Below are positions 1 through 64,000 of a DNA stretch of 64,000 nucleotides, in pieces. Below the pieces are notes generated by a model, which made no database searches, had not been told where the DNA came from, and was given only the letters and a program-made list of their open reading frames with translations. Origin of the DNA: Axinella damicornis (taxonomy: Eukaryota > Porifera > Demospongiae > Axinellida > Axinellidae). How positions within the stretch are numbered: position 1 is the stretch's first letter; each line of letters starts with the position of its first letter. The DNA lies in assembly GCA_963931865.1 (NCBI GenBank), contig OZ007515.1:2632511-2696510 (forward strand). The letters run 5' to 3'. The position numbers were made by a program, and so were the translations under genes.

Positions 1-222
1 ACCTGGCTCTACCTCTGCTCTACCTGGCTCTACCTCTGCTCTACGTCTGCTCTACCTGGCTCTACCTCTGCTCTACTTGGCTCTACCTCTGCTCTACCTG
101 GCTCTACCTCTGCTCTACCTGGCTCTACCTGGCTCTACCTCTGCTCTACCTGGCTCTACCTCTGCTCTACCTGGCTCTACCTCTTCTCTACCTCTGCTCT
201 ACCTGGCTCTACCTCTGCTCTG
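1..222. repeat. Minisatellite, about 21-bp unit, touching the left window edge
   Basis: Tandem array built from CTACCTGG, CTCTACCTCTG and CTCTAC blocks with shuffled sub-units. It starts before the window. An open frame crosses it only because the repeat lacks stops; nothing suggests coding. Confidence 0.9.
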
Positions 223-555
223 TGCAGTTAGGGGTTTATTAGGCCTGTGCAGGTTTCATGTATCTAGGATACTTGAAATGTGCGAATACGTAACCAGGAA
301 TTTTCACGCGAGGTTTCGTTGCCTTGCGGAAGCTTATATGCGTGATCATTTGATTCCCGACTTATTGTTGAGCTAAGCAAGCGCGCGCGTGCATACAACT
401 CTTAGGCGGGCGTGACCAATTGGAATTGAGTGGGTGTGGCATCACATGACTGCTTACCACGCCCCCTTTCGTTTGCGCGAGGGAGTCGGATATCCTACAT
501 GATCCTTATTGGGGAGGCGAACACTCAACCCCCAGGCTAGCTGTAAAGCAAGTGC
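223..555. other. Non-coding stretch, no feature recognised
   Basis: Between the left minisatellite and the first MITE candidate. No splice-flanked coding segment, RNA gene or clear repeat was recognised. Confidence 0.4.
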
Positions 556-1168
556 TTTAACCCTTTAAGCCCCAATGACGTCTGTAGGCGTCATTTAGAC
601 CCTATGCACTTGTAGGGCTTCTTGCCAGTCCAAAAAGAGACCAAAAAGTCTTCAGAGGGCCTAGGGACGACTTTAAGGCACGAACTCAAAAATTTGGTCA
701 GATTTCGGCGCGCCTCCCCCACTAAACGTACAAGTGGGGGGGTTTCGAAGGGGGGGCGGCAGCCCCCTCTTCGGCCTGTGGTGGGCGTTTTTTGATTTTA
801 ATGAGATTCATTGACCCGAGAATTTTTGATTCTAATGATATTCATAGACCCCACCCAGGGCCTCAAGAAAACCTGCAAATTGGTGGTGTAAGGTGTGCCA
901 TCAGTCAGATCTGGCCCAAGTTTAGGGAAATGCTGGGCGAAAATCCGGCTGACATCCACCTTTGACCTCCGATTGCTGGCCTTGTGGGGGGTCATGAATA
1001 TCATTAACGGTATTGCCAGAGGGGTCTCTCCATGTGTGCGGGCCCCACCAAGTTTGGCTGCTGAGGAGCGAATGCTGTGGGAGAGGAGTACCTACGAAAG
1101 TGGTGTGCGCTGAATGCATGAAACTGTGTTGTCTTGGTGGGAAGAATTCGGTGGTTAAAGGGTTAAGC
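556..1168. mobile_element. MITE candidate with TTAACCCTTTAA-type ends
   Basis: The left end reads CTTTAACCCTTTAAGC and the right end GGTTAAAGGGTTAAGC, an imperfect terminal inverted repeat of about 14 bp. Inside there is a local direct repeat around 787-850 (two copies of a TTTTTGATTnTAATGA motif, with a related inverted piece near 990). No transposase frame is seen. No convincing target-site duplication was found, so family and borders are uncertain. Confidence 0.4.
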
Positions 1169-1602
1169 GAGTGTGCCATCCCGACTTCCCGCCAAAACTT
1201 GCTACAAATTCAGTATTTGAACCCCTAGTCAGCCGGCCGGAAACGATTGCGCGCGCCACCAAACGCATGCGCACAAAAGCAACTTTTGAACTTTGAACTA
1301 GTCCGCTGTGTATGGAAATGCAGAATAGGGATGCATGGGATGGTAGTATAAAACAATTCTGTTTGCAAAAGTGGAATTAAGTGTCTGGTGGATCCCACAG
1401 ACTTCTGCGACTGTTCTTGAGATCAAAGTGGGGTGTGTTTGCTGCCACGGCTTTAGTCTATCAAACTGTTTTATGCTTCCATCCCTGTAGCTATCTATCA
1501 TTTTATGCTTGACATTTTATGCTTGACATTTTGCTGGTCTGCATGCTACCCCTACATTTTCATATACAGAATAATGACTATGACAACACTATATAATGGC
1601 AG

Positions 1603-3501
1603 TCATTTCTTTTTTCTCTGCATGAAATTGATAATGGCTGTCATGCATTCTTCCGAGAGCCACCTCTCCTCCAGCAGTTCACACTCCTGAATGTTTGCCC
1701 GCTCCAGTGCATCAATGTTCACCTGACGTAGCAGCTGTTTTGACTTCTGGAGGGACTATAAGTGTGCATTGTGAGTTTGGGGGGACGGGACAGAGACAGA
1801 CAAGAGAGAGGGGTGAATGGAAAGTAGACAAGACAAGGGAAGAAATCTAAAGTAACACTGCTACTTTCAATCAGCTTATAAGCACAGTGAGATGTGACCC
1901 TAACCACACCCACTTGTTAACAAGTTTTTCAATCGAGATTCTTGGGCATGGCCAACCCATCCTATATAGCTAAGAACGGCTTGATCGCTGGTAATCAAGG
2001 CCTTACAGCTATTTTCTAACACCATTAATTATGCCAAACTTGATAGAAATGGGCCAACCAGTACCAACCAAAGGCTTTCTATAGTGAAGAGCAAACAAGG
2101 CCATGTGCTGTCACCCTGTAGGTAACACCCACCAACCTCCCCCTGTCCCCAAGGTCAGGTGCAGGAAGCTCATGGCACATTACTATGCTATAGATCACAC
2201 AGAATAAAGTTCTAGCTAAGCAATAATGAGAGCTACGAGCTACCAACTGCACAGCTTTGTGGCACTCATAGGCGGCTCCTCACAGTACCTTCGGTGGTAG
2301 ACCAGCGACATGTGAAACAATCTCTTTCACACCGTCCTGGAACTCCTTGGCAGGGAACACCCTGGTCACCAGCCCCCGTTCATAAGCCTCCACAGCTGTC
2401 AGCTTGTGGCCAACAAAAAGCACCTCGTTAGCCTACAAGAACAGAAACACAGTCATGGAGCTGTGCTGTTACATATCCTCGTGGAGTTAGTCAGTCCACC
2501 ACTCCACGAAAAATGATTACAGGGTCACGTACAGTAGACTGCAAGTTACAATGTTTCATTGCATTGCTGCTGATGAGAAAAACAGTCGTATATGCCACTT
2601 CAGAAGGTGTAGTATAAATCTAGACTCGTTACCAGGCCTCCGCCCAGATTTTATCTCGCAGCCGTGGAGAAAACCATGGCTACAAGATAAAATCTGGGTG
2701 GAGGCCTGGGAATGAGGCTAGTATAAATCTACCTGCCAGGTATCCTTACCCTTGCCCCACCCATGATCCTCGGGAAGAGGAGGGAGGAGCAACCCTCTGG
2801 ACTCTGGCCCAGCTGCATGAAGGGCGTGTGGAAGGTGGCCTGGGAATGGAGGGACAGTGAATCAATTGACAGGTTAGAAAGGAGAATTGTCGTCATAGAG
2901 TGCACAACACAACCACAATAGCAGGACCTGGTATCAGGCACATGTAGAAAAACAGCAACGTCCAACCTGGCCGACCTATAACCCCCTCCTCCCATCAACC
3001 AGCTCTTCATCCCACCTCCTTAAGCTCACCATATATGGAGTGTCCGAGTCTAACTTTATAATAATGAGGCTCATTGCTTATGAATAAAACATTTTGAGCA
3101 AATAACATAGCAAACAGTTGTACAGCTGACAAAGACCTTCACAGTCAAAACGTCCTGTTTGTTTGCTACCTCATTTCAATAGATACTTCATTTTCACTCA
3201 ACTGAAGGTCAAAGGTCAAGTTATAGATGATTGGAGAGTAGTTCACATCATACCCAGCCCAACAGAGTAGAGAGGCTAATCTCTTACATGTTCTGCAGCA
3301 TACACAAGGTCACAAAGACCCAGTAGCGTCACAGACACTCCGACTGCTGGTCCATTGACAGCAGCTATCAGAGGCTTTGGGAAGTGGATGAAGGCAGAGA
3401 CAAACTCCCTGTATACAGACCAGACAAAGGTTTGGGTTACTTGGGGGGGGGGGGGGGGGGGGGGGGAGGGATGGAGGAGTGAGGAGGAGGTGGGGAAGGA
3501 A

Positions 3502-3532
<31 letters not shown>

Positions 3533-6500
3533 GAGGGGGAGGAGGAGGAGGAGGAGGAGGAGGAGGAGGAGAGGGAGAAGGAGGAGGAACAGGTGTTGGA
3601 GGAGAAAGAGATGATGGAGGAGGATGAGGAGAGGGAGGAGGATGAAGAGGGGGTGGAAGAAGAGATGGTTGGTGGAGGAGGGGGAGGAAGAAGAGACTTC
3701 AAGAGGTGGTGGAGGAAGAGGAGGAGGAGGGGGTGGAAGAACGAAATTCTAAAGACAAATGCACACAGTGACGTTAGAAACCCACAGAAGAATTTTCTTT
3801 GCTTCAGCTGCCAGCTTCTGAGGTCCCTCAGGTGGGATCTGCGCGAAGTTGGAGAGGTCATTCCCACTGCAGTAGTAGTCCCCTGCACCAGTTATCACAG
3901 TCACCACCACACTATCGTCCTCACCCGCCGCAAGCAGAGCGTGCTGAACCTCCTTGTACATCTGTAACACAAAAGGCGAAGCATCATGATTGTACAAAGA
4001 TAGGTTAAACATGTGAAACATTTGCCATGACTGCCTGATGTAGACCGCTCTTCACTTGCCACTCTTCCACCTGATGTCCAGCTACGACACCGCGTGTGAC
4101 GAGTTTTACCAGGCCTCCCCCCACGTTAGTACTGCAAGCGACAAACACTGGGTGAGAAGGCCCGGGAAAGAGGCAAGAGTCTTGTGATACACCAAACAGT
4201 GAACCACATCTCCCTACATGTATACCGTATGGCCGGAAAATTTGGCGGGAATTAAATTTGGCGGATTGGCTCTAAAAGGCTGTGAATTGTATTTGGCGGA
4301 TTAAAATTTGGCGGATTTGGAAATTTGCAGAGCGAGAATGACGTCATACTAACCACACGGCCCCGGAGCGCTCAATAATTTACGTGAGATCTTGTGTCAG
4401 TAGGCTACGATGGAGTCCGAGTTTGCGGTGGAGAGCTGTGTCATGTCTACGAAAAACCTCTGGGATGCGAGTGTATGAGAGGAAATGCCGTGCGAGTGGT
4501 ACGCAGTAGCAGTGATGCGAAGGAGCGCCATCGTCGGCCATGTACCCAGGAAGATATCGGCTGTTTGCTCGCTATTTCTGGCCGACCAGCTGCCTGCTCG
4601 CTATTTCTGGCAGATCAGAGACAGAGGTACTATAGTATTATGAGTGCTTGCGCGAGAGCTAGCGAGAGCTTCGCTACGAGACCCCGCCCCACATCATGTC
4701 ATGACAAAATATTGGTGGAATTTAATTTGGCGGTGCGTTCATAATCCGCCAAACCGCCAAATTTTCCGGCCATACGGTATGCATGCTGTGCAGGATGCAC
4801 GTTCCAGTCGGTGCAAGTCCTCATCAGCTACCTGGAGTGACCAGGAGAGAGGATCACTGCTAGTAGTTGGATTGGAAGTAGCATGCAGTCAGATGGATAG
4901 CCTATCGGTTCTCGGTTATCCATCCACTTCAAAGCTCTCATCAGCGGTCATTTGGCTCCACTACTGCATCACAGTCAATCTTCCATACTGTTCGGTACTA
5001 GCTGAGTCATCAGCAGTGGTATTGAACTTAACACATGCCATCAGGGTACCAGAAATGCCTTCTAAACATAGAATGATTGGTATTGGTTCTAAATAGAAGG
5101 ATAAGCACACTGAGTAGTGCATTTACTGACCTCATAATTAAGAGCATTCAACTTGGAAGGTCTGTTCAACATGATGGTTCTCGCTCCCCCGACATCTGTC
5201 ACCGCAATAGTGCTGTACCCAGTCTTCTCTTCGCCAGCACCCGTCTCCCCTTGTGGTTCACTAGATCCTCCCTGCTGTGCCACCAACCCATCCACCAGCT
5301 CACAGTACTGCTGAAGGGCATCCGGCTGAGGTGACAATGAAGAAAGCACATAGTAAACACGCCACTTCATCAAAATTGGTCCCTCCACAGTATCGTGGAA
5401 CAAGGCCGGTAGACCTTTACAAGTCTCACCCAAAGCTACCATACCCATCATGGCAGTTTTTCCCCGAAAGGGGGTAACACTGTACCCATCTATACGTTTA
5501 CAGCTAAGAGACCTGGTTGAGTGATACCTGTACTGCAAACATGGGAGCTCCTTCACAGATGAATGCAAAAACACATAAAATAGCACCCACCCTCACAAGA
5601 CTATGGTATACGAAGTGGCTATTGGAACGGCAGGAAGTAGGGCAATGGTTAGGGTTAGGGCCAGGGCAGGTATTGAATGTGCATGTGTGTTCCATCCCAG
5701 TATGTACTTCCTGCCGGACCAATAGCAACTTCCTATGGTACATGTATAGCAAAAATGACAGATAGACGATACCTACCTTTGAGAGATCTCCCAAACTGCT
5801 CCATGCATTCCACTTCGCCCTGGCAACAAAATCAAATGCACCAGGCTTCTTTGTGCTGCAGACACCTATGGTGGCCTGAAAATTATAAACAGCTGTCACA
5901 ACATTCCTATTCTCTATACATGCATGTATAGTGGATGTACTATTCTCAACCCACACAAATACATGTACAGTACAGATCACACATAAGGCAACAGATTCAC
6001 GCATGTAGCATGGGGTTTGCTCGTGTGACAAGTAGTTAACACAATAGCAAGGAGATCAACAGCAGCAGAACGAACAGGATAGCATGGAGCGCACGAGTGC
6101 ACGACAGTGAGCCAGCCCTTCACCTTTGTAGACGCCCATGCTATATCCGATCGTCGTGCTGCGACCGTCATAAAACGTCATCCGTTCAAGACCACTATGT
6201 ACTAGTACAGTAGCTACGATGCGATCGTAGCTACTGTACTAGTACATAGTGGTCTTGAACGGATGACGTTTTATGACGGTCGCGGCACGCATCACGTGTG
6301 AAACTCTTCCAGGCCTTCTCCGCGCTTTTAGTACTGCAAGCGACAAAAGCTGGGGTGGAGGCCTGGGAACGAGGCTAGCTCAAGTCTACGTAGTTGGCTC
6401 CAGGATGGTGGCAGTGTCCTAGGTATATGTACATGTATGACTAAGATATCAAGCTGGGGATTGTGCCATTGCGTTCAGCATAAAAAGAGCTTTCAAATGA

Positions 6501-7753
6501 TGTCCTTAAAATGATTTTTAATGTTGGTCACATTTTTGTCAAAAATCGCACTCGACCAAAGGCTATAATCCATGGTTTTTCATGATTTTGGGTCAAAATT
6601 TAACCTACAGCAAAATGGACATCATTTCAAAGCCCTCTTCATGCTGATCGCAATGGTGCAAATCCCAGCTTCACATCTCATTCCTAGCCCAAGATATCTG
6701 GCATAGTAGTTAGCTGAACCTTCTCCGTACAGGTAAACATACATGTAGGCCACCTGTGTACACCAGCACAAGAAGTCTGATCAAGTGTACCTCCATGAAG
6801 CATCACAAGCAACCACTCTAATAGGGCTCATTATTAAATGATTAGGTGTTTCATGATTGGTGTTCCTCCCTAATACACCGGTGGTTACTAAAATCCGGAA
6901 CGGAACGGAACGGAATGGAACGGTTCCGCCTACTAAAATACGGAACGCACGGAACGGAACGATAGCCAAGCTAGCATAATTTTCGCAGCGCAGGCAAAGA
7001 CTTAGAGAATCATGGTAAGACTTGCTTGTCATATTCTGTTGAGAAGAGAAGAGGTATACTTGGCCAACTTTGGGTCTCTGCGGAGGCTTTTCCGCGCGCA
7101 TACTGGCGATCGCGCCCTGGACTCAAAGCGAAGGGCTAGCTTGTTAGACTAGCGGAGGTTCATGGATCACTCTCTCTGGATCTGGGAAGCTCTCTAAAAA
7201 TTGTAAATGTAGTGCCTAATCTTTTCCTCACCATGCATGAACGTGAGCGCATAATGCATTGCGCTGTTCCTGATGTTCCGTTCCGTGCGTTCCGTATTTT
7301 AGTAGGCGGAACCGTTCCATTCCGTTCCGTCCCGTTCCGTATTTTAGTAACCACCAATACACCCAATGAGTAATAAATAATCCATACACAGCTCTGCCTA
7401 TAGTCTAGTCATTGTATCATGTATGCGAAATAGGTTTTGTGCACCTGTTTGTAGAGTCCATAGAGCTTCAGCTTAATCTGATTCCCTGGGTCTTCTTTCA
7501 GTTGGGTCACTCTTTGTTTGGCCCGTTCCAGATCTTCCTCGCTGGCGGCCAGAGTCGCTGATACACTCACAAACCTGGGGCGAATCTGCAAGAACACATT
7601 TCCCTGCGGTGGGTAGGGTAGCCGCCGACAGGTAAGGGAGTCAGAGGGCCGTATTGTAGCTACTGTTGAACATGCTGCTCGTATGAGCAAGCTAGGAGAG
7701 CGAACAAAACGATCGCAAGAGCGCCTCAGCAGCCCTTGGAAACATGAAGTCAT
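1603..7753 (-). CDS. ECI2: Enoyl-CoA delta isomerase 2 (ACBP + crotonase domains)
   Basis: Moves the double bond of 3-enoyl-CoA to the 2-trans position during beta-oxidation of unsaturated fatty acids, in mitochondria and/or peroxisomes. Coding exons, 5' to 3' on the minus strand: 7753-7664, 7585-7445, 5875-5777, 5325-5131, 3961-3786, 3408-3288, 2839-2750, 2432-2289, 1755-1603. All junction phases agree and give about 402 aa (human about 394). The first intron (7586-7663) has no stop and could be read through. The N-terminus is Arg-rich and lacks acidic residues, like a mitochondrial presequence. The ACBP domain includes [19 protein letters not shown] and [12 protein letters not shown]. The crotonase domain includes [22 protein letters not shown] and SPEGCSS; the last carries the expected catalytic Glu. 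The C-terminus is QRKKK, not the SKL-type peroxisomal signal of the vertebrate protein. Confidence 0.93.
2621..2720. mobile_element. Palindromic MITE, TAGCCTC...GAGGCTA family
   Basis: Hairpin element in an ECI2 intron. Ends read TAGACTCGTTACCAGGCC and GGCCTGGGAATGAGGCTA, and the arms continue through an inverted AGATTTTATCT core. TAGTATAAATCT occurs at both edges (2610-2621 and 2719-2730), a possible target-site duplication that overlaps the ends. Confidence 0.7.
3443..3740. repeat. Poly(G) run and (GGA)n polypurine tract
   Basis: About 22 consecutive G residues, then some 270 bp of almost pure purine (GGA/GAG repeats), in the ECI2 intron between the exons at 3288-3408 and 3786-3961. Long frames here on both strands are low-complexity artefacts. 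Confidence 0.9.
4223..4779. mobile_element. Mariner-type MITE with TA target duplication
   Basis: Inverted ends start CCGTATGGCCGGAAAATTTG on the left, with the exact reverse complement on the right, and are flanked by TA on both sides. Sub-terminal ATTTGGCGG blocks are repeated. No transposase frame; a non-autonomous Tc1/mariner-like element is the best reading. Confidence 0.75.
6155..6289. repeat. Near-perfect 135-bp palindrome
   Basis: Two arms of about 66 bp (6155-6220 and 6224-6289) pair with one visible mismatch around a 3-base centre (GCG). It lies in an ECI2 intron. The downstream flank (about 6313-6380) is a degenerate copy of the GAGGCTA MITE family. Confidence 0.9.
6443..6698. mobile_element. 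MITE candidate with long imperfect inverted repeat
   Basis: Left arm (6443-6505) and right arm (about 6612-6698) are imperfect reverse complements, sharing GGACATCATTT, TGCTGA and CGCAATGG blocks. A piece of the same family is found at about 9985-10065 inside SEH1, so it is a dispersed repeat. Confidence 0.6.
6880..7355. mobile_element. hAT-like MITE with 8-bp target duplication
   Basis: A 476-bp element with about 80-bp terminal inverted repeats rich in GGAACG; the outer ends are GGTGGTTACTAAAAT and ATTTTAGTAACCACC. It is flanked by AATACACC on both sides (6872-6879 and 7356-7363). An 8-bp duplication is the hallmark of the hAT superfamily. No coding capacity. Confidence 0.85.
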
Positions 7754-7835
7754 GATGCTAAGTAGGATGGCATTAATTAGAACTAGATCGGTGCGTGATC
7801 GATAACGACGATATCGTAACATAATAGGCTGAGCT
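7754..7835. promoter_or_regulatory. Compact bidirectional promoter between ECI2 and SEH1
   Basis: Only 82 bp separate the two divergent start codons, so both 5' UTRs and the core promoter must overlap or reach into the coding exons. Palindromic bits (GATCGATAACG, CGATATCG) are visible. No TATA box is obvious. Confidence 0.6.
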
Positions 7836-10800
7836 ATGTTCGTCGCTAAGAATATCACCACGGATCATAAAGATCTGATCCACGATGTTTCCTACGACTT
7901 TTACGGTCGGAGGATGGCCACATGCTCCAGTGATCAGAGTGTGAAGGTGTGGGTGCGCATCAATTGGAATCATAATGCTTTGGCCTGCAAGGATATGGGC
8001 CTATTCTGGCCCTGCTGTCGTAGCTGTGACTGTGTTGCATATTGGAATGACCACCCTCTGAAAGAGAGGCCTAGTACCCACTGTTTCCATATGTGCATGC
8101 TAGTTATAGTCTCGTTCCCAGACCCTAGCATCAAGGGGAAGGTCATGCCCATTGACTGCAGTCACAGCTGCGACCATGGGTCAAAACTTCAAATTTTTGT
8201 TGAGACTTGATCCTGCTAAGACGTGACTTCCATGAACAGTTTGTGTTCTGATTGTGCTCCTGCTAGTGCTCACCTCAGTGTTGTCTTTTCCTCAGGTGTG
8301 GGACCGTGGTGACGATGAACAGTGGCACCCCACTGCAAGCTGGAAGGTAGGCGTTGAGAAGGAGTGTCACTCAGACCCCCAAACGTGGACAGAGGGTCTG
8401 GTGAAGTAGGTACATCTGCATATAACTGTTGGTGTTCGAACCTACATGTATGTGTCAGCCACTGATGTTGCTTCCTCCAGTGCCATTCAGGGTCGGTTTG
8501 GAGGGTGACCTGGGCCCACCCTGAGTTTGGGCAGGTGCTGGCTACCTGCTCGTTCGACCGCACTGTTGCTGTCTGGGAGGAGCAAGGTACGGTGGAGGGT
8601 GCACTGAAGGAAGGGAAAGATCATACACAGTACATGTCATGATCGTAGCAAGTCAAAGTATGGGGTGAGACATGAGATGCCTTGCATACTTAATACATGT
8701 ACCTCTTGGGTATTTTGCAATGGGGGGGCAGCAATGATCCCCCCCCCCCCCCCCCCCCCCCCCATGGATGATTGCATGTACATTAATCAGCTACTAATAT
8801 TCTTGAAGGAGTAATTTTTACATCCCTATACACATGTACACTTTGAACTCGTAGTAGTTCCCACGCCGTTCTCCTACAGCCTGGGAATGAGGTGGGCACG
8901 GGAGGGGATGCATGTTCCTGCATGTATAATGATGGCATAGTGCGAAACGCTTTCTTGGCTAGTGGATTACTGAAATGCCATCGAAGCGAGGACGTAAAAT
9001 GAGGTTCAACACACCCTTGATGCTGCACCATTGCTGGTCTTCATTGATATAACCTACTTTGTTACCACTCCAGTTGGTGACCAGAAGGGTCCTCAGCATG
9101 ATGAAGTCCACTGGGTAAGTACGTTCGTACGAGCATGCATCTGCCCTTCAAGATTGAACCCAACCTGCTGTGCTACATGGTAGCTCAGTTAGTGGACCAT
9201 TGGCTATAATGGTTGCCAACTTGTGGGTTTGAGTTTATTTCTTTGCTGACTGGAATAACCTTGCTGATTCTTCATGACTATAAGCCCGCATTACTGTACA
9301 TGTATGTGTACATGCATACTTTATCCCATTACTTGCTGCAGGTGAAGCGTGCCAGTCTGGTAGACAGTAGAACAGCAGTGAATGACGTCAAGTTTGCACC
9401 AAGACACTTAGGATTGCAGCTAGTGAGTACGGGAGCTATCATTCCAATATCTACATGTAACTATCCATCCATTTCCGTGTGTGGTCTTGTTCCCAGACTC
9501 TGTGGGAGAGATCTGGGAATGAGACTGCTTAGCCTCAGCATTTCAAACCATACAATGTGCATGTACATGTACTTAAGGCTAATCCTGACTCAGTTGTTAA
9601 TGGCAGGCAACACGCCTCACTCTCTAGACTTTGTGTACTGGATGGATGAGTGCTTCACTCTTTATTGCTGTGCCCACTAGGCCACATGCTCCACAGATGG
9701 TCAACTGAGAGTGTATGAGGCAGCTGATGTCATGAACTTAAGTCAGTGGTCATTGATGGTACGTACACGCTGATCTGTATATACACAGTTATGTAGTCAG
9801 ATCTTCACCACACAATATACAAATATGGAATGAGAAGGCCTGGGAGATCTTGTCACGTGTGTAACGTAGGTAGACAGGTAGTACACACTGTACCTGGGGT
9901 GGTGCCCGATGAAGAATCTCGAAACCCTTTCTTGTACCTGTCCGAGGGCTCAAGGCCAGAGCAATCACAAGACAGCAAAATACCACTCGTTGGAATGCTC
10001 CATTCATGCTGATCACAATGGTGCAAATCCTAGCTTCATATCTCCTTCCTAGCCCAAGATACCTACATGTAGCATAATTTTTAGTCCGTTATAACTGCCT
10101 GCATCGCCTTGCTCCCAGGCCTTCTTCACCACCAGTTTTTGATCGCTTACAGTATTCTGTAAATGATCAAAAACTGGAGGCCTGGGAACGAGGCTATGCA
10201 TGCATGTTGCCCTCCACAACAAGTGGCAACTAGTGTACATGTAACAAGACCTGGTATGCTGCCGCTCACCAGGAGTGCTGTTTCTGGTTGAATTTCACTT
10301 GTAATGTGAGGAACTTAACGTTTCTTCTACAGCATGTTATGAGTTGTAAGCCTGGAACCAGTTGTCTGTCCTGGAGCCCTTCAAGGTAGATCAGGATCAT
10401 GTTGGAGCTAGTCTTCATGTCCGTGTACCTCATACTCATACTACCCCCTCATACCGTAGTTGCGCGTTATTAAGCGCAGCTCACTTATAGGCTCATATTT
10501 GCTGTTAGGAGTAGGTTGGACTCTCGTTCCAAGCTACATTTTATTAAGTGCTGAATCCCAGAAACTCTTCCGTTTTTGATCCTACAGAGGGGAAAAGGTA
10601 TAATTTGAAATGAAGCACACTTCCTATTTGAGGAATGTCATGCAAAATTAAGCGCATCTCGCTTATACATGTATGTGTATATTTCCTTACTGTGAAGATA
10701 CATGTTGTATATGCATGCGAATATGCAGCTGTGCCTAATAACAAGCAAGTATACGGAAGTTGGAAAGTGTCAGTTCACAGATCTTTGTGTTCTGGGACTG

Positions 10801-13800
10801 GGAAAGATGTGCGTTCTACTCCTGTGTGGCGAGAAAAAGTTCTGCATAAATAATGTCAATCCTCATAGCACTCAGGAAAGATGTCACATACATGTGCATT
10901 AATTGGGGCTAGCAGTAAGTGTATGAGCTAGTGGATGCAGAGTGTGGCTGGTTCATTGATCCCCATGGAAACGTGTACACACACGTCCTCCTGCAGAGTG
11001 CATCCAGCAATGATAGTGGTTGGTACTGATGACCCTGGTGCGATGGCCTCAACGCGGCTGCAGATATTCGAATACAGTGAAGACACAAGGTAGTGCACGA
11101 ACTGTGGTAGTGATGCTACCGTGTGCGTATGACTTTCCTGGTCTTGTTTGTGCATTTGTTTATGCATAGTCTGCTATTCCTTTGCTCAGGCACAGCGGAT
11201 TGCACTTCCGTTTGTATTCCATAGATTTTTGCGGAAACTGTGTTCTGGAAGTATGACGCTCACGCAAAGTGCCCACAACTCTCGGACCCCAGCGAGTTAC
11301 GGGCCGTGTCATTTCCGTGAAGCTTCACCCACAGGAAGTTCTTGCCACTAACTTTTAGCGTGGTCACGGAATCCGCAAATCTTCGAACGGAAGTGCAGTC
11401 CACTGTAGTGTGCACTCGTTTATGTGCATCGTCGGCTTCTTTGCTCAGGAAGTGGCAGAAGATTCAGAGTATAGTAGGGATCGTCTTTGACCCTGTACAT
11501 GATGTGGTATTCGCTCCCAACCTTGGCAGGTACATGCATGAATCAGCATGTGTATGCACGTCTGTGATTCATAGTAACGAGCAAAAGTTTCATTTTGTAT
11601 TTCACACCATCCTCATAGTATAATTTTCACTAAGGGCTAGTAAGGGACAACCACACTCCTGGTAACTGTTGCTACCCGTTGCAACTCGCTGGTAGCGCAA
11701 GCTAAGTATATTGCAGCTCATTCCAATTAACGCACATGTCAGTATTTCACCATCCTCGTAGTACAATTGTACTGTTCACTGAAGTCCAGTTGACAGAATG
11801 TGTGTGGGGTTCTGTCCCGTTTTCCATTGTCAATTCCCGTGTCATGTCACTAAAATTCACAACCCATATTCTTATCACTTGATGGTAGTATACAAATACT
11901 AATGTACCTGGCGTATCACAAAATTCTGATCTGCTCAAGCTGACTAGTTGCACAACCGGACAGCTTTATGATCATCCATGAGCATGTGGCTATTGCATGA
12001 AGCCTCCTCAATGTGCTTGCAGTGGCTGCTACCATCATGAAACATGGGTGTACCGATGACGTGCAGTGTCGTGCGTGCATGCATGTAGTATCTGTTTCCT
12101 TTGTCCAGATCATATCATGTGCTTGCAGTAGCATCCAAGGATGTGGATATCATCCAACTCGTACCAACAGGGTAAGGTACATGTAGATCCCCAATCACAT
12201 TGCAACATGCACTAGCTTGTATTGAGTACATTTTCACCTGAGTGTATGCATGGAGTACTTACCCCGCACACCTGTCTTTCAAAAGAGCCATGCTGGTATG
12301 TGCCAGAGTCTGTGTATGTCCGTATCATGTAAATGGCGGACCATACCAACATTTAATTATCAAGCTTGACGTGCATAAAGAGAAGCACTTAATATGGTCG
12401 CTATCATGCAGGCGCACAGGTTCAGATATGTTTTGGATGCCGATGTTATTGTTGAGTTTAGCAATCATTTAAACCTTTACATCGCGAGATTTCAGTTTAT
12501 CACTGGATAGACAGATGACAGACAGACGACAGACAGACGACAGCAGGGTTTAATATCACGGGGGGGGCAAAACAACGTAGAGAAAGTTGGGGGGGGGGGG
12601 ATTGAATAGTGCGTGGCAGTGTGCCATTTTGGGTCAGGGTTAGGCAAATGCCCCCTCCCCCCAAAAAGAAACCCTGGACAACAGACAGACGACAGATGGA
12701 CAAACCGATCACTTAACCCCTACACACATACAATGTAGGGTGATCAATGCACAGGCAAGTGCGGTAGTGCTAACGTTGCTGAAGAGAAGTAGAGAGACAG
12801 CTGCAAAGCCGTTTGTGTTGTGCAGGTGTACTTCTCAGCCACTCCCGGGTGCCAAAGCTCGAGCGCTACCATCAGCAGTACAGCTCAGAAGAGGCCCACG
12901 CATTTTCATTGCATGTACTGCCTGGTGGCAAAATTCTGAACACTGTTATTGTCTCCCCTTTGAATCTGTTGCTCGCTTCGTGAACTTGCATGTGGAGGTC
13001 TAGGATTCCCATGCGTTCTGACCTTCACCATCGAGACACCAGGTTGGTGCATCCGACCTTTACCATCGAGACACCAGGTTGGTGCATCCGACCTTTACCA
13101 TCGAGACACCAGGTTGGTGCATTCGACCTTTACCATCGAGACACCAGGTTGGTGCATCCGACCTTTACCATTGAGACACCAGGTTGGTGCATCCGACCTT
13201 TACCATTGAGACACCAGGTTGGTGCATCCGACCTTTACCATCGAGACACCAGGTTGGTGCATCCGACCTTTACCATCGAGACACCAGGTTGGTGCATCCG
13301 ACCTTTACCATTGAGACACCAGGTTGGTGCAGAAAGCTATATGAAGAACTGCAGATGCCATTTTTCCCTCTAATTAGATCATTCTACACCCCCCATTTCT
13401 TGATAATTTACGTACTCTAATCAGCTAAAACTGAGGTGATTGTTATTAGAAATTGAACTGTATGATTGTCATACTAGGTCTGTGTTTATCCCATATAGGA
13501 CAGACACACATGGTCACACCAAGCTGGACGTGCGGCACCCGGCCCACTTCGACCACCAGGGGGTGCAGGTATGGAGGGTGGAGTGGAACGTCACCGGAAC
13601 AACACTTGCCTCCTCCGGAGATGACGGATGTATCCGCCTGTGGAAAGGTAGTAGTTGCAATTATAACACGTTTGTATTATGCATGAATGTATGATATCAC
13701 AATCATGGTAGGCATCTCCATGGATCCGGAGGCAATGACATTCTACATTCCAATTTCCTCCCACACATGTTCTAGCCAACTACCTGGAAAACTGGAAATG

Positions 13801-14017
13801 TGTCTCGGTTCTGAAGGCAGATGGTTCGTCGATGATGCCGCCTCCCCCTCTCACTGCAACCCACACTTCCCATCATCCCCCTCCTCCTGGGCACTTGGGT
13901 CCTTTCGCAGCTGGATCAGGGGGAGCGACAACGAAAGAGAAGTCATCGAACCCACCACACCTGTACACATTCTCTTATGCACTTGAGTATACTGATACGA
14001 CAGTTGCTAACGATTAA
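7836..14017 (+). CDS. SEH1: Nucleoporin SEH1 (WD40, Y-complex / GATOR2 subunit)
   Basis: Seven-bladed-propeller family protein that joins the Nup107-160 Y-complex of the nuclear pore and the GATOR2 complex upstream of TORC1. Twelve exons: 7836-7946, 8296-8346, 8481-8586, 9074-9114, 9342-9422, 9681-9758, 10333-10385, 10997-11089, 11449-11529, 12109-12171, 13499-13647, 13776-14017. All phases agree; 382 aa against about 360 in human. Diagnostic stretches are [74 protein letters not shown] and [20 protein letters not shown]. The first ATG matches the family start. The C-terminal tail after the last blade is Pro/His-rich and lineage-specific. Confidence 0.95.
8737..8763. repeat. Poly(C) run
   Basis: About 25 consecutive C residues in a SEH1 intron; one of three comparable G/C runs in the window (also near 3445 and 48638). 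Confidence 0.9.
10105..10196. mobile_element. Palindromic MITE, GAGGCTA family
   Basis: SEH1 intron copy. The left end is GCTCCCAGGCC, the right end GGCCTGGGAACGAGGCTA, with inner inverted CCAGTTTTTGATC / GATCAAAAACTGG arms. Confidence 0.7.
11197..11401. mobile_element. Small MITE candidate in SEH1 intron
   Basis: Ends GGATTGCACTTCCGTTTG and CGAACGGAAGTGCAGTCC are imperfect reverse complements (about 18 bp). A TTTGCTCAGG acceptor-like sequence lies just left of it and again at the true exon acceptor (11448). No clear target duplication. Confidence 0.45.
12496..12735. repeat. GACAGAC-type short repeats
   Basis: Several GACAGACGACAGA units on both sides of a poly-G/C-rich core. The right part (GACAAACCGAT...ACTTAACCCC) recurs near 31480-31545, so it is a dispersed repeat. 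Confidence 0.55.
13019..13330. repeat. 35-bp minisatellite, about nine copies, in SEH1 intron 10
   Basis: Unit contains ACACCAGGTTGGTGC and CGACCTTTACCAT, with few substitutions between copies (C/T at one CATCGAG site). Because 35 is not a multiple of three, the apparent long frame shows the three frame translations in turn. It is intronic and not coding. Confidence 0.95.
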
Positions 14018-16224
14018 AATGCTCAGTTAATGGCCGGCAGCTATATATGCTCAATCCACAAAATTTAACAATAGTGACCTGAAGGTAGCAGAATTCCACC
14101 AGGGACTTGAATTTTGACCAGTTACTTTCTCAGAACTTTGCACCTAGGTGGAACAAGGCCAGCTGTATAGTACAAACTGGTGGGTGCTATCAGGTCTATC
14201 CGCAAAGTGAGCATAATGGCATCATTCTGAAAAGTGAATTTGCCCTACCAGCAGTACGATTCTTGAGTGGATTCCTAGAATTTGTAATAGCATAGATGGT
14301 GAAATTTCACCCACATTGCAAGTCCCTGTGTCTCAAGGCTAGATAGGCACTCATGTATTAGTTCAGTCCTTTATTTGTACTGTTTCATACCTCCTGCAGG
14401 TGGTCAGAGCTTGGAGATCTGTAGTCATGTGTGCTCCTGAACCACTGTGTTTGTAGCTAACTGTACATTTGTTGTGATATGGATACACCTGAGAAAATAC
14501 ATTCTTCGTGAACAAAGTTCACAAATGAATGCTAGCTAGTGTGTAGTACCTTCAATACGGTTGCTACAGACAGCTGCTGTTCAAAGATATTTCCACATCA
14601 TGTCTGACTTGATGCAGAGTAATCTCGGAACCAGACGAAGACCGATCTCAGGAGGTGCAAAGAACAACCTCATGGATGCCTCTCTTTAGCAAGTTGCCTG
14701 CAGAACTGCCCGGTTTCAGCACGTGTTGAAATGATTATGTTTACTAGTACACAATTACTTTCTGGTGAAGGCCTAATTCGGCAGACTAAGGTTAATGCCC
14801 TAGCTTGTCTTATTCTGAGCATGGGTGACTGCATGGGAACATGATTGTCCTTGATCAGTGCTCTTGATCTCTTAATTGATTTACAGAGTTCAAAGGTCAA
14901 AAGTAGGCACACCTTACTAAGTTTGTGATCTATGTCCCTCAGTTTGTTTTGATCAAATGTACGTTGATCACTTGATTCTGTTTATACCAGGTCGCAAACG
15001 TGTTGAACTTCTTCAACAGGAGATTAAGCAACTCAATTAACACACACATCTCCACAATGGACAGGTGAATGCAGCACTAGGTGTGGATTGGAGATGGTGA
15101 AGCTGATCGACAGACAGGAACCTTGAACTGGAGAAAACACATGAGCACAGCTGTCAGCAGAGTTGAGGATGGAGGTGGATCATTAACTGAGGAGGATCGA
15201 CTTGTGCTTGAGTTCTATATATAAGACAGGTAAGGGAGGAAAGGAAGAGACTCAATAGAGGAGGGGGCAGAGAAGAGGGATGAAGGGATTTATGTACTAT
15301 AGCTATTTGCAAAGAATGTACTCGCTCCCCTAAGTCCCCTGGTGAAATATTGCAGTCAAAGATCTGTACTCTCTCTAGTATGGCAACAAATACAGAGCTA
15401 ATTATGAACAAGTGTGTGTGTTGCTTGGTGCAGGGGTGCATAGCTGTAGCCATGTCTCCAGGCTCTCCCTTCTCCACCTTCTTGATCGCATACATGGATT
15501 CAAATATGTAGTCCAAATAGCAGGAGCAAAGATTAAGGTACATGGTGCAAGGGTATGGACGTGTATGTTGCTGGTGCAAAGGGTCTGGTGAAGTTCCCGG
15601 CCATCACTGTCTCGTTTGCATCATGCTATGATCAATGAGAACTGCATGGCCGGATTATCCCGGATACTCTCCCATCCACGTGCGAGTCACTGTCTGACTT
15701 GTGAGACAGGTGCAAAGTTGAGTTTCCCACCGCATAATATGCTTGCATGTGATCAACTGCACATTGCAGCATTGCTGTGTACACCATCTGCAATGGCCTC
15801 CTTTCCAGAGCTGATGGGCTTATGGCGATGTAATATGCACACTGGATCAGAGCTTGGGCAGTCCTCCCAAATACAAATTACTCACAATGTCATGGTATGC
15901 TGGAGGGGAAAGGGAAGTGAAAACATGGACCTCGATATTGCAGCTGTAATAGCAGGGCCCGGGAGGAGGGGCGAGAGGACTCGAGGAGAATAGACTACAG
16001 GCTTTGTGGAGGAGGTGTCATGAAGATGGAGGCTGCCTTGGCGTGGTGAGCTAGTTCTTCCAATAAACTGTTGAATAATGGATGAATGCTGAAGTGACAG
16101 GAGAGATGATGGAGTCTACAATATTTCTGGGATGACTATTCCAAGGAAACAGTATCCGTTTATCTCTCGCCAGTCGCATGCCACTGTTTCTGCTCAAGTC
16201 CCATTTGACAGTCATTTCTTTCTT
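14018..16224. other. Intergenic stretch with a possible tiny two-exon frame
   Basis: No recognised gene. One weak candidate exists. A segment at about 14602-14654 starts at an ATG and ends at GGAG|GTGCAAAG. It would join a splice-like segment at about 14992-15047, preceded by TATACCAG, in phase, giving RKRVELLQQEIKQLN and a TAA stop. This could be the end of an unknown small gene or an alternative 3' exon; I cannot tell. Imperfect short inverted ends (CAGGGACTTG / CAAGTCCCTG) occur at about 14102 and 14326. The rest shows nothing. Confidence 0.25.
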
Positions 16225-16505
16225 TGTCGGTTGTGAACATCTTTGATCCAACGCACATAGGGGATGCGGTTCACCAACAAGATTGTGGCCTCCTGACAGC
16301 ATGCTGGTTTATAGAGTTGGTACACCCAAAATTATCGTGGAACTGTCTTTCGATTTCCATTGCACTCTTCACCATTGCCTGTAGTGAACCCACACAAAAC
16401 AACTCATCACCGATCTTCAAATTTGGATATAATATAATAAGCTACTCCATTTCCTTGGAATTACCTTTAGTCGCATGGATACAGGGGCCAGGAAACCAAA
16501 GAAGT
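16225..16505 (+). pseudogene. Sacsin-like pseudogene fragment 1
   Basis: DNA-level match to 35617-36000 of the intact sacsin gene: GTTGTGAACATCTTTGA, ACCAACAAGATTGTGGCCTC, TGCTGGTTTATA and CTTTCGATTTCC occur in the same order. Internal deletions and frame breaks destroy the reading frame, and the piece is much shorter than its parent. It marks the left copy of a duplicated sacsin locus. Confidence 0.85.
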
Positions 16506-16687
16506 TAGCTATGCAGCAATGGTCGAATTCTCTTTGATGCCAACTCTCCCTACCCATGCATGCAATTGATAGTTGCTATAGCTAGCTGCTCATGCAGCTT
16601 GAACGTGAACACTCATTCACCATAACTTACAGCAAGAAAGTAGTTCATTCAGTCACAGTTAGTTTGGCAGTCGATACATACCTAAAT

Positions 16688-18159
16688 AGGGTGTCTTCAC
16701 ACACTGAGGCAGCATTTTAGGCGGCACATTTGGTGTAATGGCTTATCCGGTTGGCAAGCTGCTCTGATTCAGAGGGCTTTGGGGTGTGGGGACTCTTCTT
16801 CTTCGGTTGGAATAGCCGCACGAGAAGCCGGCAAGTCATCCCAACAAGTGTACTGATTGTGACCCAAGATAGTAGCTACTGAGGAAGGGTCATGTTTAGC
16901 AGCATGGACGGAGCCTCCACTTCCAGCTCCTGGAAATGCCAAAGAAGGGGTAAGGTGGAACTCCATCATTCAGTTCTTGGAAGCACTGAGGAACGGGGCT
17001 GGCTGCAGTGTGTTTGAAACTCCCTCATTTCTTCCTGTAAGCACTCAGGAAGGGGCCTAGGTAGCAGTGTGCAGTGAGCTCCCACATTTGGGCACTGAAG
17101 AGCGATAACAGGCATCAGTGTGTGTGACGTCTCCACGTTCTTGCTTTTGGAACAGCTACTCCTGTTCACATTTCAACCTGTAAATCTCCGCCTGAAGGAT
17201 TTCAATGACCGCCTCTTTCTCAGTTAACATCCTCTCAAACTCATCACAAAGACAGCCGTTCTCCGTATTGGCAACTCTCGTCAGCCCTGCAGGTGGGAAA
17301 CAGTTGCCAGTGATTTAGTATCAGCCTCCCTTGCCCACCCCATTCGGGTCTTGAGCACTGAGGAAGAGGGCCGGGTATCACGGTGCATGGAGCCTCCATG
17401 TTCAGTGTTTTGTGGTAGCAAAGAGGAGCCATAACAGGCAGCAGTGTGTGTGCCATCAGGATCTCCACGTGCTTGCTTTCTTTTGCTTTTGGAACAGCTA
17501 TTTCTCCTGTTCACATTTCAACCTGTAAATCTCCGCCAGAAGGATTTCTATGACCGCCTCATTTAGTTATAGTTATAGTTACCTAAAACTAAAACAACAC
17601 TAGAACTTATGATGAGACCAGACGGTCACCCTGCGCTAAGTGTGAAATTGTGAGACCAGACGGTCACCCTGCGCTAAGTTGACATGGAATGACAGACCCA
17701 TCGAGTATCAGCATCAACTTCCCAAGTGTCCTATTGTGATATGTTGTTGCCAGTGATATTTTAGTATCAGCTCCATATCCATCACCGCTATCACCTCCAA
17801 TACCACAGTTGCTAGGAATCTTGACCCTCTGAATTGCCATGTTGAGGGTTGTTCGTTGGGTCATCGCATCTAAGACTTACAACCATCACATAATATCATA
17901 AAGAATATGGGTGTGGCAGGAGGTGGAGACCGCAATCACTCCGCAAAAATCTAATCTGCTAACTTACTGGCAAAATCTCCACACTTTTGCGCCGGAAAGT
18001 ATTTCCAAGCCTTTTCACCAGAGAGCGTAGGACACTAATAACACTGGTCATTGTCTCACTGTTTCTCTCTGATCGATCTATAGTTGCAACTGTTTCCAGA
18101 CAGATGGTTATACTGACACTTTGATCGTGAGAACCCGTTACCAAGCCTGCCACCTCCAT
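16688..18159 (-). pseudogene. Degenerate paralogue of the coiled-coil gene at 19652-21478
   Basis: Contains diverged versions of the same exons. The tail exon region (16688-16969) keeps a TRWDDMPA-like CWDDLPA motif and a SPHPKAL end but has lost the Lys-rich block. Two copies of the coiled-coil exon (about 17160-17285 and 17515-17565) keep EAVIEILQAEIYRLKCEQE but run into a TAG. The first exon (17970-18159) has a clean GT donor. Middle parts are duplicated in tandem (about 16970-17170 and 17290-17520). Most likely non-functional, though a shortened protein cannot be excluded. Confidence 0.65.
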
Positions 18160-18479
18160 AGCTAAGCTACCTTAGCAGCTAGCATCTTTAGAATTATCCC
18201 ACGCTCAGCTGAATGTACAGCTATCTTATATCTTTGTCCTTCTACAAAACCTGATTTGAAGTTAATTAAGTATAGCGTCTACATGCTGAGGTCAGGTATC
18301 GAGGGCATGTAAATGAAACTGCCATAGGCCAGCATGCACATGCGTTATCTATGAATTATCGCATTTTAGAAACTGCGTCTATACGCACACAACCATTACC
18401 AGTATGGGAGACTGCACTCAGTCCTGCTGCACTGATCTTCTTAGAGCCAACCAAAACTTTAGTTAGCAGAATAATATTA

Positions 18480-18860
18480 TGTTAACTTACTGGCAATCTC
18501 CACACTTCTGCGCTGGAAAGTATTTCCAATCGCTAGCCTTTTCACCAGCTGCAGAGAGCATAGGACGTTACTAACACGGCCATCGTCTCACTGTTTCTCA
18601 AGTTTCCAGACAGATAGTTAAACTGGCGCTTTGATCATGAGAACCCGTTACCAAGCACGTGCCACCTCCATTGCTAAGTTACGATAACAATGTGCATAAG
18701 TAAAGCGACATCTTTTCAGCAGAAAATGTGAACTTACTGACCATCTTTACACTTCTGCACCGAATTATACTTCCATCAAGCTCACCAGAGAGCGTATGAC
18801 GTTTATAACATGAGTGATTGATTGTCCGCCTGATCAAGATGCTTCAAGCTATAGAAGAAC
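18480..18860 (-). repeat. Extra copies of the coiled-coil gene's first exon
   Basis: Two further copies (about 18485-18672 and 18738-18860) keep the ACTTACTG donor region and the CTCACCAGAGAGCGTA block but are frame-shifted or diverged. With those at 17970-18159, 20821-20990 and 21397-21573, this exon is present five times in 3.6 kb. Confidence 0.75.
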
Positions 18861-19104
18861 CCATTACCAAGTGTGCCAACTTATGCCTATAATCTACCCT
18901 GGCAAGTATATACCTTCTTGCTTATTCACACTCCTATACATAGTTCTCCGAGTGTATAGCAATCTTGTGCACCTTTCTTTGCTTTTGCCTTTACGTGTCT
19001 TTCTGTTTAGAAAATTAATGTGAAGTTGTCCAGTATAGCGGCAAAAAGTTACAGTCAAGCATGGTAATAGTAGCTATTCCTATCAAGCTAGATCTGAAAC
19101 CAAA

Positions 19105-19235
19105 AATTAGGAGTAGGCTGTAAACAATGACTGAATGTATCCCTGTGTAAATATTTTGTGCAAACTATAATTATTATCATCCTTCCTTTTTGCAGGGCAG
19201 ATGAACCTCACAACAGTCTTGAAGAATATCAGTGA
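19105..19235 (+). repeat. Duplicated segment shared with 24395-24550
   Basis: Both copies carry AGAGTAGGCTGTAAACAAT-like and GGGCAGATGAACCTCACAAC sequence followed by AGTCTTGAAGAATATCA, next to a pyrimidine-rich TTTTTGCAG. It could include a former exon, but no product was recognised. Confidence 0.6.
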
Positions 19236-19330
19236 GCCCTAGCGCTGCACCAGTTTATCGACAGTATGCTGGTGCTCTATACCATGATACAAGAAAGGCT
19301 ACTTTGACTTGTCCAAACCCTCACAAAGGT
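19225..19330 (+). pseudogene. Sacsin-like pseudogene fragment 2 (near the 3' end)
   Basis: Matches 42375-42460 of the intact sacsin gene: GACAGTATGCTGGTGCTCTA, CCATGATACAAGA and GACTTGTCCAAA lie in the same order. The flank right after it (about 19375-19420, CACTTTGATGGTGATAAACC) matches the 3' flank of the intact gene (about 44700). This is the far end of a decayed sacsin copy. Confidence 0.8.
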
Positions 19331-19651
19331 ATCCCCATAGTAATTATTCAGATCACCGGATCTTCATTCTGGAATTTGATTTTGTATCCACATAATTATA
19401 ATCACTTTGATGGTGATAAACCTGTGGCCTCGAACAAAATCCTAATAATAGTAGCTAACTCTAAAACGTCTGGAACGGTCAATATTTACCAACTCTTCCC
19501 TAACCATGCAATCCATCTGTATGATAGTAGCAGTTTGAAGTTGAACAAAAAACTTATTATTGCAAAACATAACTTATACAATTTACACAGCTATTAAACA
19601 TGACTTCAAAAATTTACAGTGCAACAGAATAACACCAGTCACCAGTCACTT

Positions 19652-21478
19652 TTATAGCATTAAATAAATGCCATCGATCGGTGTCTTCACATACTGAGGT
19701 TGAACCACTGCTGATTGAGAGGGCTTGTGGGGACTCTTCTTGGTCTTCTTTGCCTTCTTCTTCTTTGGCTTCTTCTTTGGCTCAAACAGGTCTGTAACGG
19801 CTACAGGGAAAGCTGGCATATCGTCCCAACGGGTGAACTGAGCTTGACCCGGGTTTGGTGCTTGAGGAATGGACTGTAGCAGCACAGAGGGATCCTCCAC
19901 TTGCACTTCCTGTTGGCACTGAGGAGCAATACCAGGTGGCGTCTTGACGGTCTTGCAACCACTCCCCTTCTTCAGCTGCAGCTGGCTGGACATAGGTTGT
20001 AGTTGATTGATCATTTCAAGACTGTGCCTGTGTAGTGTAGAGAGAGAAGGGGGACAAGACCAGTCATGAAATTGTTCACTCATGCATATGTAGTGTGCAT
20101 TTTAACTTACTCCAATTCTTCAGTCCTTGCCACCTGCTCAGTCAAGGCTACCAGAGTACTGCTCAACCTGCCATGCATGTAGGATACTGGTTAATAAGTG
20201 GATATAGCCAGAAACACCCGTAGGATTATATGTATGTATAGTGCATGGACCAGAATATCACCTATATAATCAATACAACTGGATCCAGACCAGGTATTAC
20301 ATACTGTAAGGCTTTGTCTTTCCAGCGTTTTTCCGCGCTGGCACAATCCTCATTTGCCCTGTCGAAAGAGAAGTGGATGGTACATGTCTCAATGCACCAC
20401 TACATACAGTAACTTAGTCACAGGGAACCGAGTAATTACCTGTAACCTGTAACCTAATAACATACCTCTTGACTTCCATTTTTGCTTTGTCCTGTTCACC
20501 TTTTAACCTGTGAATCTCCGCCAGTAGGATCTCAATTATCGCCTCTTTCTCAGCTGACAACTTCTCCAACTCGTCACAGAGACGGCCGTTTTCTTTACTG
20601 GTGGCTCTCCTCTGTTCTGCAGGTGGGAATCACAGTTGCCAGTGATATTTAGTACCAGCCTCCCTCCCCCCTATCTATACCCACCACCGACACCACAACT
20701 ATCAAGAATCTGGACCCGTTATCGTATGGAGTGGGTGTGGCAAGGATGAGATCTCGCTGCGCCGATCTTACTATAGATGCCGACCGATTTGGCAAAAATC
20801 TGATCTTAGTTAGCTAGCTGATCTCCGCACTTCTGCGCCGGAAAATATTTCCAAGCCTTTTCAGCAGGGAGCGTAGAACACTAATAACAACGGTCATCGT
20901 CTCACTGTTTCTCTCTGATCGTTGCAACTGACAGATGGTGATACTGACGCTTTGATCGTGAGAACCCGTTACCAAGCACGCCACCTCCATATCTAAGCTA
21001 AGTACCTTAGCAACTAGCGTCTTTAGAATTATCTGAACTCGCACACCCTCTCCGCCGAATACCTAATACCTTTCTTCACTTTGTCCTTCCTTCCTGAACA
21101 CAAAACAAAACCTTATTTGAAATGAAGCAGCGTCTACATGCTGAAAGTCAGGTACCGAGGGCAGTGTATCCATGTAAACGAAACTGCCATAGGCCAGCAT
21201 GCATGCACGCGTACCCGTCTACGCGCACACAAACATTACCAGGATCAGGATGGGAGACCGCGCTCAGTCCCGCTGCACCTGCCAATCTATGGCTGCACTG
21301 ATCTTCCTATAGCCGACCAAAAATTAATAGGCCTATAGCTTAACTGTAGTTGGCTAGCTATAGCTAGCAGAATAATAAGTTAGCTAGCTAACTTACTGGC
21401 GATCTCTGCACTTCTGCGCCGGAAAGTATTCCCAAGCCGTCTCACCAGAGAGCGTAGGATAGCAATACCACGGGTCAT
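19652..21478 (-). CDS. Orphan coiled-coil protein with Lys-rich C-terminal block (intact copy)
   Basis: Five exons: 21478-21397, 20616-20466, 20358-20305, 20167-20111, 20027-19652. All phases agree (720 nt, 239 aa). I do not recognise the family. Visible parts: a basic amphipathic N-terminus (LRSLVRRLGNTFRRRSAEIA), a heptad-like helix (LCDELEKLSAEKEAIIEIL), a second helical stretch (LSSTLVALTEQVARTEELE), a Pro/Gln-rich middle, the motif FTRWDDMPAFPVAVTDLF and a Lys-rich run near KKKPKKKKAKKTKKSPHKPS that could serve as a nuclear signal or bind nucleic acid. The start is the first ATG after an in-frame stop in the only nearby first-exon copy that keeps both its donor and the right phase. Function unknown. 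Confidence 0.7.
20821..20990 (-). pseudogene. First-exon copy without a splice donor
   Basis: Opens with MEVACLVTGSHDQSVSIT in frame with the conserved MTVVISVLRSLLKRLGN stretch. The GCCAGTAAG donor seen in its sister copies has been replaced by AGCTAGCTAAC, and the frame hits TAG. Probably a dead alternative first exon inside intron 1 of the intact gene. Confidence 0.6.
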
Positions 21479-22284
21479 CGTCTCACTGTTTCTCTCGTTG
21501 CAACTGTTTCCAGACAGATTGTTAAACTGACGCTTTGATCACGAGAACCCGTTACCAAGCACGCGCCACCTCCATTGCTAGGCTACAACTATAGCTAGCG
21601 TCTTTGCAATTATCCTAGCTCACTCGCACACACGCTCTTTTCGTTCTTTTTTTTTTCTAACAGCAAAGGGTACAGCTGCAGTAGCAAGTGCTAATAAAGA
21701 TGTACCCTGTTTACAAAAATTAACTATCTTTATCATGCTAGCTAGCTAGGAAGAGTGCATTTGGTAATGAAGAAATAGTACTAGCTGGGTACAAATGAGT
21801 GCACAAACAGTTGGTGTGAGCAAATGGTTGTAAATACACATTAGACCAGCATCTAGCTACTGGGGCGAGGTACAAGAACTGATGAAGGAAAATAGATGAA
21901 AAATTAGACCCAGATGAGACAATCAACATTGTGCAGAGCTTGTGATGCAGTCGATGGGACTGAAGCTTAGCTCAGCCTAGTGTACAGCTTATCTTGTATA
22001 CCTTTCTTCACTTTGGCCTTCCAGAACAAATCCTGATTTCAAATGAAGTAGCTAACGTAACGTATTTAGCTACATGCTGAAAATCAATACCAAGGATAGT
22101 GGACGTGTATCGAAACTTGCCATATATAGGCCAGCATGCATTACATTGCTTACCTACATCACTCTACTAGCAGTGAAATTTGGTTCTGCCTTCCATTGTG
22201 AAACCCAAAGTGCAGGAAGGTACACAGACATAGCTAAATCATACACCTGGGGAAGCCTTAGTATAGACCTACGTCATATAATTA

Positions 22285-22540
22285 AAGTGTAAAAAACATT
22301 AAAAATGTATGGAGATGTAGGGATAACAGAACAGCAAAAAGTATGAAAACAAGCAGGGATGATGGCATAAAACAGTTCAGTATACAACACCATCTTACAT
22401 CTTTCAACATAATACATGTATAATGAGAAAAGTATGTAGGGTGTTGTATACTGAACTGTTTTATGCCATCATCCTTCATACTTTTTGCTGTTCTGTTATC
22501 CCTACATCTCCATACATTTTTAATGTTTTTTTACACTTGT
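22285..22540. repeat. Long hairpin (about 100-bp arms)
   Basis: Left arm 22285-22391 and right arm 22438-22540 are reverse complements; the right arm lacks 13 bases present in the left (GAAAACAAGCAGG). The loop is about 46 bp. Could be a MITE or a palindromic duplication. A related, weaker pair (TATAAAACAATTCTG / CAAACTGTTTTATGC) occurs near 1350-1475. Confidence 0.85.
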
Positions 22541-24031
22541 TTACCTCATTTTTATAGCAGCATACTTGATAGCATTCACTCCGCACACAGTACACAATTT
22601 TGAGTTCAAAGTTGCTCTACGCATGCGCACATATGAAGAAAATGGCGTCGCACATGAAGCCATAGTTATCGAGTGGGCGGTTTCAAGCGCCTCGTGAGAC
22701 TTCGAAGTAGCCAAAAAGCGATGGGGTCGTGCACTGCTCAGTGTAAAATGCTGCTGTTTTGTGCAAACACCGTCGTGAGGGAGTCAGCCAAATTTGAACT
22801 AGCCCGTCTGAAGAAAGAAGAAGAAGAAAACCGATTTTGGCGGTTTGGCGACTTTTTGGCGCGGTACTTTCGCGACGGTTATTCACGACACTGGGAGTCT
22901 TCTGGGCCCTGAAAACACTCGAAGACGAATAGTAAGTTGTCATAAAGGCTTATTTGCCAGGCCCGTTTTTCAGATTTGGAGAGATTTGGGAAGATGTTTT
23001 TGTATTAGCTTCAATTGCGTGTCCGTTGTATCCCTACATATAGAGTCTACCGACTCTATGATGTTTGTATATGTTTGTAAGTTTGGACACCCAAGAAAAG
23101 TCTAAAGATGTTATAGGACTCAGTTAGCAATGGAGATGACGTGCTTGGTAATGGCCCTTCTCAAAAGCGTCAGAGTAACAATCATGCAGAATAGGAAAGT
23201 TTCTGGAAACAGTGAGACAATGACTCGGTGTCATACCGCTGCTCTCTAGCTATGACTTGACAGTTCCTGAGAGCCACCCACAAGAGGTAACTATTGGTCA
23301 AGTGCATGCAAGTGGATGACCATGACATTGGATCCAATGCTGTCCTCTATACTACGTACCATGCACCTCGATCTGGGAGGTAGTGAGTGTCACTGGCCTG
23401 CTATTAATAACCTTACACATTAGGTACTACCTCCACTCTGTTGAAAAGGCTTGGGAGTGCAGAAATGGCCCATCTCTGCACTTCTGCGATGGATGCCGAA
23501 GGCAGTGAGTCAACATTTCTGATGCACATAGTGATGTATATACATAGGTCTACCTGGGAGCTAGGCTGATGCTAAATGCTGTAGGTATTTCTTCGATGCA
23601 TAGATCCGTTTATATATACTCAACCAAGGGAGGTTTGACCGGGGACAAAGTACATTAATTTCGGATCATTCATTCACTGATAATATTGGAGTGAGCAGGT
23701 AGATCACATAATTATTTCTGCCCTTGCAAACATATGATGTGAAAGAACATCATGCATGCTTTTCCCCCGTTATGCGTACTATACAGACCCATTACTTTGA
23801 GTGAAAACTGCCGCCATGTTGGTTTTCGATGTTGGTGTACCTCAAAATAGCAGCTTTTAGGGTAATCTCGGCAAACGCAATGATACACCAACAATGCTTC
23901 TGTGGTAGCTAGCTATGGAATGAAATGCCATTGCTTTGTAGGCTACCACTGACAACATCTTGATGTACCATAATACATTGGCAACATAAAGCAGTATTGA
24001 TCGAACATGCCCTCCATGATGCATCACTGAT

Positions 24032-24080
24032 TATGATCGAAACATGCCCTTCATCACTGGTTACCAGTGATGAAGGGCAT
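24032..24080. repeat. Perfect short palindrome
   Basis: ACATGCCCTTCATCACTGGT pairs with ACCAGTGATGAAGGGCATGT around a single base. It sits inside a larger, looser inverted repeat (about 23960-24115). Confidence 0.85.
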
Positions 24081-24394
24081 GTTTTCATCTTAAGCTGCCA
24101 ATGTGTTAAGATGTCGTCACATGCTTTAGTATACGGAATTGCAACGGAAAAATGGCGTAAGTGCAATGGGTCAATAGTCTCGGTACAACATACTTAATAG
24201 TCACCCCAGACCAATGGGGGGTCCAAATATTTCACAAGGGGTCCTTATATTTCCTGAAAAATTTGCTCCGGGGGTCCATATATTTCAAGCGTTTACTGAA
24301 AAATTTGTTCCGGGGGGTCCAAATTCAATATGGCATTGACATGTGTCTGTGTACAATTGTGTGTGCTGCCATTGAGTGTCTGCATGTGTGGACG

Positions 24395-24550
24395 TGGGCG
24401 TGAAAATTAAGAGTAGGCTGTAAACAATATGGCGACATTGATTGAATGTACCCCTGTATGAATAATAATGTGTACTGAGATCTGTGCATATATCATCCTT
24501 CCTCTTTTGCGGGGCAGATGAACCTCACAACAGTCTTGAAGAATATCATC
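24395..24550 (+). repeat. Second copy of the 19105-19235 segment
   Basis: Same order of motifs as the copy at 19105-19235, slightly diverged. Confidence 0.6.
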
Positions 24551-24746
24551 TGCCCTTGCGAGTTGCAGTAAGCCTTGCTAAATGTACACTGACTGATAGG
24601 ATAATTACCATACTGCTGTATGCATGAATAGCAGGAGTTATTGAGTAATTTGCAGCATCAATGATATGTTCCCAAAATGTTTTGATCCGACCGAGGATCA
24701 AAACGTTTTGGGAATCTACTGTTCTTTTGTTGCAAATTATAATTAT

Positions 24747-24800
24747 TAGCCTCATTCCCAGGCCATTTTGGGAGGGAGAAACGGCCTGGGAACGAGGCTA
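24747..24800. mobile_element. Short palindromic MITE, GAGGCTA family, nested
   Basis: A 54-bp copy (TAGCCTCATTCCCAGGCC ... GGCCTGGGAACGAGGCTA). It sits between two copies of a CGAGGATCAAAA / TCGGATCAAAATG repeat, so it inserted into another repeat. Confidence 0.75.
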
Positions 24801-26590
24801 CCCTTCAATTAGCTTCCTCGGATCAAAATGTTTTGGGAATCTGTCGTTCTACTGCGAATTAGCTCAACAACTCCTGCTATTCAATGCATCAATTAGCCTA
24901 TACTGTATGCATGTCGTTGACATATAATGTTTTCTCCCTACCGTCCAGCAAAGAAACATAATTATCAAACATGTTACAGGTCACCCAACTATGGTCAGTT
25001 GTATGACATACAGCCTTCCTAAATAATGCATCGATGACAAAGGGTTAAAATAGCTGAGATGATAATTTGCATGTAAGCATGAATCATGCAAAGTTACGAT
25101 GAGAGCCCTTCCTGATAAATTCCCAAGTGACACTTCGACACATGGTAAATGAAAAAGCTTGTGAGTTATCACAGACATTGGAACCCAGAGACTGTGATAC
25201 GTACTGACTTGTATAAACTCAGAGACTTGTAAACATTCATAACTGCATGCAATTTAAATTACTGTAACAACATATTTGCTGAACCATTGTGCTGATATTC
25301 TTCAGTGCATTGGGGCACTATAAGTTACACTGGAAGCATGCAGCATTGCAACTAGCTGTGGGCATCATTTCACATCACACCCATCCATTGGACATAATTA
25401 TAGCTATATAGCTGAATTGCTTCCATGCCGAGGATTCGAATGCTACAAAAAAGCTTAAGTGATGACCACATGTACACATCATTTGAATGCAAGATTGATG
25501 TTTTATCAGGTCAAGATCATGCTACATATATAACTACCCTGAATTTACATCATACACAGTCAGCCATAGTTGAGCATAGCTATAAAATAATATCACCATT
25601 GACACCATGTACTAGGTTGTCCACAAATTGAATTGACAGTAGTGGAAGAGTGTCTATGATTCTAGAAATTCAGTTTAATTTGTGATGGGCGATCTGCGTA
25701 TAACATCGCGACTTTCGGCGGCTCATGCGCTCCTGGTACTAGTATGACGCAAATTCAGGGTAACTGTGTGCGTGATGTTGACCTGATAAAATCAATCCTG
25801 TATTCATTATGGCATTTCTGGAACCCAGGTGCATGCACGGTCAAAGGGTATGAATAATGAGGATTCAAAGAATGCAGTCATCAGATTGTGTTCAGAGGGA
25901 GGAGTAACTGTAGGCTAGCTCTAAGAGTCAACAACTGTCCAACAGAGACAATTAAAGGCAATTTCCAAGACAAAGCTAGCGAATAGTAGTTAGCTTGATT
26001 GCAATAACTGATTTTACCTTTGGATCAGGAGTTGCCAGCAACGTTCATGCATGGGATGGTACTATTAGCTAGTACCTGAAGAGCTGCAGTTAATCGCATA
26101 TTGACAAGGAAGCACTTCACCTCCCTCAAACATAGAAATATTCACTGGTCATCCAGACAGCACTATTTGTAGGTGGTGCCAGTACAAGTGTATTAATGAG
26201 TCATTCTATGGTGGGAGGGTATATAATTGGTATCAGGTTGCAAGAAAGCAGTGCAAGGTTTGTAGCTGTAGTAGATTCTAAATACACTTGCAACTGGACT
26301 GATCATCTGGTTGTGTTGTAAAGTGTAGATTGAACAGGATTATATTGACTAATTGTAGCTAGCTATAAGCATCAGTTTTCCTATGGCAAACGTGAGGATA
26401 ATGAAGGTAAGGAATAAAGCAATAATTTCATATAATTCTATATTTTATATTCTGTTTTATATTTTGTCCCTTTGTTCCTTACATTTATCTGTTTGTAACC
26501 TTCATTTACGTAGCTATTATTTCACGACTAAAATTAACATCGATTCCCCTCCACAGTTCGGCTAGCTGCTCATTGTGTACATGTGCCAAG

Positions 26591-29500
26591 ATGAGTAAGT
26601 CCTTGACTGGCAAGGGCTTCGGACAGAAGCGACCTCCGTTGTCTGTGACAATAAAGACGATTCTCGGAAGATACCCCGATGGCCAAATTTTCAAGGTACA
26701 CGTAAGCATGCGCATGGAAATAGCATATTACCCGCGGCCAACCTCGCGTCGCCAGTCAGGAACGCGCGCCATGCCTAATTTATTATTATGGTTAATTGCT
26801 GACTTATTTTCTTCAGGAGATTATTCAGAATGCGGACGATGCTGGAGCGAAGACGGTGAAGTTCTACCTCGACAGCAGGCAGCATGGGAGGACATCGCTT
26901 GTACATCCCGCCTTGGCACCTTTCCAGGGACCAGCGCTGTTGGCCTACAATGATGCGCAGTTTACCGATGAGGACTGGGAGGGGATACAGAACTTGCAGC
27001 GTAGCGTCAAGGCAAAGGACCCCTTCAAAGTGGGGAAATTCGGAATTGGATTCAACTCCGTTTACCATATCACAGGTGACAGGCACGATCATCTAGTTGA
27101 CTTCGCTGCTACAGTTACAAGTGGGTTAGTCGCGCGGTAGGCGTGTCCGATTATTGTGGAGGTATGAAGTTGGATGTGGCTCTAGCCTCATTCCCAGGCC
27201 CCACCCAGCTTTTCTGCAATACGATACCGCAAGCAACGAAAAGTTGGTAGCTAACGAGGCTAGCTTGTGGCCCTTTCAAGTGTCACTACATGCCAACTCT
27301 CACGTATTGCGCTTGAGACTCACGCATTCGTCCGCAATCTCACGCTCTCACGCGTACTACAGCAAATCTCACGCTAGCCGCTACGCGTGCGCGTATACGC
27401 GCGTTTTCATGTGACGTCATCAAATTTTGATTTTGTTGCTATGGCAACCAAAATTATTTTGCAAGTAGCTAAGAAAGGAAATGGTGCTGCTATTATAAGC
27501 CTCAGAAGTTTGGTACTCTCCATAGAAAATGTATCAGTGGTGAAAAGTGCTGGTGTACCAAAACTGTACAAAATCTCACGCTAGCCAGGCAAATTTCCCG
27601 TACATTTTCTATGGAGAGCACTAAAAATAGTAAGGCTCATAACTTTTTAGTATTCTCATAATTATTTTAAATTTGCATTCTATAACCGTAAATTTGCATT
27701 CTATGCGGTCGTATGCCTGTGTGCCATACGACCGCAATTCAAATGGACTCCTAGCCTGTGTCGATCTGCATCGAAGAGGATAAACGCAGGCGCAACTGCC
27801 TTGTCAAGCTGCAAATGTTGAGTGGTGGAGCCTTCTGCTTAGGACGAAAGCAATGAAGCAACTGGAATGATCATATGAACTGCTGTGCGCACTCTTGAGC
27901 TGTTACAGTAGCATGTCTCACGCATTCTAGCACCATCTCACGCATTTGCACAGCACATCTCTCTGCTTATTGGTCACACGGTTCTGATGTGGCCATGCAG
28001 TAATCCTCATTGACTTGATAACCGAAAGAGCTTATTGTTCATGCATGCAGTGTGTGTGTTAAGTGTTGTCAATGTTGATATTCGGCATCGGCCGCGAGTG
28101 TTGTTGGTGACTACCATTTCGTGTAGATTGTACCATGTACAGTACTATCCAGGAGCCCATAACGAGAAGGAGCGTCCAACCATTATACAAGTGGGATTCC
28201 ATACTGTGGTCATACTAAAGTGATTTATTAAACAATTATTGCACGCTTCTGTGTTGGATATCAAGATTTATTACTACCCGAGGAATGCAATGTTCCACGA
28301 GGCCGAAGGCCGAGTGGAATATTGCATTCCGAGGGTAGTAATAAATCAGATATCCAACACAGAAGCGTGCAATAATTATTGTTTTATTATAATATTATTC
28401 GGAACTTATATTGAGTTTTGTTGGTGTTGCAGTTGCGAACTTGCAGCAGATTGAGTTCTGTTGGTGTTGCAGTTGCGAACTTGCAGCAGATGTTTTTTGC
28501 CTTCAGATAGTTTTCAAACACACGAACAGCAGCTTTCGTTGCCTTCTTCATGTTCTTACTGTCCTTGTCCGCAACAAGCGTTGCTATGTCTTTGTCGGTT
28601 ACGTTTGCAAACCTTTCAGCCCCACCCAAACGTTTAGCCATCGTTTACGCCTTCAACTTCTATTCGGAAGGTTGCCATGCAACAATTATATTATTGTTGT
28701 CGTCTTGTAAGTCATTGTTGTCGCCTTGTAAAAGTCATGTTCAGCCGTGGAATATTGTGAATTATTCCATGGGAATAAGCACTACAGTGACCAATAGGAT
28801 TGCAGTATGATTCTACAGAATAATTATAATAAAATCATTTATTCCCTAACCAGCGGGCAGGGCCAGTGCCTACTTAGACTACAGGAAGGCTGACTCTTGT
28901 TATAAATATAAAGAGGTTAATGTTCCAAATAAGGGCATGGTTAGGTTGCTGCTGTTTGACTGAACATGTTCTGTTGCTATAATGTTAAGTTGGACTCACC
29001 TTCTCGTTATGGGCTCCGGACAGTACCTTGAATGGGCATGTGTTAACATCAAGTTTAGTAGCAGACTGAAGTTACCTTCTGCTCCACATTTGATGGCATC
29101 TGGATTCATATTTCAGAACGATTGATGTGGTCTGCAATTACTAGCCATATCCACATAATTATAGGTTTTCCATGGTTTACAAAATAGATGAATGTGTAAC
29201 TATGCGTCTAGTACAAAAGTTTTAGGCTGTCTGTATTCGGTGGACTGGACTCAGGACTGGACTGTGGGACTGGACTCACAGAAAGTTGCGCTCATGCACC
29301 ATTTCTGAAAGCCCAGAACACAGGATATTGCGGGAAATATACAGCTTCCAGCATGCATAGATAAGTACGCGAGGTTAAGCAACACAGCCATCACCATGTA
29401 GAAAGCCTGCCATGGTCCTACTAAACAACTTTGTCTCGGTGCAAATTCATCTGACGTCTACTTTGGAGGAACACACGACAGTCATTGCTAGCAAACTATC

Positions 29501-32500
29501 ATACACAACGTGTTTGAGGCTTTGTGAGCTATAATCTGTGCTGCTGCCATTGGCACTTCTGCTCCTACTTTCCCACGGCTACTTCTAAACAGGACTCTTG
29601 TCCCCAGACCCCATCTCTGTCCTGTAAGGAGCTGATTCAGTGCATGTATTCATGGAGCATGAGCACCGGCAGAAACGGCTGTCGGGACTGCCTGATGTTG
29701 AGTCATGGTCTCCTGCCATGAATTCAGTTCGTGTGGATGATATAATTTGTACAAGTAGCTTCGCTTGCTCAGCTACTTCCCCCTCGTTCGCCTATGTGAG
29801 TAATCCGGCGCTGGATAGCTCTCTGTGCACTGAGCTGCTGCTCCCCAATTGCTCAGCTGCTGCTACCCGATTGCGTCTGCTTCGGCTGCTGCTCCCTGAT
29901 TGTGTCCGCTCCCCAATTGCATCTGCTTCAACTGCTGCTCCCCAATTTCATCTGCTTGTCGCCCCAGCTGTTCTGGAAGATTCCAGCCCATGCCCAATGT
30001 TCTCAAACATTCTTCGCGGAGTTCAAAGTTCGGTGAAATTAAGTACGAAGGTCGCACGTCACTAGTCTAGTCCCGCCCCACGAACATCCCACTTCCGTCA
30101 CACACACGCACATTAAAATCTTGATACTGTAATACTGTACTGGTGTAGTACTGTGGCTATGTGTGTGATGCTTCAAGCACAACTTTGTGAGAGTCCAGTC
30201 CCACAGTCCAATCCCGAGTCGAGTCCCACAGTCCAATCCCGAGCCCAGTCCACCGAACACAGACGACCGAAATTCTACGTGTCCTGTGGCTTAGGTCACC
30301 TGAGTGGTGCGAAAAAGATGAGCATGCAGTGACAATCTTATGATAATTGCCAAACATAATTATGATGTCAATAATAATTGGTAACTTATGCCTGTCACTA
30401 ATAATAATTATTGGTAACTTATGCCTGTCACTAATTGGTAACTTATGCCTGTCACTAATTGGTAACTTATGTCAAGTCCTATGTTTACAATCTTCAGTAG
30501 CTTTAACCCTGGTGCATGGAGCAGAAAAGTAGCTGCAAAGTGTAGTACTCCCTGATAATTCTGGAGATGTTCATAGAACACATACTATAATTATTTCCAC
30601 GATCAAATTCCGCCCTTGATTAGTGGCTGCCCTTGAATAAGAGAGCTGTCTAAGAACGTTTCAGAGGTCGAGGCACGAGGGCAAGCGATGTGTGACCAGC
30701 GAAATGTTTGCGACAGTATTAAATGGCATCGGCAGTTTCCTACCGTTTTGTCGGGATGATTATGATGGTACCACACGGGGCTGAAGCAAAACTAAGCTTC
30801 TTTGTGCATACACGACGCTCCAATCCTTCCTTGTTCATGCTGAGTTTAATAAACGCGGCCTTTGATTAGTGGCCGCCCTCGAATATTAGCCGCATTAAAT
30901 TGCGTGATGAAATAAATAGTATCTGTGGCGTTTGATCGCGGAAATACGGTAGCTACCCTGCGCAGAAGGATAGAGTGCAACTAGCTACAAATCGCTCTGT
31001 CCGCTTTTCAGTACAGAGCCGATGCTTATCACGTATACTTTGTTTGTGTATGCCCATATCAAAGATATGGGAGTGACCAACTGCCATATACCGTAGTCTC
31101 AAGGTACAACGACTTTGTGATTGTGAAGAGGTGGGGCCAAATTTTACTAGTAATAGGAAATAGAAAACAGCCGAAACAATAGTAACAACGTCCGAGAAGT
31201 ATATAAATGCTCGGATAAGACTAGCAACCATCTTGAAACGTGAAGTTTCCAACTGCAGTATGTTTCCTGTTTTTGAAAGGACTCTGTGATCATGAAGAGG
31301 TGGAGCCAATGTTATGATGATAAATATTATCAAAAATCTGAAACAACAGTGAAACGGATCACCTTGACTTCAGTCAGGTACACATGATTATATAAAGCAG
31401 ATTTTGCTATTTGCTGTCGTTTAAGTCCCTTCCAAGGTTTTTGGGGTCTATTTCACGATTTTTTTCACTGGACAAATGACAGATGACAGACGACAGACAA
31501 ACCGATTTTACTTAACCCCACTTCGCGCATGTGCATGTGGGGTAACTAGAAGACCTTACATGCTGTTATTTTAATTTTGTTGGTACAGACCTTCCAGTGA
31601 TTGTCAGTGGAGAGAATATGGCCTATCTGGATCCTCAGGAGAAGATATGGCGTGGGGAGTCAGGACAGTCCTACGCCATTGAATACATTCATGCACAAAG
31701 AAAAATTGACAGTCTAACACCATTTGAGGGTGTAGACGGCTTTTCTGCTGAAGCAGGACTATATCCAGGCACACTCTTTCGTTTCCCACTACGCAATACT
31801 GCTTCTAATCTATCTGAAAATCTCTATACAGTTCAGAAGTTGCAGGAGCTGCTTGTTGCTATCAGAGAAGAAGCAAAGTTCTTGCTTCTTTTTGTCCGCT
31901 CTGTTCAAGAGATTGAGGTCTATGAAATACCACAGAATGGGCAGCCCATGCTTTCATTTCGAGTAGTGATACAAGAAAAGGATATCATGGGCTGCAAAAG
32001 AAAGAATTTCATGGATAAACTGAAAACAGCAAGCGCACATGAAACGCCACCACCTTGGTCAATAGAACTGGTGACAGATTTCCACGTGGAAGTAACTGAC
32101 CACTCATGTAATACCACAGCAGTCAGCCACTGGCTAGTTGTTAACCAGGTTGGCTCACAGAATCAATGTACTCTTGATACAGCTGCAAAACAACATGTTT
32201 TTCCTTGGGTGGGCACAGCACTGGAGCTAAATGATGGCTCAAGCACTTTCACCTCTCCAGGTGGGCGAATCTTCTGCTTTCTTCCTCTGCCCATTGAAGC
32301 TTCTTCCTCCCTCCCTGTGGACGTCAATGGCACCTTTGGCCTAAATGATGATCGCAGAACCCTCAAATGGCCAGATACTGAGAGAAAGAATGATCCTGCA
32401 GCTGACTGGAACAAGATGCTGGTAACTGAGGTCCTCCCCTCATGCTATGCCCGACTGCTTATGGAAGCCAAGACACACCTTTGTCCAGAACAGTTTTACA

Positions 32501-35500
32501 AAGCCTGGCCTGAGGTAGACAATGTGAAGAACACAACATGGGAGGGCCTTTTGCTTCCTTTGTTTAAATTGCTCTTCAATGAGGCAGTGGTTTGGGCAAG
32601 CAGAGAGGGAACTTTTGGGGGTCAGTGGACTGGTCTAACACATGGTACTTTCATACCACAAGGTAACACGGTGTCCACTGTGGTACACAAAGTGCTTTCT
32701 GACTGTAATATAAAGCTAGTGGAAGTACCTGACAGAGTTTGGGATGCTCTAAAACACTCAGAGTATTTTTTCCAGTTAACATTGTTATCTCCCAGTATAG
32801 CTCGAAGTGTGTTGCGATCCCACCCTAGTAGTTACCAGGATTTTGATGCTGCAAGCAGGTTTGATCTTCTCAGCTACTGCTTGTCAGATGAAAACTACTC
32901 AGACCTTGATGGGCTTACACTTCTTCCATTAGCTGATGGAAGTTTTGTTGATTTCAAGGTGTTGGGGATAGCTGAGGCCCGATACATTTGCAGTGACAAG
33001 TATCCTCGTGATCTGCTCCCCAACATTGATAACCTGTTGGTGAATCTCCCTGAGAATCCTGAGATTCAAACTAGTTTACGGAGAGTAGCTCTTTCTCAGA
33101 AAACACAGCTTGAGAACTTGAGTGTGGAGTTGGTAGCTCAACTTCTCCCAAAGTGCTTTCCTAGTGAGTCATCATCCTTCAATGCTGAGTGGCTTGAGAG
33201 ATTCTGGACGTGGGTTTCGGCACACAGCTTGAAGCATTTCACTGGTAAGATGGTTCTTCCTCTAACTTCAGAAAGTGATGAGCCAAGCTTCCAGGTCACT
33301 TGCCTCACTGAAAAGTCTTCAGTGGTTTACATTTCAGAAGACTGCTCAAGTGAGTTGCTGAGTGCACTTACCAAGCTACAAGTTCGCTACATTCGCTCAG
33401 ATGAGTTTCCTTACTTGCGTCACCAGAACCTATTCTCATATCTCAACAGGTACGATACAGGCGGTCTGCTCACAGCCATAAAAAATGCATGTCATCTGGT
33501 GTCACAGCTGCAGAATGTCATGTTGACGCATACTGAAGCATGTAGCCTCCAACTATTCCTGTCCACAGGATCTAAACATATTACTGCAGTGCATGAAAGT
33601 GTTCTCCATAACCTTCCAATCTTCACTGTATTGAACCAGAGCAAGCTTTACTCTATAGCAGAAGCTAAACACATATCATGGCAAGGGAAGGCTGTACTTG
33701 AACCAGTTAGTTTTGACATCAGTCCAAATCACTTGCCACTAAATCTGGTTGTGTTTTCACAATCTCAAAACCAAAGGCCCTTGCTTGATGGCATTGACAC
33801 ACCAAACCATGCAGATTGATTTTGTCCTGAACTCACTGTTACCCATGATTGTATGTGGTGCATACCCTGATACCATGCTTGATTCCTTAATGGAGGAGGT
33901 TCTCCAGTTGTCTGCAATGTTCAAATCCCAGTCTCAAAGTGAGCTTACTAACCAGATCACTAACCTTGCCTTCCTTCGTATCAACCCTCACTCTTGTAAT
34001 CGCAAACCTCCTAATCAATTGTTTGATCCTTCTAAAGCGGATCTCAAAGAACTATTCAAAGGTGAAGAGATGTTTCCTATTCATCCCTTTAACCAACACC
34101 TTCAACATCTTCGCAAGCATGGACTACGTCAGACAGTCACTGGACAAGAGATTGTAGACATCATTAATTCAATTAGTACCCAGGCAACCATTTCTCCACA
34201 GGAAGTGACCCCAGTTAGTGTCTCCAGGGCAAAAGCAGTCCTGAAATACTTGAATGTGAACCCTTCTGTGCTGACTGAAAAGGTGACTGTTCGTGGCAGT
34301 TTGTTTTTCCCATTGAAACAAACTCTCCAAACACTAGCCCAACAGAAAAGTTGGTTACCTGTGCTCTCAGCTCCTCCCAAAAACTACCCAAAGTGCTTGG
34401 TGTGGAAGGGAAGAGCCTGCACCTCACATCTCACATCACTTAGTGCCCCTGTGCTCCTTTGTAATGATGGTGATGCCAAGGTACTTCCCTTTGTTGTGGG
34501 CTCACAAATTTTCCTAGTTCAATGCTCATCTTCTAATTTATGCTCGCTTCTTAACTCTGTAGCTGGGGTACCCATCAGTTATGCAGTAGCTCATCTTCAG
34601 CATGTCATCAAACATTGTCGTGAAATTCCTGCAGACACAATTGATGACATAGTATACCAAATTTACAAATATTTGCATGCACATTTCGATGACCTACATA
34701 CATTGCTTCATGCTGACTTATGCACCCTCAGCTGGATATGGATTGAAAGGCAGCACACATTTGTCAGTCCAAACGAAGTTGCACTGGAACAAAATAGTAC
34801 TTTCTGTCAAGACCTGGAACCCTACTTGTATGTTCTTCCATACAGACTTCGGACGTTCTCCAAACTGTTCACCTACTTTGGAGTCGAAGAACACTTCACT
34901 GCATTGCAAATTATCTCTGTTTTGAAAATGGTAAAAGCAAAAGAAACTACTGACTGTTGTGCACTAGCCATTGTGATGAGCATTCTGAATTGGCTGACCA
35001 ATGATGGTCAAAAGCCTGCTGATATCCCTCCTGAAAACCTCTATGTTCCAATTGAGACTCAGTCTGGTGACTTAAAACTAATGGAAGCCAGTAGTGTCAT
35101 CTACACGGATATTGGCTTCCTTCAGAACTATCTTACTTCTGATTCTGAAGAATCATACGTCTTTGTGAATCACTGCATTCATTCTGAAATGGCACGCAAC
35201 CTTGGACTTACCCCGCTTAGTGAACGCTTGGATATTTCTGAAGATGCATTTGAGGATGCTGGCCAGTATGAACCACTCACTGTAAGACTAAGGAACATCC
35301 TTAAAGACTACAAAGATGGGCTGACCATTGTCAAAGAACTACTCCAAAATGCGGATGATGCTGAGGCCACAGAGGTCAACATTTGCTATGACACTCGAAC
35401 ACACCCTGTTAGCCCCAAAACTCTCCTTTATGCAGGAATGGCAGAGTGTCATGGACCTGCACTAATTGTCCACAACAATGCTGTTTTCACGGAAAATGAT

Positions 35501-38500
35501 TTCAAGAACATCACAAAGCTAGCAGCAGCCACAAAAATGGACCAACCCTTAAAAATTGGGAAGTTTGGAGTTGGTTTTTGCTCTGTGTATCATATCACAG
35601 ACATCCCTTCCTTTGTCAGTTGTGAATTTTTGAACATCTTTGACCCAACACTCAAGTATCTTGGCAAGGTAGTCAAGGATAGCACAAAGCCAGGTAAGAG
35701 GCTCAGGTTCACCGACAAGATTGTGGCCTCCTCAAAGCAGCTTGCCCCATATGCTGGTTTATATGGTTTTGACCCCAAAAAACATTATCATGGAACTATC
35801 TTTCGATTTCCCTTCCGCACTTCACCCAGTGATATTAGCCACATTGCCTACAACGAAGTCCACATCAAGCAACTCATCACAGACCTTAAAAATTCTGGAT
35901 CTAGGCTACTCCTTTTCCTCAGAAATGTCCAACAAATTAGCTTTAGTCGCATTGATGCAGGTGACAGGAAACCAAAGCTACTGATGGAAGTCACACGGAA
36001 TCAAGTCAATGAAGTATGGTCAAAGTCATCTGAATGTTTGGCTCACATTTGCCATTATAGAATAACTTCACTTCCTGAGCAATACTGGCTAGTGTCTTCA
36101 CACACTGGTAACATTGAATATGAAACAGGAAAAAAATATGCCACTGCCTCTGTTGCTTGTTTACTGGATATTAAATCCATAGCTAAGCGATCCAAAAAAC
36201 AAACTACCTGCTACCTTCCAAACCCCATTAAGGGTGAAGTGTTCTGCTTCCTCCCTCTGACTGTACAGACTGGACTACCTGTTCATGTGAGCAGTAACTT
36301 TGCTGTCATGACTGACCGCAGGGGGATCCGATCCTCGGATGATGACAATCACATCACAGATGAGGTGCAGTGGAACACTGACTTGATGAACCAAATCATT
36401 CCCAAGGCTTACCACTCCCTACTGGAAGCACTGCAGTGCATGTGTGTGCAGGGAAGTGTTCACCAGGAGGCCTACGATTTCTTCTGCCTTTGGCTTCTCA
36501 AAGATTCTCTAAAAACACATAATCCATGGGACACTGTCATACACCCACTGTTTGAACTAATTTCATCCAGTGAACTGTTCTATTCAAAGTGCACAGCACA
36601 ATGGATTACATTATTGGACAGCAAGTTTCTATCTCCACAGATTCTCTGCCACCCTTCCGCCCACTCTACACCTCAGTGTGTAATCAGTGTAGTAGAAAGT
36701 CTTCATCTACCACTTGTGAATCTTCCCGCTCATTACCAGGAGCATCTGTCACTGGATGATATTCAGTCATGCACTGTTGATGAGAAAAGTTTCTTAGATA
36801 TATTTTTTGATAACATTAGTTCTCTTAGGCAGATCCGCAATGAAGTTCTTCGTTGTTTGCTACTAGCTTTTGCTGTTGACTCAACACGCCAAAAGGAGTA
36901 TCTGCAAGAGTACCTTCAAAGCAATGAAAGCATCCCGTGCACTCCAAAGGGGGCACAACTCAAAAGGTGCAGTGACCTTATTGATCCAAATGCATATTTT
37001 GCAAAGCTATATTACCCAAAGGACAGCATGTTTCCCATTAAAGATTTTCACACCAACAAATTGATCAACACAGCATTACTTCAGCTGGAAATGATCAGTA
37101 ATTCTTTGCCATGGAGCATGCTTACAGAGCGGGCCAGGGCAATCCATGAACTTTACATCAAGGACAGGTGCAAGGCACTTGAAAGGGTCAGGCTATTGAT
37201 AAAATGCATCAATAATAACATTTCACAGTCCACTGATGATTCACTGGAAGTTGAAGCCTGTTCAGATGTGGTTGAAGCCCGAGAGCTGGCAACCATCAAC
37301 TTCCTACCAGTGATGCGAAAGCCACCAGACTATTCCTTGACATGGTATAGTGATTTGTTTGATGGACAAGTCAATTTACTGAGTCCAAGTGAGCTCCTCT
37401 GCGGTGAGCATCATATAATTCTTGCTGGCTCCAAGGCACCCATTGTCTGTGAAGCTCAACTTAAGGAGGGAGGATGTGGACATATTCCACAAAGTGTGCA
37501 ATCCTTTCTAGGCATTCACACTTGTGTAAAAACTGGCACAGTTGTTAGTCAATTGTGCCAACTCATTGAAACCTTTAGTTCGCAACCTGAATTATGTATT
37601 ACATGGACAGAGAAAGCATGCTCCGAAATATACACATTCCTGGAAAGAAACCTTTCTGCAAGTCAGGAGGAAGACTTTAGTAATCTACGAGACACCAATT
37701 CCGTGTGGACTGGCAAAGAATTTGTTAAGCCTCAAGCATGCACAGTGGCAACTACTTGGGCTCACAATGGCCCTTACCTCTTTCGACTACCAGATATCTT
37801 ACAGCATAAACCCAACCTAGTTGCAGCTCTTGCCATCAAGGAATGCTTCTTGCTCAATGACTTCCTAGGAGGCCTGCAGGAAATGTATGAGGACTTTGGC
37901 TCTGAGCCAGTGAGTGAGAAGTGTCAGAAACTCATTCCAACTCTGGTAGATGAAATTACCAACATAAAAGATCTCCCAGAAAGTATGACGTGCTATCTAC
38001 CGGACACATCTTTTGCAATGTGTGAAGCCAGCAGACTAGTTTACAATGATGCTAAATGGTGTGAAGTTGATGAAGAGTATACATTTGTAAACAATAAAAT
38101 ACCACGTGAGTCAGCAATAAAACTAGGAGTGAAGCTGGTCCGAAGCAAATTACTACAGCGGTATGAATCATTTGCTGGAGAAGAATTTGGCCAGTGTGAG
38201 CTGTTAACACAGAGGATCAAAAACATCCTGAGAGAGTATCCATTGGACATAACAATTCTCAAAGAGCTGCTTCAAAATGCTGATGATTCAAAAGCTACAA
38301 GGATGTATGTTATTCTTGACAAACGAAAGCATGGGACAAAGAAACTACCATCAAATGAGTGGAAGGACCTGCAGGGACCTTCAGTTCTTGTTTGGAATGA
38401 TAGTATCTTCAGTGAAAGTGACATCAAGGGAATTCAAGCTTTGGGGCTTGGAAGTAAAAGATCTGATGCAGAAACCATTGGCCAGTATGGCATTGGATTT

Positions 38501-41500
38501 AATGTGGTCTACCACCTCACAGACTGTCCCAGCTTTATTACAAATGGAAGCACATTGTGTGTTTTTGACCCTCACTGTCGATATGTGCCTGGAGCTGGTG
38601 TGCTGAGACCAGGAAGGAGATTTGACAACCTTGATGAAAAATTCTGGTCAAACTGGGCGGATCTGAAGTCAGCATATCTTCGGGAAGGTGTGTCAGGTTG
38701 TCCTAATGAAATGAAAGGAGGGTCTTTGTTTCGATTTCCTCTGCGCTTCACTGAAGAGCTAATGAAACAGTCAGAGGTAGTAGATCACGAGAAACATCAT
38801 AGCTTTACCGTACCATTATCTCCTTCAAGAATGGAACAGTATCTTAAACAATGGGCTCCAGAAATGAAGGAGGCTCTCATCTTCTTGAATCATGTAACAG
38901 ATCTAAAGTTTTACATGATTGAAGATCAACAGAAACCTAAAATGAAGCTAATTCACCACTTTAAAGTCAAGATCAACCAAATAGCAGTGAACCAGCGTAC
39001 ACAGCTCCATAAAATAGCTTCAGGTTTTGACAGAGATAGTGAATCTCATGTTATCACTTATCCACTTGAACTCATTGACACAGTGCTCAAGAAGACAAAC
39101 AAGTGGCTTGTTCAGCAAGGAATTGGAGACATAGGATGTGGTGATCAAGCGTGGTTATTTGTTTCCAAAGTTAAACCTAACCATGGCATAGCTACGCCTC
39201 TCACTCCAAGTAGCTTCGGAAAGGTGCGTAATGAATACAGGGGAACTTCCAGTGGATCTGGAGCAAGTGGGGTTCCAAGTGACTTCAGTGGGTGTTTCAG
39301 AGGGAAGGTGTTTTGCTTTCTCCCTCTCCCTCTAAATTCAAACCTGCCAGTTCATGTGAATGGAAATTTCATTCTGGATGCATCTCGACGCGATCTATGG
39401 CACCCTACCACGAGAGACAAGCCTGATGACAGAACCAGATGGAACCTGGAATTAATGGAAGCAATTGCTTCATCCTATGCTGACTTTCTAGTAAAGTGTC
39501 AAAACTGGGTCATTATGCCAAGCATATATAAGTCCCATATTGAGATTTGGAGTGATATCCAAACATATTACAGAGTCTTTCCCAGATGGTTAGGCCATGA
39601 TTGTGCACCACCAGAGAGAGAACTATTGGAAGTTGCGAAGATGGTGTATCAAAAGCTTATTGCACAAAACACAATGATTGTTGCAGTCATCAAGAAACTT
39701 CCAACAGCAGCAGCAGCTAAAAGATACCACTCACCATCTCCCAAGCTCATTGACAATTTACAAGTTGAATGGCATCCTTTAATGAATAAGAAGGATCCTT
39801 CAAAACAAGCATATTTTTGGCATCCTGCTGAACATGAAAAATCTTTGATTCCAGTTCTGGAGAGTATTGGAATGCAATTAAGTGCCGCACCCTTGAGTTT
39901 GCAACGTCACTTTTCGGATCAGAAAATTGGACTCCCTGTAGTCTCACGAAAGTCCGTGTATGAATACTACAAGATGTTCCACAAACAAGTAACCTCCACA
40001 AGTTGTCACATCCCTTGTCACATCATTGAAACCACATTTCAGTCAGTGACAAACTTTAAAAGGTTCACTACATACCTCCTTTGCACCTCTAGTGGTGCAG
40101 CAATACATGAAGAGTTTCCTGAGCCACCATTCACTCTTCCTTTGCTATTAACAGCTGATGGACAGCTTCGCATTTTTGCTGAGACTGACAAAGTGATCCA
40201 ATCTGATTTTGCATGGCTGTTTCCTGAAAGTGCAGACAAGTTTCTCCACCCAGAGCTGCTTGAAATTAAGTATGTTCCTACTTACTTCCGGCAACAGTCT
40301 TCAGGAAACTGGGCACTTGTCTACAGTATTCTCTCGGCTGTGCTACCAAATGCATTTTTTGCGCAAAGGGTGCCAAAAGCAGATAAATATGTCCAAATTA
40401 CATCTCTGCTGAAACCTCTATGGAAATGCCTCACAACTGATGTAATATTCTCACACCATTTGGAAGCAGTAGTACGAGAGTGGGCTCTACTGCCATCTAC
40501 AACACATGAACTGTTTTCAACAAAAAATCAGCTTCTTCCTGTTGTACCAGAGGTAACTCCTTCTAGCTCTGTAACACTGAATCTTAATCAGCGCGTCTTT
40601 GAGTTAATCCAAGAGATTGGAATGCCTATTCTTGATGTTAGCATAACCACCCCAGATCAGTGCGGAACATTCTGCCCTAAGTTGTCTGAACCTGAAAGGA
40701 TCCTAACCAATTTGCATTACCTCCACAATGATGCAGATGAATGTCTGTTATCACTCCAGACTAGCGAGTGTGTTGATAATAAAATTTCCTTGCTCTTTGA
40801 ATACCTGAAACAGATCCATTTTGCACATGATAAATCAGAATCAAGCCTCCAGAAGCTAAAATCGCTGCCCCTTTTCAAAAACATTGATGGTAATTTCTGC
40901 ACATTGCTTGGAGATGTGTACATCTGGCCATGCCATATCAGCATGGCAGGCAGTGAGAATTGGCTGAGGAGAGCAAATGCAGTTTTTCTAAAATCGGATG
41001 GTATTTGTAACAAGTTGGGCCCACCATCATTGCTGGGAATTACTGAGATATTTCCCACAGAGGTGTATCTCAAATTTGTCCTTCCTCATTTTCAACTACT
41101 GTCAAATGAAGACAGACTGGAACAACTGCGACACATTCGTGACCAACTCTTCAGTGATGCTCACAATGTTAGCAAGTTGACAGGAGAGTTGCATACAGAG
41201 AGAGTATCAATTGCCTCTCAGTTCATTACAGCATTGAAGCAACTTTCCTGCCTACCAAAAGATGGCATTCTCAGGCCAGTGTGTGAATTCTGTGATCCCA
41301 AAGTACCTATCTTTGTCACATTCCATGAGTCTTCAAGTTTTCCACATAGAGAATTCCGCAATGAAGAATGGCTGGAGTTCTTTCGCAAAATTGGACTGCG
41401 CACAAAAGTCACACAGGATGAGTTTCTTGGGTTTTGCCGCAGAGTATCCAATGGAGAGCACACGAAACTCAGGGAGGCTTCTTCTGTTCTATTACAGTAT

Positions 41501-44398
41501 TTAATTCAGTCCACAGACTGGTATGAACAGTATGAGTTTTTGTCCCAAGTATCAGAAATCCCTTTTGTGTGTGCTGAGAAGTTGGAAAGATTGAGTTGGA
41601 TAAGACAAGTATACCCAGCAGAAAATTGTATCCAACAAGGCAAAAGATGTACTGACTTAACTCAACTCCGCAATGCTGCGCTATTCAATGACTGTGAGCT
41701 TGTATGGACAATGAAACCAGTCATCAAACTTCCCACTCTTCCAAAGGGCAAAAGGGTAGAGAATTTTAAGGCATCTCTGTGCATTAATACACCTCCAACC
41801 TTTCTTGAAGTAGTTCAAAATGTGTGCAATATCTCAGAAACCCGGTTTTCGAAGTTTGAGCTGTTTGACAAGTACCCTGAGAATTGCAGAACGAAGAAAC
41901 GTGCTCACTCTGATAGAGATGAGACATCGCTGCTGCTTACAGTAATGATTAAGAACTTTGAATATCTCAAAATGAAGCTCTGTCCAGAAGACAAGCTTAA
42001 AAGGCTGTGTGGTGTAGCCTGCATCCCTGTGTGTGTGGAAGGGAAGACTAGTGGCATCAGGCACCCAGTGTTGGTTAAACCACAACAAGTAATTGCTTCG
42101 GATACAGAGACACTGAAGCAATTCCATCCCTTCTTGAACCCCCTTCCAGATGAGTTGTATTCTATTCTCCCAGGCCTTCTTTCTGTACTTGGTGTGCAAA
42201 GTGATATTCATCTTGAGCATGTCAGGTTTGCACTTGAGACTGCAAGCATGTTCAGACAGCCACTGGATGTGAACACAGAAAGCACAGTGATGGATCTTCT
42301 CGTAAAGTTGTACTACCTTTTACAAACTGTTAGCCCTACAACAATGCCATCACTGAGCCCCCTCTACCTTCCCAGCACTGGGCACCAGTTAATTGACAGT
42401 AAGCTGGTGCTCTACCACGACACAAGATACTTTGAGAAAGGCCATTTTGATTTGTCCAAAGTGTCATATGATCTATTTTCTCTTGCGTCCTCAACTAGTG
42501 AGGCACATGTGATTACTAAGAGAAAGTTCTGTCGTAGCTTACCATCTAATGTTAGTCCAAAAGCTCTCTTGGAATGTTGCATGGGAAAATTGCATGAAAA
42601 TTGTGCTAATTGCATTGAGAAGACACTCTCGGACTTTGCCAAGAAACTGCAAAAGTCATTGTCATTGGCAGTATTCCCCAAAGCTGCATGTGCTATATTA
42701 AAACACCATTCAAATGGAAAAGAACTCTGTTCCCAGTTCACTGAGTCACTTGGAGTGTTCCTCCAAAACGTTGAGATCTTTTCAGTGAGGAACCTTGAAA
42801 TTAATGTGTTCCTTAAACTTGTCGAGCCAGCACAGAAAATTGGTATGGCAAAAGTGGATTTCCTTCTCCGAAGGAATGAAGAGTCATTTTTGTTGTATGT
42901 TGATTCTGACGTATACGCCCTTCGACCAAACTTCTTTGAGTTGCTAACAAGTGCCATTGTCTCTTGTGTAGCTGAAATTGGTGGAATTGATGTCAAGTCA
43001 CTGAAGGAACCCAATTTATCTGTATCACATCTCCTTAAAGCAGAGACACCCGATGATGTTTCAAAGCTGCTTGAAGACTTAGACGTGCACTTTGAATTTT
43101 CAGATGTGGATCTGCAGGATTCATTTGACCCAAACCTGAAACCCAAACTTGGAAGCTCCATTCCAGAATCATGGCACCACCGATTACAACTAGACATTAA
43201 CAATGTTTTCAGGCCAGAAGAATGGGTAGGGTATGAGGAACGAGAGGGCTTTATTGTGTTTGCATTAGTGGCTCATCGTGTTACTGTCCCTTATGAAGAG
43301 AACTCTGAATCAGAAGAAGTTGAGCCTCTGGAACAGTATTTGATCTACACACATGAAGGTGATGAAGGAGGCAAAGTTGTCAGTGTGATTGAGCTGTACA
43401 AAATTCTCCGTGCTAAGTTGAGAAGATGTGTGAATGAAGAGGCTGGCACAGAGTTGGTACTGTTTGATCCTGATGCTGATTCTGCTCAAGTCTGGAGTCT
43501 TTTAGAAGGTGAAGAGTTTAAGAAAATCAAGAAAGAAATCTGCAAACAGCTCAAGCGTATTTGGATACTACCAGAGACACTCCGAAGGAAGGCAATCAAG
43601 GCACTTTACCTCAAGTGGCACCCTGACAAGAACAGTCATCCTCTTGCTACAAAAGCCTTCCAATTCCTTCAGCGTCAGATTGCAATACTTCAAGAATCCC
43701 CTGAAAATCATGAAGATGGGGAAGAAAGTAGTGCGGACGACCCATGCCCAGATTTTCCGCATTATTTCCTGTTTGATGAGTGGGATGAAATAGCTAGAAG
43801 TCACCGGCGCGCCAGGGAGCAAGAGCATATGCACTTTACTGGCCAAGGAGGCTTTACTGGCCAAAGAGGCTTTACTGCCCAAGGAGGCTTTACTGGCCAA
43901 AGAGGCTTTTCTGGCCAAGGAGGCTTCACATATGGCTTCAACACTCGTCCCAGACCAAACCAGACAACAGCAGCAGTGTGGATAAAACAAGCTAAAGCTG
44001 ACCTAGAAGCCCTCCAGCTCTTGTTCGTTCAAACTGGTCACCACCCACATGTGTGTGCACATGTATGCTTCCTTGCACATGAAGTTGCTGAAAAAGCACT
44101 CAAGGCAGGAATGTATGCTGAATGTGGTCTCCATGCTGAAAGTTTGCGAAACCATGAACTTGAGGGTCATGCTGGAGCACTTGAGCAAGAAAGACCTGCT
44201 CTAACTTTTGGCCTGAGATCTTATGCACGTTCTCTCCGAGACCATTACCTCAAACCCCGCTTTCCAAACCAGTATTCCTCACCCATTGTGCCTTCTGATG
44301 TTTACACACAGGACCAAGCCAGAGATGCCCAAAGCAAAGCTCAGAAGATCTTTGAAATGATGACAAAGGTTGTTCAACCAGAAAATTGTGTACATTAA
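26591..44398 (+). CDS. SACS-like: Sacsin-like giant co-chaperone (3 Hsp90-type modules, J-like domain, HEPN)
   Basis: Sacsin is a large cytoplasmic chaperone regulator linked to Hsp70 and, in vertebrates, to mitochondrial and intermediate-filament upkeep. Exons: 26591-26695, 26817-27075 and 31589-44398; phases agree. About 4390 aa (human 4579), without the N-terminal ubiquitin-like domain. Three GHKL ATPase modules carry [18 protein letters not shown] (residue 36 on), [18 protein letters not shown] (about 1371) and [18 protein letters not shown] (about 2347). A J-like domain has [15 protein letters not shown] (about 4130), and a C-terminal HEPN domain has [16 protein letters not shown] one-base frame change falls near 33800-33825: the first frame ends TPNHAD-stop, and the next frame continues [12 protein letters not shown]. 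This is a true frameshift, an assembly error or a small intron (a GTGTTT...ATGCAG pair at 33750-33822 would also restore the frame). The rest is open, which argues for a working gene. Confidence 0.93.
27183..27262. mobile_element. Palindromic MITE, GAGGCTA family
   Basis: TAGCCTCATTCCCAGGCCCC on the left, AACGAGGCTAG on the right, with the internal CGCAAGCAACGAAAAG motif shared with copies near 4130, 6335 and 47240. Confidence 0.6.
28222..28843. mobile_element. Element nested inside the 28151-29019 transposon
   Basis: Inserted at a TTTATT site, with loosely inverted A/T-rich ends (TGATTTATTAAACAATTATT / AATAATTATAATAAAATCA). It holds a 151-bp palindrome (28231-28381), a duplicated 40-bp motif (GTTGGTGTTGCAGTTGCGAA twice, 28405-28495) and the coding relic described next. 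Confidence 0.65.
28411..28641 (-). pseudogene. Relic of a ZMYM2/QRICH1/KCTD1-type (Crypton-derived) N-terminal region
   Basis: An ATG-started frame encodes [19 protein letters not shown] and then [18 protein letters not shown], the pattern found at the start of Crypton-derived tyrosine-recombinase-like proteins (DUF3504 relatives). The frame soon degenerates into the duplicated 40-bp repeat, and no recombinase domain follows. A transposon relic inside the nested element. Confidence 0.5.
29228..30265. mobile_element. 1.04-kb element with 60-85-bp terminal inverted repeats
   Basis: TGTCTGTATTCGGTGGACTG on the left pairs with CCACCGAACACAGACG on the right. The inverted repeats are built from GGACTGGACT / AGTCCAGTCC steps. 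The interior contains a CTGCTGCTCCCCAATTGC-type repeat whose frames look spurious. Superfamily not determined. Confidence 0.7.
30363..30475. repeat. 24-bp tandem repeat, four copies
   Basis: Unit TAATTGGTAACTTATGCC plus TGTCAC, in the sacsin intron. Confidence 0.9.
43835..43924 (+). repeat. In-frame 18-bp repeat in sacsin (FTGQRG hexapeptide, five units)
   Basis: Five hexapeptides ([30 protein letters not shown]) form a flexible Gly/Gln/Phe linker between the J-like domain and HEPN. The DNA units are nearly identical, indicating recent expansion. Confidence 0.95.
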
Positions 44399-44850
44399 TT
44401 TAAGTTGGTAGTAATTATTGGTACATTTACATAATTTATAGCGCAGAGAGCATGTTTTCAGTATCCTATGTAGAGCTCATCTTCAGAATAACTGTACATG
44501 TTTCACCAGTTTGTCAGTGAATGTATGGTAGAATGATTAGGATGTTACGAAAGTGCCCGGACTACATAATAATATTATATGGGAACTGCCATAGTAAAAT
44601 AATATTGCCAACAGAATTAAGAAGTATTAATTTATCATTAGCTTGTCTTATGTACATAATATAGTATACAAAAATCCCCATATCCACAATCATAATTATA
44701 CTTTGTCACTTTGACAGTGATAAACCTGCATGTGCATGGCCTTGAAAAAAATACACAGATCTGAACAACATGTTTGTTTCACTTAAAATGTACATCATTA
44801 TTAATTACTATAACCACCCCTAAAAGTTTAAACTAAATTAAAAATTTACA
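44399..44850. other. Sacsin 3' flank
   Basis: A/T-rich, non-coding. The part near 44675-44750 matches the flank of the decayed sacsin copy near 19375-19420. Transcript end not determined. Confidence 0.5.
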
Positions 44851-45853
44851 GTGCAACAGAATAACACCAGTCAACAGTCACTTTATAGCATTAAATAAAT
44901 GCCATCGATCGGTGTCTTCACATACTGAGGTTGAACCACAGCTGATTGAGAGGGCTTGTGGGGACTCTTCTTGGTCTTCTTTGCCTTCTTCTTCTTTGGC
45001 TTCTTCTTTGGCTCAAACAGGTCTGTAACGGCTACGGGGAAAGCTGGCATATCGTCCCAACGGGTGAACTGAGCTTGACCCGGGTTTGGTGCCTGAGGAA
45101 GGGACTGCAGCAGCACAGATGGATCCTCCACTTTCACTTCCTGTTGGCACTGAGGAGCAATACCAGGTGGCGTCTTGACGGTCTTGCAACCACTCCCCTT
45201 CTTCAGCTGCAGCTGGCTGGACATAGGTTGTAGTTGATTGATCATTTCAAGACTGCGCCTGTGTAGTGTAGAGAGAAGGGGAACAAGACCAGTCAAGAAT
45301 TGATTTGGTAATGAAGAAATAGTACTAGCTAGGTACAAATGAGTGCAAAAACAGTTGGTGTGAGCAAATGGTTGTATAAATTAGACCAGCATCTATATGC
45401 TACTGGGGCGAGGTACAAAACTGATGAAGGAAAAATCAGAGGTGAGTAAAATCTTTGTGCAGAGCTTGTGATGCAGTTGACGGGACTGAAGCTCAAGTGT
45501 ACAGCTTATCTTGTATACCTTTCTTCACTTTGGCCTTCCAGAACTAATTCAAATGAAGTAGCGTAACGTATACAGCTACATGCTGAAAGCTACCAAGGAC
45601 AGTGTATCGAAACTTGCCATAGGCCAGCATGCATACATTACTTACGTATATGTATACGTAGCTAGCACTTTACTAGCAGTGAAATTTGGTTCTGTTTTGA
45701 AAACTCTAAGTGCAGGTAACTATTGGTCAAGTGCATGCAGGTAGATGACCGTAACATTGGATCCAATGCTGTCCTCTACTAGCTACCACCTTCTGGGAGA
45801 CAGTGAGTGTCACTGCCTCACTGGCCTGCTTACCTTCATTACAGTCTTCTGAT
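44850..45853. repeat. Right copy of a segmental duplication (left copy 19620-23430)
   Basis: Blocks 44850-45290, 45300-45430, 45450-45710 and 45715-45853 match 19620-20050, 21760-21910, 21920-22200 and 23285-23430 in the same order. The sequence between those blocks in the left copy (including exons 1-4 of the coiled-coil gene) is absent here. Confidence 0.85.
44883..45259 (-). pseudogene. Truncated copy of the coiled-coil gene (last exon only)
   Basis: Carries the last exon of the 19652-21478 gene almost unchanged, with its CACTACACAG acceptor, the FTRWDDMPAFPVAVTDLF motif, the Lys-rich block and the TAA. Upstream exons are missing: the sequence jumps directly to what lies 5' of the gene in the left copy. 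Its high identity points to recent duplication or gene conversion. Confidence 0.8.
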
Positions 45854-46652
45854 GCACAGCGATAGCTAGCTAGACTGATGCTAGATGCTGTATGTGTTTC
45901 CCACCTGCAGGACTGAGGAGAGCTGCATGCCAATCAGGAGAATGGCCATCTCAGTGATGATATGAAGAAATTCTTCTGAAAGGTTGAATTGTAAACAGGT
46001 CAAAGCAAAACTGGAAGTCAAAAGCTATAATGCTGCGGTTTATTCAGTGCCCCCTAGAGGTATCCGATATCACTGTGCATGTGACCAGGTATAGTGATGC
46101 ATTGAGATGTGTGTATGCATTGTAGGTATCATTCACTTTTTGAAAGGTCGTGCCAGTGCAGAAACATGTTTACGAGTCAAAGCAAGCCTTTTAGTAATAC
46201 CAATTCAACTGATTACTTGTTTCCAGTGATAAAAAGTACACAAATCCTACTGGTGTTTCCAACTCGGCAACTGCATCCACCAACTGGCGGGTTGAACACT
46301 GCTCTGGCAGCACTCAGCGAACTGATGAGGAGGACCAAAGAGTAATTATAATTGAGTAAATAAAAATGCACACTGCATACGGGTGAACAATTTCATCAGT
46401 AATACTAGAACTTAGCTAATGTACCGCCTCAGTATGTCATAATAATTACTTGGATATGAGTGCTAACAGCAGGTGTGCTTACATATTATGCGGAAGTATT
46501 AGCTATCGTGGGCGTAGGCTATTACTCCCACGCTATTCTAAAATCTGAATTCTAAAAATAGGATATAGCTAGAGGTCTATAACGTGACAGTGCATTTTTC
46601 AGTGCTAACGTAGTCCAAGTTACACCATCGTCCATTGTGTTTAGCTCGTAAG
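45854..46652. other. Upstream region of the H3-tail/vWA gene
   Basis: No gene recognised. It should contain the promoter and 5' UTR of the gene starting at 46653. A short open frame at 46109-46345 has no splice support or similarity. Confidence 0.4.
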
Positions 46653-49600
46653 ATGGCTCGCACGAAGCAAACGGCTCGTAAGTCGTGCGGCGGGAAGGCT
46701 CCGCGCAAGATGATGGCTGCCACCAGCTCGCAGCAACTGAGGAGTTTCCTGACAAGCCGGCAGACGCTCACCTACGCCAGCACCGGCACGGCAAAGCAAG
46801 AAAAGACTTCCTACCTGGTGCGTTAAGTCCATGCTGTTGTGTTAATCACTAGCCAGACCCATTGCCGTAAGTCTAGCTAGCTAGCGAGAAATATGACATC
46901 AATTATGACATGTGGGCGTGGCTGACACCCGGTCTTTCTCCAGAACTATGAGAACATGTTCTACTCCTACTCCTTTTCAACGGGACCACCTTCTACCCGG
47001 CCATTTGAGCCACGGTTCACCTCTGGTGGCTGCCGTAACCCCATCTCGAGCAAGGAGGAACGCTGGGTGGGTATGAGCTTCAACTCCATGTACGATGGTC
47101 CTGGAATGAAGATCCATGGACGACCTCACCTTAACCTGGCCATAGGTGTGTGGAACAACACTAATTAGCGACAATAATTCGGGGGTAGTGCTCCCACATC
47201 ATGTCTTGTTCCCAGCTGGCCCCCGCCTACATGTAGCTTTTCGTCACTTATGAAACGAAATGGCACGGGCCTGGGAATGAGGCTAATGTTATGACTTTCA
47301 TGGAATAGTGGATTTACCACGGCAAAAATTTGTCAACTTCACTGTGGTAGTCCACTATTAATTCTGCAAAAGTCCTCCACTGAACAATGAGTTTCAGGCA
47401 GGTGTTTCCAATACTGGGCATAGATGCTGAATTGCTGATACACTCAATCTCGGGAAGTTGTGTATTTTGCTTCTAACCTGCTGGTGGTGCAGTGATAAAT
47501 GAAGGTTCGCATTGAGTTAGTTTCTTGAACTGTTCAGTGTTGGACATCTCTGGCTCCATGGGGGTTGCGTTTGACCAGGACTCACAGCATCACCAGCGTG
47601 GCTCTGTCCAGGACAAGCTCACCGTTGCAAAGCAATGCCTCCAGTCCCTCACTGACCAGCTAAAGCCAAGGTGAGAGAAAGAGGGGAAGTGGATGTATAT
47701 CCCGCATAGGCATCACATACATACTACATAGCTGGAATTGTCTGCTTACAATCATCAGCAGATTGTGAACATTCAAATGACAGGTGATGATAAATGGTGC
47801 TATTCACACTGTTTATGTGCAGCTGTAGGTAATACCGGTATCTAGCTGGTGCAGGAGTGAGAACTTGCACCATAGGAATTTGAGTTCGCACAAATTCTAC
47901 ACTCGATCATTTCGCATTATGCATTAAATTTTTTGTTATGCCTGTGCAATTACATAAATACACTGTTTGCTTTCAAAACCCGGTAACACAATTTACATCC
48001 CAGGCAAGTGACAAAAAGCTGGGCAGGGCTTGAGAACAATTAAGGCTACAATATACACTCAAAATCACTGCTTCTGATGTTAGTACTGACAGTGTTTTGC
48101 CACTCTGGGATTCTCCCTGGTCTTTCACATCTTGCAGTGATTGCTTTGGTCTTGTTCGGTTCAACCACCAAGCTGATGTGCACTGTCCCATCAAACCATG
48201 GAGGTCTATCAACAAGGTCAAGCTCAGGCGGGAGATTGGTGCCCTGAAACCCTATGGTGCCACCTGCCTCTCTGCTGCCATAGACTGTGCTACGCAGATG
48301 TTTAGTTCAGTAGGTGAGTTCAGTAGTAACCTTCTTGACTCTCACGTTATCTCCACAATTGCTGGCTTCCATATCAGTATGTGCAGGAGGTGTACGTGTG
48401 ATATATGGATCACACACGCAATGCTACAAAGGTGGATGTATATCAGCTAGAGGGTAACATGACTCCATCTTGTGATTTTCATCTATTGTACCATAAGTTA
48501 ACCTATTTCATCTCTTCATGGGAGGACCCAGGAATGGGACTTACCTCCTCTGGTACGGTGATAGTGTTCAGTATCACATACGGCGTTTCATTTAGAAAAT
48601 CGTGCGTGAGGGTACAAAATTGGAGTGTGGCAAAGTGGGGGGGGGGGGGGGGGGGGGGGGCATTAGTTCCCGTCAGCTTTAAGGTGAACACCGATGGTGG
48701 CCAAATGAAACCCTGATATAGCTGTGTCTGGTTTGTACAGGTGAGGGCAGCCATGCATCAAGTCGTGTGATCTTCCTCACTGACCTCTGCTCCACTGTGG
48801 ACTCAGCCAACGACGAGAGGAAACTGCTGGACACCATCAGGACCAACGCTGAGAGGGGGATATACACCACTGTGGTGGGAATCGGGATGGTGAGTTTGTA
48901 GACATCACAAATCAATGGTTAGCGTATTCTGTCACATGTTTGGTGACATATGGAAACCATGGATACGTACAATCAGGACCCCATAACGAGAAGGAGCGTC
49001 CAACTACGAGAACAAGTCTGGTATAATGTTGTTGACCATATACAGCAAGTGGGAATCTGTACTGTGGTCACACTAAAGTGTTTACGAACCGGTGGGCGGG
49101 GCCAACTTATACAACAGGAAGGCTGGCTCTTGTTGCATAGGAGGTTCCAAACAAGGGCATGGTTAGGTTGCTACTGTTTGACTAACTTGTTCTGTGGCTA
49201 TAACGTTAAGTTGCACACTCCTTCTCGTTATGGGCTCCTGATACAATTCAACCAGGCCCAGTCCGGTTCCTAGCTGAAGAGCTTAATTAGAGTGGTATAT
49301 ACACTATACAGTGGTGCTTGGTCAGAGATCAAAGCATGCAGTTCTTTATACCACATCCGAGCAAAATGTGGCGTTACACAAGTAGTTCTAGCTACAAATA
49401 GCTACAATAATACAAAATGGTGGGAGCTAGGCCTGCTATACACATTCTCATGAGTGGCGTAGGGGGGGATTGTAGTGGATGGTTTGATTGCGTGTGCAGG
49501 ACCTATGCAAAGTGGAGGCATGGGACTGAGGCAACGTTGTACATTGTCAATGTGACCCCACTATTGTACATGGGGAGTCAACCTATTCTAATACTGTACT

Positions 49601-52415
49601 TGCATACGTTATCCCACAGGATCTAAATGTGCGTCTGGTGGAGGAGATCAGCAAGACCAGGGGAGCCAAGTACTGCAGTGTGGACAGCGCCGAGGAGTTC
49701 AGGACCATCATGAACCAGGTAGCGGCAGATCCCACCATAGATAATCTGATCCCACGACCACATGATGTACTATTACTCCTAGAGCAGCTGCTGCCTCATA
49801 CTGCCGACTGCAGGTACGTACACATTATAATGTGTGTCGTTTTTTCTTCCTCTCCCAGGAGTTCGACTATGATGTGACCATCCTGGCCTTCAACATCAGA
49901 ATTGAGCTCTTGACTGCACAATACTTTTTTGCCAAGGGATACGGGTAAATGGAGCTATAGTTTATGGTGCTAGACCGTTCTCTCACAGCGAGGTTGGGGG
50001 TGGAGTAGAGGGCTTTTCCATACGTCCTGCCCCCAAATTCCTGTGAGTAGGAGAATGATCCAACTCGATAGACTGGTATGGAGTACGTAACTGTACATAA
50101 CTGATAGTCTGCAACAGCCACCCTTGGTCCATCGGTGTTCACCTTAAAGGAAGAGGGGGCCAAGGAGAGCCAAAAATATGCACCACATTCAAGACCTTAA
50201 TGACCACATCAAAGAAATTAGTCCATGGAAAAGACGGGGGACACCCTGATAGCGAAACACTCTTCCATAGTTAATCCCAGTGTTCCTGGCAGCTGTGCAT
50301 CCCGCCTCAAGCTGTTCTCTCCCTGCAGGTCCCCGGAGCTGAATAACCTGAAGCCACACAAACCTGTGGTCATCTCCTCAGAGTTTCCCTCCTGTCAGGA
50401 TGAGCAAGGCCGGAGCAAGGGAGGCTTGCTACTCTTCAAGCTTGACACCAAGCAGAAGAAGGGGAGTTTGCCAAAGGAACTCAAGGTGCGATGGTTTACA
50501 TGTACCACCCGGAGTCTTTTCAGCTGATAGAGGCTCAACACCACCCACCAGTACATGAGAATACATCATGAGTTATACTTGTATGGACGCCGATATAAAG
50601 AAGATAAGGTGCTGAGTGTTGAGTAGTTAATCAGGTGTTTATGGTACTGCACATTTCCTGAGATCAATGCATAGTGGGTAGCTGCTCATACTAACAACGA
50701 ACAGCCCTCACATTTGCATAGCATGTGGTGGAAGCCTTGTGGTCTCAATTTCTGCTTTATCTATGAATAGAAGTAAGGTATACACAGGTCTGAAGCACAG
50801 GATTGAGCCTACGTATCGCTTCTTCTCCTGTTTCACAGATCAAGGTGACCTGGGAGGACCTGTCAGGAGTTGAGCATTCTCAGACCATCGTGGTGAAACT
50901 GAGTGATGCCTTCACGGTAGGTTTGAGTGTCCCTGGACAGCTAGCGGTGATGATGACGGTAGACTTTGAATAAAGCCTCAGCTCTCCACTTTTGACTCAA
51001 AGTAGTGGGGCATATAATCGGGAGGTATTGTGGTATCCGGGTTACCAGGAAAGGTGTTGCATGGCATCATGCTGCATCATGCTCTCTTTCAGGACTCTGG
51101 AACACGCAAGGCTGCTCTTCTAGTACAGTATGTTGACTTGCACAACGACTACGTCCATGACAGGAGACAGCACAAGACCAGATTCCTAGAACTCTTCCAG
51201 ACCTTCAGGTGAGAATATAGTTGTCTGGGTGATAGTGGATATAGCTATATATACTATAGTTGTTGTTTTTTTCGCAAATGCACTATATACATTTGTATAT
51301 ATACAGAGACTTGATAGATGTATGTATACTTTGAAAGAGCAGCCATGGTCATAGTGACCAATCTGGATAATATTGGAATATAGTACTACTACAGAGGGCT
51401 TTCTTTGTTTATAAATTATTTCTATAGGTCTTATTTCATTCGCGAGCTGGAGGAGATGAAAGACAAAAGCCTGGCTACTTCTAACAAGGTGTGTTCTTAT
51501 CCTGACCAGTAACATTAGTGACAGTACTGTCTATGTGTGTGCGCATGCATGCACAGCAAGGATAGAGTGCATGATTGCTCTGTCCGTAAGTATGTGTGTG
51601 GACGCAAATGAGCAATCTATGAAAAGTCGTTCTCCGTCCGTGCAAAACCACTCCTCGATTTCAATTATTATTTACGCTAGGCAGAATAATGTCACACATC
51701 TATTCCACGGTCCGCATCTACAAACAGTGCATGACGGGATGGTTAGTGCCCTATTGGGGACTTCTTGTTTGAGAACTTTTGTTACGGCAACTATTTCATT
51801 ACTTAGGGTGACCTAGAGCTCCTGGATAAGATCATTGATTTGGAGCAGAAGCCAGAGTCCCAGACTACAACCTCTAGCACTGCTACTGCTACGATGGGAC
51901 TCCCCTACTCGGCAATACCCTTATTTGGTGCTGGTTCCGGAATACTTCCTTCACCAAACGTGCGAGGGGGGATCACTGCTTTCAGGCCAACAAGGAGTCC
52001 CAGAAGAATGGCAGCACCGAAGAGACTTCAGAAGCCTAAGAAGCAAGTCAAGTTTGCAACCCCACAAGTGTCCCAACAGCAGGTGGGCCCCTCTCCCCCG
52101 AGGAGGTCTTCCCGTATTGCAGCTGCTCAGTCTGCAACTTCAAAACCGTCTACACAGCCAAAGGCACGCAAGCGACCTCTTCAATCCACCCAAACCTCTC
52201 CCAGTCCTTCTAAGGTATCTAGAGTGCAGTCGCAGAGTCCAAAAGGAACCAGGTCAGCCAAGCAGATTCCGAAGTCCAGTCCAGCTGGTGGTCACTTGAA
52301 AGCGCAGCAAAGCAGCTCTAGAGTTTTGCGAGTGACAGTGAAGGAGACAACTACGAGCATTGTCACCACAAGGCACTCCTCAAGATCATTTGCAGGGAAA
52401 CGAGGAAAGCAATAA
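46653..52415 (+). CDS. vWA-domain protein with a histone H3-like N-terminal tail
   Basis: Twelve exons: 46653-46817, 46944-47145, 47538-47670, 48138-48313, 48741-48889, 49620-49718, 49859-49944, 50329-50485, 50839-50916, 51093-51208, 51428-51488, 51807-52415. Every phase agrees: 2031 nt, 676 aa. Residues 2-19 read ARTKQTARKSCGGKAPRK, the histone H3 tail with one change (T11 to C). K4, K9, S10, K14 and K18 are kept, and the rest of H3 is absent. Then comes a vWA domain with the MIDAS motif DISGSM (125-130), a GATCLSAA segment and FLTDLCS, and a beta-rich region typical of vWA proteins. The C-terminal 190 residues are Ser/Pro/Lys/Arg-rich and probably disordered (PPRRSSRIAA, PKARKRPLQS), fitting a nuclear protein. 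Family name and function unknown; chromatin-reader recruitment by the tail is inference. An AATAAA at 52898 may be its poly(A) signal. Confidence 0.9.
47203..47285. mobile_element. Palindromic MITE, GAGGCTA family
   Basis: CTTGTTCCCAGCTGGCC at the left and GGGCCTGGGAATGAGGCTA at the right, in intron 2 of the vWA gene. Confidence 0.65.
48637..48660. repeat. Poly(G) run with a flanking dispersed repeat
   Basis: About 24 G residues in a vWA-gene intron. Just downstream is CTTTAAGGTGAACACCGATGG, which reappears inverted near 50128-50152. Confidence 0.9.
48975..49239. mobile_element. 265-bp non-autonomous DNA transposon (intact reference copy)
   Basis: Inverted ends AGGACCCCATAACGAGAAGG and CCTTCTCGTTATGGGCTCCT. 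Same family as the split copy at 28151-29019. A TACAAT motif flanks both sides (possible target duplication, imperfect). Lies in intron 5 of the vWA gene. Confidence 0.85.
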
Positions 52416-52905
52416 TATCTGCACTGCTTTAACCTTTACTTTGCAGACTTGACTTTTATCCCAAAGTAATATAATAGTCCTGGTTAGATACAAAATTATA
52501 TTTGGCTATAGGCAAAGTGTACAAATTATTTATTTTTTTACCCCACTATAGTCTTAGTATAGTGTACAGTATATTATATCTGCAGTGTACATCTTTACCG
52601 CAATACTTGTGTAGTGTCTTATGGTAAAACTTTTGAGGTGGTTGTATGATTGTGCTTGCTGTCACGCTATAATTATAGCTGTGCATGGTTTCCAATTCAG
52701 CAATAGCCGTATGCTTGAGTATTCAAATTCAGCAACAGCTGTGATGCTATAGCTGTGTGTTCAGTAATAGGTACATGACTAAACTTCCAATTGCAAGGTA
52801 TATCCAAAAAGCTATAGAGATGGTGGAGGTAAGAGTTCACGTTTACAAAATTCATTATACACGTACTGAACATGTAGGCTGTGGTGCTATTGTGCACAAT
52901 AAAAT

Positions 52906-54305
52906 TTATAGCTCGGTTTCCTCCTGATCATGCTCCGGAGGCACAGGAGAGGAGGAGCTAGTTGAGTTGTCAATATCAATAACATCGCCTTCAGACTCGC
53001 CTTCAGTCTCAACATTTTGTTCAAGGTTTGAAACAGCCTCCTCCTTCAGTTTATTAAGTTTCTTAGCCCTTCTGTCTGCCTCTAATCTCCGGTACCTTGG
53101 CCTGAAAGCAACCACAAAGAGCAGGAAGCTTAGAGTCATCGACCCCACGTAGAACAAGCCTGTATAGGTGAGATCTTGTGGAACTTTGGGGTCCAACGAT
53201 GTGGAGTTCTGGATGGAAATATTATAAATGGAATCGAAGCATGGTGATTCAGAGATGTCATCCACGCTGCACTGGCTCTGTGGCCACAACTCCGGGGGCA
53301 TGTCAGTCTCCAGGGCTTGACCAATTAGCACCAGCACCGTGCCTGTCACCTGACTGGGAATGAAATAAAGGAAGAGGCAATGTAACTATATAGCCTCGTT
53401 CCCAGGCGCTCGGTACCAATTACCGAGTGAGCACCTGGGAATGAGGCTAAATTTGTACATTCTCCCTTAGCTACCTAATTCATCACCATAGATACATGTA
53501 CGTGCAATCACTCCACACCAGCACACCTGCCAGTTGACAGTACGTGTGTGCACATACACCTAGTATCTACATCAGTAGGCTTACGATACAATCCAGAGGA
53601 TTCCTGAACTGGTTGCCTCAACAACGGGATAGGTGATCTCCACTCCTAACTCCAGGAAGGTAGCAACAAGGGGCATTCCAAGGAACCCGGTCATGCACAG
53701 TGAGAAGGCAATGGTCACCGACTGTCCCGATAGCTGTGACACCTAGAAATGACATGATATGACTTCTGTAACAAAATGAGGCAAAAGAGGCCATGCCCTA
53801 AAACTTATTGGTGGTTATCGGTGAAGAAAGGCTGGAGTGGTTCTTGCACTTGTTTCAATTTCCTCACATAACTAAAATTGCTTCCTACGATAGTAAGCTC
53901 ACACCAATACTTGCTATGTGACAAATCCATACCATCCCTATACATGTATGTCACGGCTACTGAATCTATGATGAAGGTGTGGCTTTTCTTTTCCTTTTTT
54001 TGGTTAACAAACAGCTCCTACGAACCTACCTCTGCAAACCATATCAAGCACAGGGTTGCACTTCCCATGCATACTACAGCGACCTCCTTGAACCGCTTGG
54101 TGTAGTCCAGTATCAGACCACCCACGATGGCTCCCCCAAGGCCAGAGAAGTTTAATAATGCACCCCACAACCCAGAGTCTCTCTAGTGTGTATGTACATG
54201 ACAGTCATTTGTGTGTGTATTGTGGTGTGTGTATATTGCGGTGTGTGGGGGAAACATGTGTGTTGTGTGTGTGTGTGTGTGTGTGTGCATGTGTGTGTGT
54301 GTGTG

Positions 54306-54372
<67 letters not shown>

Positions 54373-57300
54373 GTGTGCATATGGAGGAACAGGACAATAA
54401 ACCACGTAGTGGGACATAGCCCCTAGCTAGCTATATATCACCATAGTCTCTCGCTAATATACATAGTAAACATCCTCCGTCTCTTTAACAAACCTTTCGA
54501 CCTCACCACTTCATCACCTTAAACATTTGCATATGAGTGTTCAAGTAAAAGCCCCTTTAGACTCAATGCAATGAAGAAATAGGAGGGCGTATGATTGAGA
54601 GACAATGGTAGTCCCATCATTTCAGCTTACATCCGAGTAACCGTGAGGACAGAGGAACTGTGCCAGCAGGGTCAAGAGGGCACTGAACATCCCTGCAGTA
54701 ATCCCCCACACCACCAGCAGCACCCAGAAGGAGCAGTTGGTCATCACCTGCAGACATGCAAGGAGGTACCATGGATCATAGCCAGTACATACATGTACTC
54801 ACATGCACACGCAACTTCATAAGCATCAATGCATAATACTATGCATGGCAGTGTAGTTATAGTTTCAATGGTGATTGCATATCAAGACTTTGTGTATTTT
54901 TGTCAATAAAAACCGAAGAACAAAAACGGGATAGGCCTGGGCCAGGGAATGAGGCTGCCAATGGGTATGCGTAGCATATCCAGTTCATTTCTGCTGTCCC
55001 TTATTGGAAGCAATAGTCAGTATACAAACATTGCAGGTCGTAGATTTCCAGGTTATAATCTTTATATGCTTCAATGCGGAAGAGTGGCAAAAACAGGCAA
55101 GGTCCTGGGAGCAATTAAATAGTCATGTGAAGTTTCCACACTAAACTGTGGCAAAGAATTGCTGCTAACCCAGTGTGAACAGCCATATGAATGCTCTCAC
55201 TAACAGTATTCACACCACAGCACTACCTTCCTGAGTCCCCTGAAGAATGGCTGGCCCTGTTTCTGGGCACTTGGTGAGGGAGGGGTGGGTGGACGCTTCC
55301 ACCAATAGGCAATCACAGCCAGAACAGCACCAACTGCAGCTGGGATTGTGTATACCCAGATCTGTGCAGTTCACAGTGGAAAATATGATGGTCAAATTTC
55401 GGATCAAATCATTCAACATGTCTGTCATGATTACTTACCAGTGTGGGTAGTCTGTGGGTGGTTGTGACAATGTTAGGGGAGATAAGGAGAGCGCTTGCAA
55501 GACCTATAGAGTTGCCTGAAGCATAAAGAAAGACACAACACATGACCAGTTTGCAAGAGGCAGATACAACTATGGCACGACTGTTCAAAATCACTGTGGA
55601 CACATAATAAAGCTATGTGCATATGCTGGACGATGAAATGGACTTATTTAACAACTTTCTTTTGACGATGAAAGGAGGTTTGCTATAATAAAAATTAATG
55701 GTAGATGGGTAGGCATGCCATCAAAGAGCTTTTTAACCTACAGGCTATACCATTCTGATTCCCAAGCATCATGCATCCAGCAATAAACAGTTTCTATTGA
55801 GTGTGGTTTTGGTAATGAGTTCAAAAGCATGCAAGCAATCATTGCTCACCAAGGGAGGCCAAGTTTACGCAAGTTGCTCTTTCCTTGGGCCCGAACCAGA
55901 CACCAGCTAGCTTTGTTGGGGAGTACAGGAGAAATGGCTGTGCAAAGGCAGTGAGAACTTGCCCCAGCATTGCCACAAAATATCCTGCATGCCCATATAC
56001 TGAAGAGCACACAATGGGGTGGGCAGTGCTAAGACAACGGAAGACCGAACCAGCCAAGTTGAATCCAGCACCAAGATAAATCTATGGAATAAGAATGCAA
56101 ATCTTTATGCTACATTTATTCAGACAATGTGCAGGCAATCATTCAACTAGATCCCAACATCCTCATGTGTAGCTACGTCACAAAAGATGTACCAGTACTA
56201 GCTATAGTGGTCACGACTGTCCTTTCAATCCATAAATAACTTCTCGTGTAGGTCGTGAAAGATACACTAGTGGTCATACCAGCTTGCCGAAGTTGTAATG
56301 TTGATCAAAGTGCACAGAGATGGCATGCATAGAAGAGGACACCTACACAACAACACTTCACCCTTTCCCTATGCTACTCAGAGCTGTTGATGGCTGAATA
56401 TTTACTTTATCAATAAGATTTTAGAGGTCATTTTCATCCAGTTAATCCCCCCAAGCGTACGTCACGTTAACATACCCTGATTCCACTACAGAGGAGGCTG
56501 ATTCAGCAGCATGCTGATTCAGCAGTATGCATGAGTCTAACACCCAAGGACAGTCAACAGACATATTCAAACGACCATACACACTTGATGGACAATGTAC
56601 AACATGCAGTATGCTGTAGTGAGACCAACAAGCTTACAGCTAGCTTGAGTCCCCAAGTGTCCAGAATGAAAATGCCCACAAACCCTACCACCACAGAGAC
56701 AACAAAGAATACAACAGACAGCCAGTCCACATCGCTGCGGGAAATACTGTAGAACGACATGACGAAGTCTGGAATGGGAGCGAATGTCAGCCACATCTGT
56801 GGAAAAAAATATACAATTGATACTGGTTTTATAGGGTGTCTCTGGTTAGACTATTGCGTTTTCCTTTTCTTTGAATTGTACATCCCCCTTTAGTTAAGAA
56901 CTAAACAAACAAAAAATAAATAAAAATAAAAATAAATATAAAAAATTGGCAAGAAAGGTGCACACTCATCTGACAATTCACAGTAACGCAGACAATCCAT
57001 CTGCTGCTCGGGCTAACTGTGTAGCCTCAAGACTTAGTGTTTGGTTAAGTATATCACCAGAGAATACACCCAACTATTATAGCTCGAGATTAATTACAAA
57101 GGCTGTGTGTCACTAGTCTAGTCCCCCAAACACTTGACTTAATTCTGTTACTGCTTAGATTTTGACTAATGAGTCGCCTTGTTCTAGAATGTTATTTCAT
57201 TCATTCATTCATTCATCTATGTGTAGACTTGCACACAAATGCAGAACCAGCCGGCCGAGTGCTTCACACTTGGCCAGCTGGTCATGGTATTGAACTTACC

Positions 57301-57740
57301 TCCACCATCTCTATAGCTTATGAGACAGACATGTAGTAAAACAAGAGATGTAGCGTAAACAAGACGTGTAGCATGTGGTAAAACAAGCTAGCCTATGGCT
57401 ATAATACGTGAAACAAGGGAGCACGGTTAGCTGTGTTATGTTTGGTTATCAAACCTACAATTCCATTACTGACGTTCAGCAGAAACAGCGTTGCCAGCAT
57501 AAACCACCGCCATCGGTACAGGCGGAACTTTGACTCGGATTTGGACGGTTCACAACTGCTCTGTTCCGCCCCCTCAGCTTCCTTCTCCTCTGCAACAAGT
57601 GTAAGCGTATCCTTCTCTTCCACACAGTCCTCCTCGATGAACTCATTCTCCAGCAACAACTCCGTATCAGACGTTTCATCGGGCCTTTCCTCGAGCTCCG
57701 ACTCCGAGTTGTCAGCGCGATTTTTGGTTTTGGGCGCAGT
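52906..57740 (-). CDS. SLC49A3-like: SLC49A3/FLVCR-type major facilitator transporter
   Basis: Twelve-helix MFS membrane transporter of the SLC49 group (heme/choline-type carriers; substrate here unknown). Exons on the minus strand: ~57740-57459, 56796-56638, 56081-55850, 55515-55439, 55361-55227, 54747-54631, 54182-54030, 53742-53585, 53353-52906; phases agree. Signature stretches: RLYRWRWFMLATLFLLNVSN, MWLTFAPIPDF, DVDWLSVVFFVVSVVVGFVG, LGAGFNLAGSVFR, AQPFLLYSPTKLAGVWFGPK, LELGVEITYPVVEATSSGIL. The last exon adds a Cys-containing extracellular loop, one helix and an acidic tail. The start is unclear. The exon-1 frame is open back to a TAA at 57741-57743 but has no ATG before helix 1. An ATG at 57783 would fit if one base is missing or extra in the A-rich run around 57720. 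Confidence 0.9.
53391..53449. mobile_element. Short palindromic MITE, GAGGCTA family
   Basis: 59-bp hairpin: TAGCCTCGTTCCCAGG and CCTGGGAATGAGGCTA, with inner GCTCGGTA / TACCGAGT arms. Cleanest copy in the window; intron of the transporter gene. Confidence 0.85.
54190..54377. repeat. (GT)n microsatellite
   Basis: About 190 bp of GT/TG with few interruptions, starting a few bases outside the transporter exon at 54030-54182 (near its 3' splice site). Confidence 0.97.
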
Positions 57741-57797
57741 TTATACGGAAATCCGTAAAATTCCGTGACACGCAACCGAGCATTAACCCTGTTGTCA
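57741..57797. promoter_or_regulatory. Very short divergent promoter between transporter and USP-Ulp1-MULE gene
   Basis: The two divergent coding regions are separated by no more than about 60 bp, or 14 bp if the transporter starts at the ATG at 57783. No TATA box. Second head-to-head pair in the window after ECI2/SEH1. Confidence 0.5.
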
Positions 57798-60700
57798 ATG
57801 CTATTCACGCGCACGTGGAAACCGCGCGTAAGGCGCGCGAAATACAAAGGCAAAATATTAATTGGAATGAAGCGGCTGTCTACATCTCTGTCAGGAAGAA
57901 AGGACCCTACCAGGGTGCCTATGCACTCTTCGAACGTTCCAAGTCGCCCGGCTGGGGAAGTGTATAACTGCGGCATGCTCCCTGCTGGAATTTCCAACTC
58001 AGCAAATAACTGCTACAGCAGTGCAGTCCTCCAGTGCCTGTTCAATCACCCTTCCTTCCCATCTCTTTTCAATCAGCTGTTTTCTAGCCATCCCCAACGT
58101 TGTAGTTCTGACAGCTGCAAATTTACAGGTTAGTGAATATTCAATTGAGCTCACAATTATTCAAGTATTAGCTATAGCTAATACTTGTATAATTGTGAGC
58201 TACTTCCAGTTTCTAACTTGTTTCAGGTGAGTTCTGCAGTGTTGCTGCACTCAGAACACTATGGGATGGGTACAAATACTCCCTCATGGGTACCAAACTG
58301 TCACCAGCACCACTGTTAGCAGCTTTGAAAGGTATATGAGGTGATTATGATATGCATACAAAAGACAAGTTTCCAGATTCATTGCTGTATATATTTCTTG
58401 CTAGACATCTCGCCAGCACTAAGGCGAGGAGTACAGTTCGATGCTCAGGAGTTCTACCTTGCTCTAGTTTCAAGTTTGTTGACGAAGGCTGATGCACAGT
58501 AAGCTGTAGCTCGAAATACAACGTATGGCATCTATAATGAAGTAACTGCTCCTCTCCAGGCATGCAGCAGCAATTCAGAAGAGAATAGCTGTGGAGAAGA
58601 CACAGAAAAGTAAGGTAGTAAGGAAGTTAATAAGGACAAAATATATTGCATTTCTAATATCTGGTACAGCGGCCTGCGGCCAGTGCGGGAAAATATCATC
58701 ACTAATGAGAATTGATGAGCTGACTATTGAGCTGCATGTTGGGGTGAGTGGGGTGTGCACATGTACAAAACAATATTCACTATAGCAGCTCAATTATTTC
58801 TTTCTCTGCATGTAGGAAGACCGGTCTGTACACGTTCAGGACCTGTTCACGGAGTCACTCGATGATGAGGCTGTTACGTGTAACTGTGATGGGTACATTT
58901 CTTGCTGTTAACTGTTTTCTCACAGATCATGCATGTGTGTTTACTGCTGTCCTTACATGTATGCACAGATGCAACAGGAATGTGACCAAATGGCAGCAAC
59001 ACAGCCTCTCCTCGTTGCCAGAGCTGCTTTGTATCCATATTCAAAGTACAACGAACGTGTCACCCAGCTCTGACCCCCCCAGTGTTCAAGTGCAAGTATG
59101 TTATTTTTACTGTCAGCACTGACAGGCATGTATGGCTTAGTATAAACATTGTACATTGATATTATCTTGTAGAAGTCAACTCTGAAAGTTCCAGGTCACA
59201 CAGTGACCTACAGTCTGACTGGAATGGTTGTTCATACTCGTATATCCGAGACCTGTGGTCACTACAGAGCATTTGTTCGCTCAACCAAGGACAACACACA
59301 GTGGTTTTCAGTTGACGATCTAAAGGTACATGGATTGTGCACAACATCAACATAGTAGTGTACATGCAGCTCAACCACCCTTAACTTTGTTTGGTAAATT
59401 GGTACCCATGCAGGTAACCCCAGTAAGTGTTGCAACAGTTCTCCTTCAACAGCCCTTTATGCTATTCTACCAAGCCCAAGAAGGGGTGGAAACACTTTCC
59501 CTCGATGCCTGTTGGAGATTACGAGGGTTTTGGTGGCTAAACGATGAGGTTTGTTTTAGTAGCTATAGGTAAAGCTTTGTAACTCATTCAACACTGCTCC
59601 TTCCTGGTGTTAGGTTATTGCGTCCTACATGACTATGATTCAGCAGGAAGCAGCCAAGGTATACAGCAATATTAATGAGTATGACATCAACGCATCATGT
59701 ATGACTACACACCACAGGCTGGGAAAAAGGTGCTTGTGTTGGGCTCCCATTTCTTTCAGCAACTACAGAAGGGCACTCACACACTATCACGGCACCAGAA
59801 GGTGAGCTTGGACTCCTAATCACTTAAAGGCCAACGTATAGTGTGAGTCTTCATAGCAGTGCATCATCTATAATACTGGGAATTAACTTGGGATACTGTA
59901 TATATGTGTCCCTATAGGAACACCTTCCCAGCCAAGACCTGGTCATGTTTATCATCCATGACAGTGGTAACCACTGGACCCTGCTGGTAAGAGAGTGCAG
60001 ACACTTAGTGGATGCTGAAAGGACTGATAGCTACCACAATGGTCATGTATAAACTTTGTGGTAGGAAAGGGAGGTGTATATGTTGGGGAATATTTTTGTT
60101 GAACAGTCTCTCATGGTTTCTGGTTTGTTAATGACTTCCAGGTTGTGGATTTCAACAGGAAAAGCATTGAATACTATGACAGCTTGCTCAAAGAGAACAA
60201 TGCTCACATGATCACAGCTACGTAAGACATTGAACACAGTGAAATTCAAATTTCAGAATATTTACGTTTGACCAACACACTGATCCAACCTCAGGGCCTA
60301 CATGGAAGCAAGCATTGAGAGTGCTGGAGAGCACGTCAACTGGGCTGAATGGAGTTACGTTCACAAGAAGGTATAACCTTTATCCATCTCATGGTGGGAA
60401 GAATATTATAATTGTAACCTCATTGGTATCTCTTTAACAGAATATACCAAAACAAACCAATGCAGTGGACTGTGGGGTGTTTCTGTGCCAAGTAAGATAT
60501 GCCACATATCTACCGAATATGTCCGTTACTAACAATAACTTTCTGTCTCATGTACCCGTACATATGAAGTATGCACTGCATCGGTCCCGAGGAGACCCCA
60601 CATGCTATCGGCAGGTATTGACTAGTGAATCTGACTATATACTTCAACAGCATGTAAGTTGATGTAACAACTGGTAATGAAAATTGGCCCTTTCAGGAAG

Positions 60701-63700
60701 ACATGGGGATAGTGCGAAAGATGATGCTAGAGGAACTGCTGAATGGTCACCTGATGTGAGTAAAAGTATCCAGCTTCACCCTAAAATCTCTTCTAACAAA
60801 CTCTTGGTCTTCGTCCTTTCTCAATTACTATACAGTGCATACAGAGAGCGGTTGGATCTCATCAGTAAAGGTACAGGCAGAAACTCTGCAGCATTCTATG
60901 ACAGCAATACGTTCCTTGAGCCTGCATTGGCAAAGAAATACCATAGAGAGGATATCAAATCCATTCCTAAGCCATCTCCACCTGGTTCAGTCATTCTAGT
61001 AGCTGCATATAACCTTCCGGAAACCTCACAATCTCTCAAGCCACTGTCTGCTACTCTGCCAGTAGAAACATCATACTGTGAACTAACTCCACACACTAAT
61101 AGGACCAATGAGCTCTCCCCACCCCACTCAGCTCCAAGGCAGTTTTCCGACCCTCCAACAGGTCCTACTCAACTGCCACAACCCAGCAACCGACAGAACT
61201 TGCCAAATAAAACAACTTGTCAGCCAACTACACCGTCCAATCAGCCCTCCCTACCAACTACGGCGCCCAATCAGCCCTCCACACCAGCTACAGTGCCCAT
61301 TCAGCCCTCCCTACCAACTACACCGCCCAATCAGCCCTCCCTACCAACTACGGCGCCCAATCAGCCCTCCACACCAGCTACAATGCCCATTCAGCCCTCC
61401 CTACCAACTACAGTGCCCAATCAGCCCTCCACACCAGCTACAGTGCCCATTCAGCCCTCCCTACCAACTACAGTGCCCAATCAGCCCTCCACACCAGCTA
61501 CAGTGCCCATTCAGCCCTCCCTACCAACTACAGTGCCCTATCAGCCCTCCACACCAGCTACAGTGCCCATTCAGCCCTCCTCATTAATATCCTATGAGGG
61601 ACCCAGGCAGCCTTCTCTCTCACTAAGGAAGCACAAACAGCTATCCTTTACCAGGAAGAGAAGTAGTCAGACCAACTATGTATTTACTTCCAAGAAATCT
61701 TGCGATGACAAGCAGCCAACCCAAATATCACCTATGACTCCATCATTGGCCATCCAACCACTCTTGTCCAAACCGTCACCTACATGTATGACACCACCTC
61801 CCACTTCAACACCACTATCATCGCCCACTGTCAGCCCTCCCAGTAACTCACTGGCTACTACCCACACCACTCAGAAACTTTTCAGCCCTCCCAGTAACTC
61901 ACTGGCTACCCACACCACTCAGAAACCTGTCAGACCTCCCACTAACTCATTGGCCACCTACACCACTCAGAAACTGGTCGGTGTTTCCACTGAACCACCT
62001 GCTGAATCTTCCATTCGGCTATCCTCTTGCCCCATGACTCAGCAATCAGATAAAACCTCATCTGCGTCAGATTTGATGCCAACTTTCCCTGATGATGACT
62101 TCACTACAGTGCCATCACCCAGTCCACCTCCATATAGCCCTATACCCAACCATGACATTGTTCATGACAGTATTGATCTTGACACAGAATATACTGGCAA
62201 GCAGTTACCACCACTATTATCATCTGTCCTCCCAAAGGGATATACCTATATTTTTCAAAGGTTAAACTACACACAGAATTCCAATAATCTGGCATTTTCA
62301 GCCACCATTTTCATTAATACTGCATCAGAAGCAGGAGCGACTGAATGGATCAAAGATCTTGAAGCCTATACAGCAACAACATACCGTGTTACAAGAGGAA
62401 ATCGTGTAAAAGGCTGTCGGATTTTGTATAAGAGTGACCGACACTGCCAACACAAACGCAAAAAGTCTTCCAAGTATAAACCAGAAAAGACCCAGTCATT
62501 ACAGAGAGATAAGAAGACCGAGTGCCCAGCTCATTTCACGATAAAGGTGCACAACACAAAGGCCAGGCATTATATCACTCATCCATGTGAAGTAACGATT
62601 ACATGGGATCATAACCACTCAACTCAATCTGCACATGCACTCAGTTTTAGACCAATTAATAGTGAAACTAAACAGAAGTTTTATAGCTACTTTGACTTAG
62701 GTCACTCTCCCTCCTCTGCTATCCACCACCACAGCCTAAATCTAGCTATTGAACATGGCGGCAAAGAAAAAGAATTTGAAATTGCACATGCAGACCGTTC
62801 CATAAACCCACTCCCAAACGACATCTACTATCTGTATAACAAATGGCGAGTAGACAAACTTGGCCCAGAGAATGGAGAGAAAATGTTTGAACAATTAGAA
62901 ACACTTATAAAGGCCTACAATGAAGAACATGGAGAAGAAGGTGGAAGAGCATTCATACAAAGGTATGAAAAGCAATCTGTACAGACCACACCGGAAAAAA
63001 CAACATCTGACCAGCCTCTTGTGCTAGCAATATGTACTCCACTGATGGCTCGTGCTCACAGATTAGTGAGGCAGGCAGGGGAGCTAGTATACTGTGACTC
63101 AACTTCGAGTTTGGACCGGTACAATTGCCCCACGTTTGTGATGAGCACATGCACGTCAGCTGGAGGCATTCCCTTGGGTGTAGTAATAACTTCAGGTGAA
63201 AGCGAAGACGTCATTACAGAGGCAATGACATTCTTGAAAACTGTCTTACTCACCAATGCCTTTTATGGAAAAGGGGCTAATGGGCCAGAGATATGTATCA
63301 CTGATGATTCAGATGCGGAAAGGGCAGCTCTCAGAAATGTCTGGCCAGATACCACCTTTCTTCTATGCATTTTTCATCACTTGCAGAGCTGGTGGTCATG
63401 GTTGTGGGATGCTAAGCATGGCATAGCTAAGGAAGACCGCCAGCCAATTATGCTCCTGGTAAAAAGTATGCTGTACACACCTCATGAGCAAGACTTTCAC
63501 CAAAAGTATGTTTCTATTATGAAGAAGACTCCAAACAGCTACACAACACAATACCCTAACCTCCGTCATAGACTGGAGCAGATTTGGGAGCGTCGATCTG
63601 AGTGGGCTCTCTCCTACAGAGTAGACAAAATAATGAGGGGAAACCATACTAACAATTATGCGGAGGCAGGAATGAGAATCATCAAGGAAATAGTTTTTGG

Positions 63701-64000
63701 AAGAATAAAAGCATACAACCTAATACAGATGTTTGAGTTTGTCACTGTGATAATGGAAAAGTACTTTGTGAGTAGACTACTAGACATGGCACACAGCCGA
63801 TTCAGACCTGGAATTGCTATGCGCTACAAAGAACTCCATGATGTAGAAAAGCAAATAACAGGTACCAAAAAACTTCGAGATTCTACATACCTTGTAACAG
63901 TTGATGTAAAGAATATTGGTGAACTTGAATATTTTGTAGACATGGACATTGGAGTGTGCTCATGTTCCAGAGGTTATAGTGGTGCTGCTTGCAAACACCA
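57798..64000 (+). CDS. USP deubiquitinase - Ulp1/SENP protease - MULE transposase fusion (3' end beyond the window)
   Basis: Seventeen exons visible: 57798-58128, 58227-58331, 58405-58498, 58560-58743, 58816-58892, 58969-59095, 59173-59325, 59414-59548, 59614-59658, 59718-59801, 59918-59986, 60142-60221, 60295-60370, 60441-60491, 60570-60614, 60697-60755, 60836-64000. All phases agree; at least 1626 aa. (1) USP domain: Cys box GISNSANNCYSSAVLQCLF (C72), QFDAQEF, Cys pairs of a zinc finger, His box TCGHYRAF (H336). (2) Ulp1 domain: WLNDEVIASYM, GNHWTLL (H464), VVDF (D471), QTNAVDCGVF (Q525, C531). (3) Pro/Thr/Gln-rich tandem repeat. (4) MULE DDE domain: YCDSTSS (D1326), ITDDSDAERAA (D1395), LLCIFHHLQ, NYAEAGMRI (E1515). 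(5) Start of a SWIM finger, CSCSRGYSGAACKH, at the edge. All catalytic residues are present. The start could also be the ATG at 57867. It is either a mobile-element gene that captured two proteases or a host gene derived from one. Confidence 0.9.
58149..58203. repeat. Hairpin in intron 1 of the USP-Ulp1-MULE gene
   Basis: GAGCTCACAATTAT... pairs with ...ATAATTGTGAGCT around CTATAG; arms of about 26 bp with one mismatch. It fills over half of the 98-bp intron. Confidence 0.85.
61224..61590 (+). repeat. 60-bp coding minisatellite (20-residue unit, about six copies)
   Basis: In-frame unit QPSLPTTAPNQPSTPATVPI with small variations, joining the Ulp1 domain to the transposase part. All three frames stay open across it, so frame had to be fixed from both sides. 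Confidence 0.95.

Follow-up and report, generated by a model that had tools for sequence, protein, structure and literature searches.

Near its end the window, a stretch of 64,000 nucleotides from Axinella damicornis (C11:2632511-2696510), carries sequences for two kinds of peptidase, USP and Ulp1, followed by a MULE transposase. Do these parts form one gene, does that gene belong to the host or to a transposon, and what would the peptidases do in it? We compared the locus with the genome (226 Mb, 120 contigs). Copies are named below after their contigs, the window copy being C11, and a divergent, decayed element is referred to as L047.

Predicted gene and its domains

Splicing the sequence gave one predicted frame of 18 exons and 17 introns, which encodes a USP, a SENP-type Ulp1 and a MULE transposase with a SWIM-like motif. 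The spliced frame of the window copy is unbroken from 57798 to the end of the window, and the gene extends past 64000, beyond the window. All 17 introns are of the GT-AG type and in frame, with sizes of 59-155 bp among exons 1-17. The coding features are the following:

57798..60755, + strand: exons 1-17, coding for USP and Ulp1 (spliced frame, GT-AG introns)
57798 to 60491, + strand: exons 1-15 (spliced frame)
57987..59470, + strand: USP (UCH, peptidase C19) domain, exons 1-9, PF00443
59522..60755, + strand: Ulp1/SENP (peptidase C48) domain, exons 9-17, PF02902
60570-60614 and 60697-60755, + strand: exons 16 and 17 (spliced frame)
60836 onward, past the window end, + strand: exon 18 (spliced frame)
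60836..62200, + strand: first part of exon 18, a repetitive linker of about 450 aa rich in Pro, Thr, Ser and Gln
62202..64000, continuing beyond the window, + strand: second part of exon 18, the transposase (C/H cluster, MULE domain, SWIM-like motif)
63090..63386, + strand: MULE transposase HMM match (Pfam, PF10551)
63957..63998, + strand: SWIM-like CxCx8CxH sequence motif at the window's end

The initial annotation had proposed one gene for USP, Ulp1 and MULE transposase, and the single spliced frame together with the Pfam domain matches bears this out. It had counted sixteen exon junctions, where we found 17 introns. Its residue numbers agree with ours at C72 and run 20 aa too high from the USP His onward, an offset which fits the 60-nt intron 4 (58610-58669) having been read as exon; the corresponding stretch holds a stop in L047. 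All 17 splice-site pairs are common to C2, C8, C6 and the window copy and, as these lie on four contigs, the arrangement of the gene is not a product of chance. GT-AG introns number 17/17 in each of these four copies, 16/17 in L047 (the remaining one is GC-AG) and 15/17 in C9.

The start codon may be the one at 57798 or the in-frame ATG at 57867 (Met 24). Met 1 is absent in C6 and L047, a stop in the same frame closely precedes Met 24 in C6, and a comparison of C2 with C6 reveals no constraint on codons 1-60 (0 synonymous and 5 non-synonymous changes), so translation perhaps starts at Met 24. The predicted protein is about 1,813-1,836 aa long and has the order USP, Ulp1, long linker, C/H cluster, DDE MULE domain, SWIM-like motif and basic tail.

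In the first 517 residues, Pfam recognised UCH (PF00443, E 7.8e-34) at aa 64-356. The nearest solved relative of this domain is USP36 (E 3.1e-15), and the alignment with USP36 places the triad at C72, H316 and D335; the domain also has two CxxC pairs. By its sequence the domain is a predicted C19 peptidase with the Cys/His/Asp triad present. The match to Peptidase_C48 (PF02902, E 1.6e-22) covers aa 378-517, 517 being the end of the piece given to the search. SENP2 (E 2.2e-25) and SENP1 (E 1.3e-24) are the nearest solved relatives, and the residues H444, D461, Q505 and C511 make this a predicted C48 peptidase with His, Asp, Gln and Cys present. The previously listed His, Gln and Cys are there and so is an Asp, which is not the one in 'VDF' that had been named: D461, within EYYDS and 17 residues past the His, aligns with what we take to be the catalytic Asp of SENP2. 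Some enzymes of the USP fold and of C48 work on other modifiers. SENP8 and ChlaDub2, enzymes of that kind, are also among the matches of the Ulp1 domain to solved structures.

In the exon 18 transposase, a conserved C/H cluster precedes the DDE domain, and the latter matches MULE (PF10551) with E 6.6e-7 and 30.1 bits against a cut-off of 27.6. Its residues D1286, D1355 and E1475 (C2 numbering) are kept in 4/4 further copies (C11, C6, C9 and L047). The DDE residues are also present in the other-family transposases C4a and C5, and C4b is gapped at the third. The piece from the decayed L047 reaches 14.2 bits for MULE, under the cut-off. CxCx8CxH occurs in 5/5 aligned transposases; Pfam scores SWIM at 17.8 bits in L047 (cut-off 19.6) and does not list it for the window piece, which stops at the motif.

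Terminal repeats, target duplications and copies

The surroundings of the gene answer the second question: it is, with little room for doubt, the coding content of a Mutator-like DNA transposon with terminal inverted repeats (TIRs). The most complete picture comes from C2, whose element measures 7,187 bp and ends in TIRs of ~75 bp that are 96% identical. It is intact, its 18 exons adding up to 1,836 codons and its TAG stop lying 213 bp ahead of the 3′ end, and among the copies read it is the sole one intact end to end; C11, C6, C9, C7, C1 and L047 are damaged. The 5′ boundary in the window consists of:

57708..57716, no strand: target site duplication of 9 bp on the 5′ side, GTTGTCAGC; its counterpart beyond the 3′ end of the element has one extra T
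57717..57790, + strand: 5′ terminal inverted repeat (the 96% identity to the reverse complement of the 3′ end is the C2 figure)

Duplications of 9 bp were found in 3/3 copies with both ends readable. They are exact in C2 (CAATACTAG) and in C6 (TTATACATG) and differ by the one extra base in C11. The lengths of the duplications and of the TIRs lie within the ranges surveyed for MULEs, which are 8-11 bp and 14-500 bp, respectively (PMC6446971).

We located copies by DNA comparison of loci around other MULE matches; the counts of repeats are lower bounds. A large part of the element is present at at least seven places (C11, C2, C8, C6, C9, C1 and C7). The intron-rich half lies within the TIRs, and copies having it are on C2, C8, C6, C11 and C9. 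At least five copies, each on its own contig, are thus full or nearly so, and deletion derivatives exist besides.

C8 is identical to C2 over 7,074 bp (100%) and has the same coding sequence on a different contig with different flanks; its final 113 bp, and with them the 3′ repeat, are missing. Identity of this extent would be an indirect sign of transposition. A gap of 200 N lies 1.5 kb from the C8 copy, so an assembly fault is possible there. The window copy is 99.7% identical to C2 over aligned exons. It is broken by a young 5.5-kb LTR retroelement that starts at window position 64526 and has two identical repeats of ~467 bp; computed by position, the break lies near C2 residue 1765, and about 72 C-terminal residues are lost. 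The insertion of the window copy disrupts a host gene at its codon 2. Two further copies are nearly full-length and damaged, C6 by indels that break the frame in 3/4 cases in exons 1-17, C9 by frameshifts and stops and by the loss of most of the 5′ repeat. C7 is a 2.2-kb internally deleted derivative without the last 14 bp of the 3′ repeat, and C1 lacks the 5′ end. Fragments of the 3′ part occur at C9:3.12 Mb (L052, about 1.1 kb) and, in short form, at C3:16583463 and C9:7670189.

The TIRs, 9-bp duplications and extra copies that had been proposed as checks on the initial annotation were thus all found, and its worry about an unsupported assembly join is removed by independent copies whose flanks are unrelated. 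Its suggestion of a fusion of host gene and transposon, or of a host protein tamed from a transposon, is not supported. What speaks for a tamed host gene, or for a host USP-Ulp1 gene fused by chance with one transposase, is that an intron-rich 5′ half adjoins an intron-poor transposase exon. Against this, the TIRs and 9-bp duplications surround the entire gene with its intron-rich half, the five full or near-full copies and the deletion derivatives are spread over several contigs, and the window copy both sits inside a host gene and is itself broken. We regard such a host origin as extremely unlikely. A domesticated MULE gene of the FHY3/FAR1 type was also considered; such a gene is a single locus with no terminal repeats, and the present one is multi-copy, with TIRs and duplications.

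Selection on the domains, the reading frame and a second lineage

If the gene belongs to a transposon, the peptidases could still be exons picked up from the host. We compared codons by the Nei-Gojobori method with our own script, C2 being common to every comparison. The p values below are from approximate Fisher tests on rounded counts, with sites taken as independent:

C2 vs C6: USP dN/dS 0.13 (dS 0.045, dN 0.006; p 5e-4), Ulp1 0.07 (dS 0.033, dN 0.002; p 0.008), MULE 0.27 (dS 0.024, dN 0.007; p 0.004), linker 0.71 (dS 0.030, dN 0.022; p 0.48); USP+Ulp1 p 7.8e-6
C2 vs C9: USP 0.27, Ulp1 0.26, MULE 0.43, linker 0.61; USP+Ulp1 p 2.8e-4
C2 vs L047: USP 0.21 (dS 0.135, dN 0.028; p 1.8e-7), Ulp1 0.10 (dS 0.202, dN 0.020; p 2.3e-9), linker 0.81 (dS 0.338, dN 0.274; p 0.19); MULE not computable

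Both peptidases are under purifying selection in all three comparisons (dN/dS 0.07-0.27) and the linker is not (0.61-0.81). Between C2 and C11 the changes are too few to judge, with 3 synonymous and 1 non-synonymous in USP, 1 and 0 in Ulp1, and 0 and 6 in the linker. We also checked 18 residues of C2, namely the USP triad with four zinc-type Cys, the four of Ulp1, the DDE and the four of the SWIM-like motif, and all 18 are kept in 4/4 further copies (C11, C6, C9 and L047).

MULEs do acquire gene fragments (PMC6446971, PMC2528002), and USP and Ulp1 might accordingly be transduplicated host exons without function for the element. Such passive capture is very unlikely in view of the low dN/dS of both domains next to that of the linker, the retention of the checked catalytic residues in 4/4 further copies, and the complete module standing in frame with the transposase in C2, C8 and C11. 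Judged by these codon comparisons, the peptidases are cargo maintained by selection and not passengers, and as predicted enzymes they are probably active and of use to the element.

Whether they are made in one piece with the transposase was judged from the frame. No stop separates the peptidase and transposase parts in C2, C8 and C11. In the linker and transposase, indel lengths are divisible by three in 2/2 cases in C11 and 5/5 in C6, the indels of the linker alone keeping the frame in 1/1 and 3/3; for introns the figures are 0/1 and 5/14. Against one polypeptide, such indels of the decayed copies have lengths divisible by three in 4/17 cases (C9) and 16/23 (L047), and we took the frame-breaking ones as decay. 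The frame-keeping linker indels of C11 and C6 favour, indirectly, one polypeptide. A single element could instead make two proteins, from a peptidase gene and from a transposase gene started inside exon 18: a transcript beginning in that exon would yield a separate transposase, the linker evolves freely, and several MULE groups are given with 1 or 2 ORFs (PMC6446971). With the missing stop and the linker indels against it, we hold two proteins to be unlikely, and USP, Ulp1 and transposase are very probably made as one polypeptide.

L047, at C2:6347500-6357400, is a decayed second element. Its peptidase half resembles that of C2, with an identity of 0.73 in the first 200 bases and then of 0.77-0.96 per 200 bases to element position 4000. 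Its transposase half is distant (0.57-0.77 over positions 4200 to 6400), and synonymous differences in the MULE domain are too many to be corrected for (296.5 of 384 sites). L047 lacks the terminal repeat found in the first type, and a search for inverted repeats peculiar to L047 gave nothing convincing. Another decayed locus, the third, at C2:11154528-11160701, has pieces resembling both halves; those of at least 100 bases show 73-78% identity to L047 and 71-81% to the peptidase part of the window. Pieces of both halves occur twice there, one of them inverted, which points to a rearranged locus; the catalytic part of Ulp1 had no match in it. The simplest reading of these sequences is that the USP-MULE arrangement predates the split between the transposase lineages, with exchange or conversion of the peptidase module between them at a later time. 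Such an apparent exchange between two MULE lineages suggests that the module is useful by itself.

The genome holds 51 MULE matches in a list without C9 and L047. Four have a UCH match within 15 kb, all of them members of the USP-Ulp1-MULE family, and the remaining 47 have none, so a USP is not required for being a MULE here. A C48 match within 15 kb was seen for 0/51, a silence that is uninformative, as the six-frame C48 list also misses the split Ulp1 exons of the USP-Ulp1-MULE family itself. In C4a, C4b and C5, which belong to other MULE families, the peptidase part had no tblastn match at E 1e-5.

Possible role and known systems

DNA-bound proteins, including ones stuck on DNA, can be SUMOylated, then ubiquitinated by SUMO-targeted ligases and removed, and SUMO is required in several silencing pathways. 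Our analysis suggests that the element disarms such tag-based cellular control so as to move. The transposase part would carry both peptidases to the element ends and the transpososome, where they would strip SUMO and ubiquitin in cis. Most likely to be protected would be the transposase while it is bound to DNA, or else host factors present at the element. This would prevent SUMOylation and the ensuing ubiquitination and removal via the route of SUMO-targeted ubiquitin ligase and proteasome. A chain containing both a SENP and a USP would undo the two steps of that route; SUMO-dependent silencing would be blunted too. As a whole, the explanation that joins the transposase part, USP and Ulp1 for removal of SUMO and ubiquitin in cis is one towards which we lean. 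The mechanism in the form stated is tentative and falls a little short of probable. A two-step shield against SUMO-then-ubiquitin removal, with a tethered SENP and USP as a cassette exchanged as a unit between MULE lineages, seems doubtful. The initial annotation had already thought of a transposon protein that could act on both ubiquitin and SUMO, with which the predicted frame containing both peptidases agrees. According to an older proposal, Ulp1 and OTU domains may serve to activate factors of DNA repair while transposition takes place or after it (PMC2836005).

The main rival has the peptidases target chromatin and not the transposase: they would be brought to the element, strip SUMO and ubiquitin from, for example, silencing factors or histones and lift the silencing of the family's copies, which likens them to VANC proteins, which act by other means for VANDAL elements. 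VANC proteins are described as anti-silencing (PMC10398659), anti-silencing VANDAL elements include Ulp1-carrying VANC (KIU) genes (PMC13317346), and the Ulp1 domain here is SENP-type. KIU, however, is one of three coding genes in its element, and what its Ulp1 does is given as unknown; for plant MULEs, too, the same review of 2026 still describes the Ulp1 function as unknown (PMC13317346). We consider action on chromatin rather unlikely. The role of the peptidases is testable by two single-residue changes, because both domains lie in one predicted chain and are selected, and the linker is not.

Parts of this arrangement are already in print, as MULE with Ulp1, MULE with OTU and C19 with a transposase. 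A protein with USP, Ulp1 and MULE was not found in the literature searched, which covered few subscription journals; unpublished or merely annotated relatives may exist. The main text of the MULE survey PMC6446971 contains none of the words ubiquitin, protease, SUMO and peptidase.

Several known elements share one feature or another with ours. Ginger1 is likewise an animal TIR transposon whose transposase chain includes one deconjugating-type peptidase, OTU or Ulp1. It differs in its Gypsy-integrase-like transposase, in the C-terminal place of the peptidase and in having one peptidase per element in Table 1 of PMC2836005. Identity with Ginger1 was considered and rejected: scanned against Pfam with E up to 1, the exon-18 piece matched MULE and, weakly, two EGF-type families, and no integrase. 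The Trichomonas protein XP_001314237.1 also joins a C19-type peptidase to a transposase, which is in its case transposase_11 (pfam01609), and its description mentions no Ulp1 (PMC2836005). MuDR-6_HM of hydra is, like the present element, an animal MULE with a domain of the ubiquitin-peptidase type; the domain is OTU instead of USP, and no Ulp1 is listed for it (PMC6446971).

Closest are the MULEs that themselves encode an Ulp1/C48 peptidase. MuDR elements of this kind are described from hydra, lancelet, Arabidopsis, maize, rice and melon (PMC2836005), with Ulp1 in the same or in the reverse orientation to the transposase (PMC2528002). The Arabidopsis KI-MULE is non-TIR and has its Ulp1 in reverse orientation (PMC2528002). 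A VANDAL type such as KI-MULE/KIU, non-TIR and with Ulp1 as a separate gene, does not describe the present element, which has TIRs and an Ulp1 in frame with the transposase. Compared with the Ulp1-carrying MULEs, a USP is added here and both peptidases stand N-terminal to the transposase in one frame. Both kinds of peptidase and a transposase are thus combined in one predicted chain, of which there is one intact copy and a second with identical coding sequence.

Surroundings of the C11 and C2 copies

The Mutator-like transposon encoding USP, Ulp1 and a MULE transposase begins in the window, on contig C11, and interrupts codon 2 in a frame of the host; the flanks of the transposon, when joined, read MADNSESELEERP.... 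The last coding part of the transposon is in turn the insertion site of a 5.5-kb LTR retroelement. The features concerned, in window coordinates, are:

57402-57740, minus strand: host frame with the transposon insertion (joined flanks)
56557-56850, minus strand: nearby frame with a weak MFS match
64526-70058, beyond the window end (locus L009): LTR retroelement of 5.5 kb whose two ~467-bp LTRs are identical

The MFS match has an E-value of 0.012 and does not reach the cut-off. Together with the position of the insertion, it suggests that a transporter-like gene may be altered here.

About 125 bp from the intact copy on contig C2, we noticed a stretch coding GNTCFANSMLQCIFHTP (locus L012, ~5880-6010; C2:9549229-9549348), separated from the copy by an inverted-repeat stretch of ~110 bp. 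Judged by eye, GNTCFANSMLQCIFHTP is the Cys box from a USP gene belonging to the host; this USP-carrying transposon would lie within or next to that putative gene.

Sacsin-type gene in the window

Two overlapping frames were recorded:

33743-44395, plus strand: sacsin-type gene, 3,551 codons in a single frame (SACS, E 2.2e-148; HEPN; DnaJ, weak)
31546-33819: 757-codon frame, overlapped by the sacsin-type gene

Related sequences elsewhere in the genome

UCH (USP peptidase) matches at C8:38953, C8:3342400, C8:5604734 and C13:4112202 cover similar model positions and each contain 4 TGA and 3 TAG codons as internal stops; among the matches listed, no MULE match lies within 40 kb of them. They perhaps represent another repeated family with USP. 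On C12:10693808-10707807, minus strand, C48 (Ulp1) and UCH matches occur on the same strand within 14 kb, the only such pair within 20 kb among the matches listed for both domains. This is perhaps a host gene or neighbourhood with both peptidases, and as such a possible source.

Short terminal-repeat-like stretches without the gene, 77-98% similar, were found at C12:6974184-6989354 and C5:4619151 (loci L050, L051 and L053), and are perhaps non-autonomous relatives of the transposon.
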